Assembly (NCBI RefSeq): GCF_965363235.1
Contig: NC_134851.1
Coordinates: 50,844,833-50,908,832 of the forward strand
Length of the DNA: 64,000 bases
Direction of reading: 5' to 3'
From: Mytilus galloprovincialis
Lineage: Eukaryota > Mollusca > Bivalvia > Mytilida > Mytilidae
Positions 1-64,000 of this stretch are shown piece after piece (position 1 is the first letter of the stretch; the number at the start of each line of letters is the position of its first letter). Position numbers and translations under genes: made by a program. The notes beneath the pieces were generated by a model. The model made no database searches. It was not told where the DNA came from and saw nothing but the letters and a program-made list of their open reading frames with translations.

Positions 1-1490
1 TTTTGAATATTAAAAAAAAGGCACCAAATTTTAAAAAGAGGGCCGGTACATTTTGTCTGTTTGTCAGATCTGAAGTACCTGTTTTGGTACATCTGAAGTT
101 CCGGAAACAAGTTTTTTCTTATATGCCATTAAATGTATGTTGATTTTTTCAGAATAAGACACCATAAAGTGTTGCTTTGAAATGCAATGATTGCCACTTT
201 ATTTGAAATTAAAACAAGAGAGGTGTGCCTGCTTGAAATGAAGGAATTTAACATAGAAAGCAATGAGACCATGAATTAGTGGTGTACTTCCTTTATTTGT
301 TTTCGATGATTATCATACTACTGTACATACTACTGTATATAATAGAACTATCCTTTTGGCTAGACATCAACCATCAATCTTTTGAATCTTAAACCTTCAC
401 CAACACATACAGACATAGTCGATGCCTAACAAAATTCAAGAAATTCGTATTTCTTTATATCCTCGATCTACCTTAAAATTCCTACCTGCTTAGGAATTTT
501 GAATAATAGTTGCCATTACACGCAAATTTGAGAGTACTCAAAATTACTGGAAGCCAGTTGATTGATTGATTTTTTTTACATCCAGTGTCAAATATTTATG
601 CAAGTTCAGGACCGTTGAAATTTTATTTTTACAATAAATACAACTTGGAGTTAGGTCCTGTAATAGGTGTCGTCCAGGACGAAGGTCTGGAAATCTAAAA
701 ATGCCATGCATTGGAAAGTGAGGGGTTATTGGATAGGAGCAGAAATTTTGCCTTTCAGTAGACCAACTACGATCTCCTCAAAGAGTTGCATTCTCTCTAC
801 AACTAGGCATCGGATTTAATGTCCCCATTCTTACCAGACGTGACTGCGTGCCGTACATCCTGCACAGCCAAACCGACGACCAACATTGGCAAGTCGGGTG
901 AAGAGTTTACAAAGTGGAAAGCTAGTTGAAAACTTACAACAACTAATTAAAAAACTCATGTGTCTAAGTTGAGGTTGTTGAAGTGAAATGATCTGAACCA
1001 AAGTTCTAGTTTATAGTTTCTATATAAGGTAAAATCGTAAAAACATTCAGTTCTATCCAATATTCCATTCACTTAGGACGAGAGACTTGTGTACACATGA
1101 CATTCGATAATTGAAGAGTTTTGACAACTTCACCGGCTTTCATCTACAGATAAATTGTTTATCATTTTTAATAAAAAAAAAGAATATTTGAGAAAAAAAA
1201 TTGTGTAGGCTACGCCCCTGGACTATAATTTTTTTGTACATCAATATTATTATGTAAAAATTGGCATAATCTAATGTAAGGAAATAATTGATACTAAATT
1301 TTTTCTGAAAATATATGCATGAGCAGCTGATTTGTTTTCTAATTTGTGGTCCTAAAAATTATCTCAGGAACTCTGAATGTTTTACTTTCTTTTCCCTGTT
1401 GATAATAAAGCTGCACTTTCACCAAATGTTAGTGTGACCTTCGATAGATTGTCATGCATAAAATCATTAATTTACGGCTTTGATGTTATA
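1..1490. other. anonymous AT-rich sequence
   Basis: No coding exon, RNA gene or clear repeat is supported here. A slightly GC-richer block at about 650-910 stands out from its surroundings and may be an old repeat fragment, but I cannot assign it. Confidence 0.5.
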
Positions 1491-1498
1491 ACACTCAG

Positions 1499-1535
1499 GG
1501 GCGGATCCAGCCATTTTAAAAAGGGGGATCCACCA
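1499..1535 (+). repeat. fragment of the GGCGGATCC-terminal MITE family
   Basis: A short stretch has the family end (GGGGCGGATCCAGCC) followed by ATTTTAAAAAGGGGG. Longer copies lie at 13533-13684 (same orientation), 23918-24058 (opposite orientation) and 51734-51897. Only the end is kept here. Confidence 0.6.
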
Positions 1536-1869
1536 ATGAGTCACTCTTTGATGTCAAAGATTGTTTTAAGTTTTTTAATCTGAAATCTTACAAAGAAATA
1601 AATCGGTAGCAATTTTTCTGATGGCAAAATACAAAAACATGTTATGTATTACATATAAGTGATTGATCTGACCACAAAATGTGTTCATGTCAAATGCATC
1701 TGATATGGCCATATCTTCTACATATATATACAAGTTGACAAGCTCAACTGTTTCATTACAGGATATTCTGGTTAGGATTAGAGAGCTCTAGAACAAAAAC
1801 ACCATCAAAACATATAGATCAGTAACATCAGAGACATATTATAATTGTATTATATGTCTCTGGTAACAT

Positions 1870-2568
1870 TAAAGGGGCACTAGCTATGAGATACATGAAA
1901 AAAGTATGATTTTTTTTGTTCAATCACTAATGAAAGTGAAATAGTGAAATAATAATCTGCTTTTATCAGCTAAAATGGTTCAATTTTGTCAAATTAAGCT
2001 AATAAACATTGATAATGAATTATTCACAAGTGAATAACTCGACCTCATTAAATCCGTATTCATGTAAACTCCAATTTAACCCCGTAGAAAGATATAGATT
2101 AGAATAACGCATGCATTGTCAGTGTACGGTTATTTAAAGGAAAAGAATGTCAACATTGGAAGTTAAACAAAGGTAAATAATTTGATTGACTGATACGATC
2201 CACCAAAAATCATTCTTATAAAGGTAAAAACGACGATAAACATAAATTTTTAATCCATAATACAAAATTTAACAGACCTATCAAAATCCAATTGCATGAG
2301 TTGCTTAATCTATTTATATCTATTTATATCTCTGTTTATGTTTACATCGCTTATATGGTCATAGAAGGTCGATAATTAATTAAATGCCAGGCGTCTTGGC
2401 TAAAATTCACACGAAACGAAGCTTCGTCTTATTGAGACCATGTCCTGTAAATTGTTTATTTTATACTTTTGATAGTTTGGAAAAATGTTTTACATTGTTA
2501 TTAATAAAATATGAGAATTTTAGTCAAAGCGGTGTCTGAACATGAATTTGGCAGCTAGTGCCCCTGTA
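1870..2568. mobile_element. MITE-like element with AGGGGCACTAGCT ends
   Basis: A 13-bp terminal inverted repeat, AGGGGCACTAGCT at 1873-1885 and its complement at 2553-2565, bounds about 700 bp of non-coding AT-rich sequence. No transposase frame is present, so this is probably a non-autonomous DNA element. Confidence 0.65.
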
Positions 2569-2693
2569 AGAGATTTTAAAATGTATGTATATTTTCATAT
2601 ATTACTAAAATGTATATGAATAGTCATCTTATACCGATGAAGGATATTAGTTTCCCAAAATATTTAATATTTGTTCATGATTTTACCATTTTT

Positions 2694-2805
2694 TCTCATT
2701 GTTGAAGGCTGTATGGTTGCATATAATTGCTAAATTCCACTTCATTTGAAATATTTGGTGGATAGTTCATATTGGCAATCATACCAAATCTCTTTATTTT
2801 TGTAG
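2694..2805 (+). repeat. retroelement 3'-tail fragment (CATTGTTGAAGGC family)
   Basis: The block runs from CATTGTTGAAGGC to GGCAATCATACCA. It is a diverged copy of the tail at the 3' end of the Penelope-like relic (43425-43562). Other copies are at 16219-16263 and 17761-17889 (minus), 40630-40775 and 63060-63165. Confidence 0.6.
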
Positions 2806-2870
2806 AGCCTTTCCACTTTAGTAAAAAAAGCAAGACATAGCTATCCTACAGTAAATACCGTCAGCGGCGA

Positions 2871-3453
2871 CAGGGTCCACAAATATTCACTCTGTGGTTA
2901 AAGTTTATGAAACTTTCTTAAAAACTATCCTGGATTTATACGAAACTTGGACAGAAGCTTGTTTCTGATCATAAGATAGTAACCAGAAGTAAATTTTGTA
3001 AAAAAAAAATACATTTTTCCGTATTTTACTTATAAATGGACTTTTCTGCCAGGAAACAATACATTCACTCTGAGGTTAAAGTTCTAAAATTTTAATAACT
3101 TTCTTAAACTATCCTGGATTTTTACCAAACTTGGACAAAAGCTTTTTTATGATCAAAAGCTAGTATCTAGTAGGAAATTTTGTTAAAATTTGTACCTGTT
3201 TATTTGTATTTTACTTATAAATGGACTTAGTTTTTCTTCCTGTTAACTTTACATACAGTCTGTAGTTAAAGTTTTTAAAACATTTATTAGATTCATAAAC
3301 TATTCTGGGTTTCTACCAGAGGTGGACAGAAGCTTCTTACAATCAAAAGATTGTATTGAGAGGAATATTTTTTTAAAAAAAATTTTCCTCATTATTGTTG
3401 AGTCTGCGATTAACAGCAAAAGAAGGCAAGACACTGGATTCCGTGGAACCCTT
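2871..3453 (+). mobile_element. tandem-core non-autonomous element, about 3 core units
   Basis: Three diverged units of roughly 180 bp each run from 'attcactctg' through 'aactatcctgg', 'acttggaca' and 'aagctt'. They lie between CAGGGTCCAC on the left and GGATTCCGTGGAACCCT on the right, which is a small hairpin. The layout (ends plus tandem core plus terminal hairpin) matches the elements at 20803, 27641, 34328 and 52254. Assignment to the pearl/Helentron class is by structure only. Confidence 0.5.
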
Positions 3454-3459
3454 ACGAAT

Positions 3460-4530
3460 TTTTAGATTTGTAGGGAAATATTTTAGTTTTTAGCAGTAGA
3501 GAACAAAAAATCAGAATAAATCATTAGAGTTGGCATGACAATTTATTGGTGGGTGAGTGAGGTTCGAAATAATCTCTTTTTGTCACAGATAGTCAACAAG
3601 TACTAAAAAGTATGCTGTTTACAGCTTTAGAGGGATTACATGGATGGAAAATTACATTTTCGTGACAAAAGATAATGTAAAAAGTGATATTTATTGATAT
3701 AAACATCCACTTGTATGCATTATTATGTTGTTAAAAATAAGTGATTATGCTTTAGATGTACAACTATCTATATCATTATTGAGAATATTAAAATAAATCA
3801 CCCTGTTTTATCACGATTTTCATGAATCAAATTTTTTTTGTTACATATTTTTGACAACTTTGTTTATAATCTAACAATTACTGAATTTATGATCTTATTT
3901 TGATATTAACAAAATTCAAATTTTATTTTTCAGAAGCGTGTGAATTATAATGTACATGTATAACTAAGATGTGTTATTTATAGATATCATACAGACAATA
4001 TAGGCAGACAGGAAGACAATAGTTATATTATTAAAAAGCAGGTTAATTATTACTGTCAAACAATACATAAATTAGTTAATACAGTTTAATTTGTTTGGCT
4101 TTAAGTGCAAGAAAGTGAGAAATTTTATCACAACAAGTGAGAGGTTAAGCTAGCTATAAACCTGGGTTTAATCTACTATTTTTTTACATATAAAATGCCT
4201 GTACCTAGCTAGGGATATGACAGTTAAGTGTTATCCATTCGATTGATGTGTTTGAGCTTTTGATTTTATCATTTGAAGGGACTTTCCGCTTTGAATTTAC
4301 CACAGAGTTGGGATTTTTGTCATTTTACTTTTTTTGGCATAGGGACTTGAGTTATCTGTTTGGTGTAATTAAAAAAAGTTGTGGGTAAATTGTTTCTTTT
4401 GAAAGCATTGGGCAAATATTTAATGGATTCTTCTTTAGGTCTTGGAACTAATGGTCCACTCACATCAGGTTTTGAAACCAATTTAGCTTGGATTTTTAAA
4501 TGACCCTCCCACTATTGGTTTGAGTGTTCT
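3460..4530. other. intergenic; one dispersed fragment at 4200-4345
   Basis: Mostly plain AT-rich sequence. At 4217-4345 there is a block (TATGACAGTTAAGTG through GGGACTTTCCGCTTTGAATT) resembling sequence at about 58570-58690 on the other strand, so it is a dispersed repeat piece. No gene is seen. Confidence 0.45.
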
Positions 4531-4538
4531 ATTGTACT

Positions 4539-4655
4539 TTTATAATCTGTGTGACACTGTAGAAACAATTAAGGTTTTTATAATCTGTGTGACACTGTAG
4601 AAACAATTAAGGTTTTCATAATCTGTGTGACACTGTAGAAACAATTAACGGTTTT
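4539..4655 (+). repeat. three-copy tandem repeat, unit about 39 bp
   Basis: Three near-identical units contain 'ataatctgtgtgacactg' and 'tagaaacaattaa'. They lie about 100 bp before the large 35-bp minisatellite and share no sequence with it. Confidence 0.8.
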
Positions 4656-4750
4656 ATATTTTCTCAATTGAATTCAATTGAATAAAATCATTCCCAATGT
4701 TAATCATGTTAACACAGAGTTCCTGTTTGTCTGGTTTTAATTTGCAATTT

Positions 4751-6365
4751 TGAGGTCTGTTGTTATTTTGTGAATTGTGTCCAGCAGAGGTCTAAATTAT
4801 GTTCAGCAGAGGTCTGTTGTTATTTTGTTAATTGTGTCCAGCAGAGGTCTGAATTATGTTCATCAGAGGTCTGAATTATGTTCATCAGAGGTCTGTTGTT
4901 ATTTTGTGAATTATGTTCAGCAGAGGTCTGTTGTTATTTTGTGAATAATGTTCAGCAGAGGTCTGTTGTTATTTTGTGAATTATGTTCACCAGAGGTCTG
5001 TTGTTATTTTGTGAATTATGTTCTGCAGAGGTCTGTTGTTATTTTGTTAATTGTGTCCAGCAGAGGTCTGAATTATGTTCATCAGAGGTCTGTTGTTATT
5101 TTGTGAATTATGTTCAGCAGAGATCTGTTGTTGTTTTGTGAATAATGTTCAGCAGAGGTCTGTTGTTATTTTGTGAATTGTGTCCAGCAGAGGTCTAAAC
5201 TATGTCCAGCAGAGGTCTGTTGTTATTTTGTGAATTGTGTCCAGCAGAGGTCTAAATTATGTTCAGCAGAGGTCTGTTGTTATTTTGTTAATTGTGTCCA
5301 GCAGAGGTCTGTTGTTATTTTGTGAATTATGTTCAGCAGAGGTCTGTTGTTATTTTGTGAATAATGTTCAGCAGAGGTCTGTTGTTTTTTTGTGAATTAT
5401 GTTCAGCAGAGGTCTGTTGTTATTTTGTGAATTATGTTCAGCAGAGGTCTGTTGTTATTTTGTTAATTGTGTCCAGCAGAGGTCTGAATTATGTTCATCA
5501 GAGGTCTGTTGTTATTTTGTGAATTATATTCAACAGAGATCTGTTGTTGTTTTGTGAATAATGTTCAGCAGAGGTCTGTTGTTATTTTGTGAATTATGTT
5601 CAGCAGAGGTCTGTTGTTATTTTGTGAATTATGTTCAGCAGAGGTCTGTTGTTATTTTGTGAAAAATGTTCAGCAGAGGTCTGTTGTTATTTTGTAAATT
5701 ATATCCAGCAAGGTTCTGTTGTCAATTTGTGAATTATGTTCAGCAGAGGTCTGTTGTTATTTTGTGAAATTTGTTCAGAAGAGGTCTGTTGTTATTTTGT
5801 TAATTATGTTCAGCAGCAGTCTGTTGTTATTTTGTGAATTATATCCAGCAGAGGTCTGTTGTTTTGTGAATTATGTCCAGCAAGGGCCTGTTGTCAATTT
5901 CTGAATTATGTCCAGCAGAGGTCTGTTGTTATTTTGTCAATTGTGTCCAGCAGAGGTCTGTTGTTATTTTGTAAATTGTGTCCAACAAGGGTCTGTTGTC
6001 ATTTTGTGAATTGTGTCCAGCAAGGGTCTGTTGTCAATTTGTGAATTATGTCCAGCAGAGGTCTGTTGTTATTTTGTGAATTATGTTCAGCAGAGGTCTG
6101 TTGTTATTTTGTGAATTGTATTCAGCAGAGGTCTATTGTTATTTTGTGAATTATAGACAATAGACAATCCAGCGGAGGTCTGTTATTATTTTGTGAATTA
6201 TATCCAGCAGAGATCTGTTGTTATTTTGTGAATTGTCCCCAGCAGAGGACTGTTGTTAATTTGTAAATTATGTCCAGCATGGATCTGTTGTAGTTTTGTG
6301 AATTGTGTCCAAAAGAGGTATGATGTAATTTTGTGAATTGTAACCAGAAGATGTCTGTTGTTATT
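4751..6365 (+). repeat. 35-bp minisatellite, about 1.6 kb
   Basis: Roughly 45 copies of a 35-bp unit (GTTCAGCAGAGGTCTG plus TTGTTATTTTGTGAATTAT). Some units are short, lacking the TTGTTATTTTG half. Divergence rises towards the right edge. Two short plus-strand open frames at 5719-6044 only read through the repeat and are not genes. Confidence 0.9.
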
Positions 6366-8150
6366 TATAGATTTTGACTGGTATTCTTTTAAAAAATCTT
6401 ATCTAAAATTGTCAACAAATTTGAGGCTGCATTTATGAGAAATTATCAAAAAATGTCAAGTGCTTTATTTTTATTTGATATTTCTGTTCTTTTTAATGAC
6501 TTTTATGTTGCAGTTTTTATATTTAGATATCTGTGACAGTACTAACCGTTTCTGCTTTAAATCATTGATAAACCTAATATCATTTTATGATTTTATCTTT
6601 ATAATTAGAAAATGGATAACCTGTTTGAATTGGAGTTACATGGAAAGGTTTGGAAATTTAAAAAGTATAAGAAGAATTAAGAAGAATAACTCCTGAAGGT
6701 GCTTTATTGTAAGTCATGGACTCATTGTGTTAGGAGCATGTTAAATGAAGATAACATCAATAGTTCAATAGATTTAAACTATATACTTAGTAAATAAAAC
6801 GTAGAAATGATCATATTGATTGATCTCATAATATATGAACAATAAGGCAAGTAGGTCTTTGTGTATTGACTATTCTACTTTATGATGAGAAGTTGAATTC
6901 ACAAAACAAGAAGAGTCAGGAACTTGATGATGTAATTCTCTTTTAAAAAAAGTAATGTCATCTTCTTAACATGGCTTATGACTCCCCTAGACCTGAACTA
7001 ATGAAGCTCATTGAGCCTTGATCATCTTATTAATAAATTATTTAATTTTTAAATTGTTTTCTTTGAAAATTGGTTTCATCTCATAAAAGGTTTGTTTAAA
7101 GAAATTACAATAAAAATAAAATGAGACACAATTGTACACTTTAATATGATACAAAAGTTTTATTTAGATTTGGTATAATTATCAACTACAAGATATAAGC
7201 TCTAGAGAGCTTTTAATCTTACATATACAAACATAAACAACAACATAAAAACCACAATTAATAATTTATAACCTTAAATATATTTGAACTTAAGCAAGTA
7301 AAGAAACTATTGAAAACATAAGTACCAAACATAAGGACTAGGTGAGGGACTAGGTACTGGTTATATAACTTGGAATTTAAAAGCAACACTTTATTTATTA
7401 GCCTGATTGTTAATTGTTTTTTTTTTAAATGATAATATAATTCAAGACAGTTTGAGTGATTGTGTGAATCAAGAATTTTCTCCAAAATTGATATACTTTA
7501 TCTACTGTTAGTATTTATAATTTTATTCCAGTGGTTAAACACTTGGTTAAACATTTAGTGTCGATAAATACCATACTGGTAGCTTGTAGTCAGCTGATAG
7601 AGGCATGAACATTCACTCAAGGATAATGACCCATAAAGTGATCTGGCCTTAAATGACCTGGACATTCACCTGATGTGACCTCTTTATCATGACCTAAATT
7701 TAACTATCAATGAGAAGTCTGAACTTCTGATAAGTCAATTAAAAAAAAAGGTAGATGATTGAATTATTGCCATTGTACAAATCTATTTGAGATTTATAAT
7801 ACATATCATTGTATTATGTATTTCTGCAGTCATTTAGAATATGAAGTACAGGTTACTGTCAAAAGGGAAAATATGTAACCCCCCCTTTTTTCGATTTAAC
7901 TCACATAATAAGGCAGAGATTAGCTTTAATATTTATAGAAGTACAAATAAATATCTACTTGGAACTTAAATGATAATTGCTGATCGCTAGACATTATAAT
8001 GACTGTAAACACCAATCAATGAATGTTTGTTCAGGTTAACAAACTAAAGAGATGTAGGTGGAGCTTAGTAAATATTTACTATAGTCTATTTCAGAAAAAC
8101 ACTAAATGTCAGTCTGTTCCTTTATTAAGTCACACTGACATAGACCAAGC
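6366..8150. other. AT-rich flank upstream of the receptor's distal first exon
   Basis: No repeat, RNA gene or exon is supported. If exon 8196-8259 is a real first exon, the right part of this block would hold its promoter and 5' UTR. No clear TATA box or initiator can be singled out in such AT-rich sequence. Confidence 0.4.
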
Positions 8151-8195
8151 TGGATGCGACATGATTTTGACCATAACCAGAAATACTCTACAATA

Positions 8196-8259
8196 ATGGT
8201 TAGCTACATGTTACCAGTGGACTTTGGTCAGAATAGTTTATATAATTCAACTTCACCAG
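8196..8259 (+). CDS. alternative first coding exon of the nuclear receptor (distal)
   Basis: ATG at 8196 has A at -3 and G at +4 and opens 21 codons plus one base: MVSYMLPVDFGQNSLYN, then STSP. A consensus donor (CAG|GTAAGC) follows at 8260. The exon ends in phase 1, exactly as the other first exon (12294-12354) does. Joining to the common exon at 17358 keeps frame and completes an Asp codon. An in-frame ATG at 8154 has a poor start context, and the frame is closed by a TGA at 8136, so 8196 is preferred. This is inferred from the start, donor and phase; no transcript was seen. If real, it gives the receptor a second A/B-domain N-terminus, a common layout among NR1 receptors such as E75. Confidence 0.5.
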
Positions 8260-8736
8260 GTAAGCTTTTTAATATTTATCTGTTATTTGTTTTAAAATTA
8301 CCTTTTTGATTTCTTGGGAATTTTTAATTTTAGTTGCTACTTATGTTGGTTTCTGTTAATGATTTGGTCCTATGACTTGAAAGCTGATTTGATATAATGA
8401 AATGTTTAATACAGCTTAAAACATTTAAATGTATTAGTACAGTGCATTGGGGTTTTAACAACTTGTGTCTTTTCTTATCAGTCCTCATTTGTAAATAAAA
8501 TGATGAAACCTTTGATTATCATTTATGAATAAACAACATCAAAAACTTCTCAATGGTCAAACAACATGGACAAGTGTGGACATAGCACCAGGTGTTTCTT
8601 GCAATATATTTTGACAATTTTAGGATAAACATTGCTCAATATTGAGATTGTATTAAGACATGGTTTCATTGTCTGTATATAAAATACTATGTTAAGACAA
8701 TAAAGTATAACAGGAACTATCAAGAATACTGGAAAG

Positions 8737-9372
8737 TACAACAATCCACAAAAACCTCTAACATGTGACTCCACACAGTACACCAATCCTCAAAAACCAC
8801 CAACATGTGACTCCACACAGTACACCAATCCTAAAAAACCACCAACATGTGACTCCACACAGTACAACAATCCACAAAAAACCTTCCAACATGTTTCTCC
8901 ACACAGTACAACAATCCACAAAAACCTCCCAACATGTTTCTCCACACAGTACACCAATCTACAAAAACCTCCCAACATGTGACTCCACACAAGACAACAA
9001 TCCACAAAAACCTCCCAACAGGTGACTCCACACAGTACATCAATCCTCAAAAACCACCAACATGTGATTCCACACAGGACAATTCACAAAAAACCTCCCA
9101 ACATGTGATGCCACACAGTACAACAATCCATAAAAACCTCTCACAACATGTGACTCCACATAGGACAACAATCCACAAAAACCACCAACATGTGACTCCA
9201 TGCAGGACAACAATCCACAAAAACCTCTAACATGTGACTCTTCACAGTAAACCAGTCCACAAAAACCTCTAACATGTGACTGCACACAGTACAACAATCC
9301 ACTAAAACCTCCACACAATACAACAATCCACAAAAACCTCCGACATGTGACTCCACACAGGACAACAATTAA
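8737..9372 (+). repeat. minisatellite, unit about 44 bp
   Basis: About 14 units of CATGTGACTCCACACAG, TACAACAATCCACAAAAACC and TCCCA, with several length variants. It sits about 480 bp after the donor of the distal first exon, inside the presumed first intron. Open frames on both strands across 8765-9368 are repeat read-through. Confidence 0.9.
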
Positions 9373-9448
9373 AAAAAACCATCAAAATTGTAGTTCTCTT
9401 GTAATACAAATTGGGGAGGCAAAAAAAAACAAAGGGACATTTAAACTC

Positions 9449-10361
9449 GGTCCTACTAAAAAGCGCCCGGGAAAAGAAAAAGCGCCCGGGGAAAAGAAAG
9501 AGCGACCGGAGAAGGAAAATTAGCGCCCGGAGAAGAAAATTAGCGCCCGGGAGAAGAAAATAATAATATTTTATAACAATATCTTTTTTCCTTATAAATA
9601 ACTAATCATTGCTTGTTTTGTCCTTAATATAAATGGGGATATGTATGATGCTACATATAAAGTGTTGTTGTACTTTTACATTTTAGATTTCAAAATTGTA
9701 TATTAAAGTAAGTAAATAAATATAAATAAGAGTATATAGAAGAATCATGAAAGACATTGTCCTCGATCAAAATGTATATTTTGTTACTAAAAATAATCGG
9801 TGCCAGAGGTCTAATATTTTCGCAACGGCATGGTGAACACTTTTAATACAGATGCTGAGATAGATTTATTATATCTTTTTATAAAACTAAAACTGTTTCA
9901 ATGGCTATGGTTTACGGGGGTTTTAATGCTTAGACTTAAATTTAAACCAAACTTCTGCTTTTTACCCCCTTGTTTTAACTACGGTACATATTGTTTTTGA
10001 AAAACATGTCTTTTGATGTCTTACATGTTATAAATCTTCCGCATAAACTGTGATCCATTATTATCAGTCTTTCGAAATAGTATTCATATATTATTGTTAA
10101 AATTGAAATATTCATACTTGTTTTTGTGCTTTATTACAAACTCATATATTATCTGAATTGGCAAATTACTAGTCTAAAATGAAAAAAAAATCAATTTTCA
10201 TAACTTAACAAAGGTGTCTCATGCCAATAAAATATAAATATATTTTCCCCGGGCGCTTTTTCTGTTCCCCGGGCACTATATTTTCTTCTCCGGGCGCTTT
10301 TTCTTTTCCCCGGGCGCTTTTTCTTCACCCGGGCGCTCCCGGGCGCATTTTAGTAGGACCC
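9449..10361. mobile_element. fold-back element with tandem-repeat termini
   Basis: The ends are GGTCCTACTAAAA (9449) and TTTTAGTAGGACC (to 10360). Each end continues into several roughly 20-bp subrepeats of AGCGCCCGGGGAAAAGAA, in opposite orientation on the two sides (9460-9560 and 10245-10345). The middle of about 680 bp is AT-rich and non-coding. The flanks TTAAACTC (9441-9448) and TTAAAACTC (10362-10370) look like a target-site duplication with one extra base. This is the layout of fold-back transposons. Confidence 0.75.
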
Positions 10362-10429
10362 TTAAAACTCAAAAACTAGTTAAGCCATGGCGAAAAAAGT
10401 AAGAAAACAACAGTATGCAAAACACAATA

Positions 10430-12100
10430 TAGAGGACTGGGTGACACAAACCTCACATTAAACTAGGGGTGATCCCTACAATATAGAGGACTGGGTGACA
10501 CAAACCTCACATTAAACTAGGGGTGATCCCTACAACATAGAGGACTGGGTGACACAAACCTCACATTAAACCAGGGGTGATCTCTACAACATAGAGGACT
10601 AGGTGACACAAACCTCACATTAAACCAGGGGTGATCCCTACAACATAGAGGACTGGGTGACACAAACCTCACATTAAACCAGGGGTGATCCCTACAACAT
10701 AGAGGACTGGGTGACACAAACCTCACATTAAACCAGGGGTGATCCCTACAACATAGAGGACTGGGTGACACAAACCTCACATTAAACCAGGGGTGATCTC
10801 TACAACATAGAGGACTGGGTGACACAAACCTCACATTAATTTAAACCAGGGGTGATCCCTACAACATAGAGGACTGGGTGACACAAACCTCACATTAAAC
10901 TAGGGGTGATCCCTACAACATAGAGGACTGGGTGACACAAACCTCACATTAAACTAGGGGTGATCCCTACAACATAGAGGACTGGGTGACACAAACCTCA
11001 CATTAAACTAGGGGTGATCCCTACAACATAGAGGACTGAGTGACACAAACCTCACATTGAACCAGGGGTGATCCCTACAACATAGAGGACTGGGTGACAC
11101 AAACCTCACATTAAACCAGGGATGATCCCTACAACATAGAGGACTAGGTGACACAAACCTCACAATAAACCAGGGGTGATCCCTACAACATAGAGGACTG
11201 GGTGACACAAACCTCACATTAAACCAGGGGTGATCTCTACAACATAGAGGACTGGGTGACACAAACCTCACATTAATTTAAACCAGGGGTGATCCCTACA
11301 ACATAGAGGACTGGGTGACACAAACCTCACATTAAACCAGGGGTGATCTCTACAACATAGAGGACTGGGTGACACAAACCTCACATTAAACTAGGGGTGA
11401 TCCCTACAACATAGAGGACTGGGTGACACAAACCTCACATTAATTTAAACCAGGGGTGATCCCTACAACATAGAGGACTGGGTGACACAAACCTCACATT
11501 AAACCAGGGGTGATCTCTACAACATAGAGGACTGGGTGACACAAACCTCACATTAATTTAAACCAGGGGTGATCCCTACAACATAGAGGACTGGGTGACA
11601 CAAACCTCACATTAATTTAAACCAGGGGTGATCCCTACAACATAGAGGACTGGGTGACACAAACCTCACATTAAACCAGGGATGATCCCTACAACATAGA
11701 GGACTGGGTGACACAAACCTCACATTAAACCAGGGGTGATCTCTACAACATAGAGGACTGGGTGACACAAACCTCACATTAAACCAGGGGTGATCTCTAC
11801 AACATAGAGGACTGGGTGACACAAACCTCACATTAATTTAAACCAGGGGTGATCCCTACAACATAGAGAGAGGACTGGTGACACAAACCTCACATTAATT
11901 TAAACCAGGGGTGATCTCTACAACATAGAGGACTGGGTGACACAAACCTCACATTAATTTAAACCAGGGGTGATCCCTACAACATAGAGAGAGGACTGGT
12001 GACACAAACCTCACATTAATTTAAACCAGGGGTGATCTCTACAACATAGAGGACTGGGTGACACAAACCTCACATTAATTTAAACCAGGGGTGATCCCTG
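10430..12100 (+). repeat. 54-bp minisatellite upstream of the proximal first exon
   Basis: About 30 units of ACATAGAGGACTGGGTGACA, CAAACCTCACATTAAACC and AGGGGTGATCCCTACA. Variants include a unit with an extra TTTAA (ATTAATTTAAACC) and one with AGAGAGAGGACTGGTG, arranged partly in higher order towards the right. It ends about 190 bp before the ATG at 12294. On the minus strand the unit reads as 18 codons, giving long but artefactual open frames. Confidence 0.92.
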
Positions 12101-12293
12101 ATGAACAAACTAAGACAAAGGAGTGCACATGGTTAAAATTACCTGACTCAAAATTAGGTAGGCTTACAACTGTTATATGTTTATCATTTTCCTTTTCCAC
12201 TCTTGGCCCTTATTAAAAGTAAAATTCTATATACAAAATCTTCTTTGGTGTTATGAACAAAATTATCACGAACTTGCGCAAAAAGAATTAAAG

Positions 12294-12354
12294 ATGGCAC
12301 TTGCTTTGGAAAATCAGGATCAAGATTTTTCTCTACTACTGGAAACTAGCAAAG
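12294..12354 (+). CDS. nuclear receptor, proximal alternative first coding exon
   Basis: ATG at 12294 in context TTAAAGATGG (A at -3, G at +4) gives [20 protein letters not shown] plus one base, then the donor AAAG|GTAAGC. The frame is open further upstream to 12177, but that part (phenylalanine-, leucine- and tyrosine-rich) looks like non-coding AT sequence. The internal ATG with good context is therefore chosen. Phase 1 matches the acceptor exon at 17358. Confidence 0.7.
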
Positions 12355-15300
12355 GTAAGCCACAATTGATCAAGAATGAATCATGCTGAATGAGATGTAA
12401 ACTTTGGATAATCTTGCTGATCAAAACACAATGAGACAGACTATATATGGTCTCTAACTGATTAAAATTGGTCTTTCTATAATATGTATACCTATTTCAA
12501 TAGTTCAGTTATTTTTATATAAAAGGAGAAGACAATTTGTTTTTGCTTATTTTACTCAGTTTACTGATGGAAATAAACAAAATTGGATACTATTATTGGT
12601 GAAATTTTTAACCTGCTAGATAGAGGACTTTTCAAAATAGCAAATAGGTTAGTCTTTGACTTTTTAAATGATATGCCTATATTGCCAATGTACCCAATAT
12701 TAGAAAAAGCTGATTTAAGAACATTCTACCCAAAACTGGTATAGAGCAGTAAAGCTAATTATTTTCCAGATTCTACCCTCTCCTTTAGCAAATAATTAAT
12801 TGTGTTTAAAAAATTAAAAGACCCACTTATTTGATGTAGTTCATAGTATTTTATGTAAAAATCAATTTAGTGGTTCAGTGTTCCATGTGATAAGGAACGG
12901 CACAGTTTTTTATCAAGCCATTTCCTTGTGCTATACAAAATGTTAAATGGCACACTTTAAGAAAATGGTTAATACTTAGTGCAATGTACCTAGTTAAATG
13001 GTAGTTTTTTAAGAGCTAGCGCCTACTGCAGGATACCATGTTGAATGACACGTGTGGTGTACAAACACAGATAATATAATAAAAAAGTTGAAAATTTATG
13101 ACTTTTTCTGAAAACATTTATGGTTCAAATTAAGAATTTGTATTCTCAATCCACATGTCCTTATTTTTAAAACACTTAAAATAGATAATAATCAGTTAAT
13201 AAAGTTGATGTGAAGTGTTGTTTGATATAAATATGCGCCACATCTTCTTTTATTCATAACCTTTATTCCTGCCGTAGCTTTTTGTCTCATTGACATATAG
13301 CCTCACATCATCTTTTTTTTTTTATAACCTTTGCTCCTCCTTCAGCTTTTGTCTCATTAATATCTATGTTAAGGGTCATTTACTGAAGCTTCTGATATTA
13401 TAACCCTGAAAAAGTCTGAATTGCTCAAAATGTAATACAACATTGAGAATATTGTGCTCATTGAAAATACTCATTTGGTTGATTTTGGTTTCCCATTTTT
13501 ATATGTTATGTTATTGGACAATGGTCAAAGATGCAGCGGAGGATCCAGCCATTTTAAAAAGGGATGGTTCCCAATCCAGAGTAAAGGGGGGGGTTCCAAC
13601 TATATGCTCCCATTCAAATGCATTGATCGTCCAAAAAAAGGGGGGGTTCCAACCCCCGGAACACCCCCCCCCCTGGATCCTCCAATGAAGATGTCATCTC
13701 AACATCTATAACTACTGTGGATTCATTTATTTTTTGTGGGTACCAATTTTTGTGGATTACGGAAAACTTGCATGTTCTTGGATATTTAATTTATTGGTTT
13801 TGCAAAAGTCTGATATAGCTGATGGAAAAATTTGTTATTGTTGAACATTGAATTTCCCATGAAAGCCAGAAAACTTAGTATCCAACGAATAATAACATGA
13901 ATAAGGAGTCCACAGTATTGTAATTTATTGTATAGCAATATAATATTTCCCACAGAAAGTAACCAAAAGTTAGAGTGCAATAAATTCCAATATTGCACTA
14001 GTGCAATAAATTTTCAAATTCATGACGTCATCAACGTCAAATTCTTAGTATAAACCAATTTTTACTTCCAAATATTATATTGCTATACATTAAAAGGGTT
14101 ATTGCATGAATATTGGGGAATATTGTCCCTCGTAGAACATATATTGCACTCACAAGCTCGTGCAATATAAAATTCTACTCAGGACAATATTCCCCAGTAT
14201 TCATGCAATAACCCTATAATATAAGATATTCAAAAATTTATAGTAAAAAAATGGTTGTAATATCTGAAAGATAATGATTAGTTTAATAAGAGACATATAT
14301 TTTATCATATATGTGTTTCTGGTTCAATAAATTCCTCCTTTTCATCAGCTCTGTCACTTAGGTCAGGATGACCTACTACTTGTGTCATGTCACCCTAACA
14401 TCTCTACTTATATGAAACAAAACATAACTGTTCGCTAGTTTACCTTTTTGGCTAAAAATAATATTTGATGACATGAGGGAAGATCTCAAACATGTTTTTT
14501 ACATGAGAAATGAGGTCAGTTATTGATTAATGGGACAAAGAAGTAAATAAGTGCTTATGTGTCCTTGTAATACCTTTACAGGTCAATTAGGGAGAAATGA
14601 TTAAATAATACTTCAATAATAATAAAGTCACTTTATATGTTAGTAGTAAAAGGATTGTTGTAGGGATTAAAATGTAGACAGTAAAGGGGGGACAATATAC
14701 AAGGAGGAAGTGACAGAAATGACCTTGAATTTGTATCATATCATTGGCTGAGACAAATAGTTAATATTTAATGAATGTTACCATGAAAATGGCTTTTTTG
14801 ATGTGTATTTCTTTTCTCATAATAAATGCATTAAAGCCAAATAGCTGTTTTCTTTGATCTTTTCTTTGTTAAATGTAACTGTACTGATAAATATACAACA
14901 GATTATAGTACAATCAATCGCCAACGAGTTCATTAAAGACAAAAATTATAATGTAAAATCCATAAGTGAAATGAATCGAATTAAAGAGGGTGGTGATGGT
15001 AAAATTAATAAATCAATGAACCACTGGAGTGGACATGTAACCCATATAATCGTACAACCTTCTTGCACCATACATAGTAATAAACATTGAGTCAATGTGA
15101 TCATGTCAGAAACATCAATTATTTTTACCCCTCACCTACCTTGAGTCACCTACTGTGATTTGAACTCTTTTTGATCATCACTTTTTTGCCCTTTAATTTG
15201 ATAAATGTTGCATAACAAATCACTAATGTATACCTTTATATATAGGATATAGATTTAAATTCTCTGACATTATGTCTAGCCTGTTAATGACGTTAATTAC

Positions 15301-18300
15301 TTTATCAGGAAAGTCTTTACTTTTGAATTTTCAATATTGCGAAATGTAGGAAATATGAATTCATCTAAGAATTTTTTTTTTAATGTCTCAAAATTTAAAA
15401 AGGTAATTTAACAATAAAGTAATTGTTAAATAATTGAATATAAGAACTAAAAACTACCACTGCAATTTTTTTTATAAAAAACACCTGTTATTTACAACTG
15501 AAATCTTTTAATTTAAAAACAATAATTACCACATTCCGAACTCTGAATTAAGTTAGATGCATGTAAATTTCAACTCATGCACAATACAATTTTTTTTTTA
15601 ATACTAGAACCCAAACTTACAAACAGACTTCAAATTTTGGCAGTGAGTCTCTTTTATTACTGTTCTATAGAGTTATATCATGTAAATGCCCTGTTATAAC
15701 TTGAAATTGCATTTTTTTTTAAATTTGCACATGCTAACTAATATTTTTCTCATCCAAATTTCATGAAACTATAATACACAATACCCTTCCCTAGATTTTC
15801 CATCAAACATGATGGAATTTTGTGATGGAACACTTAATGCCGCCAAATTCCATCAGTTGATGGAGTATTGGAACAACTTTCCATCAACTTTCCATCAATG
15901 CTGGAAAATGGTTGATGGAAATTGTTTGATGGAAAACTGATGACATAATTTCCAACTGATGGATAATTGATGGTATTTTTGCCATCTGATGGATAATTGA
16001 AAATTACATGTAAAATGATGGAAACTTGATGGAGAATCGACCATCAGATGGAAGCATATTCTGTGATTTAATAAAACATTGTATTTGTTCTCTGTCATCT
16101 ATAGGTACACCTGTTACATGTGTGTATCGTTTAGTTCAGTGCATGCCCTATTGAACTTTCCTTAAAGTTGAATTTGTTGATGGGAAATTCTGCAAAATAA
16201 AAAAATATTAATAAAATAGATTTGGTATGATTGCCAATGAGACAACTCTCCACAAGAGACCAATTTTTTATGACACAAAAAATATTCATATAAATTATTA
16301 TAGAATAATGTAGGACAGGAGTCATATTTTGTTTCATTTTAAAACATTATTTGTTTTATAAAATAGAACTTCTAATAAAGTAATCTTGCTATAAAATTAG
16401 AGATCTGTGGTATGACAGACAATAAGACATTTATATATTCACAAATGACAAAACAATATATCTTTATATATACATGTATAGTATGTACACTACCCACCAA
16501 AATTAATATCTAAACAGGGCCATTATGTTAATAGTACATTTTTGTACAATGATTATGAAAAAAACAAATATTGAACAAAAAAAGAAAGGACAACCTCTTT
16601 AGATATTGCCCCTGCAAGTGACACATTTATACAAATTTTTTGAAAAAGTGTTATTTTCATTTGACAATTTCAGAATTGAGTACGAATGTAACTGCAACTA
16701 ACTTTATATCTTTATAATTTCAACTAATTCTTTTATATGCTTGATTCTTTTACTTTTATTTTGCAGAATTTCCCATTAAAAAATTCAACTTTAAGGACAG
16801 CAAGTTCAATAGGGCATGCATTGAACTAAACGATACAAACATGTAACAGGTGTACCTATAGATGACAGAGAACAAATACAATGTTTTATTAAATCACAGA
16901 ATATGCTTCCATCTGATGGTCGATTCTCCATCAAGTTTCCATCATTTTACATGTAATGGAAAATATTCCATCAGTTAAAATGTTCCATCAATTATCCTTC
17001 AGATGGCAAAAATACCATCAATTATCCATCAGATGGAAATCATGCCATCAGTTTTCCATCAAACAATTTCCATCAACCATTTTCCAGCATTGATGGAAAG
17101 TTGATGGAAAGTTGTTCCAATACTCCATCAACTGATGGAATTTGGTGGCATTTGTTCCATCACAAAATTCCATCATGTTTGATGGAAAATCTAGGGAAGG
17201 GTCTAAGGAGTCATGAAATCATTTCTGAAAGAAAAAAGACTAAGACACTAGCTATAGGAGCCATGAAATAATCGACTGAGACACTAGTTCGTAGGAAAAT
17301 ATCACAAATTTGAGTATTGAATATAACAATATTGAATGGTCCCTTTTTATCTTGCAGATTTTCCGATGGATCAAGATTATTTTGAGAATATAATGATGGA
17401 TTTTAATGGAAGACCACAGGAACCACAATCATTATCTGGAAGTGGAGATTCATTGTCATCATATCCATCACCAAACCAACCAGGTTCACCTGTTGCCATA
17501 GTTACATCTACAGAAGATATTCAGGTGTCGTCTGCTTCTGATGAACGAGTTCAAAAATCAAAACCATACAACAAAAGGGTAAGAGACAACAACCCAACCA
17601 AAGATTGAATGCTTAGTATTGATTGATTCATTGTTGGTATCTAAACTGCACTCTCTGCACAATTTGCAGGTCAGGTTATTTTTTGTTTGTTTGAGCTAGA
17701 TTCCAAAAAGAAAAGAATCAAACTTAGGCAGGAAAACTGACAATCCTATAAAAAAAATGAAGATTTGGTATGATTGTCAATGAGACAGCTCTCCACAAGA
17801 GACCAAATAACACAAAAATTAACAACTGTTCTATAGGTCAATATAAGGCCTTCAACAATGAGTAAAACCCATTCTGCACAGTCGGCTATCAAAAAGCAGA
17901 GTAGGCTTTGCAGGGTACTTATACAACTAATAGACACTGAAGACAGATCTGAGAGGACTCAAAGATACATGCACTGACAACTAGTTGACTGGAGTCCAAT
18001 ACATGTGCAATAGACCACTCAACCACTGAGGCATACTGCTAAAATAAAATTTGTCATATATATTGATATATGACTAGATAGAATAACCTACATTTAAATG
18101 AATTTTATTTAATTTTTCAGTTACCACCTCCGAAACAACTATATACAACAGAGCTTGCTGTATTGTGTAGAATTTGTGGTGATAAAGCCTCAGGGTTCCA
18201 TTATGGAGTACATTCATGTGAAGGTTGTAAGGTTAGTAGAACTTTTGATAGTAACAGACTGTAGGTCTCTTGTTTCTATAAATGCAGTATTAGTTCCTCG

Positions 18301-21300
18301 TATAGTGTAAAAATCTGTCTGAGTTAACTCAGAAATTGTTGCAAAAAGGTAGTAAAATACTTTTAAAAATATGCTTACGTCGTTTTTTTAATCTTTTAAG
18401 CTTTTTACATAATTGTCTATATTGATGTGATAATTTTATGGACATGAGTTACTTCCCTTTTGATTTATAGTACATTTTTCAAGCATGCTTTTCAACCATG
18501 TTTTTGCGTTAGAGCCATTTCAATATTTCGATTTCTAAGTTTCTCTTTTGTACCTGTTTTTATATGTCTTCTTGATTGCATTTTTCAAAAGAAAATAAAT
18601 AATAAGTACAGGGTTTTCTTAAATTTTTTACAATGCTTTTAAGAGAGGAGTATGCTTTGTCTGCTTAAATATTTTCAAATGTATTGCAAGTATTTTTACA
18701 TAGTTAAATGTATTTGCAGGGATTTTTTAGAAGGACCATAAAGAAAAACTTGGTGTATAAGCCATGTCGAGCACTGAAACAATGTAAGCTGTCATTAGGA
18801 TCCAGAAATAAATGCCAGCACTGCAGATTTCAGAGATGTTTACGGGCAGGGATGTCTCAGGATGGTAAGTTTATATCTTAACCATGGTTGAATTAGACCT
18901 TGATATGGATGCAATGAAAATCTGGTAAAAATATGAGTGACAAGAAGCCATTTATCATATCTCTCATTACATGTTAATTTCTATCTTTCAGCCTCAAAGT
19001 CATATAAAGAATCCAAGCAAATTAATATGGTCAAAGCAAATTACTGAAATCCAAACAAATTACTATACTCCAAACAAATTACTTGTATCCAAGCAAATTA
19101 CAATTACCCAAATAGATTACTATTATCAAAGTGAATTACAATTACCCAAATAGATTACTATTATCAAAGCGAACTACAATTATCCAAATAGATTACTATT
19201 ATCAAAGTGAATTACAATTACCTAAATAGATTACTACTATCAAAGCGAATTACAATTATCCAAATAGATTACTATTATCAAAGCGAATTACAATTACTCA
19301 AATAGATTACTATTATCAAAGCAAATTACAATTACCCAAATAGATTACTATTATCAAAGCAAATTACAATTACCCAAATAGATTACTATTATCAAAGCGA
19401 ATTACAATTACCCAAATAGATTACTATTATCAAAGCAAATTACAATTACCCAAATAGATTACTATTATCAAAGCGAATTACAATTACCCAAATAGATTAC
19501 TATTATCAAAGCGAATTACAATTATCCTATTAATGTCATTTTGCTCATTACTTAATGACTTTTGAAGATTTAATTATTATCTTTCTTTTAATTGCAGCTG
19601 TAAGATTTGGAAGAATGCCAAAAGTTGAAAGAGAAAAGTTAATGGCTGACAAAGAAGAATTGGAAGAAAACAGCAGTGTGAGGATACTAGAGTTACGATC
19701 TATAACAGATATTATAAAACAATCATTTCATCAACATGTTGTGGAAATTCTACTCAAATTCAATGGCGGGGATGAAGATAAACAAGTGAGTATCTGATAT
19801 CACAATTAGTTTACTAAATTATCATAAAACAAGTTAGTATCTGATATCACAATTAGTTTACTAAATTATCATAAAACAAGTTAGTATCTGATATCACAAT
19901 TAGTTTACTAAATTATCGTAAAACAAGTTAGTATCTGATATCACAATTAGTTTACTAAATTATCATAAAAACAAGTTAGTGTCTGATAGCACAATTAGTT
20001 TACTAAATTATCATAAAAACAAGTTAGTATCTGATAGCACAATTAGTTTACTAAATTATCATAAAAACAAGTTAGTATCTGATATCACAATTAGTTTACT
20101 AAATTATCATAAAAACAAGTAAGTATCTGATAGCACAATTAGTTTACTAAATTATCATAAAAACAAGTTAGTATCTGATATCACAATTAGTTTACTAAAT
20201 TATCATAAAAACAAGTTAGTATCTGATATCACAATTAGTTTACTAAATTATCATAAAAACAAGTAAGTATCTGATAGCACAATTAGTTTACTAAATTATC
20301 ATAAAAACAAGTTAGTATCTGATATCACAATTAGTTTACTAAATTATCATAAAAACAAGTTAGTATCTTACTCATTGCTATTAGATACTTGCTTTGTTTT
20401 TCTTTGATAATTTGTCCGTCTGTCCGTCTGTCCGATAGCACAATTAGTTTACTAAATTATCATAAAAACAAGTTAGTATCTGATAGCACAATTAGTTTAC
20501 TAAATTATCATAAAAACAAGTTAGTATCTGATAGCACAATTAGTTTACTAAATTATCAAAGAAAAACAAAGCAAGTATCTAATAGCACAAATGGTTTATC
20601 AAATCATCTTAAAATTTCTAGTTAGATCTGTTAAAAGATTAATTTCACTGCTATTAGAAGTTCTTCCGAAAATTCTGTGATGGTGATAAACAAATTTGTA
20701 TAATGCTCCATAGAATACAAAACAGATTATTTCTACTACAGTAATAGTAAAAAACTGGTTTAGTTACTAGTCCTTTCAGATTGTTACGTTTGTCTTTCGA
20801 TTTTTATACGCCCGTCGTCTTTTAGACGGGACATATTATGGTATACTGTTGTCCGTCCGTCTGTCCGTCCGTCCGTCTGTCTGTCCGTCTGTCCGTCCGT
20901 CCGTCCGTCCGTCATCCGTCGTCCACACTTCGGACAATAACTCAAAAACACTTTCACCAATTTCCATGAAACTTAAGTGAATTGTTTATATCTATTGACG
21001 TAAGCTCCCTTTCGTTTTTTTTTAATTTCAGATTTTAAGTTTTGGATTTATGGGGCTTTATTCATAAAAAAGGGGGGATTTTCAACACTTCGGACAATAA
21101 CTCAAAAAGGCTTTCACCAATGTCCATGAAACTTAAGTAAATTGTTTATATCTATTGACGTAAGCTCCTTTTGTTTTTTTTTAATTTCAGATTTTAAGTT
21201 TTGGATTTATGGGGCTTTATTCATAAAAAAAGGGGGATTTTCAACACTTCAGACAATAACTCAAAAAGGCTTTCACCAATGTCCATGAAACTTAAGTAAA

Positions 21301-24300
21301 TTGTTTATATCTATTGACGTAAGCTCCTTTTCGATTTTTTTTTATTTCAGATTTTAAGTTTTGGATTTATGGGGCTTTATTCATAAAAAAAGGGGGATTT
21401 TCAACACTTCGGACAATAACTCAAAAAGGCTTTCACCAATGTCCATGAAACTTTGTTGAATTGTTTATATCTATTGATGTAAGCTCCCTTTCAATTTTTA
21501 TAAATTTCAGATTTTATGTTTTTGATTTATGGGGCTTTATTCATAAAAAAAAGGGGGATTTTCAACACTTCGGACAGTAACTCAAAAAGGCTTTCACCAC
21601 TGTCCATGAAACTTAAGTGAATTGTTTATATCTATTGATGTAAGCTCCCTTTCAATTTTTATAAATTTCAGATTTTACATTTCCGTGTTATGAATTTTTA
21701 TGCTTAAAAAATGGGTGATTTTCCAATTTTGGCCCAATAACTAACACTTTCACAAAATTTTATGCAACTTTGATAAATTGTTTATATCTATTGACATAAG
21801 CTCCCTTTCCATTTTTATAAATTTTAGATTTTACGTTTTCTTAAGTAATGAATTTTTATACTTAAAAAAGGGGGATTTTATGAAACTTTGGTGAATATAT
21901 TAATGTAACATCCCTTTTGATTTGTATATATATTTCTAGTTGATCATATAAATTCATTTAAAGCATAAAAGACAAGTTAAAAGAGCAACGGGCGTATCAT
22001 GCACTAAAGCGCAGCCCTTTATTTGTTAGTTGTTTGGTTTGCTTTGTTTCGATCTAATGAGTTTAGCCTTTTCATCTAAATTTCATTTTGATAAAAATAT
22101 TAACAGAAACTAAATTATTGCAATGGATGAGACAGAGAACCTGGAAAAATATTTTAAACTAAGTTTCTTTTCTAGGAGAGCAAAGATATTTTGATAAACC
22201 GACTTGAATCGGAGGAAGATTTTGAGAATTGGAAGATTTATGTCAAATATCAGGAAGTAGTGCTGCCATTAATGGAGGGAGCTGTAAGATTTGCTAAACA
22301 ACTACCTGGATTTTTGGAGCTATCAACCTATGATCAGATAACATTAATGAAGCAGGCATCTATGTCTGTTGCTATAGTAGCGGTAAGTCTGCTAAATGCA
22401 GATGCATTATGGGTTAAAATATTTAAGTGCTTAGGGAAATTGTATTGAAGCAAAAATATATATTTTTTTTTGGAAAAGCCCTAAAAACAAAAGGATAAAT
22501 TGAATAAAGTCTCAGATAAACTGATCATAATTAGAAACTTCTCTAACATCAGCTCTTATAATCTTACTCAGAACAAAAATCATTGGCTTTATATTGGAAA
22601 TGAAAGGTTATGTTTTATAAACTGAAACTTTTATTACTGTAAAGAATATTCTATCTACCTTATATTTGTAACATTTGGAGATTGATTAGATAAGCAAAGG
22701 TTTAAAGACCCATTATAATTTAACTTATTTACCAAAATTTGGAAAGATTTAAGGTGATATCTAACACTTTCACTAAAATCAATTTGGCTCATTTAATTTT
22801 CATAAAATTTTGACAAAGTAATTACTTTGGCCCTTTGACAAAAATATAAAAATTTCAAAAAATTTGAACCAACCATTTTATCAGAAAAATTACACTGGTT
22901 GTATAGCAGTTTGACAAACACTAATTTTGATCATTGAGAAGCTTAATATTCTCTTAACAACGCAACGTAGTTAAAACGTTCAGCTGATTTTACAGAGTTA
23001 TCTCCCTGTAGTGTTAGGTACCACCTTAAGGTACACAATCAATAATACAATTCCCCCAAATTCAAAAAAGAATATTTTTTTTGTCACAATGTACAGAAAC
23101 GTTACCCATAGTAACTGATAACTGTTTGTGCATGATATTAAATCCTTCTCAATCAATTATGTGAAAAATAAAAATTTCATTATTTTTTTTAGATGAGTCC
23201 ATTAGTGGAAGATGTGAAATTTAAAATTCCTGGAATGGAGATGAATTTAATCCTCAACAAAAGTTTGCTAGAAGAATGTAGGATTGTCCGACAACTTTTT
23301 GGTCAGATTTGGAAGTTTTACGAAAAGTTGAAGAAATTTGAACTGCTACAATCCGAGATTTCCTTGTTTTGTGCCACACTTTGTTTCTCAGGTAAGTAAC
23401 CATCTACAATTCAGGATAAATATAGATTGTTCACCTCACTATTGATATTGAAATTTTCAGTTGACAAAAGTGAGTTCCCATTAAAAAAATGTGCTATCAT
23501 TTCAACTAAAATTGTTATTTTTCAAAAAAATATTACCAATTGACTTTTTGGGCGATTTTTAGAATTAAGATAACATAAGATGTAGAAATGTCTGAAATTT
23601 TATTGTTTGGCCATAATTTTTGTGTTTTCTGAATGGTTAAATGCATAAGCAAATTTTTAGGATTTTAATTTTGTTAGAATATTTTTCACAGAAAATCCTT
23701 TTCTTCAAACTTTCCCAGAAATATTTGTCTTTGTGTTAATTAAAATTAGTCTGAATAAATAATAAAGCTTTAAACATTTCTACATCTTTTGGTATATATT
23801 TCATAAGAATCAGTCATGTAGTGACTTGGAAATATTTTTTTCAAGTGAGAACTCACTTTTGTCCACTGACTGTATTATAGGTCTTTTTCAATTGAGTGAA
23901 AATAAATCAGAATCATGAGGCGGATCCAGGGGGGTTTCGGGGGTTGGAACCCCCCTTTTTTTGGCCGATCAATGCATTTGAATGGGAGCATATAGCTGGA
24001 ACCCCCCCTTTACTCTGGGTTGGGACCCCCCCTTTTTAAAATGGCTGGATCCGCCCCTGAAGTTCATATGAAACTAGTTTATTGTAGCTACATGTATAAT
24101 GTTATCCATATCATTGAACCAAGGGGGAATACTGTTTTACCCTGTTTATATTTCTGTTGTCCCATAAAATTCTTAGGCACTGCAAATCAGAGCTTCTGGA
24201 AATTTGATATCTGTCATCATGTAAACATGCTATAACATGTTATGCAGTGTTATTCATTTATTTTCATGTTTCGGTTTTTCAGAATACAAGTAACTGCCAT

Positions 24301-25661
24301 ATATATGATATTTTCCTTGCAATCTTCTGGTGAACTGTGATTAGTTTCCTTAAACATGTGTTAAATGTAATCAGACATCCTACAGAGGCATGCAATTCAG
24401 TATGATGCATTTTTAGTTCTATAATTTATCAACCTCCTGTTTACTGATTACTGATATATTCTATAATTTATCAACCTCCTGTTTACTGATTACTGATATA
24501 TTCTATAATTTATCAACCTCCTGTTTACTGATTACTGATATATTCTATAATTTATCAACCTCCTGTTTACTGATTACTGATATATTCAAACATATGTAGC
24601 GGCCATGTATTGATGTTTTTTGTCACAATTTTGTAGAAGCTACAATTTAGAACATCCTGAAAGAAGTAGGGGCATTAAGGCCTAGTTTTGGCCCAAGAAA
24701 ATAAAATGTTTGATAACTATTTCAAATTGGCACATAATGTTTAGAAATTCATAGGGTCAAGAAATATAAATAAAAAACATAAAGATTTTTATCTGATGAC
24801 GTCACAATTACGTCATAATGTGTACTTTTTTCACAAAAACGATGAAAAATACAGAACTTATGCAGTTTTCTATCTGTATTTCCGTTGTGGAAACATCCTG
24901 CGCAGCCGAGAAACAACAAAATAATTTAACAGAAGCTTTATTATATCTATGGGCATAATCTCACCAAAAATAAAGTTGTTTCTTGGGTACACACATACTT
25001 TTTCAATCTAAAATATACTTAAAATTTGATGAAAAACAAGGAAAATCATGAGATTAAACAAAATATGCAAATTAAGTCATGATTTGTTGCCATGGTAACG
25101 TGTTCGATGTCAAATTTGTTTTGTTTTTCTTAGTACCTTAATACCTAAGTCAAGTTTTCAGTAATTTAAGAATATGTATGATAACTTCTAAATTTGCAGT
25201 AATTTTTGGGCCAAATAAGGGCCTTATTGCCCCTACTCCTTTGTTTTCATGCTTCATGTGATCATTATTTACTGTGTGATATACTAAACTACTGATAATA
25301 ATTATAATGTTTGTAATTTCATAATAATAAGAAACAATTTTTTTTCACAGAAAATCCTTTTCTTCAAAGTCCAATAGAAATAGACAAAATACAACAAGAT
25401 CTACTTCAAGCTTTGAGAATCGAATTGAAACACAATCATCCAAAACAACGCCACTTATTTCCCAATCTTGTTATGCTGGTCACAGATCTTCGCCAAGCTG
25501 TTGAGGCATTTGGACAAAACATCAGAATTGGGATCATTGACAAATCAAAGGATTTGTCTGTGATCCCAATTCTGATGTTTTGTCCAAATGCCTCAACAGC
25601 TTGGCGAAGATCTGTGACCAGCATAACAAGATTGGGAAATAAGTGGCGTTGTTTTGGATGA
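12294..25661 (+). CDS. NR1-type nuclear receptor (PPAR/E75/Rev-erb-like), 8 coding exons, C-terminus disrupted
   Basis: Spliced exons 12294-12354, 17358-17578, 18121-18231, 18720-18864, 19598-19785, 22176-22382, 23193-23391 and 25351-25661 join in frame into 480 residues. The product should be a ligand- or haem-regulated nuclear transcription factor. Residues 1-109 form a Ser/Pro-rich A/B region. Residues 110-176 are the C4 zinc-finger DNA-binding domain, with Cys at 110, 113, 127 and 130 and then 147, 153, 163 and 166, and P-box CEGCK. The stretch [15 protein letters not shown] follows as the C-terminal extension. The ligand-binding domain runs from about 230 and has the signature FAKQLPGF (281-288) and DQITLMK (295-301). 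By eye the last exon is closest to PPARs, but the D-box has five residues (C-RALKQ-C) where PPARs have three, so I do not assign an orthologue. The AF-2 helix is lost through an inverted duplication in the last exon. Confidence 0.9.
12400..13530. other. receptor intron sequence, nothing recognised
   Basis: AT-rich intron. Two imperfect pieces at 13240-13345 resemble each other (CATCTTCTTTTATTCATAACC and its neighbour), suggesting a small old duplication. No exon or element ends are seen. Confidence 0.4.
13533..13684 (+). mobile_element. short element with GGATCCAG / CTGGATCC ends
   Basis: Ends are GGAGGATCCAGCC and CCTGGATCCTCC, with G-runs and C-runs inside and ATGCTCCCATTCAAATGC near the middle. 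The same element lies in reverse orientation at 23918-24058. Two overlapping short open frames here read through the element. Confidence 0.7.
13715..13915. mobile_element. MITE with CTGTGGATTCATTTAT ends
   Basis: The left end is CTGTGGATTCATTTATTTT and the right end GAGTCCACAG, both flanked by TA. Relatives lie at 26614-26824 and 37302-37489. The TA flanks and about 200 bp length fit a Tc1/mariner-type MITE. Confidence 0.7.
13929..14215. repeat. two nested or adjacent inverted repeats
   Basis: A 20-bp perfect inverted repeat (TGTATAGCAATATAATATTT, 13929-13948, complement at 14070-14089) is followed at once by a second with 34-nt arms (14095-14128 and 14182-14215, one mismatch) around a 53-nt loop. 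The second looks like a small hairpin MITE ending in AGGGTTATTGCATGAA. Confidence 0.75.
14220..15780. other. receptor intron sequence, nothing recognised
   Basis: AT-rich. A short palindrome at 14288-14322 (AGAGACATATATTTT…ATATGTGTTTCT) belongs to a loose set of similar hairpins at 1828-1862 and 42287-42321. A 78-codon open frame at 14854-15090 has no family signature or flanking splice sites that would support it. Confidence 0.4.
15783..17202. mobile_element. large fold-back element (arms about 420 bp) in the receptor intron
   Basis: The left arm (15783 to about 16195) begins ACCCTTCCCTAGATTTTCC. Its inverted copy (about 16755-17202) ends GGAAAATCTAGGGAAGGGT. Both arms are full of GATGGAA/TTCCATC words and share a long stretch with ATCACAGAATATGCTTCC and the sequence around AGGTGTACCTATAGATGAC. 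The 560-bp middle contains a retroelement-tail fragment (16219-16263, minus). The right end lies 155 bp before the acceptor of the common exon 17358. Confidence 0.8.
17358..17578 (+). CDS. nuclear receptor common A/B-domain exon
   Basis: The acceptor TTTTTATCTTGCAG precedes it and the donor AGG|GTAAGA follows. It encodes residues 21-94, beginning [18 protein letters not shown] and continuing as a Ser/Pro/Gln-rich low-complexity stretch ([19 protein letters not shown]) that ends SKPYNKR. It is the first exon shared by both putative starts. A/B regions of this kind carry the weak AF-1 function and are poorly conserved. Confidence 0.8.
17761..17889 (-). repeat. retroelement 3'-tail fragment
   Basis: Minus-strand copy of the CATTGTTGAAGGC…TGGTATGATTGTCAATGAGAC family (here AGATTTGGTATGATTGTCA to GGCCTTCAACAATGAG on the plus strand). 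It lies in the intron before the first zinc-finger exon. Confidence 0.7.
18121..18231 (+). CDS. nuclear receptor exon: first zinc finger
   Basis: Encodes residues 95-131, with four zinc-binding cysteines (CRIC at 110-113; C127 and C130) and P-box CEGCK. The acceptor is ATTTAATTTTTCAG and the donor AAG|GTTAGT. The intron between CEGCK and GFFRR is a classical conserved nuclear-receptor splice position. The P-box is of the type that binds AGGTCA half-sites. Confidence 0.95.
18720..18864 (+). CDS. nuclear receptor exon: second zinc finger
   Basis: Encodes residues 132-179, starting [16 protein letters not shown]. The cysteines at 147, 153, 163 and 166 form the second finger. The D-box loop C-RALKQ-C has five residues, the usual number outside PPARs. 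It ends [11 protein letters not shown], a typical NR1 helix. Donor is GATG|GTAAGT, phase 1. Confidence 0.95.
18985..19525 (+). repeat. 40-bp minisatellite in the receptor intron
   Basis: About 12 units of AAAGCGAATTACAATTACCC followed by AAATAGATTACTATTATC. It ends about 70 bp before the acceptor of the next exon (19598). The left edge is more diverged. Confidence 0.9.
19598..19785 (+). CDS. nuclear receptor exon: C-terminal extension and hinge
   Basis: Encodes residues 180-242: [20 protein letters not shown], then an acidic, helical hinge ending FNGGDEDKQ. AVRFGRxPK is strongly typical of NR1 receptors (PPAR, Rev-erb, E75). The acceptor is TCTTTTAATTGCAG. The donor CAA|GTGAGT is the first unit of the minisatellite that follows. 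Confidence 0.93.
19781..20620 (+). repeat. 47/48-bp minisatellite founded on the exon's splice donor
   Basis: About 16 units begin exactly at the exon end. Each contains AAACAAGT(T/A)AGTATCTGA and TCACAATTAGTTTACTAAAT. The GT that corresponds to the true donor (19786) is kept at 19833, 19880, 19927, 19975, 20023, 20071, 20119, 20167, 20215, 20263, 20311, 20359, 20472 and 20520. Units at 20119 and 20263 read GTAAGT, a better match to consensus than the native GTGAGT. Confidence 0.93.
20376..20587. repeat. 38-nt perfect inverted repeat inside the minisatellite
   Basis: The segment at 20376-20413 (TGCTATTAGATACTTGC…) is the exact complement of 20550-20587, with 136 nt between. The right arm is a changed repeat unit, so the left arm looks like an inverted copy placed into the array. 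A short CTGTCCGT run (20413-20435) adjoins the left arm. Confidence 0.85.
20803..22024 (+). mobile_element. pearl/Helentron-like tandem-core element, copy A (receptor intron)
   Basis: The left end is TTATACGCCCGTC, with a small hairpin CCCGTC…GACGGG. A CCGT-rich microsatellite (20852-20920) follows, then about five 159-bp core units (CTTCGGACAATAACTCAAAA to TTTATGGGGCTTTATTC). The right end is CAACGGGCGTATCATGC with AAAGCGCAGCCCTTTATT. Copy B is at 52254-53678. An ACGG-type microsatellite plus roughly 160-bp cores resembles the bivalve 'pearl' elements. This is recognition by layout; there was no database match. Confidence 0.75.
22176..22382 (+). CDS. nuclear receptor exon: LBD helices 1-5
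   Basis: Encodes residues 243-311 and holds the family signature FAKQLPGF…L…YDQITLMKQ, which forms part of the coactivator groove and ligand pocket. The acceptor is GTTTCTTTTCTAG, the donor GCG|GTAAGT, and both ends are phase 0. Confidence 0.93.
22751..23028 (-). mobile_element. MITE with AAGGTGGTACCTAACAC ends
   Basis: It runs from AAGGTGATATCTAACAC to GTGTTAGGTACCACCTT. A second copy in the opposite orientation is at 33038-33314. The roughly 280 bp interior is non-coding. Confidence 0.8.
23193..23391 (+). CDS. nuclear receptor exon: LBD middle helices
   Basis: Encodes residues 312-377 plus one base: [18 protein letters not shown] through [15 protein letters not shown] and CATLCFSG. The pattern ELxxSExxLFxAxxLxS is typical of LBD helices 7-8. 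The acceptor TATTTTTTTTAG and donor CAG|GTAAGT are strong. Confidence 0.92.
23458..23876. mobile_element. MITE carrying a copy of the last exon's splice acceptor
   Basis: Ends are CAGTTGACAAAAGTGAGTTC and GAACTCACTTTTGTCC…ACTG. A second inner inverted pair is AGATGTAGAAATGT / ACATTTCTACATCT. At 23682-23709 it contains 28 nt identical to 25341-25368, the pyrimidine tract, AG and first 18 bases of the receptor's last exon. Splicing to it would add [14 protein letters not shown] and ten more codons before TAA (23760-23762), with AATAAA at 23754 and 23761. Confidence 0.75.
23918..24058 (-). mobile_element. GGATCC-ended element, inverted relative to 13533-13684
   Basis: Starts GAGGCGGATCCAGG and ends CTGGATCCGCCCCTGA. 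The C/G runs and GCATTTGAATGGGAGCAT inside are the reverse complement of the copy at 13533. Confidence 0.75.
24418..24585 (+). repeat. four-copy tandem repeat, 41-bp unit
   Basis: Four almost identical units of TTCTATAATTTATCAACCTC plus CTGTTTACTGATTACTGATA. Their near-identity implies recent origin. Confidence 0.9.
24666..25237. mobile_element. MITE-like element with AGTAGGGGCATTAAGGCC ends
   Basis: Left end AGTAGGGGCATTAAGGCC, right end GGCCTTATTGCCCCTACT, about 570 bp, non-coding inside. It lies in the intron just before the last receptor exon. Confidence 0.75.
25351..25661 (+). CDS. nuclear receptor last exon: LBD C-terminus with inverted duplication
   Basis: The acceptor is TTTTTTTTTCACAG. 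It encodes residues 378-447 in good LBD sequence ([37 protein letters not shown]). After DKSKDLS the reading enters a 124-bp insert that is the reverse complement of the preceding exon sequence, and it stops at TGA 25659-25661. Immediately after the insert, frame +1 reads DTAPLIKEMFNI and stops at TAG 25720-25722. LIKEMF fits the AF-2 helix 12 pattern and the end of PPAR-type receptors. Without the 124 bp the receptor would be 459 residues with an intact AF-2. As printed it lacks AF-2 and should not recruit coactivators normally. Confidence 0.9.
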
Positions 25662-25672
25662 TTGTGTTTCAA
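25425..25672. repeat. 248-bp hairpin palindrome inside the last receptor exon
   Basis: Arms of 122 nt (25425-25546 and 25551-25672) with only two mismatched pairs (25537/25560 and 25538/25559) and a 4-nt AAAG loop. The 16-nt word TCAAAGGATTTGTCTG occurs at 25545-25560 and again at 25669-25684, marking an insertion of 124 bp. Confidence 0.97.
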
Positions 25673-25724
25673 AGGATTTGTCTGACACTGCACCATTAAT
25701 CAAAGAAATGTTTAATATATAGAA

Positions 25725-26265
25725 GGATCATATAGTAAGCATTCAATCTTTTTATGTTGACCTGCAACACTATATCTGGTCAAAGTGACAATGGAAATAT
25801 TTAAGTTAAAATTTTATTGGTCTGAAGCCCAACAAATTATGTTACCTTTTACACTTACATGGCGTAAACTTTTTGTTGTGCTATTGGGAGATGGAAGGGG
25901 TCATTATCTAGCACAATGATGTTTTAACCGGTGAATTGTTGTACATATATGTTGTTTTTATAGCTCATCTGTTGGAAACTCATGTAATTGATCATCAATG
26001 ACATTTTAACTTTTTGTTCCAATTTATTTTCTTTTACATGATGTAATTTTATCTACCATACTTTTCTTTTTGAGTCACACATATACCTTTTATAAGATGT
26101 TACACAGATATTCACAAATATATATATTAAGCAGAAAACAAATTATTTTTCTAAAACTTATCTCTTGATTTGATCTCATATTAAGCAGATGGCACCATGC
26201 ATGTTTTTGTACTAAATGATCGAAAGACAATACTACCTCAGTATCTCTAATGCAATTTATTTTTT
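25725..26265. other. presumed receptor 3' UTR / downstream
   Basis: AT-rich sequence after the receptor stop. No polyadenylation signal can be singled out with confidence and no element ends are seen. Confidence 0.35.
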
Positions 26266-26398
26266 GTGCAAAATTGGTCTTTAGTTCTCAATATTTATTC
26301 TGTATAGGACAAAAATTGGTCTTTAGTTCTAGACATTTATTTTGTATTGGACTCAAGTTGGTCTTTTTTAACTGTTTATAAAATTTTGAATTTTTTGT

Positions 26399-26585
26399 AA
26401 TACTAAGGATTTTCTACCTTAGGCATAGATTACCTTACCTGTATTTGGCAAAACTTTTAGGAAATTTGGTCCTCAATGCTCTTCAACTTCGTAGTTTATT
26501 TGGCCTTTTTAACTTTTTTGGATTTGAGCGTCACTGATGAGTCTTTTCGCGCGTCTGGCATATATATAAAATTTAGTCCTGGTAA
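26399..26585 (+). repeat. dispersed repeat (ACTAAGGATTTTCTACC … TTTAGTCCTGGTA)
   Basis: A block with AGGCATAGATTACCTTA, CCTCAATGCTCTTCAAC and GAGCGTCACTGATGAGTC. I recognise this pattern as a common mussel dispersed sequence from general knowledge; only one copy is in this window. Confidence 0.45.
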
Positions 26586-26613
26586 ATATGATGAGTTTAT
26601 TTAGTTCTAGATA

Positions 26614-26824
26614 CTGTGGACTCATTTATTTTGTGGTTATCAATTTTCGTCAATTGAGGAACACTTGCATTTCCGAGGATATTTTTTTTCATGGTTTTGC
26701 CAAACTCTGAATACCAAGCTTATAGAAAATTTGTTATTGGTTGAACATTTGAATTTGTTATTGACCTGTACCAACAAAACCCACATTAATTGGTTTACGA
26801 CAATAATAGTGACTGAGTCCACAG
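26614..26824. mobile_element. MITE (CTGTGGACTC ends) inserted in a tandem repeat with TA duplication
   Basis: It runs from CTGTGGACTCATTTATTTTG to GAGTCCACAG. The interrupted repeat reads TTCTAGATA | TATTTATTCTG on the two sides, so the TA (26612-26613 and 26825-26826) is the target duplication. Same family as 13715-13915. Confidence 0.85.
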
Positions 26825-27014
26825 TATTTATTCTGTATTAGATCAAAATTGGCCTTTAGTTCTAGATGTTTTATTCTGTATCAGTACAAAATTGGCCTTT
26901 AGTTCTAGATGTTTATTCTGTATCAGTACAAAATTGGTCTTTAGTTCTAGATGGTTTTTTTCTGTATTAGATAAAAATTGGCTTTAGTTTTAGATATTTA
27001 TTCTGTATCAGTAC

Positions 27015-27640
27015 AATTTTGTAATGGTTCTAGATATTTTTTTAAAGAGATCACTGTTATATTAGAGCTAATTTGTCTGACTGTATTGAGAGAACAATGA
27101 AATATCATTTGCTTGTTTGTTAAGATGAAACTTACACAGACCTTGTTACAGTTGTAAATACAACAGTTAATAATTATAAAACATTATAATGAACAGTAAA
27201 AAAAAGTTCTTGCCCAAGTTTATTGTTATTTTTTTTCCTTATAGACATGAGTCCTCAGTAATATTTGCGTGTGTTTGAAATTTTGTCTTTCATTTCTATT
27301 TAATTCATTTTTGTGACATAAAAAAAAAACACCTTTCAGTTTAAAAAGTTTGGAAAGTTATTTTGTTTAATTTTATGGAATGTATCTTATTAATTTTGTT
27401 TATTTATGTTTGTAAAAGTTTCATAATTTGTATATCATTCCAAATCAAGTAGTCCTCAAAATAATTATAAATATATTTATGTATGTATTAGTACAAATTA
27501 TTTATTGAGTGTATTGGTTCTGACAATGAAGACTATCCAAGCTCAAAAGAAAACCGGTGTAAAGACAAAACAGGTTATTTAATTGTAATATAATGTTGAT
27601 TTTGAAAGAGATATTAGAATTATAATTTAACAGACCCTTT
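27015..27640. other. intergenic, nothing recognised
   Basis: AT-rich; no exon, repeat unit or element ends seen. Confidence 0.4.
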
Positions 27641-28678
27641 TTAGCTCACCTGGCCCACAGGTCCAACTGAGCTTTTCCCATCACTTGGCGTCTGTCGTCC
27701 ATCGTCATCTGTCGTTAACTTTTACAAAAATCTTCTCCTCTGAAACTACTGGGCCAAATTTTACCAAACTTGGCCACAATCATCATTGGGGAATCTAGTT
27801 TAAAAAATGTGTCCGGTGACCCGGCAAACCAACCAAGATGGCCACTATGGCTAAAAATAGAACATATGGGTAAAATGTATATTTTGGCTTATAACTCTGA
27901 AACCAAAGCATTTAGAGCCAATCTGGCATGGGGTAAAATTGTTTACTAAGTGAAGATCTATCTACTCTGAAATTTTCAGATGAATCGGAACAACCAGTTG
28001 TTGGGGTGCTGCCCCTGAATTGGTAATTTTAAAGAAATTTTGTTGTTTTTGGTTATTATCTTGAATACTATTATAGATAGAGATAAACTGAAAACAGCAA
28101 TAATGTTCAGCAAAGTAAGATCTACAAATAAGTCATCATGATCAAAGTGGTCAGTTGTCCGTTAAGGAGTTATTGCCCTTTATAGTCATTTTTTACCAAT
28201 TTTTCATAAATTTTTATAATCTTTTACAAAAATCTCCTCTGAAACTACAGGGCCAAATTTAACCAAACTTGGCCACAATCATCATTGGGGTATCTAGTTT
28301 AAAAAATGTGTGCAGTGACCCAACCAACCAACCAAGATGGCCACCATGGCTAAAAATAGAACATAGGGGTAAAATGTAGATTTTGGCTTATACCTTTGAA
28401 ACTAAAACATTTAGAGCAAATATGACAGGGGTTAAATTGTTTATCAAGTCAATATCTATCTGCCCTGAAATTTTCAGATCAATTGGACAACCGGTTGTTG
28501 GGTTGCTGTTCATTATAGATACAGATAATTGTAAGTCAAAAGAACATTCAGTAAAGTAAGAATTTCAAACACATCACCATCACCAAAACACAATTTTGTC
28601 ATGAATCCATCTGTGTCCTTTGTTTAATATGCACATAGACCAAGGTGAGTGACACAGGCTCTTAAGAGCCTCTAGTTT
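27641..28678 (+). mobile_element. tandem-core element, TTAGCTCACCTGG family, two core units
   Basis: It begins TTAGCTCACCTGGCCCACAG. A short GTCGTCC/ATCGTCATC microsatellite-like patch follows, then two cores of about 480 bp starting CTTTTACAAAAATCT and containing AACTTGGCCACAATCATCA. It ends AAGGTGAGTGACACAGGC with a hairpin GGCTCTTAAGAGCC. Same overall architecture as 20803, 34328 and 52254. Confidence 0.7.
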
Positions 28679-28836
28679 ATTGATGTTTTTTAGACAAGTT
28701 GTAAACAGGATATTGTAGGCCACAAATACATAATGTATGTTTTTTCAGAGAATTTAAGTTTCAACGATTTTCTTTGAATAATTTTTCTGAAATCAACCAA
28801 ATGTAAAATACATTGTACTAAGCATAAACATATTAC

Positions 28837-29247
28837 TCATACCTGTCAACTGACCCATAATTTGTGGGTCACTCCCATGAATTTCCTATCATATCAAGTA
28901 TTTTTAAACACCCATCATGGATTTTGGTTTTTAGTAGTGAAATATATATTCAGTTTTATCAACTTTGTTACCTTGATAAAAAAACTATGTTAAACCACTT
29001 AATTTAGTAAATATGAAAGCTTTGAGCCAGATATTGCACTGTAAGTAAACACACTAACTTCTTCTATCTTCCTTCTGTTTTATGGAGAACATTTAGCCAT
29101 AACTGATTTGTAATTATAGCTAAGGCTTATGAACTGTATTTTTGAAAAGCAGTGTGAATAAAGCTATTAAAACCATTCTTAAGAAAGATAAATACTAAAC
29201 TTCAATTTTGACCTGCATTTTCCTTTTTCAGAGGTTGACAGGTATGA
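28837..29247. mobile_element. MITE with TCATACCTGTCAAC ends
   Basis: Left TCATACCTGTCAAC, right GTTGACAGGTATGA: a 14-bp perfect terminal inverted repeat enclosing about 410 bp. Relatives: 38498-38754 and a truncated end at 34128. Confidence 0.85.
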
Positions 29248-29572
29248 TTAATCATAACAAAATGTATTTTAATGTCACAATACTCATAAACTTGCACCTC
29301 TTCTTGCCTTGAATTCTCAGGTCAAACTCTGAAAATACCATACGTTAACATAATGTAGCCATATTTTGTGCCATATGTGTTATACTATTTTAATAGCAGA
29401 ACACTATACATTATTTAAATATAGCCATATTATGTGCCATATATGTTATAATATTCAGGGAATCATTATATAAGTACTGCTTTTCATGTTGCTGGTTATT
29501 AACTTTTGCAGTTTACAGATATATAGGTAGGCATTTTCACTAATTGTTGTTGAATTTCTAATCACAGACGGA

Positions 29573-30354
29573 CACATGACGTTTGTGCTTTTTTACCTGT
29601 AAAACGATAGGACATTTGTGCTTCAAATACTATGGACATTTGCGCTTTAAATTTTGAATCAACTGTATTAAATTGACCGGACATTTGCTCTTTTTACCTA
29701 TAGTCGTCCACCTGTAATTTTAATGAGAAGTAATATCACATAGATGAATTTAACTTATATTTGTCATCATTACGACAAATGGTGCAGAATCCTTCCATGC
29801 ACACTTTAATGAACAGTTCTATTCACTCATTCTGTTATTTTTTTACTTTTTGAAGAGTATCAATTAACAACAGTCTGTGAATTACATTAAGATTTGTTAT
29901 ATTGATGAACAGACACCTCAAAATTAAGGAACATGATTATTTATTTGAAATATGGGCGAAATACCAGACAGAACAGATAGCATGAGCTATTTTTTTTCAG
30001 TCCTTGGGCTTCAGATATCAAACGATAACTGACCTGAGATGACTGTACGTGTTTTCATGTCTTTAGAATGTTTTCATTTACTAGTTTTAGCTGTATGTAA
30101 ACTTTTTAAATTATGTCAATGTGTTAAGAAATGTGCTATGCAATGATTTTTAAACTTTTAACGTCCCAAGCCCGAATAAAAGAGGAGGATAGTCATAAAA
30201 ACCAAATATTACAAAAGCGCAAATGTCCTTTGTAAAAAGCACTAATGTCCATTTTTAAAAAGTGCATATGTTCTTTGATTTGAAGCGCAAGCGTCCAAAA
30301 ATAAAAGTGCAAATATCCTATGAAAAAGGGCAAATGTCCCGCGCCGTCACAGAC
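29573..30354. mobile_element. fold-back element with GGACATTTGCGCTT subrepeats
   Basis: The left side has several GGACATTTGTGCTT-like words (29580-29700) and the right side their complements AAGCGCAAATGTCC (30210-30340). The outer ends are CACAGACGG… and …CCGTCACAGAC. The middle is non-coding. The layout is like the element at 9449-10361 with unrelated sequence. Confidence 0.65.
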
Positions 30355-30359
30355 ATACA

Positions 30360-31890
30360 TGTGACCTCAGCTGGCCCTTAGGACTTGTATGAGCTGTAAT
30401 TATCTCTTGATAGACCTTGGCAGATATAAGGTTTTTGTTTTTTCAAAATATTCTTTATATAGAATAAAATATATAGAGTGTCTAATTATTAGACTTGCAG
30501 AGCAAACCATAAGTTAAGTTATTCATTGTGTACTGTTATAACCAGTTATTAATTCATTGATGGCATTCATTTTTACTGGAATGTTCTCCATTATCCAGTA
30601 TGAACTTAACTAAAAAGTGTATACTGCTGGTTTCCTGTCATTGATGAGCTAAGGAGTTGAGTACCATAATTTTGGTACAAACCAGTAGAAATTTTTAACT
30701 TGTTTCAAAAGTCAAATTTTAATTCCTATCATTCTATTGAAAACTCAGAACTTCATAATACTCTCAGGTATGAACTGGTTTGTAAGGTACCAAGGGAGGT
30801 ACAAGTAAAGGTAGATACCAGTTTTCATAGATTTGTGAAAGGTTTTGTGAAATATCTTTTATTCATGGACATACTCATCTAAGAGGAGCAGGAGTATTTT
30901 GATAACTCAAGTAAATGAAAGTCCATACATTGCCAAATAATAAAAGGGGAGATTTTAATTGAAAGTCGATCAGTGAATGAATACAAACCTTTTTTTAATG
31001 ACACGTCATGAATAAAAGTGATTTTACAACACTGATTTATGTCTGCTCAATTTTAGTTAGAAGAAAAACTCGTGTTTTGTATACAATGGGCATTTTAAAG
31101 TGGGGTGCAATTGATTGTAGATTTCTTTATTTTATATTTTTGGAAATAATTTGTGCCATATTAGAAAAGTTATATTTTTATTTGTTATTGTGAATATGAA
31201 ATCAGGGTTGATTCCCATTAAAATGTTTTTGAGTTTTTGTAATTAGTTATTTTTAAAGTTATGATGGAATTGACTTTTTCAAGCTAACCAGAAATTTATT
31301 GATCAATTTTTACTGATCACCAGATTTAATTTGTAACCTAGTAATTTCATTTATGACAAAAAATCTTGCATATAAAACCTACTTTGTTTATGATCCAGGG
31401 GTATTAGGCTACTCTCCTAGAAGTATGCTTTTATCGATTGTTATATGTTCTATGTTCATGGTGAACAAGACTGTTTTATTCAATGAAGTAATGTGAATGT
31501 GAAAGTTATGTTTTCCTTTGATCTTTTTCTGTGATAATTCTTCATATCATGCTACTTGCTTGAGATGAAAAATTATCGCTAGAAACTAAGGAGGCATGTG
31601 GCGTTGGTAATGAAATTGACAACGTCTTATAGGTTATATAGAGATAAACAGATTATAATTGGTCATCTCAACTCGATTGCTTTGTGTTCGCTGTACCCGC
31701 TGAAGCTAGAAAATCAATCTTGTTGATATGATCAACGATAATCTATAATTATATTTTGGATTATAAGACAGCTTTTACAAATATTGAGGTATAGAAAGAA
31801 AACCATAGTTATTAGAATGTATTTGAAGTATATTTTACCCCACAGTGAGACTGTTAAATGGTTCATTTGTTAGACATAAAGGATACATAT
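30360..31890. other. intergenic, nothing recognised
   Basis: AT-rich. Two short open frames (30700-30882 and 31008-31193) have no family signature and sit in low-complexity sequence; I do not call them genes. Confidence 0.4.
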
Positions 31891-31895
31891 GATTA

Positions 31896-32284
31896 AGAGG
31901 GTGTCCATGGAAAAACCAGGCAGTGTATGGCACATAACATATTTTGTTTTCAAAATTTTTTCATCTGTTTCATATCACAAATTCATTCTTTCTCAAAGTT
32001 AGATTTTGTTTTTTTTAATTAACTGCAAGAGAAAAAAAATACATAGAAAGCACTGAAATTCATTGAAAAGGGGAGATATTTTGTACAAAATTTTGTTGCG
32101 TTGTTAGTGAACTTTTAAAACATTTTCTGAGTCATCCACTGTCGATTCAAAAATATCTTTGACATATATATCCTTTGTATGATATGAACATTGCATTGGA
32201 ACCAAAAATTCAGTGGGAAAAAAAATTATGTTGTGCCACCCATATCATGGGATTTGCCTGATATTTACTTGGACAGCCTTTTAA
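31896..32284. mobile_element. possible MITE with AAGAGGGTGTCCATG ends
   Basis: Left AAGAGGGTGTCCATG and right CTTGGACAGCCTTTT form an imperfect inverted pair about 390 bp apart. There is no second copy in the window, so this is tentative. Confidence 0.35.
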
Positions 32285-32289
32285 GTTAT

Positions 32290-33030
32290 AAAGTCTTAAA
32301 AGATAATCTTTATGTGACACATATGAAGATTATTAAACTTTAAATGTAAGATCCAGAACTGCAAATATAGGAAACTCAAGAAATAATCAACAGCGTAATT
32401 ACTTTAATGGATAGTTATCTCATTGGCAGTCAAACCACGTCATTTTCTTTTCTTACCAATTACACATAATTAAAAAAAAAAAAATAGTGGGTCCCAAATC
32501 TGTTTTCATTGAATCATCATCAACCTAATTTAACAACAGGCCAGACATTTATTTTGTCCATACACATCTAGCTATTCGTTGTTTCAAAACTGTCTAAAAA
32601 ATGACCACACTTGCAGAAAGGCATTTGATAAAAAATTTTAAGTTTAGTTATTTTTATTTGAGGCATTAGATGATTATAGTCAGTTTTGATACTTACACTT
32701 ATCTTTTATTTTAGAAAGTACTTTTTCCAGAAATGTAACATGTACTACATTGAAGTTGGTATAATATTTATATAGACCTTACAGTACTTAATATCTCCTG
32801 ATGCATGTAATTAAAATTAAACTCTCCTTTTAAAAAAGTTCCTTGATACATGTATAACATGTGTTTCCTTTCATTAACAGGTTTAGATAGCATTTGTCCA
32901 TCATCAGATAAATAGTAACATGTTCTGTTAACATATTTTGATTAAAGCTGTTTTAAGTCTTTATTTATAGCAAGTTATGGAAATTATACATGTATAATGA
33001 TGAATATTAAAGAAAAACTTTGTCCTGGAT
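32290..33030. other. intergenic, nothing recognised
   Basis: AT-rich; no supported feature. Confidence 0.4.
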
Positions 33031-33037
33031 GTTATTT

Positions 33038-33314
33038 AAGGTGGTACCTAACACTACAGGGAGATAACTCTGTAAATTCAGCTAAACGTTTTAATTACAT
33101 TGTGTTGATTAGGGAATATTAAGCTTCTTAAGGATCAAAATAAGTGTTTGTCAAACTGCTATATAACCAGTGTAATTTTTCTGTAAAACAGTTGGTTCAA
33201 ATTTTTTTTATTTTATATATTTTTGTCAAAGGGTCAAAGTAAATACTTTGTCAAAATTTTATGAAAATTAATCGAACCAAATTAATTTTAGTGAAGGTGT
33301 TGGGTACCACCTTA
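33038..33314 (+). mobile_element. MITE with AAGGTGGTACCTAACAC ends (second copy)
   Basis: Complete from AAGGTGGTACCTAACACTAC to GTTGGGTACCACCTT. It is in the opposite orientation to the copy at 22751-23028 and similar along its whole length. Confidence 0.85.
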
Positions 33315-33319
33315 AAGCA

Positions 33320-34127
33320 AACAACAATCATGCAATCAACATGTGTGCATACATTTAAAAAAAAAAAGACAAACTTAAGAAAATATAGGAAATATATGTG
33401 CTAATTGAATGAAAAAACATTTGGTGACAAAGATTTGGACTTGCAGCAAACAATTTATGAGTTGTTATTTTGAGTTATTTGAAGTGTGCACTTTTTATCA
33501 ACACATGCTTTGGATTTCCAACATTTTCCCTTATGATATGGATTAATACTATTTAGTTTGTCAAACAAGCTGTCAGAAGTAATAAAGTAAACATGAAGTG
33601 GAATCAAATCCCGAAATCAGAATTTGTCATCCATTAATAAAAATATGTTCTGTGAAGGTAGATCCCATCTTTTTCAACATTAAAATACAATACTCATTAA
33701 AATTATTAGGGACTATCTCAGTTCCAGCTGTTCAATTTTGGTTTCAACACCTGGCTTTTTTTAACAGCTCTTGACAAAATAAAATAAGAATCAACTGCAC
33801 ATTTCGCTCGCCCCTACATATATTACAAAAAATATATAAAGTATGCTGTTATATTGCCTATTATTATTTTTTTTTTTGCTGACTTATGATCGAATTTTTG
33901 GTGACATTTTCTTGTTTACCGGTGACATGATCATATAATGACTTTACAATATGTAACAGATTTCAGTGATGCACATCCCTTGATATTATATTATATAATA
34001 CTGGCATTCATCTTCCTACATCATAGACGATCATATCTTATTTTATTGCTGTATTTTATGCATTTATAATATATTGCTCATTCTAGTGTAAAGTGGGTTA
34101 CAAGTTACTATGTAGTTATGCTAAAAA
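33320..34127. other. intergenic, nothing recognised
   Basis: AT-rich; no supported feature. Confidence 0.4.
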
Positions 34128-34325
34128 CATACCTGCCAAGTTTTGAAAGTGCCCATGGGGGTTTTAGTGCGCAACAACAATTTCAAAGGTTACAATTCTT
34201 TGCGACAACTATTTTGCATGTGCTATTTTGTGGTATAGAAAAAGTGTCATATTTTAAAAAAGGTTGAAATACAAAGTGATTGCCAAATAATTTCAACTTA
34301 AAATGAAAAAAACTAAATATTACCA
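34128..34325 (+). mobile_element. truncated CATACCTGCCAA-ended MITE
   Basis: It starts CATACCTGCCAAGTTTTG and AAAGTGCCCATGGGGG, like 38498, but the other end is not found before the tandem-core element at 34328. That later insertion may have split it. Confidence 0.5.
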
Positions 34326-34327
34326 TT

Positions 34328-36385
34328 TTTATACGACCGCAAAATTTGAAAAATTTTTCGTCGTATATTGCTATCACGTTGGCGTCGTCGTCGTCGTCGT
34401 CGTCATCGTCGTCGTCGTCGTCTGCGTCATCATCGTCCGAATACTTTTAGTTTTCGCACTCTAACTTTAGTAAAAGTGAATGGAAATCTATGAAATTTTA
34501 ACACAAGGTTTATGACCACAAAAGGAAGGTTGGTATTGATTTTGGGAGTTTTGGTCCCAACATTTTAGGAATTAGGGGCCAAAAAGGGCCCAAATAAGCA
34601 TTTTCTTGGTTTTCGCACTATAACTTTAGTTTAAGTTAATAGAAATCTATGAAATTTTGACACAAGGTTTATGACCACAAAAGAACGGTTGGGATTGATT
34701 TTGGGAGTTTTGGGTTCAACAGTTTAGGAATTAGGGGCCAAAAAAGGGCCCAAATAAGCATTATTCTTGGTTTTCGCACAATAACTTTTGTTTAAGTAAA
34801 TAGAAATCAATGAAATTTAAACACAATGTTAATGACTACAAAAGGAAGGTTGGTATTGATTTTGGGAGTTTAGGTCTTAACAGTTTAGGAATTAGGGGCC
34901 AAAAAGGGACCCAAATAAGCATTTTTCTTGGTTTTCGCACCATAACGTTAGTATAAGTAAATAGAAATCTATGAAATTTAAATACAAGGTTTATGACCAT
35001 AAAAGGAAGGTTGGTATTGATTTTGGGAGTTTTGGTCCCAACATAATAAGGGGCCCAAAGGGTCTATTGATTTTGGGAGTTTTGGTCCCAACAGAATAAG
35101 GGGCCCAAAGGGTCCAAAATTAAACTTTGTTTGATTTCATCAAAATTGAATAATTGGGGTTCTTTGATATGCCGAATCTAACTGTCATGACTGTGTATGT
35201 AGATTCTTAACTTTTGGTCCCGTTTTCAAATTGGTCTACATTAAGGTCCAAAGGGTCCAAAATTAAACTTAGTTTGATTTTGACAAAAAATGAATCAGTT
35301 AGGTTCTTTGATATGCTGAATCTAAAAATGTACTTAGATTCTTGATTATTGGCCCAGTTTTCAAGTTGGTCCAAATCGGGGTCCAAAATTAAACTTTGTT
35401 TGATTTCATCAAAAATTGAATAAATGGGGTTCTTTGATATACCAAATCTAACTGTGTATGTAGATTCTTCATTTTTGGTCCTGTTTTCAAATTGGTCTAC
35501 ACTAAAGTCCAAAGGGTCCAAAATTAAACTTAGTCTGATTTTAACAAAAATTGAAATCTTGGGGTTCTTTGATATGCTAAATCCAAAAATGTACTTAGAT
35601 TTTTTATTATGGGCCCAGTTTTCAAGTTGGTCCAAATCAGGATCTAAAATTATTATATTAAGTATTGTGCAGTAGCAAGTCTTTTCAATTGCACAGTATT
35701 GCGCAATGGCAAGAAATATCTAATTGCACAATATTGTGAAATAGCAAATTTTTTTTTAATTAGAGTTATCTTTCTTTGTCCAGAATAGTAAGCAAGAAAT
35801 ATCTAATTGCAAAATATTGTGCAATAGCAAGATTTTTTTTTAATTGGAGTTATCTTTCTTTGTCCAGAATCAACTTAAATCTTTGTTATATACAATATAC
35901 AATGTATATTCACTTTTTACTACCAACTGATAAATTAAAATAATCTTTACCATTCAGTGATAACAAGCAGTTTTTTTACATCTTAATATTTTATGATGTA
36001 TTTAAATGAGTAGTTATTGTTGCAAACTCCATTAGAAATTTTAATTGAGATTAGTTTTGGAATAAGGGAAAGGGGGATGTGATTAAAAAAATTGGGTTCA
36101 ATTTTTCTCATTTGAAATTTCATAAATAAAAAAGAAAATTTCTTCAAACATTTTTTTGAGAGGATTAATATTCAACAGCATAGTGAATTGCTCTAAGAGA
36201 AAACAAAAATTTTAAGTTCATTAGAACACATTCATTCTGTGTCAGAAACCTATGCTGTGTCAACTATTTAATCACAATCCAAATTTAGAGCTGAATCCAG
36301 GTTGAATGTTGTGTCCATACTTGCCCCAACCGTTCAGGGTTCAACCTCTGCGGTCGTATAAAGCTACGCCCTGCGGAGCATCTGG
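34328..36385 (+). mobile_element. tandem-core element, TATACGACCGC family
   Basis: Ends are TTTATACGACCGC (34328-34340) and its exact complement GCGGTCGTATAAA (36350-36362), followed by GCTACGCCCTGCGGAGC. Inside are a CGT/GTC microsatellite (34381-34436), four units of about 150 bp (GGTTTTCGCAC…TTTGGGAGTTTTGGTCCCAA) and a second set of roughly 180-bp units with GGTTCTTTGATATGC. The 142-codon minus-strand frame at 35207-35635 is read-through of that second set. Confidence 0.8.
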
Positions 36386-36429
36386 TTGTTATCTTGTGCA
36401 ATCAGAGGGAAAAAATTTTTGGGGTGATA

Positions 36430-36980
36430 AATAAATAGTTGTTTAATGCTGTAAATTTCATCAAACTGATCTCTACTTCAAAATTTCCCCATACAGATTA
36501 TTATTGGATTTGTAGTTACTTTTACTGTAATGAAGAGCTGGAAATCTGTTGGAAACTGAAACCCATTTTTTTTTTTATTTCTATGAAAGCTCCCCGTCTT
36601 TTTCTTTGCACAAAAGCATTTACTTGTTGAGTATATCATGCTTGCTTTTAAGTAGAACATGTATTTTGACTGAAAAAGGTTGTGAGACTTATTGATTACC
36701 ATGTAATATGTGTAGTGGTATTTTCATGAGAGTTGTGTTCTCAAATCAAAATATACAACTACTGCTTACCTCCATTAATTATATTGTCAAAATTATTACT
36801 GGTACTCATGTGTAACTACTCATATGTTATTACTCATATGTAATTACTCATATGTAACTTCACATATGTTAGATGTTTTTCATGATTTTGTTTAATTTGT
36901 GACTCTTGAGATGTTGTTGATTGATATGTTATAGATATTTTTCATATGTATATATATATATATAGAAACAACTGTAGGGA
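36430..36980. other. intergenic, nothing recognised
   Basis: AT-rich with a short ATATAT run near 36955. Overlapping open frames at 36439-36702 on both strands lack any signature. Confidence 0.4.
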
Positions 36981-36987
36981 ATTTATC

Positions 36988-37120
36988 TATAGTGATTTAG
37001 ATTTATCCACAGTGGATTCATGGTTATCTGTAGTGATTTAGATTTATCCACAGTGGATTCATGATTATCTGTAGTGATTTAGATTTATCCACAGTGGATT
37101 CATGATTATCTGTAGGGTAA
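36988..37120 (+). repeat. three-copy 41-bp tandem repeat
   Basis: Three units of TAGTGATTTAGATTTATCCA plus CAGTGGATTCATGATTATCT, nearly identical. Confidence 0.88.
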
Positions 37121-37301
37121 AAGGGAACCAGCAATTCTGATGTTTAAAGGAAGATGAATTTCCTGTATGAAAAATTTTTAAAAAAAAATCTTACAATATT
37201 CTTATATCCCTGAAAATTGTTACCATGAAATTATATGAACCCTTAGTATTTGTAATATAATTTCCTTAATTCCCAGAGATGAATCTTGGACAAATTAAAA
37301 T

Positions 37302-37489
37302 ACTGTAGATTCATTAATATTTGTTGAATACTAGCTAATTTTCGTGGGTAACAGGCAAACCACAATTTTTACAAATTTTCTAAAGGAATGTATGAAAACT
37401 TTGCCAAGAAATTTAATATCCTTGAATTTGCAAGATTTCCCCTATCCACCTAAATTAGTACCCACTAAAATAAATGAACCCACAATATT
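37302..37489. mobile_element. MITE related to the CTGTGGATTCATT family
   Basis: Starts ACTGTAGATTCATTAATAT and ends AATAAATGAACCCACA. More diverged than the copies at 13715 and 26614. Confidence 0.6.
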
Positions 37490-37659
37490 ACATGTATTTC
37501 CCTATTTAATTTAGTTCAGATACACATGTTTGTGATGTTATGTTCTCCCAATCATTCAGAGGTTCCTTATTTCCTGGATGATTTAGATAAGTTAGTAATT
37601 AACTTGTTGATTCTGGTACAACTTTTCTAATATTATTTCATGATTATTCAGGTAAAATA

Positions 37660-37835
37660 TATCTTTGCAATGCAATCTTCCTGCTGATTGTAAAACATAT
37701 CTTTGCAATGGTAATTCTCTGTTGACTGTTAAACATCTCTTTGCAATGGTATTTCTTTGTTAATTGTAAAACATCTCTTTGCAATATGGTATTTCTCTGT
37801 TGATTGTAAAATATATCTTTGTAATGATATTTCCC
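37660..37835 (+). repeat. tandem repeat, about four 42-bp units
   Basis: Units of AAACATCTCTTTGCAATGG and TATTTCTCTGTTGATTGT, with substitutions. Confidence 0.75.
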
Positions 37836-38497
37836 TGTTGATAACCCGGTGATTATATATTATTTTGTTGTTTTATACAGTAATTATATGTGCCATGTTA
37901 ATTTTCTAGTTGATTCAGAAACAACTACCTTTTCCCGGTGATTCTAAACTTGCTCATTTTACATTTACATGTATATATATATATTTTACATATGTTGGTA
38001 TGTGTAATCATTGACCCATGTTAAATGTTGAAATGTCATAGGAAATAAATTTACTAAAAAGAAAATTGTATTTTGTTATTGCCAAATTGCTTACTTTATC
38101 ATTGATAGTAAAAACTCCATGCAAATAAAAATGTCTGTCAGGCCCAGTTTGGCCAAAACAAAACCATCCTAAAATCAGTCTTGCAAGTCCGTCAGCAAAG
38201 AAATTTCTCTTGGTTTTATTTTGGTTCCAATAATCTATGTCAAAGAGACCTCTAGGACTTCACATAGGAAATCAATTTTCCAACATGACCTCTTGCAACA
38301 CCAAAACAAATCCCTTCCTAAAAATAATAAAACTAATTACCTAATGTTTAACCTTTCATTACTTTAACCAGAGTGCACACACTGAAGTGTCTCACCTGTA
38401 TTACTGACCATTGCTTTAATGTTGAAAGTCTTAAAGATGAAGGTTTTACTGCAACTATCACATACATGTTACATTTTTAAAGATCCATGAGAATGAG

Positions 38498-38754
38498 CAT
38501 ACCTGCCAACTTTTCATAATGCCCATGGGGTTTTTATGTGCAAGATGGGTTTTATAATCTACAAATCCTTCAAGGGGGCCTTCAAATATATTTTAATGTT
38601 GTTTTTTGGCTTCTTCATACTTTTAAAAGCCTATAGCCATTGTAAATTTATTTTTTTTTGTTTAAAATTGTGGACAAAATTGCTCTTTCAAAATTTCCAT
38701 TTGGGAGTCGCCAAGGGGGAAATCCCCCACAAATAGTGACAGTTGGCAGGTATG
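38498..38754. mobile_element. MITE with CATACCTGCCAAC ends
   Basis: Left CATACCTGCCAAC and right GTTGGCAGGTATG are exact complements. About 257 bp, with GCCCATGGGG near the left end and GGGGGAAATCCCCC near the right. Related by its ends to 28837-29247. Confidence 0.85.
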
Positions 38755-38756
38755 AA

Positions 38757-39300
38757 TGAGCTCAAGGTCAGATCAATCTTATCAGGCAGACATGTACACC
38801 TTACTATTGTTCCATACATCAAATAAAGCTGACCTCTTGCATGTGGTAATAGAAAAACAGACCAAAACATTAAAACCATAAGAATGAGGTCAAGGTCAGA
38901 TGATACTTGCTAGACAATTATTCCATACGTCAAATTAAGCTACAAATCAAAACAGAAAAACTTAAAACAATTGAAAAATGAGAATGGGGTCAAGGTCAGA
39001 TGATACATACAAGAGAGACATGAACAGCTTACATTTATTTCACAAACCAAACATAGCTAATCTATGTTATAAGTATTTGAAAAAGAGACCTTAACAGAAA
39101 ATACTTAACATTCCCCAATGAACCATGAAAATGATGTCAAGGACAGATGATACCTGCCAGACAGACATGTACATCTAACAATCATTCCATACACCAAATA
39201 TAGTTCACCTACTGCTTATAGTATCTGAGATATAGACATAGTAATCATATAACCTTAACCTTGTTCACTGATCCACGAAATTAAGTAAATCTCAGATGAA
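38757..39300 (+). repeat. diverged tandem array, unit about 110-130 bp
   Basis: Four units begin near 38757, 38881, 38989 and 39121. They share GAGGTCAAGGTCAGATGATA, CATGTACA and ATTCCATACACCAAA-like words. Strong divergence suggests an old array. Confidence 0.7.
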
Positions 39301-39319
39301 TCATCTCTGAAGGACATGT

Positions 39320-40290
39320 ATACGTTGTCTGTCCCTTCTCCGCTAGTGAGATTTCTGCCCCTCCTCCGCTTGTGTGTTGTATGGCTCTCCTCTATTAGTG
39401 TGGCTCTTGCCCCTCATCCACTTGTGGGTTGTCTGTCCTCCTCCGCTTGTGGTCTGTCAGTTCATTCTACTATAGTTAGATGCCTGCCCCTTCTCCAGTA
39501 GTGGGTTGTCTTCCCTCCTCCCCTAAGTAGGATGTCTGCGCAACTTCCACTAGTAGGTTGTCTGCCCCTGCTTCCCCACTTGTAGGTTGTCTGACCCCTT
39601 CCACCTCCAATAGTGGGTTGCCTACCCAACTTCCTTTAGTATTAGACCCTCCTCAACTAGTAGTTTGTCTACGCTTCTTCCACTATAGTGGGTTGTCTGC
39701 CCTCCTCCACTAGTGGGTTTTCTGTCCTCCACCATTTATGGGTTGACTGTCCTCCGCCATTTGTGGGTTGCCTAACCCACCTATACTAGTAGATTTTGAT
39801 CCTCCTTTATTAGTTGGTTATCTGCCCTCCTCCACTTATTTGTTTTCTACCCCTTCCCTATTATTGGGTTTGCCCCTCTACCAGCAGGTTGTGTGTCCCT
39901 GCTCCTCTAGTAGGTTGTCTGCCCCTGCTTCCCCACTTGTAGGTTGTCTGACCCCTTCCACCTCCAATAGTGGGTTGCCTACCCAACTTCCTTTAGTATT
40001 AGACCCTCCTCAACTAGTAGTTTGTCTACGCTTCTTCCACTATAGTGGGTTGTCTGCCCTCCTCCACTAGTGGGTTTTCTGTCCTCCACCATTTATGGGT
40101 TGACTGTCCTCCGCCATTTGTGGGTTGCCTAACCCACCTATACTAGTAGATTTTGATCCTCCTTTATTAGTTGGTTATCTGCCCTCCTCCACTTATTTGT
40201 TTTCTACCCCTTCCCTATTATTGGGTTTGCCCCTCTACCAGCAGGTTGTGTGTCCCTGCTCCTCTAGAAGGTTGTCCGCCTCATTTCCTC
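39320..40290 (+). repeat. C/T-rich minisatellite with a 357-bp higher-order duplication
   Basis: Short units around (C)TCCACTAGTGGGTTGTCTGC recur throughout. A block starting TCTGCCCCTGCTTCCCCAC at 39561 is repeated almost perfectly at 39918, a 357-bp step, through to about 40270. Open frames here (39316-40070) are proline/serine/leucine-rich repeat read-through. Confidence 0.88.
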
Positions 40291-40629
40291 TTTTTGACTC
40301 ATAATCCGTCTTGCTGTGAAGAATGAGATAATTTCGAAAAATGCATTGCCATTTGAGTATAAGAGTAAAGATATGCTGGTCTTTACGTCACATGCCTATG
40401 CATCAAAATTCAGTACATCCTGAGACTTTATTGGTCTACATGCAAGCACGTTATCAAGTTCATTGTTCCTTTGTTACATTGAAATCGAGTTACGTTAAGC
40501 TTTTATTTTGTTTTACGGTTCATTTAAAACAGTTGGCATACTAATAAAGCATAATAATTGTTCCTTCTAAACAAATGCACTGACAATAAGGCATTATGTA
40601 TCATAGTTTATGTCTGCATGTGTCTTATC

Positions 40630-40775
40630 GGGGCCTTTTATAGCTCACTATGCGGTATGGGCTTTGCTCATTGTTGAAGGCCGTACGGTGACCTATAATT
40701 GATAATGTCTGTGTCATTTTGGTCTTTTGTGGATAGTTGTCTCATTGGCAATCATACCACATCTTCTTTTTTATA
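40630..40775 (+). repeat. retroelement 3'-tail copy
   Basis: Contains GGGGCCTTTTATAGCTCAC, GCGGTATGGGCTTTGCTC, ATTGTTGAAGGCCGTACGG and TTGTCTCATTGGCAATCATA. It is the best-preserved copy in the window of the tail found at the end of the Penelope-like relic (43415-43562), but here it stands alone without a coding part. Confidence 0.75.
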
Positions 40776-40872
40776 CTTCTGCTTGAGAACTAAAGTTGTT
40801 TATTAGACTTTGTATCGACAGAAGAATAAAAAAAGTATTAAAAAGAAGCTTTAAATAGAAATATATGACAAG

Positions 40873-41232
40873 CCGTTCAAGATATCTTATAAAGTATCGG
40901 AGATATCTTATAAAGTATCGGAGATATCTTACAAAGTTCAAGATATCTTATAAAGTATCGGAGATATCTTACAAAGTTCAAGATATCTTACAAAGTATCG
41001 GAGATATCTTACAAAGTTCAAGATATCTTATAAAGTATCGGAGATATATTACAAAGTTCAAGATATCTTATAAAGTATCGGAGATATCTTACAAAGTTCA
41101 AGATATCTTATAAAGTATCGGAGATATATTACAAAGTTCAAGATATCTTATAAAGTATCGGAGATATATTACAAAGTTCAAGATATCTTACAAAGTATCG
41201 GAGATATCTTACAAAGTTCAAGATATCTTATA
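40873..41232 (+). repeat. 40-bp minisatellite (GATATCTTAYAAAGT)
   Basis: About nine units of AGATATCTTATAAAGTATCG plus GAGATATCTTACAAAGTTCA. Each unit is two related 20-mers. An 82-codon plus-strand frame (40865-41113) is repeat read-through. A degenerate relative occurs at 43645-43700. Confidence 0.92.
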
Positions 41233-41439
41233 AAAACGACATTAGAGACCGTTTATTGGGGTGTCCAAGTAATCACACTTTTTTTGCCAATATAATCATT
41301 CAATCATTAAAAAAAAAAATTAACCAGATAATCAAAAATACAGTCTTAGATTATGTGGTCTTGTAATAAAAAAATCTCTTTGGAAAAAGAATCTTTGGAT
41401 GCTCTACATAAATAACGTGCTTTTGATGGCCCTTTTGAT

Positions 41440-42230
41440 TCTGTTGAATGTTCTGACTTTTCTACTCTTTACACTACACTTCCACACAATTTTACCAAAC
41501 AAAGGTTTTCCTATTTAATAAAATGGTCGTTTGGTAAATCCGAATGCAAATAGATTTACTGCAATTCATTTAAAGCCTTCTTCTCTTATGAGGAATGTAA
41601 ATATGACCTATAATGGTTTACTTTTTTTAAATTGTTATTTGGAATAAGAGTTGTCCATTGGCACTCACACCATATATTCCTATATCTAGATACTTACTGT
41701 AGGTGTAACGAGATGATTGAAGCTGTTAATTTTCTCCTTGATTATATTTACGTACGTTTCGGCAACACAGTTTATCGACAGGTTGTATGTATTCCAATGG
41801 GCACTAATTGCGCCCTATAATAGCAGACTTGTTTGGTACTGTTATGAATCCCAGACAGTTTAGGATCAAACTCAGTAAAGATCCGTCTAAATTGCATTCA
41901 ATCGATAAATTCAACAATACTTACCATTATCTTGATTTTATTTTTTCGATAAATAATCAAGTATTATCTAAATATACTGCCGAAATTTACCAAAAGGAAC
42001 TTACTTTAAATGAATCAAATTTAATTAACTGTCCTTTCGTAGATTTAGTGGATATTTCGGTTTTATACGGGAAACTCCACACTACAATTTACGACAAAAG
42101 GGAAGATTTTTCGTTCCCTATTGTTAATTATCTCTTTTTGGATGGTGATGTTCCTTTTGGCACCATCTTACGCTGTTTATATTTCACAACTAGCTCGCTA
42201 TGTTCGTGTCTGTTGTGACTTTTTGACTTT
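41440..42230 (+). pseudogene. decayed Penelope-like reverse transcriptase
   Basis: Pieces in shifting frames read FSTLYTTLPHNFTKQRFSYL-like, then FGNTVYRQVVCIPMGTNC and ALIADLFGTV. Later pieces are DKFNNTYHYLDFIFSINNQV and YDKREDFSFPIVNYLFLDGD. IPMGTNCAxLxADL is the characteristic core of Penelope-like reverse transcriptases in bivalves (family knowledge). The sequence is broken by stops and frameshifts (for example after 41818 and after about 42150) and lacks the N-terminus, so it is a dead copy. The YIDD-type motif expected between the pieces is absent. Confidence 0.8.
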
Positions 42231-42523
42231 AACGAACGTAATCTATGTATTATTGGTAAATTATTAAGCCAGGATTCCGTTACCACAAACAGAGACATAT
42301 ATACACATATGTCTCTGCCACAAATTACTTAAAACCTTTACTAAATTCTTCCATAGATATTACAATTTTATTTGAAGTTTGGTTGTAAAAAACTTATTTC
42401 AAACGGGATAGCATATCCTTATTTTTACAGAAATGTTGTTAACCGTACGGAAATGTTGTTTATTACCGTACCAGGAAATGTTGTTTACCGTGCCAGGTAA
42501 TTTGGAAATGATCCTGATAAACT

Positions 42524-42822
42524 TATTTATCCTGATTTAAAGTAATTTCTCGCAATTTGATTGGCTGATATTTTCCTAATAAATTTCAGTACAATTTTTT
42601 ATTACGTCAATTGGAATTATCTCCCTTATTTATTACGTCAATTGGAATTACCTCTCTTATACAATTGACCTAATAAAAAAATAAAATTTGAGTTGCTTTA
42701 TATAATATTTTTAATTTTTCACACTTTTAGATTCAATATCTAAAATATATTCGGTTGATATTGTCTTAATATTGAATTTGAATATAATAATATGTAATAT
42801 AACAAAATCAGGATAAATTCGT
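42524..42822. mobile_element. MITE nested in the retroelement relic
   Basis: TTTATCCTGATTT at the left and AAATCAGGATAAA at the right enclose about 300 bp of AT-rich sequence. It lies between the reverse-transcriptase part and the 3' tail of the relic. Confidence 0.65.
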
Positions 42823-42859
42823 TACACAGTGTTCAATTGTCCTAATACGGAATTTATCG

Positions 42860-43607
42860 GGTCAATAAAATTCATATTGGGTTTGGCTTCGCCTCACAAG
42901 GTCATGTTTTTCTCTGGCTGTTTATGGCGTCTTTACACTAAATCCATTGTATGTTTGATGTGCACTGATTGATAATTTAGTCTTAAAAGCATGATTTTTT
43001 TTATTAGTTGTAAGTGGCTTTGAACTAGCTGTCAGTAACAGCGATTACTCTCAGGTCAGTAAGTAGTGTATTTTTGTTGTGGGGATATACAAGTACCCTG
43101 CCACGTTCACTCTGGTTTTTTGTTAGATGTATTTCTATTTGTATCCATCTGATGAGTTAACCCTTTCAACTGATTTTTTTAGATCGTTCTTATGTTTTAC
43201 TATTACACCACTGTTCCGGGTTTAGGGGAGGTGAGATCCCGCTTACATGCATGTTTAACCCCGCCACATCATGTATGTATATGCCTGTCCCAAGTCAGGA
43301 GTCTGTAATTTAGTTGTTGTCGTTTGTTGAGGTGTTACATATTTGTTTTTCGTTTATTTTTTGTACATAAACTTTTTCGTTTCTCGTTTCAATTGTTTTA
43401 CAGTCGTCATTTCGGGGCCTTTTATACATGACTATGCGGTATGGGCTTTGCCCATTGTTGAAGGCCGTTCGGTGACTATAGTTGTTTATTTCTGTTTCAT
43501 TTTGTATCTTGTAGAGAGTTGTCTCATTGTCAATCATATCACAACTTCATTTGTATATCTATTGAAACGGCCAAATGCAACATAATAAAAAAAAAAAAAA
43601 AAAAAAA
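42860..43607 (+). repeat. 3' untranslated tail of the Penelope-like relic with A-run
   Basis: Non-coding tail that includes GGGGAGGTGAGATCCCGC, ATGTTTAACCCCGCCAC, GCCTGTCCCAAGTCAGGAG and the ATTGTTGAAGGCCGTTCGG block. It ends in a run of about 22 A at 43585-43606. The A-run suggests an RNA-templated insertion. Confidence 0.7.
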
Positions 43608-43609
43608 TA

Positions 43610-45735
43610 CGAGGAGGCTCACAATATATATGATATCATATAATAATGTAAGATATCTTATATTGTATAAGAGATATCTTATATTATATGAGATATCTAT
43701 AAGTTCGAATAAATAGTAAAACCTATATCCTGTGTATATTGTTATTTTTGTTACATTAAATGTACTGACATAAAGTGATATTTGACACTCAAATATGTCT
43801 ACATGTGCCTTCAAGTTTATTTTGACCGAGAAATGAATCCAATTCTGAGACAGAAAAACCCGGGATTCTTCGTAATGAATTCGTAAGAAGAATTAAGCCT
43901 TTTACGGATTTTTTTGTTCACAAAAGTTCACTGTATAAAGGGAATTGTAACTATCATTTACGATAAATGAAGTAAAAATGATAATAACTGTATGAGGTAA
44001 ACAGCTTTGAGATATTTTACCACTGACAAGCATTTCGAATTTAATTACAGTGCGATAAATGTTCAATTCTAAAAATCCTTTGATTTGTTTTTTTCGTTTA
44101 CTTGACGTATATCCACATATCTGTTTGACCATATGGCGTATACATACAATTACGCTCAACGATTGACGCAACAAAAAAAAAACACTTTAAAAGAGTAAGA
44201 AACGATTCGGATTCCAAGGCAACAGTTTACAGGCATTTCATTAATATTCCAAGAGTTCTAATACATTAAATGTTGAACAGGCGATATCCCAGACAAAAGA
44301 TCAATATCATGTACATTTAAACATGTTAAACAATGTAGAAGTTAAACTGTAATTAAAACAATGTAGAAGTTATACAAGTTTTAGACCCTCAACATATGTT
44401 CATGTACCATGTCTTATATAATACATAGAGTATTTTGAAATGTACCCTCGTGCTGGTTCAGCGAGCGAACAACTATGTACAGTTTCATTTTAATAATTTT
44501 GGTATCGCTTGTAGATATTTGTACTATTTCAAGCTTTTTTTTCCATCAAAGTATAGATAATTCGACTTAACGAGAGAATTACCAACAAAAATGAAATCGA
44601 GGAACGTCTTAAAAACAAAAACAAACAGCTTCAAAATTGGCCGCAGAATCTAGAAATATAACATAACCTTGGTATGTTTTTGCCATTAACGTTTTTTGTG
44701 ACGTTCTACACAATTTTAAATCAGTGGTTTTAATGGGTTTGTACCGGGAACTTTTTTGTAATATGCATGATTTAGAATAATAAATAAAATGTTTAAAGAA
44801 TACGTGCATTTTTCGTTGCTGCATGAAGTTAAACACGTGACTATAGTAATAGCAATTTGATTCAATAAATTATTACTATTTTGCTTTATCTAACATGAAA
44901 AAGCATTCAATTATTTCTTTTTATTTAGTCGTGGGACAATCGTGTAAAGTAAACAATTCGTTCTCTCATGAGTCCCAATATCTCCCTAGTCCTATAACAT
45001 GTGACCTCGGGAGCATTATTTTCTATTTCTATATATTTCTAATATTATCTTTTCACTTATTTTGCTATTCATCTTTTTCACTATCAATGTGCTGCCCGAG
45101 CATTCAGAAAAAAAAATCAGTATAAAAACTTTGAAAGTTATTAAAGAATGTAAAGTCATATGTTAAAGGACTAAATATCATCCCAACTATAACTATTACT
45201 GCTTTACTCTGAGTCTCCATCAACTTTATGACCTATTTATCAAATTGCTACCTTCATCAAGTATCCCTTCTTGTTCGAGATCCCTTGTGGTTCGAGCTGT
45301 CTCATGGTTACAAATGTACCTTATACCAAACCAGAGACCGAACCCCTACTTAAGCCAAAAATTTAAATTTGAATTTAAAGGAACGTTTTCGAATTGAATT
45401 TATCCCTGAATTTTTTTCCTGCAAACTATTTGATGTCTTTATAAGACCTGTCTTGTTATATATATGTATATATACATAATAGTAAGATCTCGTTTAAGAA
45501 AAACTATTTTCCATTTGAAATCTTCGAAGCGATTACAACAAGATGGCTGTTTAGTGATACTGTGTCTTCATAAGATGAACAAACCGCGGGTAATATTTCA
45601 GCCAAAACATAACTGCATGAGTAGATTTTCTGTTGCCTCTTTTTATTATACAACAATTCATGTTACAGAGGCGAATTTGAGTCTCCACTTTTGTTGGAAA
45701 AATTTGGTTGATTACGCAGAGAATCATGAAATTGA
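43610..45735. other. intergenic, nothing recognised
   Basis: AT-rich. A short GATATCTTATA-type patch lies at 43645-43700. Open frames at 43902-44174, 44609-44836, 44895-45125 and 45464-45739 show no family signature and no coding-like splice context. Confidence 0.4.
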
Positions 45736-45740
45736 CTAGT

Positions 45741-45815
45741 ATGCATGTTGCGTGTTGCGTGTTGCATGTTGCGTGTTGCGTGTTGCATGTTGCATGTTGC
45801 GTGTTGCATGCATGA
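45741..45815 (+). repeat. heptamer microsatellite (GTTGCGT/GTTGCAT)
   Basis: About ten heptamers alternating GCGTGTT and GCATGTT. The inverse-complement array is at 48805-48876. Confidence 0.93.
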
Positions 45816-45819
45816 TGTT

Positions 45820-46700
45820 CCATTATTTCTTTTACAGTTTTTGTAAAATTGGATGAATTTTTAATTTGGATATACTTTTTGTAATTTTTTTTTATCAGTC
45901 ATCGTATTTTCACCCTTATATCTATGACATACATCATGGAGTCTGCACTTTTATCAATATCTGTCTTTTAATTTAAGTTTAAAATAGTGTCATTGAGCTT
46001 AAGTTTGTCTTCCTTTCGCTTTTCTTCTTTTTAAAATAAACCATTTCACATGGGCATTCCTTTATTTTAATTGTTTTTAATTGTTGTTGATCATTTCACC
46101 TTTAGCTTGATAAGTTGTTTATTAATGTTAGCTGAATATAAAAATCTCTATGTTGAGAGAAAATCTCTGTCATTGAAAATAATTAACAGGTCATAAAATT
46201 CTATCAAATTATCCCATATCATCTAATTAATACTATAGATCAGTCTCCAGAATCAAAGTTTTGATGACTTTTGTTGATAGATTAATTATAAATTTCAAAT
46301 GAATTGAAGTATACACTATGACAACAGATAGGTTCATGTATGGTCCATTTTATGTTACCAAGCATAATATAGTGCAGAATAAATTTGACTCGTACACATT
46401 TAGTTATTATATAAACCTAAACATTGAACCTCGTGTTCATTTAACAAATGAATATTTAAAATGTTTAGCCTTTATTTTTTAGATTCTGTTACTTCATGTA
46501 CTTCAACATAAAAAAAAAGGTTCAATTTACAGACACTGGTAAAAACTTAAAATACCTTAATTTGTTCTCATTAAAATTAATTAAACACCCTTTAAAATGA
46601 AGGTATTGTTATATAATTTTGAATGACGTCATTGAAACAGCAATCAAACAACAACAAACAAAAACGAAAGAAAAGACTTCCTTAATGTACAAAAAAATGT
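45820..46700. other. intergenic, nothing recognised
   Basis: AT-rich; no supported feature. Confidence 0.4.
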
Positions 46701-46704
46701 CATT

Positions 46705-47268
46705 TAAGGGGGTTCGCGGGTCTAAATCATTTTTATATAGGATTTCTCTATATTTTTCAATAAATGAACTTGATCTTATAGTTAATAGAAAAATAAAATA
46801 AAAAAGTGGGGTCACCGTTCATTTGCGCTCACAGTCTGCCTTCGAAAGAAGCATACATTTTTGTAAAGTTTTTTTTTTCTGTTGAAGTAAGAGGAGATGT
46901 AAAGGTAATATCGAAAAAAAAAGAAAGAAATTTATTACAGAAATCGCTCAAATTTTACAATAATTTAGTTCAAGTACAGCTTGTATGGGAATTATATTTA
47001 AAAATAGAGGTCACCAATGAGTTAAAAGAGATATTTCAATTTTAAAGCCAAAAAATGGCCTTTTTCCACCAAAGGGAGATAATTTGGAACTTTTTCAATG
47101 ATGTATACATTTTAAAAGTCATCTGGGGCCAACACGAATTGTTTGTTTTGAATAATTTTTGTACCATATAATAAGTAACAACTACAAAAGATAACAAATA
47201 AAATTTGAAATAAAAAACAAATGTTTATTTTTTTTTCTGAAATTTTTATACCCTCGGGCCTCCTTAAG
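46705..47268. mobile_element. MITE-like element inserted at the LINE relic's left edge
   Basis: Left TTAAGGGGGTTCGCGGG and right CCTCGGGCCTCCTTAA form an imperfect inverted pair about 560 bp apart. LINE-derived sequence starts immediately to the right. Confidence 0.55.
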
Positions 47269-48336
47269 GTAGTTTTTCGTAAAGGTGGGAAAATTAGTCT
47301 TACTGAGACATGGATTTATAATGGTAAACCATTAGATATTGTAGTTCCTTTATGTTATTTCATTATAATTGTAAATTTTATATTACTCAAAACCACTGCT
47401 GAACAAGGCAGGAAAGCTATGTTATGATGAAAAGGCATCATCCTTATACCAGAACACTGTAATTAACTTCTATAAGTTTATTTGACACTTATGTATGTAG
47501 TATTTTAATGTATGGTTGTGAAGTTTGAGATGTTCATAGAGCACCAAAATGTAGAAAAAGTTCATTTGGACTATTGTTAAACATTACTAGGTGTCAAGAG
47601 GTCCACTTCTAATGTAATGGTATATTATGAATTAGGAAGATTTCCATTGTTATATGAGCGAAATTTTAGGATGCTCAAATTATGAACTTAAATTCACGGT
47701 AGTGAAAATTGTATTATAAAGTCATGTTCCAAAGAACTAGTAGCAAATAGCAATAAATGCAAAAATTGGGCAACTTGTATTAAAACAATTTTATATGATC
47801 TTGGTATGAATTATTATTGGGACAACCAATGGGTACTTTGTTTGGATAGTTCCTTTTTACTATCAACCAAACAACGGATATATGATCAAGCTAAACAAGA
47901 GTTGCATTTCACGCTTGAAACATCACCAAAGGGTAGAATATATAAGTATATTGTGTCAAATGTAGAATTACAATTTTATTTACAAAAATGTATTCCTGTA
48001 ATAGCTTGTAAGTGGATAACGAGAATTCGCCTGTCCTCACATAATCTATGCATTGAAACTGGTCGTTTTTATGGAATAAGTAGAAATAGTAGAATGTGTA
48101 TAATGTGTGATAAAATGTAGTAGAGGGTGAATTTCATTTTATTTTACAATGTACAAATTATAATGATATACGTAAGAAGTTTATCAAGAAATATGAAAGG
48201 ACCGTCAACTTATAAATTAGTACAATTGCTTTCTGTTGAAAACACTAAGGAACTCTGTAATTTAGGAAAGTACTTACTCTATGCATTTAAGTGCAGGAAT
48301 AATATTTTAGACCTATGTTTATTATATGTAGTTTGA
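47269..48336 (+). pseudogene. decayed LINE reverse transcriptase C-terminal part
   Basis: Broken frames read VFRKGGKISLTETWIYNGK, then HIAEQGRKA-like sequence, then (47806-48120) YDQAKQELHFTLETSPKG and ITRIRLSSHNLCIETGRF. The last piece (48127-48336) has YKLVQLLSVENTKELCNLGK. These fit the region after the catalytic core of non-LTR reverse transcriptases, ending in a CxxC…H-like segment (MCIMCDK). Several stops and frameshifts show it is inactive. Confidence 0.7.
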
Positions 48337-48650
48337 GGGGGGAGGGTTGAGATCTCACAAACATGTTTAACCCCGGCAAAATTTTGCGCCTGTCCCAAGC
48401 CTCTGGCCTTTGTTAGTTTTGTTTGATTTTAAATTTTAGTTTTTTGTGTATAATTCGGAGTTTAGTATGACGTCCATTATCACTGAACTAGTATACATAT
48501 TTTAAGGGGCCAGCTGAACGACGCCTCTGGATGCGGGAGTTTCTCGCTACATTAAAGACCCATTGGTGGTCTTTGGCTGTGGACTGCTCTTTTGTCGGGC
48601 TGTTGTCGCTTTGACACATTCCCCATTTCCTTTCTCAATTTTATTGAAAC
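48337..48650 (+). repeat. 3' tail of the LINE relic
   Basis: Non-coding, with GGGGGGAGGGTTGAGATCTC, ATGTTTAACCCCGGCA, GCCTGTCCCAAGCCTCTGG, then GGCCAGCTGAACGACGCC and TTGTCGCTTTGACACATTCC. The first part resembles 43225-43300 in the tail of the unrelated Penelope-like relic. Confidence 0.65.
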
Positions 48651-48804
48651 TCACAAACTGTATAATATGTGACTGATATTTCTGACGTTTGTTATTTATG
48701 TGTATGTTAACGCTATACAACTTGTAAACTGTATATTTATACATATTATACTGATAAACTGTATTGTTTAAAGTAAATAAAGAATTAACTTTATCCTTTA
48801 AGTC

Positions 48805-48876
48805 AACATTCAACATGTAACACGCAACACGCAACACGCAACACGCAACACGCAACATGCAACATGCAACATGCAA
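48805..48876 (+). repeat. heptamer microsatellite (AACACGC/AACATGC)
   Basis: About ten heptamers, the reverse complement of the array at 45741-45815. Read-through explains the open frame on the minus strand here. Confidence 0.93.
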
Positions 48877-48882
48877 AATAGC

Positions 48883-48955
48883 AGTACCCGAGAATCATTG
48901 AAGCTTTACACGAACGGACTTCTCTTAGGCAGTCAGTTTCTGGATCCACCACTGT
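48883..48955 (+). repeat. fragment related to the element at 51734-51897
   Basis: Shares GAGAATCATTGAAGC, CTTCTCTTAGGCAGTCAGT and TTTCTGGATCCACCACTG with the right half of 51734-51897. Confidence 0.55.
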
Positions 48956-49249
48956 GTTATATAACTAGAAGTTGAAATCGGGAAAATTGGAAACATACAG
49001 AGACTAAATTGCAATTGTGGGCATGTCCTTCAACAGTTAAAAAATATCATGACCATGTTTTTGTTTCATGTTCATACTTCACTATTGCGTTTTCGTGTCA
49101 TTTGCAAATAAAATTATTAGCAAATGAAGAGAGATAACTCTAGTGCATATCGATAGTTTCCAAAAGACTACAGAAGTTTTGGTAAAGATTTATGACTTTA
49201 ATCAAGGTTGAATATTGGTAGGAGCCGGTTATTGCTAAGAAAACGTAAT

Positions 49250-49335
49250 CTAAAATATGGAACCAGACATATTTTGGTAAACCAGACATAGTTTGATTGT
49301 ACCAGACATATTTTGGCTATACCAAACATATTTTA
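49250..49335 (+). repeat. short tandem repeat (ACCAGACATATTTTGG)
   Basis: Four imperfect units of about 21 bp containing ACCAGACATATTTTGG. Confidence 0.75.
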
Positions 49336-49345
49336 AATCCAGATT

Positions 49346-49573
49346 AGGGAGCTCCCATTTGAAAAAAAGGCAGGATGAGCAACTTGGCTAAAAAAAAAGG
49401 CAGGGTGATAATTTATGTATAAAAAGTCAGGATAAACTAAGATAAAAAAGTTAGGACCGAAAAGAGTGAAAAATAAAAAGGCAGGACAGAGATTACAACG
49501 AAAAAATGCAGGACAAAATTTTTCATCCTAGACCCCCCCCCCCCATAAAAAATCAAACGGTAGCTCCCTTACT
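49346..49573. mobile_element. MITE with TTAGGGAGCT ends and AAAGGCAGGA subrepeats
   Basis: Left TTAGGGAGCTCCCATTTGA and right TCAAACGGTAGCTCCCTTA. The interior has repeated AAAAAGGCAGGA/AAAAAGTCAGGA words and a C-run near the right end. Confidence 0.65.
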
Positions 49574-49574
49574 A

Positions 49575-51060
49575 TGAAATTATAAAAAGAAATGCTGTGA
49601 TGAAAACGGTCTTTCATATTTATAAGTGTTCTTCTTATATGTGTGCTTTATTTCGACAACTAGAAACATAAGAGTAGTTGTGAGAATACATGTAGGGTAA
49701 TAATAAAACTGTTATAGATAGAAACATAGATTTATCAAATTATGTCAGAATTAGCTGGACCTTGTGGACGTGCCCAATGCAAATACGAACATAGAGCCTT
49801 CATACGGTCCTTTATCTCCTTTTTACAAATACTATGTTTGTCGTGTTTTGTATCTTTCGATTCACAGGCGATGTTCCACGAGTTCACGATGCTTGAGATT
49901 CACAAATCTACATTATATCTTACAAAAAACAGAGATTCTTATGAAACATAGGTTAAGTTGTCATTTTTATTCGAGATGCCTAAAATTTTGAACAATTTTA
50001 TCAATGTCCACTGAGTCCCACTGTTGTCTTACATAGGGACACCAGTACTCAACGAAATTCTCATCGATCTAGAGTATAGATTGAATTTACTTTCATTTTT
50101 TCTTGCATCTGGCATAAGTGTCAATACTAAGCTTTGCCGATTTCATACAAGTCTGTATCTATACCTCCCGCATTTCACAAGCTTAAACAGCATGTCTATT
50201 TTTGGGGTTTAATGGTCAAGTTTTTCTGTAGTATATACAACAATTGAACTCTTTTAAGAAAAGAAATCAAACGTTGATGATGTTTGCACGGCTTGTAAAA
50301 TGTTTCTGCATTTGTTGAGAAGATGTTGAAATTTCTAGTGTGCTCGATTGTTAGAAGTTCTAAAACAAATATCGACATGTTGAAAAAGTCGGTAGAGTAA
50401 TCATTCTTAAATCATATCCAAATACATCTGAAGCATACAGCGAGTACCACAGTACTAACTAAAGAGTAAACAAGTTTAAGCTGTAAATCGACGGGAATAC
50501 ATGTATTTCTTGGGTATAGAGGACACGAGGACATCTGTACTTGGTTAAGTTTTTTATGTGTCGTGCAGTTCAAAGGCTACCTTTGTTATACCAAAAGTTA
50601 CCAAGAATGAGTAATAAGTCATTATTTCAATGCTTTCTCCACATCTTTGTTACTTAAAGTCACTGCTTTAGTTTGGTTGTATTCATTTTTATATTTTATT
50701 TTCTTGAAATCCTTCCTATCATTCAGAGGACAGCGCAATATCATTTGCAAACAGTATAAATTATAAACAATTTAGCATACTAATGATTAGCTAGTTTGAT
50801 GGTGGTGCATCGTTCATATAGATTTTCATGGTAGTCATTCAAGTCTTTCTTAAATGCATGTATAAAAACATTGTCGAGGTTTTTAAATAGTTATTTAAAA
50901 TGTCAGGTCACTTGAAATACTATCAAATTCTGATTTAGTGTTCTCATTAACTAAGATAAAGATTTATCAATTGAAACATTTAAACAAAGCGTTCATGTTT
51001 TATCATAGCCCCTCATTGTTACTCATCTACCCGTGTAATATGTTGTTTTGTGATCGGGTC
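49575..51060. other. upstream of the BTB gene; nothing recognised
   Basis: AT-rich. Short open frames at 49742-49991 and 50024-50212 carry no signature. The right end should hold the BTB promoter, but no element is distinctive. Confidence 0.4.
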
Positions 51061-51138
51061 CCGCTCAGTTCGTCTTGTCTCTACATATCAATTATTGTTA
51101 GATTGATGTAGAATTGAGTTAAAAAAAAGGAAAGAAAT

Positions 51139-51520
51139 ATGGAAGACGGCGAAAAGAACAAAGACATAGATGTTGTGAAAACAAGCGAAATAAGTGTTAT
51201 CGAAAAAGATGAAAATGACAATTTTGAAAGCCACCGAAAGTTGTCTGTATCGTCTATATCATCTTCGTTGTCGCACGAGAGCGTCTCAAATGCGTTTTCA
51301 CGAGCCACTGACACTTCAGATATGCGACTGATTGTCGAAGGGAAACCTTTATACGTTTCCAGATTAGTTTTGTCCATAATTTCACCAGTTTTTAAGGAAA
51401 TGTTTGAAAGACGTGCCAGGGAATTATCACTGTTTGAAATTCCACTTTCTGGTCGAAAATATGATGAAATGTTGGAATTCTTGTACAGTGTTTATCCTGA
51501 CAGTTTAAAACCTATTTCAG
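51139..51520 (+). CDS. BTB gene exon 1
   Basis: ATG at 51139 in context AAATATGG, with A at -3 and G at +4, after an AT-rich leader. It encodes residues 1-127 and the first base of an Asp codon. The frame stays open past the donor to 51642, but the GTAAGA donor and the good continuation in the second exon argue for splicing there. Confidence 0.87.
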
Positions 51521-54410
51521 GTAAGAAATTTCTCGTAAAACACGCAAAATATTCTTCTGAAATTCAATGGTTGATGCTATATCAGCTGAATTCACGATCT
51601 AGTACCGAGCAGGGTTCATTTTCGTATGACGTGAACATGTAATACTCAGCTGCATATTCTGATATTAGGTTGTTGATTTACTGTTTCATTAACGTTTAAC
51701 AATCATCTCCTTTAATTCTGAGTTTGTCTCATCATCAGAGGCGGATTTAGGGGGGGGGGCAGGGGGCCCGGCCCCCCCCTTTTTTGGGAAAAATTTGGTT
51801 GCTTATATTGGGAATCACTGAAGCGTGACTGGAGCGGGCCCCCTCTTAGGTCAGTCAGTGGGCCCCACTTATGAAAATTTCTGGATCCGCCACTGATCAT
51901 GACGTAATATTTAGTGATATCAAATGTTTTATTTTGATATTCTATTTGAGAGTTCCTTTATATGTCTCCCAATACACGAGGGTACTATAGATGGGGAGTC
52001 GTTCATTTCTGTAGCCTTAACTTCTTCGCTCATTATTCATTATCTTTAAAAATAACGGCTATTCTGTATTTACTTGATATCGGCATTCAGGACATTGTTC
52101 TTTTTGTGTAATAAATATAGTTTTATACCTGGAATACTTTAATTTTTGCAGTTTTCCGTATACACAAATATATTATTGTTACATTCGTAATTAATAGGTT
52201 CCTTATCCAACCCTACATTCCGGCAATTAGTCTCTAATGTAACAATACTTTTTTTATACGCCCGGGACGGGACGTATTATGGTATACCGTTGTCCGTCCG
52301 TCTGTCCGTCCGTCGTCCACACTTCGGACAATAACTCAAAAACACTTTCACCAATTTCCAAGAAACTTTGGTGAATTGTTTATATCTATTGACGTAAGCT
52401 CCCTTTCGTTTTTTTTTAATTTCAGATTTGAAGTTTTGGATTTATGGGGCTTTATTCATAAAAAGGGGGGATTTTCAACACTTCGGACAATAACTCAAAA
52501 AGGCTTTCACCAATGTCCATGAAACTTTGGTGAATTGTTTATATCTATTGACGTAAGCTCCCTTTCGTTTTTTTTTTATTTCAGATTTTAAGTTTTGGAT
52601 TTATGGGGCTTTATTCATAAAAAAGGGGGGATTTTCAACACTTCGGACAATAACTCAAAAAGGCTTTCACCAATGTCCATGAAACTTTGGTGAATTGTTT
52701 ATATCTATTGATGTAAGCTCCCTTTCGTTTTTTTTTAATTTCAGATTTTAAGTTTTGGATTTATGGGGCTTTATTCATAAAAAAGGGGGATTTTTAACAC
52801 TTCGGACAATAACTCAAAAAGGCTTTCACCAATGTCCATGAAACTTTGGTGAATTGTTTATATCTATTGACGTAAGCTCCCTTTCGTTTTTTTTTATTTC
52901 AGATTTTAAGTTTTGGATTTATGGGGCTTTATTCATAAAAAATGGGGGATTTTCAACACTTCGGACAATAACTCAAAAAGGCTTTCACCAATGTCCATGA
53001 AACTTTGGTGAATTGTTTATATCTATTGATGTAAGCTCCCTTTCGTTTTTTTTTAATTTCAGATTTTAAGTTTTGGATTTATGGGGCTTTATTCATAAAA
53101 AAAGGGGGATTTTTAACACTTCGGACAATAACTCAAAAAGGCTTTCACCAATGTCCATGAAACTTTGGTGAATTGTTTATATCTATTGATGTAAGCTCCC
53201 TTTCAATTTTTATTAATTTCAGATTTTAAGTTTTGGATTTATGGGGCTTTATTCATAAAAAAAGGGGGATTTTAACACTTCGGACAATAACTCAAAAAGG
53301 CTTTCACCAATGTCCATGAAACTTTGGTGAATTGTTTATATCTATTGATGTAAGCTCCCTTTCAATTTTTATTAATTTCAGATTTTAAGTTTTGGATTTA
53401 TGGGGCTTTATTCATAAAAAAAGGGGGATTTTTAACACTTCGGACAATAACTCAAAAAGGCTTTCACCAATGTCCATGAAACTTTGGTGAATTGTTTATA
53501 TCTATTGATGTAAGCTCCCTTTCAACTTTTATAAATTTCAGATTTTACATTTCCGTGTTATGAATTTTTATGCTTAAAAAAGGGGGGATTTTCCAATTTT
53601 GGGACAATACATTTAAAGCATAAAAGACAAGTTAAAAGAGCAACGGGCGTATCATGCGCTAAAGCGCAGCCCTTTATTAGTATTGTTACATTTCCATGAA
53701 ACCGTAGCCAGTGCTTTTTTTTTATATTTTGGCACACCAATATTCTATATTCTTTATTTGTTTTGTGCTAATTTTTCTCTATTCTTTATGTTTTTGCGCA
53801 TTGTTCTCTATTCTGTAACCCCTATCCACGCCCTCATACAATACAACTTATAAGTATATTCCATGAAATCGTTATTTGATTTGTGTCAGTCATAGGTATA
53901 TTTCAAACTAGTTTTTTTTTTAGACAAAAAACTCGATGTTTTACAAGAATGTAATGTGTTTTTCCTTTTTCAGATGAAAACCTCTCTGTGTTGCTCAAAC
54001 TTTCAGAAGAATATAAAGTACAAACGTTAAAGAATCGTTGTTCGCAGTTTATGCTGAGACAGATAGAAAATGGACCAAAATCATTACCAGTGGAACAGCT
54101 CGTCTGGTTCATGAAATTGGCAGAACATTATAAACTTGAAACCATTATAGACAAAGCTATAGAACAGGCAACCAGAACGCCCTCAGATTTATTAGAAAAC
54201 AATTCAGAATTTTATGATCTTTCACCAACAACAACTACAAAAATATTTATGGGTAGACTGCGACTATTTGAAAAGGCCCATCAAAAAATTCAGAAGAAAG
54301 TAGCAGAAATTGAAGCCCACTGTAGCGTTTATCATAAAAAAGACAGTATTTGTACGAAGTGTTACGTATCAATAGGAAAATTAGCAGTTGGCGAGTTTTC
54401 AAGGTTATGA
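51139..54410 (+). CDS. BTB-domain protein, two coding exons, 272 residues
   Basis: Exons 51139-51520 and 53974-54410 join in phase 1 (CAG|GTAAGA … TTTTTCAG|ATG) into 272 codons plus TGA. BTB proteins commonly form dimers and act as Cullin-3 substrate adaptors or transcription co-factors; the actual role here is unknown. Residues 1-58 are acidic then Ser-rich (HRKLSVSSISSSLSHESVS). The BTB fold spans about 60-150, with SDMRLIVEGKPLYVSRLVLS, SPVFKEMFE and YDEMLEFLYSVYP, then LLKLSEEYKVQTLKNRCSQF across and after the junction. A BACK-like helical part (LVWFMKLAEHYKLETIID) and a C-terminal coiled stretch (FEKAHQKIQKKVAEIEAHC) follow. It ends with HC…ICTKC, a possible small metal site. No kelch or MATH domain is present. 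AATAAA lies at 54460 and 54473. Confidence 0.88.
51734..51897. mobile_element. MITE with ATCAGAGGCGGA / TCCGCCACTGAT ends, in the BTB intron
   Basis: Imperfect terminal inverted repeats of about 12 bp. The interior has GGGGGGCAGGGGGCCCGGC and a C-run. Related by its ends to the GGATCC-ended elements at 13533 and 23918. Confidence 0.75.
52254..53678 (+). mobile_element. pearl/Helentron-like tandem-core element, copy B (BTB intron)
   Basis: Same structure as 20803-22024: TTATACGCCCGGGACGGG, a CCGT microsatellite, eight core units of about 159 bp, then CAACGGGCGTATCATGCGC and AAAGCGCAGCCCTTTATT. It is inserted between AATGTAACAATACT and its exact complement AGTATTGTTACATT. Each core contains TTTTTTTAATTTCAG, an acceptor-like sequence in the sense direction of the host gene. 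Confidence 0.8.
53974..54410 (+). CDS. BTB gene exon 2
   Basis: The acceptor TTTTTCCTTTTTCAG is strong. It starts by completing an Asp codon, then ENLSVLLKLSEEYKVQTL, the usual helix after the BTB strands, and runs to TGA at 54408-54410. It encodes residues 128-272, including the BACK-like helices and the Cys/His C-terminus. Confidence 0.88.
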
Positions 54411-54571
54411 CATTAAAATCGAAAAAGTTCTCAAGTTGGTTATAACAGCAAACTATATAAATAAACAATCAAAATAAATGAAAGAGTCACAATTAGATTC
54501 GTGCTCTGCAGCACAAGTGGGAAATAACGAATGTACAGAAATTTTAAAATTGGAATTAACTACAGTTAGTC

Positions 54572-55108
54572 AGTGCATAAAAAAAATATATATATATTTA
54601 CGTATAATGGTATACATATCAGTCAGTGCTTAAAAAAAATTATAGGGGTAAATTCACTAAATAAATATACGTCATAAGGGACCGCCCATTTAGGGGAGAG
54701 CTTCTGTATAACACTGAAGTCATATGCTCCTCTGATTGGTAGATAATGTTTGTAATAAATATTTTTTGCAGATGGGTAAAAAAAGTGAAAAAAAAATAAA
54801 AATAAATGCTGAATGTACTATTTTTTTCACTACATGGTTGAAAAGTAATGGGGGTCAGTATAGGAATTCAGTGTGAATCTACATTGTTTGTAAACAAGAC
54901 CATGTGAATGCCCAAAAAATGCTGCATGACCCTATGTTTTCATTGTTGCAAAAGATAGGGCTACATTTGTACTTTCATGAATGTTATATGAAAGTTTCCA
55001 ATTTCTAAAGGTATATCAGGTATAAATTTAATTCCATAGATTAGCATTAAAGTCAATGGGAGATGTTTTACTGAATTTACCCCTATATATATTTACGTAT
55101 AATGGTAT

Positions 55109-55110
<2 letters not shown>
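54572..55110 (+). repeat. small tandem duplication split by a MITE
   Basis: The unit ATATATTTACGTATAATGG…TCAGTCAGTGC occurs at 54540-54640 and is resumed at 55085-55110. In the second copy a MITE has landed. Confidence 0.7.
54641..55087. mobile_element. MITE with TATAGGGGTAAATTCA ends
   Basis: Left TATAGGGGTAAATTCA and right TGAATTTACCCCTATA are exact 16-bp complements enclosing about 450 bp. The flanking TA/ATATAT sequence agrees with a TA target. Confidence 0.85.

Positions 55111-55156
<46 letters not shown>
55108..55156 (+). repeat. AC/AT dinucleotide microsatellite
   Basis: A short (AC)n run passes into (AT)n. Confidence 0.95.
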
Positions 55157-55158
<2 letters not shown>

Positions 55159-55260
55159 TTGTCCTTCCTTCGTCAATAAATCGGACAATTACTCGAAAAC
55201 GCTGTAACATATTGTCATGAAACTTTGATGAATTGTTTTCATCTATTGACGATTTTCATA
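55156..55260 (+). repeat. relic of a pearl-like core unit
   Basis: TCGGACAATTACTCGAAAAC, CATGAAACTTTGATGAATTG and TTTTCATCTATTGACG match the core units of 20803 and 52254 at a distance. Only one unit remains. Confidence 0.65.
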
Positions 55261-55264
55261 AATT

Positions 55265-57700
55265 ATAGAAAAAAGGCAAAAATATAAACATCAGAAAAAG
55301 GTCCATGCCCCAAGTTTCTCCAGTGTTTTCACTTACTAACAAAAGGTTGACAGGATAGATTCTCTTTAAATTGACCCTAGCGAAGGCAATCTAAGAGATA
55401 CACCAATATTCAGACAATATGCGTATGGTCCAAATACTCTTTTTATGAATATGGTTTGTTTTGCTTAGTCTTTTGTGTTCTATGCTGTGTTTTGTGTACT
55501 ATATTGTTTGTTCTATTTCTTTTTTCGCCATTGGCGTACGTCAGTTTATTTTCGGTTTATGAGTTTGAATGTCCCTCTGGTATCCTTCGCCTCTCTTTTA
55601 ATTCTATCCACATGGACTCTATGTTGCATTTTAAACATTTTAAATCCTCCCGTATAAGTTTTCTTGTTTTGAGATATAATTACCCTGCCACACTCTCCCC
55701 CTATGTGTACCCCTTATGGTAAGAATTAGAAATTCAAACAGATATTATTAACTTCAAGGTTATTTTCAGTATAAAACGGAAGTCACTTGCAAAATCAGGA
55801 AAACACTTATCATATCAGATGGACCAACAAACGAAATATGACATTTTTAAAACGCGGAAGAAGGAAATATTGATTTAATTATCAGGAAAAGTTTAAAGTG
55901 CATATATGAAACAATTCCCAAGACATAATTTGAATGATTTTTTTATAGTTCTAAATTATTTACTGTACAGAAATGGACCATGACCGATAATAAGTTCACA
56001 GTTTTGTCGTCAAGAGTAGATCCGAACTTAGTTTCTGAGCTACATGAATGAAAATTTCTTTCAAGAAAAAATAAAAGGCGAATTGATGCATATAAGTCTG
56101 TCTGTATTTACTTTATGTTTGTACTCTTGAAGCCTCTCTGTATTCAAACATTTAATGTAATCCTATGTTAATGTAAAAAAAAAATGAAAGTGTGGATTGA
56201 TACATAGTTATTTTCACCCGACATGTTTGCTTTAACTGTTCAATCCATAAAGATTGCAATATTCATTTGCTAAAAATTCCCCTATTACTTAATAATTATG
56301 AGTAAGACGCGACCAAGCTAAGAACACGAATGGTAAGCAGAGTGAACTCACTGTACAGAAAACAAGATTGCTGTTGTATTCATATTTACAATCTTAGTCA
56401 AAGTTTGGAAACTAAAGTAACTATTCTACCAAGAATGATGTTTGCAGTTAGAACCATATCGGAGACTATCATGCCTACATATTGTGTCACCCGAGACAGC
56501 CAAAAGGATGCCGCATTAAAACAAAGGTTTTACAGTCGGACGCGTAAAAGTTCAAAGAAGACTATATTTCTATATCAAAGTCTACACTCGGGGTAACAAA
56601 TTGAGTAGCTAGAAATACAGATACCACATGAAAATCGTTTCTATGAAATAAATTTGCTTAATCAATTAAAAAAAAATACGTTGTCGGACTTATGAGGCGA
56701 CAGAACTGCAGGATGTCAGAATATCGACCGTCAAAAAGTTAAAATTTTGGACAAAAGCTAAATTTTCGGACAGAAAGCAAACTTGACAAAAAGCAACAAA
56801 CGTTGCTGATAAAAAACAAAATTTTCAGAGAAAAAGTTGCTGACAGAAACAAGATTTAAGAACTAAAACAAAGTGGGACAAAAAGTAAATTGCAGACAAA
56901 CACACTGCATCAATCAATCGTGGTAAAGGTCGCTTCAAAACAAAAAATATGAGAAACAGCAGTAAAGAGTATTTTATTTAGTCATAAAATTTTTATCTCA
57001 AACAAAACAATATTGCCAAAATCTAACATAACCGCTTGCTTATTCGGCACAAGAAACCGTATATAAATGTTTGATTTACGTAACATAACGTAGAATAGAA
57101 AGAATCAGTCCACTTGTCTTCATTAGTCGTCCTCTTTATGTTCTTGTTTGTTTAAAAAAATAAATATGAGTTTATGTGAATCCTCCGCATGCAGTATGGC
57201 TCAATTTAGTACCATTCTTGAAGTAAAATCGTGGCCAGCAATCCGTAGAACATAGATCAATACTGTAATAAATAAAACACCATGTGAGAAGTGACCGGAC
57301 TTATTTCATACATTGTAAATTCAAGTTTATCTCACAGAGGCAATACCGTAAAGTCGATAGAATATAGTCAAACTGAAAAGACAAAATTCCCACCGAATAC
57401 CAAGTAAAGAATTAACAAAACAACAAACAAATGCAGCCTTTAACGCTGCTGTCACAAACTTTTTCAAATCAATTACTAAAAATTGGAAATTACATGTTGT
57501 AAATTGTTGCCTTGAAGAAAGCTTGTTACTGAATGTATCTGAAGCTTAACGGTACTAAAGACATTTTTGTGGTGTTTTATATTCTCTTGTTAAATTTTGG
57601 TTGAATGATAGTTGCTTGCTTAACGACTTTCGTCCAGTTAAAATCGATACGTAAATACCAAGGACGATAGGCTATCAAAAATTAATGCAAAAGTTATGTT
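55265..57700. other. intergenic; one low-complexity patch
   Basis: At 56740-56890 short words such as GGACAAAAAGCAAA recur irregularly. Open frames at 55456-55722 and 56330-56596 have no recognised features. No gene is supported. Confidence 0.4.
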
Positions 57701-57711
57701 CTGCAAGGTAG

Positions 57712-57880
57712 GCTGAACCCACAAGGATGGAGCAAGGTAGGGTGAACCCACAAGGATGGAGCAAGGTAGGCTGAACCCACAAGGATGGAGCAAGGTAGGC
57801 TGAACCCACAGGGATGGAGCAAGGTAGGCTGAACCCACAAGGATGGAGCAAGGTATAGGCTGAACCCACAAGGAAGGACA
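57712..57880 (+). repeat. 29-bp minisatellite (six units) with donor-like AAGGTAGG
   Basis: Units of GGCTGAACCCACAAGGAT plus GGAGCAAGGTA, about six copies. Each unit contains AAG|GTAGG, which resembles a plus-strand splice donor. The three overlapping minus-strand frames are read-through. Confidence 0.92.
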
Positions 57881-57884
57881 TTTC

Positions 57885-58725
57885 GAATGGTAAGTAGGAT
57901 ATGTAGGGAATTCGAAGGTGCCATATATTTAGTCTTATAACAGGCAATCTATGGTCACCTCAAACAATTGTGTAAGGGTTCTTCTACTTTCCGAAATAAA
58001 CGACTAGCTAAAGTTCTCGTTGAAGTACCCTTGCAATTTGCTTCTTTTAATTAGATTGTATGAGTTGTCCATAGGGGGCTTTTGGACGGGGGAAAATGTT
58101 TGCCACTATCTAACATACATTAATTTTCCACTGGCAATGCATTTTACGCATCAACTTATCTTTTGTGCGTAATTTTTAATTTGTTACGAATATTGGCCTC
58201 TGGGTGTTAAACAAGCAACAATCAATAAATCAAGCATTACCTCGTGGGTTCATCATTTAACAACAATGACTGGTAAACTATTAACAAGTTTATTAACAAC
58301 TGTTTACCTCTCAGGCAATGTTGAGCGTCAGATAGATTAGGCTTTTTTTTAATATTTCATTATGGATGCGTTTAGAAGTACTTTTACATCTCGTCAATGT
58401 GTTTGTATTGTCTTTCATTTTTTGGAGGCGCGTTTTGTATATGCGACTTTTTGTATTTATTTGGTTCTTATAGCGTGACTCTGTACTTTAAAAGATCCCG
58501 TCAGTATGATATTGTTCTATTTTATATCATTATGATATATTTCTATTATGAATTACAAAATACGTTGAACCATAAACGTCAAAATCATTCACAAAACGCA
58601 TAAAAAACGAATGGACAAGAACTGTCATATTCCTGACTTGGTACAGGCATTTTCAAATGTAGAGAATGGTGGATTAAACCTGGGTTTTTTTTAGCGCTAA
58701 CCCTCTCACTTTGATACATATTGGT
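57885..58725. other. intergenic; dispersed repeat piece at 58570-58690 (minus)
   Basis: The plus strand reads CGAATGGACAAGAACTGTCA and TTCCTGACTTGGTACAGGCA. The complement resembles part of 4217-4345 and is a common dispersed pattern. Otherwise nothing is recognised. Confidence 0.4.
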
Positions 58726-58729
58726 ACAG

Positions 58730-59588
58730 TGGTTTTGTATCAGTCACTACTTACTCGCAGACGGCCTCTCTGATCTGACAATATATATTGTTACAGCGGT
58801 TTTCATATCAGTCACTACTTACTCGCAGACGGCCTCTCTGATCTGACAATACATATTGTTACAGTAGTTTTCGTTTGTTTAGTAAATACTTTCTCGCAGA
58901 CGACCTCTCTGATCTGACAATACATATTGTTACAGTGGTTTTTGTTTTTGTAGTAACTACTTACTCGCAGAAGACCTTTCTGATCTGACAATACATATTG
59001 GTACAGTGGTTTTGTATCAGTCACTACTTACTCGAAGACGGCCTCTCTGATCTGACAATACATATTGTTACAGTGGTTTTTGTGTGTAGTAACTACTTAC
59101 TCGCAGACGACCTCTCTGATCTGACAATACATATTGTTACAGTGGTTTTTGAATCAGTAACTACTTACTCGCAGACGGCCTCTCTGATCTGACAATACAT
59201 ATTGTTATGTACAGTGGTTTTTGTATCTGTTACTACTTACTCGCAGAAGACCTCTCTGATCTGACAACACATTTTGTTACAGTAGCTTTTGTATCAGTTA
59301 CTACTTACTCGCAGACGGCCGCTGTGATCTGACAATACATATTGTTACAGTAGTTTTGTATCAGTTATTACTTACTCGCAGACGGCCTCTATGATCTGAC
59401 AATACATATTGTTACAGTGGCTTTTGTTTGTGTAGTAACTACTTACTCGCAGACGGCCTCTCTGGTCTGACAATACAAATTGTTACAGTGGTTTTTGTTT
59501 GTGTAGTTAGTACTTACTTGCAGACGGCCTCTTTGACCTAACAAAACATATTGTTACAGTAGTTTTTGTTTGTGTAGTTAGTACTTAC
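58730..59588 (-). repeat. 68-bp minisatellite derived from an exon end and its splice donor
   Basis: About 13 units. The conserved plus-strand core is ACTTACTCGCAGACGGCCTC plus TCTGATCTGACAATACATAT. On the minus strand each unit is the last roughly 50 nt of the exon at 59589-59706 followed by the donor GTAAGTA. The exon end and donor are the most constant part; the rest (GTTTTTGTATCAGTAACT) varies in length. Confidence 0.88.
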
Positions 59589-59706
59589 TTGCAGACGGCC
59601 TCGTTGACCTGACAATACATAGTTTTACAGTGGTTTTTGTATCGATCTGCGCACCTCAATGGGCGCCTTCCATCAGGGCACATCGCTTCAATCGGGGCAA
59701 AATTTG
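59589..59706 (-). CDS. probable exon of a secreted-type cysteine-rich protein (partial)
   Basis: On the minus strand a long pyrimidine tract, TTTTTTTCTGTATTTTAG, precedes 59706 and the donor GTAAGTAC follows 59589. The 118-nt exon is open in one frame: NFAPIEAMCPDGRRPLRC, ADRYKNHCKTMYCQVNEAVC. Five cysteines with spacing C-x8-C-x7-C-x4-C-x6-C and the CPDG start resemble a small Cys-rich extracellular domain common in molluscs, often continuing to CGGC in the next exon. I recognise the pattern but not a named family. No following exon was found. If expressed, it is probably a secreted or matrix protein. Confidence 0.5.
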
Positions 59707-59719
59707 CTAAAATACAGAA

Positions 59720-61430
59720 AAAAATGTGTTCATTTTATATCTTTATGTTCTTAGGCACAAAATGAAATAAAAGGAATTTATCAAACTAGTTGGAATATAA
59801 TATGATATTGTACAAACTAAATTATACTTACTGAAAGTTTGTTCAAGGTAATACAAATTAAGATTTTGTTAATACAATTTTCAGATTATATTTTAATTAT
59901 CTAATATATAAAAAACCTCGCAATCATGTTAACAATAAATATCAGCTAAAAGCTTTCTTTAGAAAAAATATCAAAACTTGAAAAGTAAGTAGAATAAATA
60001 TAATGATTATTTCGAAACCTCTGCTGCGAAGACTTTTTAAATGTGTTAATAGAACTTTGTTTAGCCAATGATTTGAATGATTAGACCTTGTAACAGTATA
60101 AATGTTCCTGATTAGACCTACTACCTGGTGTTCAAGAATTAACTGGATGTGTTGTATCATCTATGTAAGTTAAAGATTCACCAAATTTTGAATTGTTTAG
60201 CGAGACGTTAAGTTCAAAGATAATGCCAGCTTCTTTTAATTCTAAATTAGAATATGTTATATGTAATAGCCACAAAATAATAAAGAAACAAGGCGACAAG
60301 AAGGGAGCACAGTTAAATCCCACGGGAATTAGATTGTTTGTTGAAAAACACGACTTTAAACAAATATGTTGGTTAAATAATAAATCAAGCATTTTGATGA
60401 TGTCAGTCTCAGAAAATGTTTATTTGAATAGGGGTGGATTTTTACAAAGATCGATTTATCAATCCATAAAACAAGATATCTACGTCATTATACATGATGA
60501 ATTCATTCTTCCAATTTTAATTTGTAATGTACTTGTTTAAAGGATAAAAAATGAAATGTTTAATACTTTTGCAAGAGGAAAGAAGCTTAGATTATTTATA
60601 CAGATTTTTGAACTTTTGATTGAATCATATGTTCTGTCACTCTCGCACCATAATGTTTCCATGTAAAGACAAAAATAAGTTTATGTGCCCAGTGATAGTA
60701 CTGTTATATAACATGCTTAAGCCCCCTCCCCCCCAAAAAAAGTCAATGTCTAAATTTCGACCAAATTTATCTCTAAAAGTAGCATATGAAGGTATCTTTT
60801 TTTATTTCATTCTTCAATTAAATAGATGAGAAATAGCTTATATGAAGACTTAAGATTCGTCGAAAATCGACCAAATGGATGAAAACTTAAAAAAAAACAA
60901 GGGTCACAGTTTGTGAATACCAATTACACTTGAGTAATGGAAACTTAACGGATATCTTAATTAGTCCGTTAACGGATGATTTGTGAATAAGCCCCCAGAT
61001 GTTTAGACATATCAAGAAAACAAGACTTTGATCCGATTATTATAAATTTTATGAAGCATAAATTACCACAAGAAGAGGGCCAAAGGGCAAAGTAATTTTC
61101 AAATTACACATTCACCATGACATGTATTGTAAATAAAGAAATACATAAAAATACCTTTTGTTATCTAATCAATTAAGATAAGGTAAACATAAAACACAAT
61201 ATAAAAAAAAAAAATAAAAAAAATATAGAAAACTACATTCTACTGCTCACTGTTACTTCTGGACTATTTAACGTTTTACATATGAAATACAATTCGAATA
61301 CTGATAAATCAGACCAAAACAATAAGTTTACACAACTTACTAGTTGGAATAAGACAAACCATCCATATTAACACTACGTATAAACCATCCATTGTGTTAA
61401 ATTATACACGAATGTATATTACACGTACTT
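59720..61430. other. presumed intron / intergenic, nothing else recognised
   Basis: AT-rich. A 115-codon plus-strand frame (60193-60540) and an overlapping 86-codon minus frame (60132-60392) have no family signature or supporting splice sites. Confidence 0.35.
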
Positions 61431-61432
61431 AC

Positions 61433-61448
61433 CTGGCTTAAATAACAT
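61433..61448 (-). CDS. possible first coding exon for the Cys-rich gene
   Basis: On the minus strand ATG TTA TTT AAG CCA G ends at a consensus donor CAG|GTAAGT (61432). It leaves phase 1, which is what the exon starting at 59706 needs. The in-frame stop two codons upstream would make this the start. It gives no signal peptide, so it may instead be 5' UTR, with the true start in an unseen exon. Confidence 0.22.
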
Positions 61449-61449
61449 C

Positions 61450-63055
61450 TGTCGTCACATGTCACCTATAGGGGAAGTCTTGTAAACGGATTTCCATAAC
61501 ATTAAAAGACGGAAACAAATTTATTTGTATTATATGAAATGAAATTTCAGTATAGGGGACCTACATGTTTTAGTTTCATAAATCTTTATATTACAATTTA
61601 TTAATAGCAATTCTATCATTTTATTGTCAATACATTTTTGAAATTTATATACCTATCCGAATTTTTACATAACCTTGAGTATCTTTTCAATCACTTAGAC
61701 TTTCACTCTTGATTTCAGCAATGCTCAGGAAGACATATAATTTGTAGATAGCAAAATGGTTAATTACACTTTTATGGCACTGTGACAAGCTTGATATGAA
61801 ATAATTTCTTTTGATATGACAAATCTCTTGAAAGAAAGAAAAATTAAGATTATTAAAAAAAAGGAAGAGAAAGAAAATGCCCTGTTTACCACGACAGAAG
61901 GACAACTCGAGTTTTTATGGTAATTTCCAAATATTTATCGAAATAATTGAAATCCGCTATTATTTTATGATTGAAAATTCACAGGCGCTTACATTATTTT
62001 CTTATTTTCTATTGAGACTAGTAACAGTCTTGTATCCTTGCTACATTTTACAAGTTCTGAGCCAAAAAAAAAATAAAATAAAAATTTAATCAGTTGTCTT
62101 TCTTTCAGCACTTATATATCACAACACTGTTTTGACAGTACCAGATACATATATACATGTATATGTCTATATATGTCTCTGTTAAGAATAATATGATGAC
62201 CAAACATTTGTATTACATTGCTTCCTCTAAAGAAGAGAACATTGTCACGCTTTTAAAGCTTATTCCGCATCACTGTGCCCATGATTTGATCACAGACGTT
62301 TGTGGCATGTAGTCACTTTTCCTTTTTTTGATTTTTTTTTTATGGTATTTACAGATTTTATAGAAATATTTCAATAGCTTTCCTTAAAAAGTAATAACAT
62401 TGAGAATGGGAGATACATTCTTGCTCTTATCCATACATGATTGACAATGCAGACGATTCGAATACATTATACCCCTCAATTTGAGAATTGACTAAGTCTT
62501 CCATCAGACTTAGCACATCAACCTGACGATATCAGGATATAGGTACTTAGTCAAATCGGAATTTGTGATACAATTATAATTCCAAAATTTATAAATGTAA
62601 ACAATATGTCGAAATGTTTGGCTTTAAATAAATATCTATTTGGGTAAGTTAATGCAAGCAAACGAGTTGTATAGTGTCTTATACTGTTAGATTAGAGGTT
62701 TATAATGTTTAACAACCATATTTTATCGGTGTCTTCAACTTATGCCAACATTTGATAAAAATATATTCAACCTATGCCTACAAACAAAATACAATAGGTG
62801 TTGTTATAACAATTATTAATTAATAAAAGGTAAAATACAGTCAGTATATTTAAGCATTAAATATTACTCTTATCAATGTGTAAACACGTTAATTATGAGC
62901 TATGAAAGTGAAGTAGTTCGAGCATTTTTCTGAGCAAGTTTTAAACAATTTTCAAACTAATATTCTTTACTGTGGGTTAGCATTCATTAGTCGTCAATAA
63001 TTAAAGATTAAAATAATTCAAGAAATAATGTGTGGAATAAAACCGGCGACATATG
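61450..63055. other. intergenic, nothing recognised
   Basis: AT-rich. A small ATATGTCTATATATGTCTCT patch at 62160-62182 resembles the hairpins at 1828 and 42287. No gene is supported. Confidence 0.4.
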
Positions 63056-63059
63056 GTAA

Positions 63060-63165
63060 ATGTATGCTCATTGTTGAAGGTTGTACGGTTACCTTTAGAT
63101 GCTAATACCAACGTTGTTTGTACAATTGAGTTGTCTCATAGGCGATCATTCCACAACTCCTTAAA
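63060..63165 (+). repeat. retroelement 3'-tail fragment
   Basis: TGCTCATTGTTGAAGGTTGT, ACGGTTACC and TTGTCTCATAGGCGATCATT: a diverged copy of the tail family. Confidence 0.65.
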
Positions 63166-63169
63166 ACTA

Positions 63170-64000
63170 AATAATTCAAGAAATCTTAAGCGGAATACAA
63201 TCGGCCGCAAGGAAAAACAGTAAACGAGGTCTGGCAAGACGATACAAACCGCCGGCATTTCTAATATTGGCAAGTAGGTGTTCTTCTGGTAACAGAAGTA
63301 ACAAAAGTTCCTCTAAGGAAAATTAGAATGAACGAGGAGCACGACCCCACACTGACGCTAGGCCATAAATTGAATAACGCTTCCTCGGTACTCGGAGGAT
63401 AAAATTCAAAACTGGTAACAGTGATGAACCGCCCGCTCTGGTAAACAAGAGAAAGTCGTTTATAAAAAAAAACACAACTTCCCTGTCGTACAACAGGAGA
63501 ATATTTTAACATATGGTCTAACGTAGAATTATAGGGTCATACCCCCTGTAATCTTGCCAGATCCTGCCTCTGCACTAATACTGCGACAATTGTTTTATTA
63601 AAGATAATACTAAAAACAATGAAAGATATCAAAATGCATTAAAAAGAAATCCTTTTTTGGAAACCCATACATCTATATGTTTATACAGTTGAATTCTAGA
63701 AATTAAAGTTTTCTCCTTTCTTAGTAAACGTCCACTATCAAGACATTAGCAGATTATAAGATGCGTAAAAACTAGCACTGTCTGTTTGAAATCAGTATCA
63801 GGTATTTATATAAAAATGTTTCATCCTCAATTTTAAAGCATTCGGAAAAACGTGAAATTGCAATAACAGTTCACGATATAACTGGACACAACCACTGCAT
63901 TATTATGTTATTCTAGACGAGTCGAAAAGTTCATCCTCTACAATAATTGCCATACTCCATTTAGTCCGAAATCAATTGTCTCCAGCTGGATCCGTTTCCG
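63170..64000. other. slightly GC-richer unassigned block
   Basis: Sequence at 63200-63530 is richer in G and C than its surroundings and has an 83-codon minus-strand frame (63261-63512) without a recognised domain. It could be a retroelement fragment or part of a gene beyond the window; I cannot tell. Confidence 0.35.

Follow-up and report, generated by a model that had tools for sequence, protein, structure and literature searches.

The PPAR gene and the content of the window

The window, a stretch of 64,000 nucleotides from Mytilus galloprovincialis, contains a nuclear receptor gene with eight coding exons at 8154-25722, which we identified as a PPAR (NR1C-like) receptor gene (Table 1). The product was matched by the Pfam domains zf-C4 (E 1.2e-27) and Hormone_recep (E 2.9e-11), and both the zinc finger and the ligand-binding domain are common to this gene, human PPAR gamma (3dzu_D) and mollusc PPARs. 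The top solved chain in the PDB, by sequence, was PPAR gamma (198 bits), followed by RAR beta (173), and the top fold match of the structure model was also PPAR gamma. Named mollusc matches were mostly called PPAR and a few NR1D2-like. By sequence and by model, the gene appears to be nearer to PPAR than to other receptors. A search of NCBIfam with P0001, an uninterrupted PPAR from M. galloprovincialis, gave no match, but this library is prokaryotic and hence uninformative.

The 35 amino acids of exon 1 are identical to P0001. When the flanks of an insertion in exon 8 are joined, the gene encodes 474 amino acids, of which five differ from P0001, and the remaining exons, the splice sites and the frame are all intact. 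An old pseudogene is ruled out, since exon borders, frame and 469 of the 474 residues are preserved.

In the 331-contig assembly, the exon was found once, along with its own reverse copy, and neither a second copy of the exon nor a second PPAR gene was found. A protein search of the assembly yielded at least 57 matches, including nine inside this gene; the other 48 (a lower bound) fall within residues 61-207, which correspond to the DNA-binding region, and the best is at most 47% identical. The single exon locus and the restriction of the other matches found to the DNA-binding region led us to reject an intact second gene elsewhere in the genome.

Table 1. Features of the PPAR gene and of the insertion in its last coding exon (positions within the window)
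Feature	Position	Strand	Evidence
PPAR coding exon 1, start codon per P0001 reading	8154..8259	+	tblastn with P0001 N-terminus; donor CAG|GTAAGC
PPAR coding exon 2, A/B domain	17358..17578	+	AG/GT borders, open joined frame
PPAR coding exon 3, first zinc finger	18121..18231	+	joined frame; zf-C4
PPAR coding exon 4, second zinc finger	18720..18864	+	joined frame; zf-C4
PPAR coding exon 5, hinge	19598..19785	+	joined frame
PPAR coding exon 6, ligand-binding domain	22176..22382	+	joined frame; Hormone_recep
PPAR coding exon 7, ligand-binding domain	23193..23391	+	joined frame
PPAR coding exon 8 with 124-bp insertion, native stop at end	25351..25722	+	joined frame
Left (native) palindrome arm, helix 10/11 code	25425..25546	+	inverted-repeat match, structure model
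Natural inverted repeat GACAAATC-AAAG-GATTTGTC, putative fold-back seed	25539..25558	.	sequence
16-nt direct repeat, copy 1	25545..25560	+	sequence
Right palindrome arm	25551..25672	+	inverted-repeat match
Native TG, last bases copied before first switch; opposite TT at 25537-25538, giving both mismatched pairs	25559..25560	+	arm match, reconstruction
Reverse-copied segment, exact reverse complement of 25425-25536 (112 nt)	25561..25672	+	reconstruction
TGA stop of shifted frame, after 33 new residues	25659..25661	+	frame reading
16-nt direct repeat, copy 2	25669..25684	+	sequence
Native gene end past insert (AF-2 helix PLIKEMF, stop TAG), out of frame	25685..25722	+	joined frame

A near-perfect palindrome in the last exon

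The original prediction described a near-perfect palindrome of 248 bp in the last exon, with two mismatches between arms of 122 nt, an AAAG loop and the same 16-nt word on both edges, and all of these elements were recovered. The loop is located at 25547-25550 and the mismatched columns at 25537 and 25538, while the pairing ends at the arm borders with no further match outside. The two copies of the word, TCAAAGGATTTGTCTG, have a spacing of 124. The RNA fold of the palindrome has a predicted energy of -225.1 kcal/mol, as compared to -59.4 +/- 4.8 for 200 shuffled sequences.

We scanned 264 kb, consisting of the 64-kb window and 20 randomly drawn 10-kb pieces of this genome, with low-complexity arms left out of the list, and the palindrome was the sole inverted repeat with arms of at least 100 nt and a loop of at most 20 nt. 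The random sample covers 200 kb, and the genome-wide rate is thus poorly bounded. One other long inverted pair was encountered (112 nt at 96%, with a spacer of 223 nt).

No RNA family was identified at the gathering score in a search of Rfam over the window. Below this score, three miRNA models match the hairpin, the best with 72.8 bits as compared to the 130 needed, which we take as a structural echo of the kind that any long hairpin may give.

Effect on the receptor

The frame is lost after Ser462, from where 33 new residues replace the native end. The shifted frame stops at 25659, as predicted, the helix-12 reading PLIKEMF lies intact just past the insert, and the joined translation demonstrates that the frame is restored when the 124 bp are left out. 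In the structure model, helix 10/11 is located at residues 428-451 and helix 12 at 466-471; the shifted reading therefore retains helix 10/11 and loses helix 12. The predicted loss of the AF-2 helix is thereby supported in an otherwise intact gene, and the window's reading lacks the helix 12 that is present in all 28 aligned relatives.

The truncated receptor would keep both its DNA-binding domain and helix 10/11, which usually forms the dimer surface, and could bind DNA and its partner without activation. With its stop codon in the final coding exon, the message should be spared junction-dependent decay. The product may act in a dominant-negative manner, as suggested in the original prediction; truncations of the ligand-binding domain of human PPAR gamma provide a precedent (PMC1821092).

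None of the 112 copied pairs differs, which gives a 95% upper bound of 2.6% on the divergence. This is near the mean heterozygosity of 1.73% reported for M. galloprovincialis (PMC7653742), and the event thus appears to be young, although gene conversion could also produce identical arms and would void the estimate. Since no other PPAR gene was found in the assembly, an intact allele most likely segregates alongside the one with the insert, which is probably a segregating loss-of-function allele.

Origin of the insertion

A single event with two switches rebuilds the 124-bp insertion exactly, with no base left over. In this reconstruction, copying proceeds to 25560, runs back from 25536 to 25425-25429 and resumes at 25545-25549 via a microhomology of 4 nt, the final four nucleotides of the reverse-copied segment (TCAA) being common to the resume point. 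There are five equivalent placements, which differ solely within the 4-nt homology. The sequence thus consists of a prefix, the exact reverse complement of a nearby segment and a suffix, as the four-point model of template switching has it. The ancestral state was taken from P0001, a relative protein that lacks the insert. Of the suggested 124-bp inverted self-copy, the size of the insert stands; according to the reconstruction, however, it is composed of two parts, a reversed copy of 108-112 nt and a second forward copy of 12-16 nt. A transposon or MITE is ruled out, as the insert is the exon's own sequence.

Both mismatched bases correspond to native downstream bases, which remained at the 3' end when the hairpin folded back. 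The window contains 51 hairpins of the seed type, and 0.25% of its positions lie 0-3 nt after one, a figure that was calculated post hoc. Together with the exact reconstruction, it supports the proposed two-step template switch from the natural 8-bp inverted repeat.

We consider it likely that the palindrome is a real and recent template-switch or fold-back mutation that arose in one event. In the proposed mechanism, copying of the + strand would run to 25560, where the hairpin GACAAATC-AAAG-GATTTGTC would allow the nascent 3' end to turn back on itself, the two terminal bases remaining unpaired or in wobble pairs (T against T, G against T). The folded end would then be extended along the strand just made, to 25425-25429, before detaching and re-entering the original template at 25545-25549 through the TCAA match. 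The outcome would be the 124-bp insertion, with the frame shifted after Ser462 and the AF-2 helix exchanged for unrelated residues. These steps are read from the sequence, while we infer the polymerase and the timing. Copying of the bottom strand, as worked out by hand, would have 4-nt homology at the first switch and none at the return, and is less economical.

Some observations count against the template switch. The copied 112 nt are far longer than the median of 12 nt in 1503 gold-standard short-range template switches from great apes, for which the maximum is 128 nt (PMC7954356). The event is seen in one assembled sequence. Protein databases searched with the new tail gave no match that carries it, which is weak evidence since clusters at 90% identity may hide one; in one of the searches, two matches covered 75% and 73% of the query piece.

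Alternative explanations

The same product could have been generated by another pathway, in which the resected 3' end of a double-strand break folds over at the 8-bp inverted repeat and, once extended, detaches and is joined to the other end. This is the foremost alternative, albeit a somewhat unlikely one. In yeast, foldback inversions associated with breaks span 2 to about 150 bp and use an inverted microhomology that is 10 bp long, imperfect and located 2 nt from the break (PMC11724301), and the 8-bp repeat in the mussel ends 2 nt before the switch, in agreement with this geometry. The 16 bp present on both sides would, however, require a staggered break or a sister template. Moreover, the last 2 nt are trimmed in the yeast model and kept, unpaired and extended, in the mussel, which speaks against a break and against a template switch alike.

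It is less likely that the palindrome is an artefact, and we consider it rather improbable that the consensus took up a fold-back chimera formed during library construction or amplification, or an error of assembly or polishing. Chimeras of this type usually turn only once and extend over long stretches, but here the copy comes back to the precise site within 124 bp, and microhomology is present where it re-enters. A chimera would also have to be present in the reads that made the consensus, and the structure is the only one of its kind in the 264 kb. Conversely, the palindrome breaks a conserved and apparently single-copy receptor, which one would not expect in a living animal except in the heterozygous state, and the reconstruction was made on the consensus. 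The consensus of published mussel assemblies is imperfect, with a QV of 32.4 in one published case that is not known to be this assembly (PMC11304980).

That the change is fixed and tolerated, either because the PPAR of this lineage functions without AF-2 or because the reversed copy is spliced out, is extremely unlikely: a GT-AG pair at 25560-25674 nearly coincides with the reversed copy and would, by removing 115 nt, yield an in-frame receptor with three additional residues (DLS), but its donor fits the U1 consensus at 4 of 9 positions, as compared to 7-9 in seven native donors, its acceptor ends in AAAG, both sites lie inside the 122-bp hairpin, the stretch has 15 GT and 7 AG, so that some frame-restoring pair is likely by chance, and the AF-2 leucine and glutamate are invariant in all 28 aligned PPARs.

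Implications

If the template-switch mutation is real, it provides a clean natural example of a fold-back of about 110 nt in which every switch point can be read, and in which one step both knocks out the activation helix of a regulator and makes a long perfect RNA hairpin. It would also provide biologists with a natural loss-of-function or dominant-negative PPAR allele in mussels, a genus used for monitoring pollutants that act through peroxisome proliferation, and with an animal test case for palindromes that silence their parent gene or revert. Should the palindrome be an artefact, the reference would be wrong at what is apparently its only PPAR gene and would need correction.

A further, highly speculative reading is that one copying accident created an allele that is both self-targeting and self-reverting. 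The message would carry a 122-bp hairpin with arms that match the intact PPAR message, and small RNAs derived from it could act in trans to silence the intact allele; the mussel allele would then be a newly born hairpin-RNA gene located within its target. Polymerase slippage between the 16-bp direct repeats could delete exactly 124 bp and restore the wild type, such that the allele could flicker in the germ line and soma.

Comparison with known mutation types

The event is of a known kind, with a length near the top of the published range, and published precedents cover both its length and its geometry. As in the four-point model described for apes, a reverse-complement copy is bounded by two switches, with point 2 ahead of point 1, which makes intra-strand copying possible, and point 4 precedes point 1, the class that is seen as one large insertion (PMC7954356). 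Compared to the ape events, the mussel copy has 108-112 nt and is located in a coding exon (PMC7954356), and the case comes from one sequence with the ancestry drawn from a relative protein instead of an outgroup alignment.

In the local foldback inversions described for yeast, as in the mussel, a short inverted repeat near a 3' end folds back and is extended; the return occurs via 0-5 bp of microhomology, as compared to 4 here, and in both cases there are 2 nt beyond the repeat (PMC11724301). The yeast loop has 41 nt as compared to 4 nt in the mussel, the yeast events are mostly shorter than 14 bp, and only the mussel event retains the terminal 2 nt and has 16 bp directly duplicated (PMC11724301).

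Small inverted triplications likewise have direct repeats that flank an inverted hairpin fragment of about 100-160 bp, but their direct repeats, of about 148 bp, are the inverted segment itself (PMC13334657). In the mussel, the direct repeat of 16 bp (25545-25560) is not the inverted segment (25425-25536), and the structure is thus an inverted duplication and not a triplication. Finally, the hairpin RNA locus hp58 of Drosophila simulans, which arose through inverted duplication of its target gene, has an inverted repeat made of an exon fragment and fully complementary to the parent gene, as does the mussel allele; the mussel repeat differs in that it lies inside the target exon itself (PMC10317233).

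The palindrome and the PPAR gene

The original prediction had described an inverted copy within the last exon of an unnamed nuclear receptor gene, and the arms, loop, mismatches and edge repeats were all re-found, exact to the base. The palindrome strand folds at -225.1 kcal/mol, as compared to a shuffled mean of -59.4, and is the sole inverted repeat with arms of at least 100 nt and a loop of at most 20 nt in the 264 kb scanned, made up of the window plus 20 randomly drawn 10-kb pieces of its genome, with low-complexity arms not printed. A 112-nt inverted pair in one scanned stretch (L018) falls outside this definition, having a spacer of 223 nt.

Judging from sequence and fold matches, Pfam domains (zf-C4 and Hormone_recep) and the uninterrupted Mytilus galloprovincialis protein P0001, named PPAR gamma by its source, the receptor is the mussel PPAR (NR1C-like). 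The similarity to P0001 suggests a host that is a Mytilus or closely related to one. The joins of all eight coding exons have AG/GT borders, and 474 amino acids are read with the insert left out, of which 5 differ from P0001. Human PPAR gamma is the closest solved chain by sequence (1.8e-57) and also by fold, with the P0001 model as query (1.5e-17).

Coordinates of the PPAR coding exons, the palindrome and other features in the window
Feature	Positions	Remarks
PPAR coding exons (n=8)	8154-8259, 17358-17578, 18121-18231, 18720-18864, 19598-19785, 22176-22382, 23193-23391, 25351-25722	
Palindrome arms	25425-25546 / 25551-25672	122 nt each
Palindrome loop		AAAG
Mismatched columns	25537-25538	
16-nt direct repeat	25545-25560 and 25669-25684	
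Minisatellite	10424-12099	first PPAR intron; 54-bp units, ~30 copies
38-nt inverted repeat	20376-20413 / 20550-20587	perfect; spacer 136 nt
~160-bp satellite arrays	20925-21839 and 52319-53593	same satellite; 31 kb apart; related flanks
MITE-like element	23457-23869	old
MITE-like element, arms	23457-23489/23836-23869	88%
MITE-like element, arms	23521-23608/23757-23844	75%
28-nt exact copy	23682-23709 = 25341-25368	
42-bp tandem repeat	24417-24587	last intron; four perfect copies
BTB open frame	51118-51642	Pfam E 5.9e-11
Second frame	53955-54410	no Pfam match

Other features of the locus

The intron preceding exon 8 contains an exact copy of the splice acceptor and first bases of that exon (local alignment score 56, as compared to 38 for the top of 300 resampled controls). 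Read as an exon, it gives 23 protein letters and then a stop, with AATAAA adjoining at 23754 and 23761, and it is possibly an alternative end lacking helices 10-12. It is enclosed by the MITE-like inverted-repeat element, of which no copy was found in 20 random 10-kb stretches; the element's arms look older than the exact 28-nt copy. The 38-nt inverted repeat, located inside a 48-bp satellite of intron 5, is perhaps another reverse-copy event. The four 42-bp copies are probably recent, since they are identical. The reverse strand of the minisatellite reads as INVRFVSPSPLCCRDHPWF repeats. The BTB frame is probably an exon of another gene, continuing near the second frame.

Origin of the insertion

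In a search across all placements of both switch ends, the observed sequence was reconstructed as native sequence (exon 8 without the 124-bp insert) to 25560, then the stretch from 25536 down to 25425-25429 in reverse complement, and native sequence from 25545-25549, with no base of the insert left over. The reverse-copied segment is thus 108-112 nt, and the five equivalent placements differ solely within TCAA, the 4-nt homology where copying rejoins the native sequence. The seed hairpin, GACAAATC-AAAG-GATTTGTC, is a natural 8-bp repeat; native TG, already copied beyond it at the fold-back, accounts for the two mismatched pairs (T opposite T, G opposite T). After removal of the 124 bp, the window has 51 hairpins as large or better, and 0.25% of its positions sit 0-3 nt after one, a criterion picked post hoc. 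The exact reconstruction and the natural seed lend good support to the two-step template switch of the original prediction. Break-repair fold-back would yield the same product and is only somewhat less probable as the pathway; such events are documented in yeast, where they start at an imperfect 10-bp repeat situated 2 nt away from the break and reach ~150 bp (PMC11724301).

By either pathway, a real mutation is the probable explanation. That a conserved gene is broken, and that consensus uncertainty is large in mussel assemblies generally, would suit an artefact, but this is unlikely, since the copying comes back to its exact place inside 124 bp through microhomology, the native TG is kept and such a structure is rare (one in 264 kb).

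Copy number and age

In the assembly (331 contigs, 1,384,861,812 bases), where the window spans C14:50844833-50908832, exon 8 was found once, besides its own reverse copy. P0001 matched at least 57 places, of which 9 are this PPAR gene and 48 fall between residues 61 and 207, a region in or next to the DNA-binding domain; among the matches listed, the highest identity outside the gene was 47% and none was an intact PPAR ligand-binding end. The assembly probably represents a single haplotype, in which case an intact allele carried by the other chromosome would be missed. The insert is probably a segregating allele.

None of the 112 reverse-copied pairs differ (95% upper bound on divergence, 2.6%). 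Mean heterozygosity in M. galloprovincialis is reported as 1.73% (PMC7653742), at which arms aged like an average allele pair would show no difference with a probability of 0.14. The event is therefore likely young, probably at most ~1.5 times as old as an ordinary allele, unless the arms were kept alike by gene conversion.

Predicted effects on protein and RNA

The frame shifts after Ser462, followed by 33 new residues and a stop at 25659. In the AlphaFold model of P0001, built with a 28-sequence alignment (pLDDT >90 in this part), residues 428-451 form helix 10/11 and residues 466-471 helix 12, so the truncated receptor is predicted to lose AF-2 but to retain helix 10/11 as well as the DNA-binding domain. 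Among 28 aligned PPARs, hand-picked from 120 listed matches, L467 and E470 never vary, and long insertions at this point are absent. Protein databases gave no protein carrying the new tail, although a 93%-identical variant could hide in the 12-sequence cluster of P0001.

Junction-dependent decay spares messages with a stop in the last coding exon, and should not act here. The message would carry a 122-bp double strand with the same sequence as the intact exon. Splicing of a GT-AG pair at 25560-25674 would drop the reversed copy and add only DLS, but is disfavored because the donor agrees with the consensus at 4 of 9 positions, as compared to 7-9 for native PPAR donors.

Comparison with known systems

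In human PPAR gamma, truncations of the ligand-binding domain and an AF-2 mutant are reported to block the wild type, whereas a cut in the DNA-binding domain does not (PMC1821092). By analogy, the mussel protein may be dominant negative, although the human truncations remove more. In Drosophila simulans, hp58 is a silencing hairpin built from an inverted piece of an exon of the gene it targets (PMC10317233). The mussel hairpin might act likewise, if mussels process such hairpins.

Plasmid-borne small inverted triplications are described as gradually lost in E. coli and yeast, restoring the original sequence, which is explained by polymerase slippage across the hairpin (PMC13334657). The 16-bp direct repeats flanking the mussel hairpin would, by analogy, invite the same precise loss. 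Assignment to that class was rejected, because the segment repeated directly differs from the one that is inverted.

In the terms of PMC7954356, the four-point order of the switch is 3-2-4-1. Because point 2 precedes point 1, the newly made strand could have served as its own template; events in which point 4 also precedes point 1 form a class described as one large insertion in appearance. Ape template-switch events are reported with a median length of 12 nt, the longest being 128 nt (PMC7954356), as compared to 108-112 nt here. The mutation belongs to a known class, is long for that class, and lies in a striking place.
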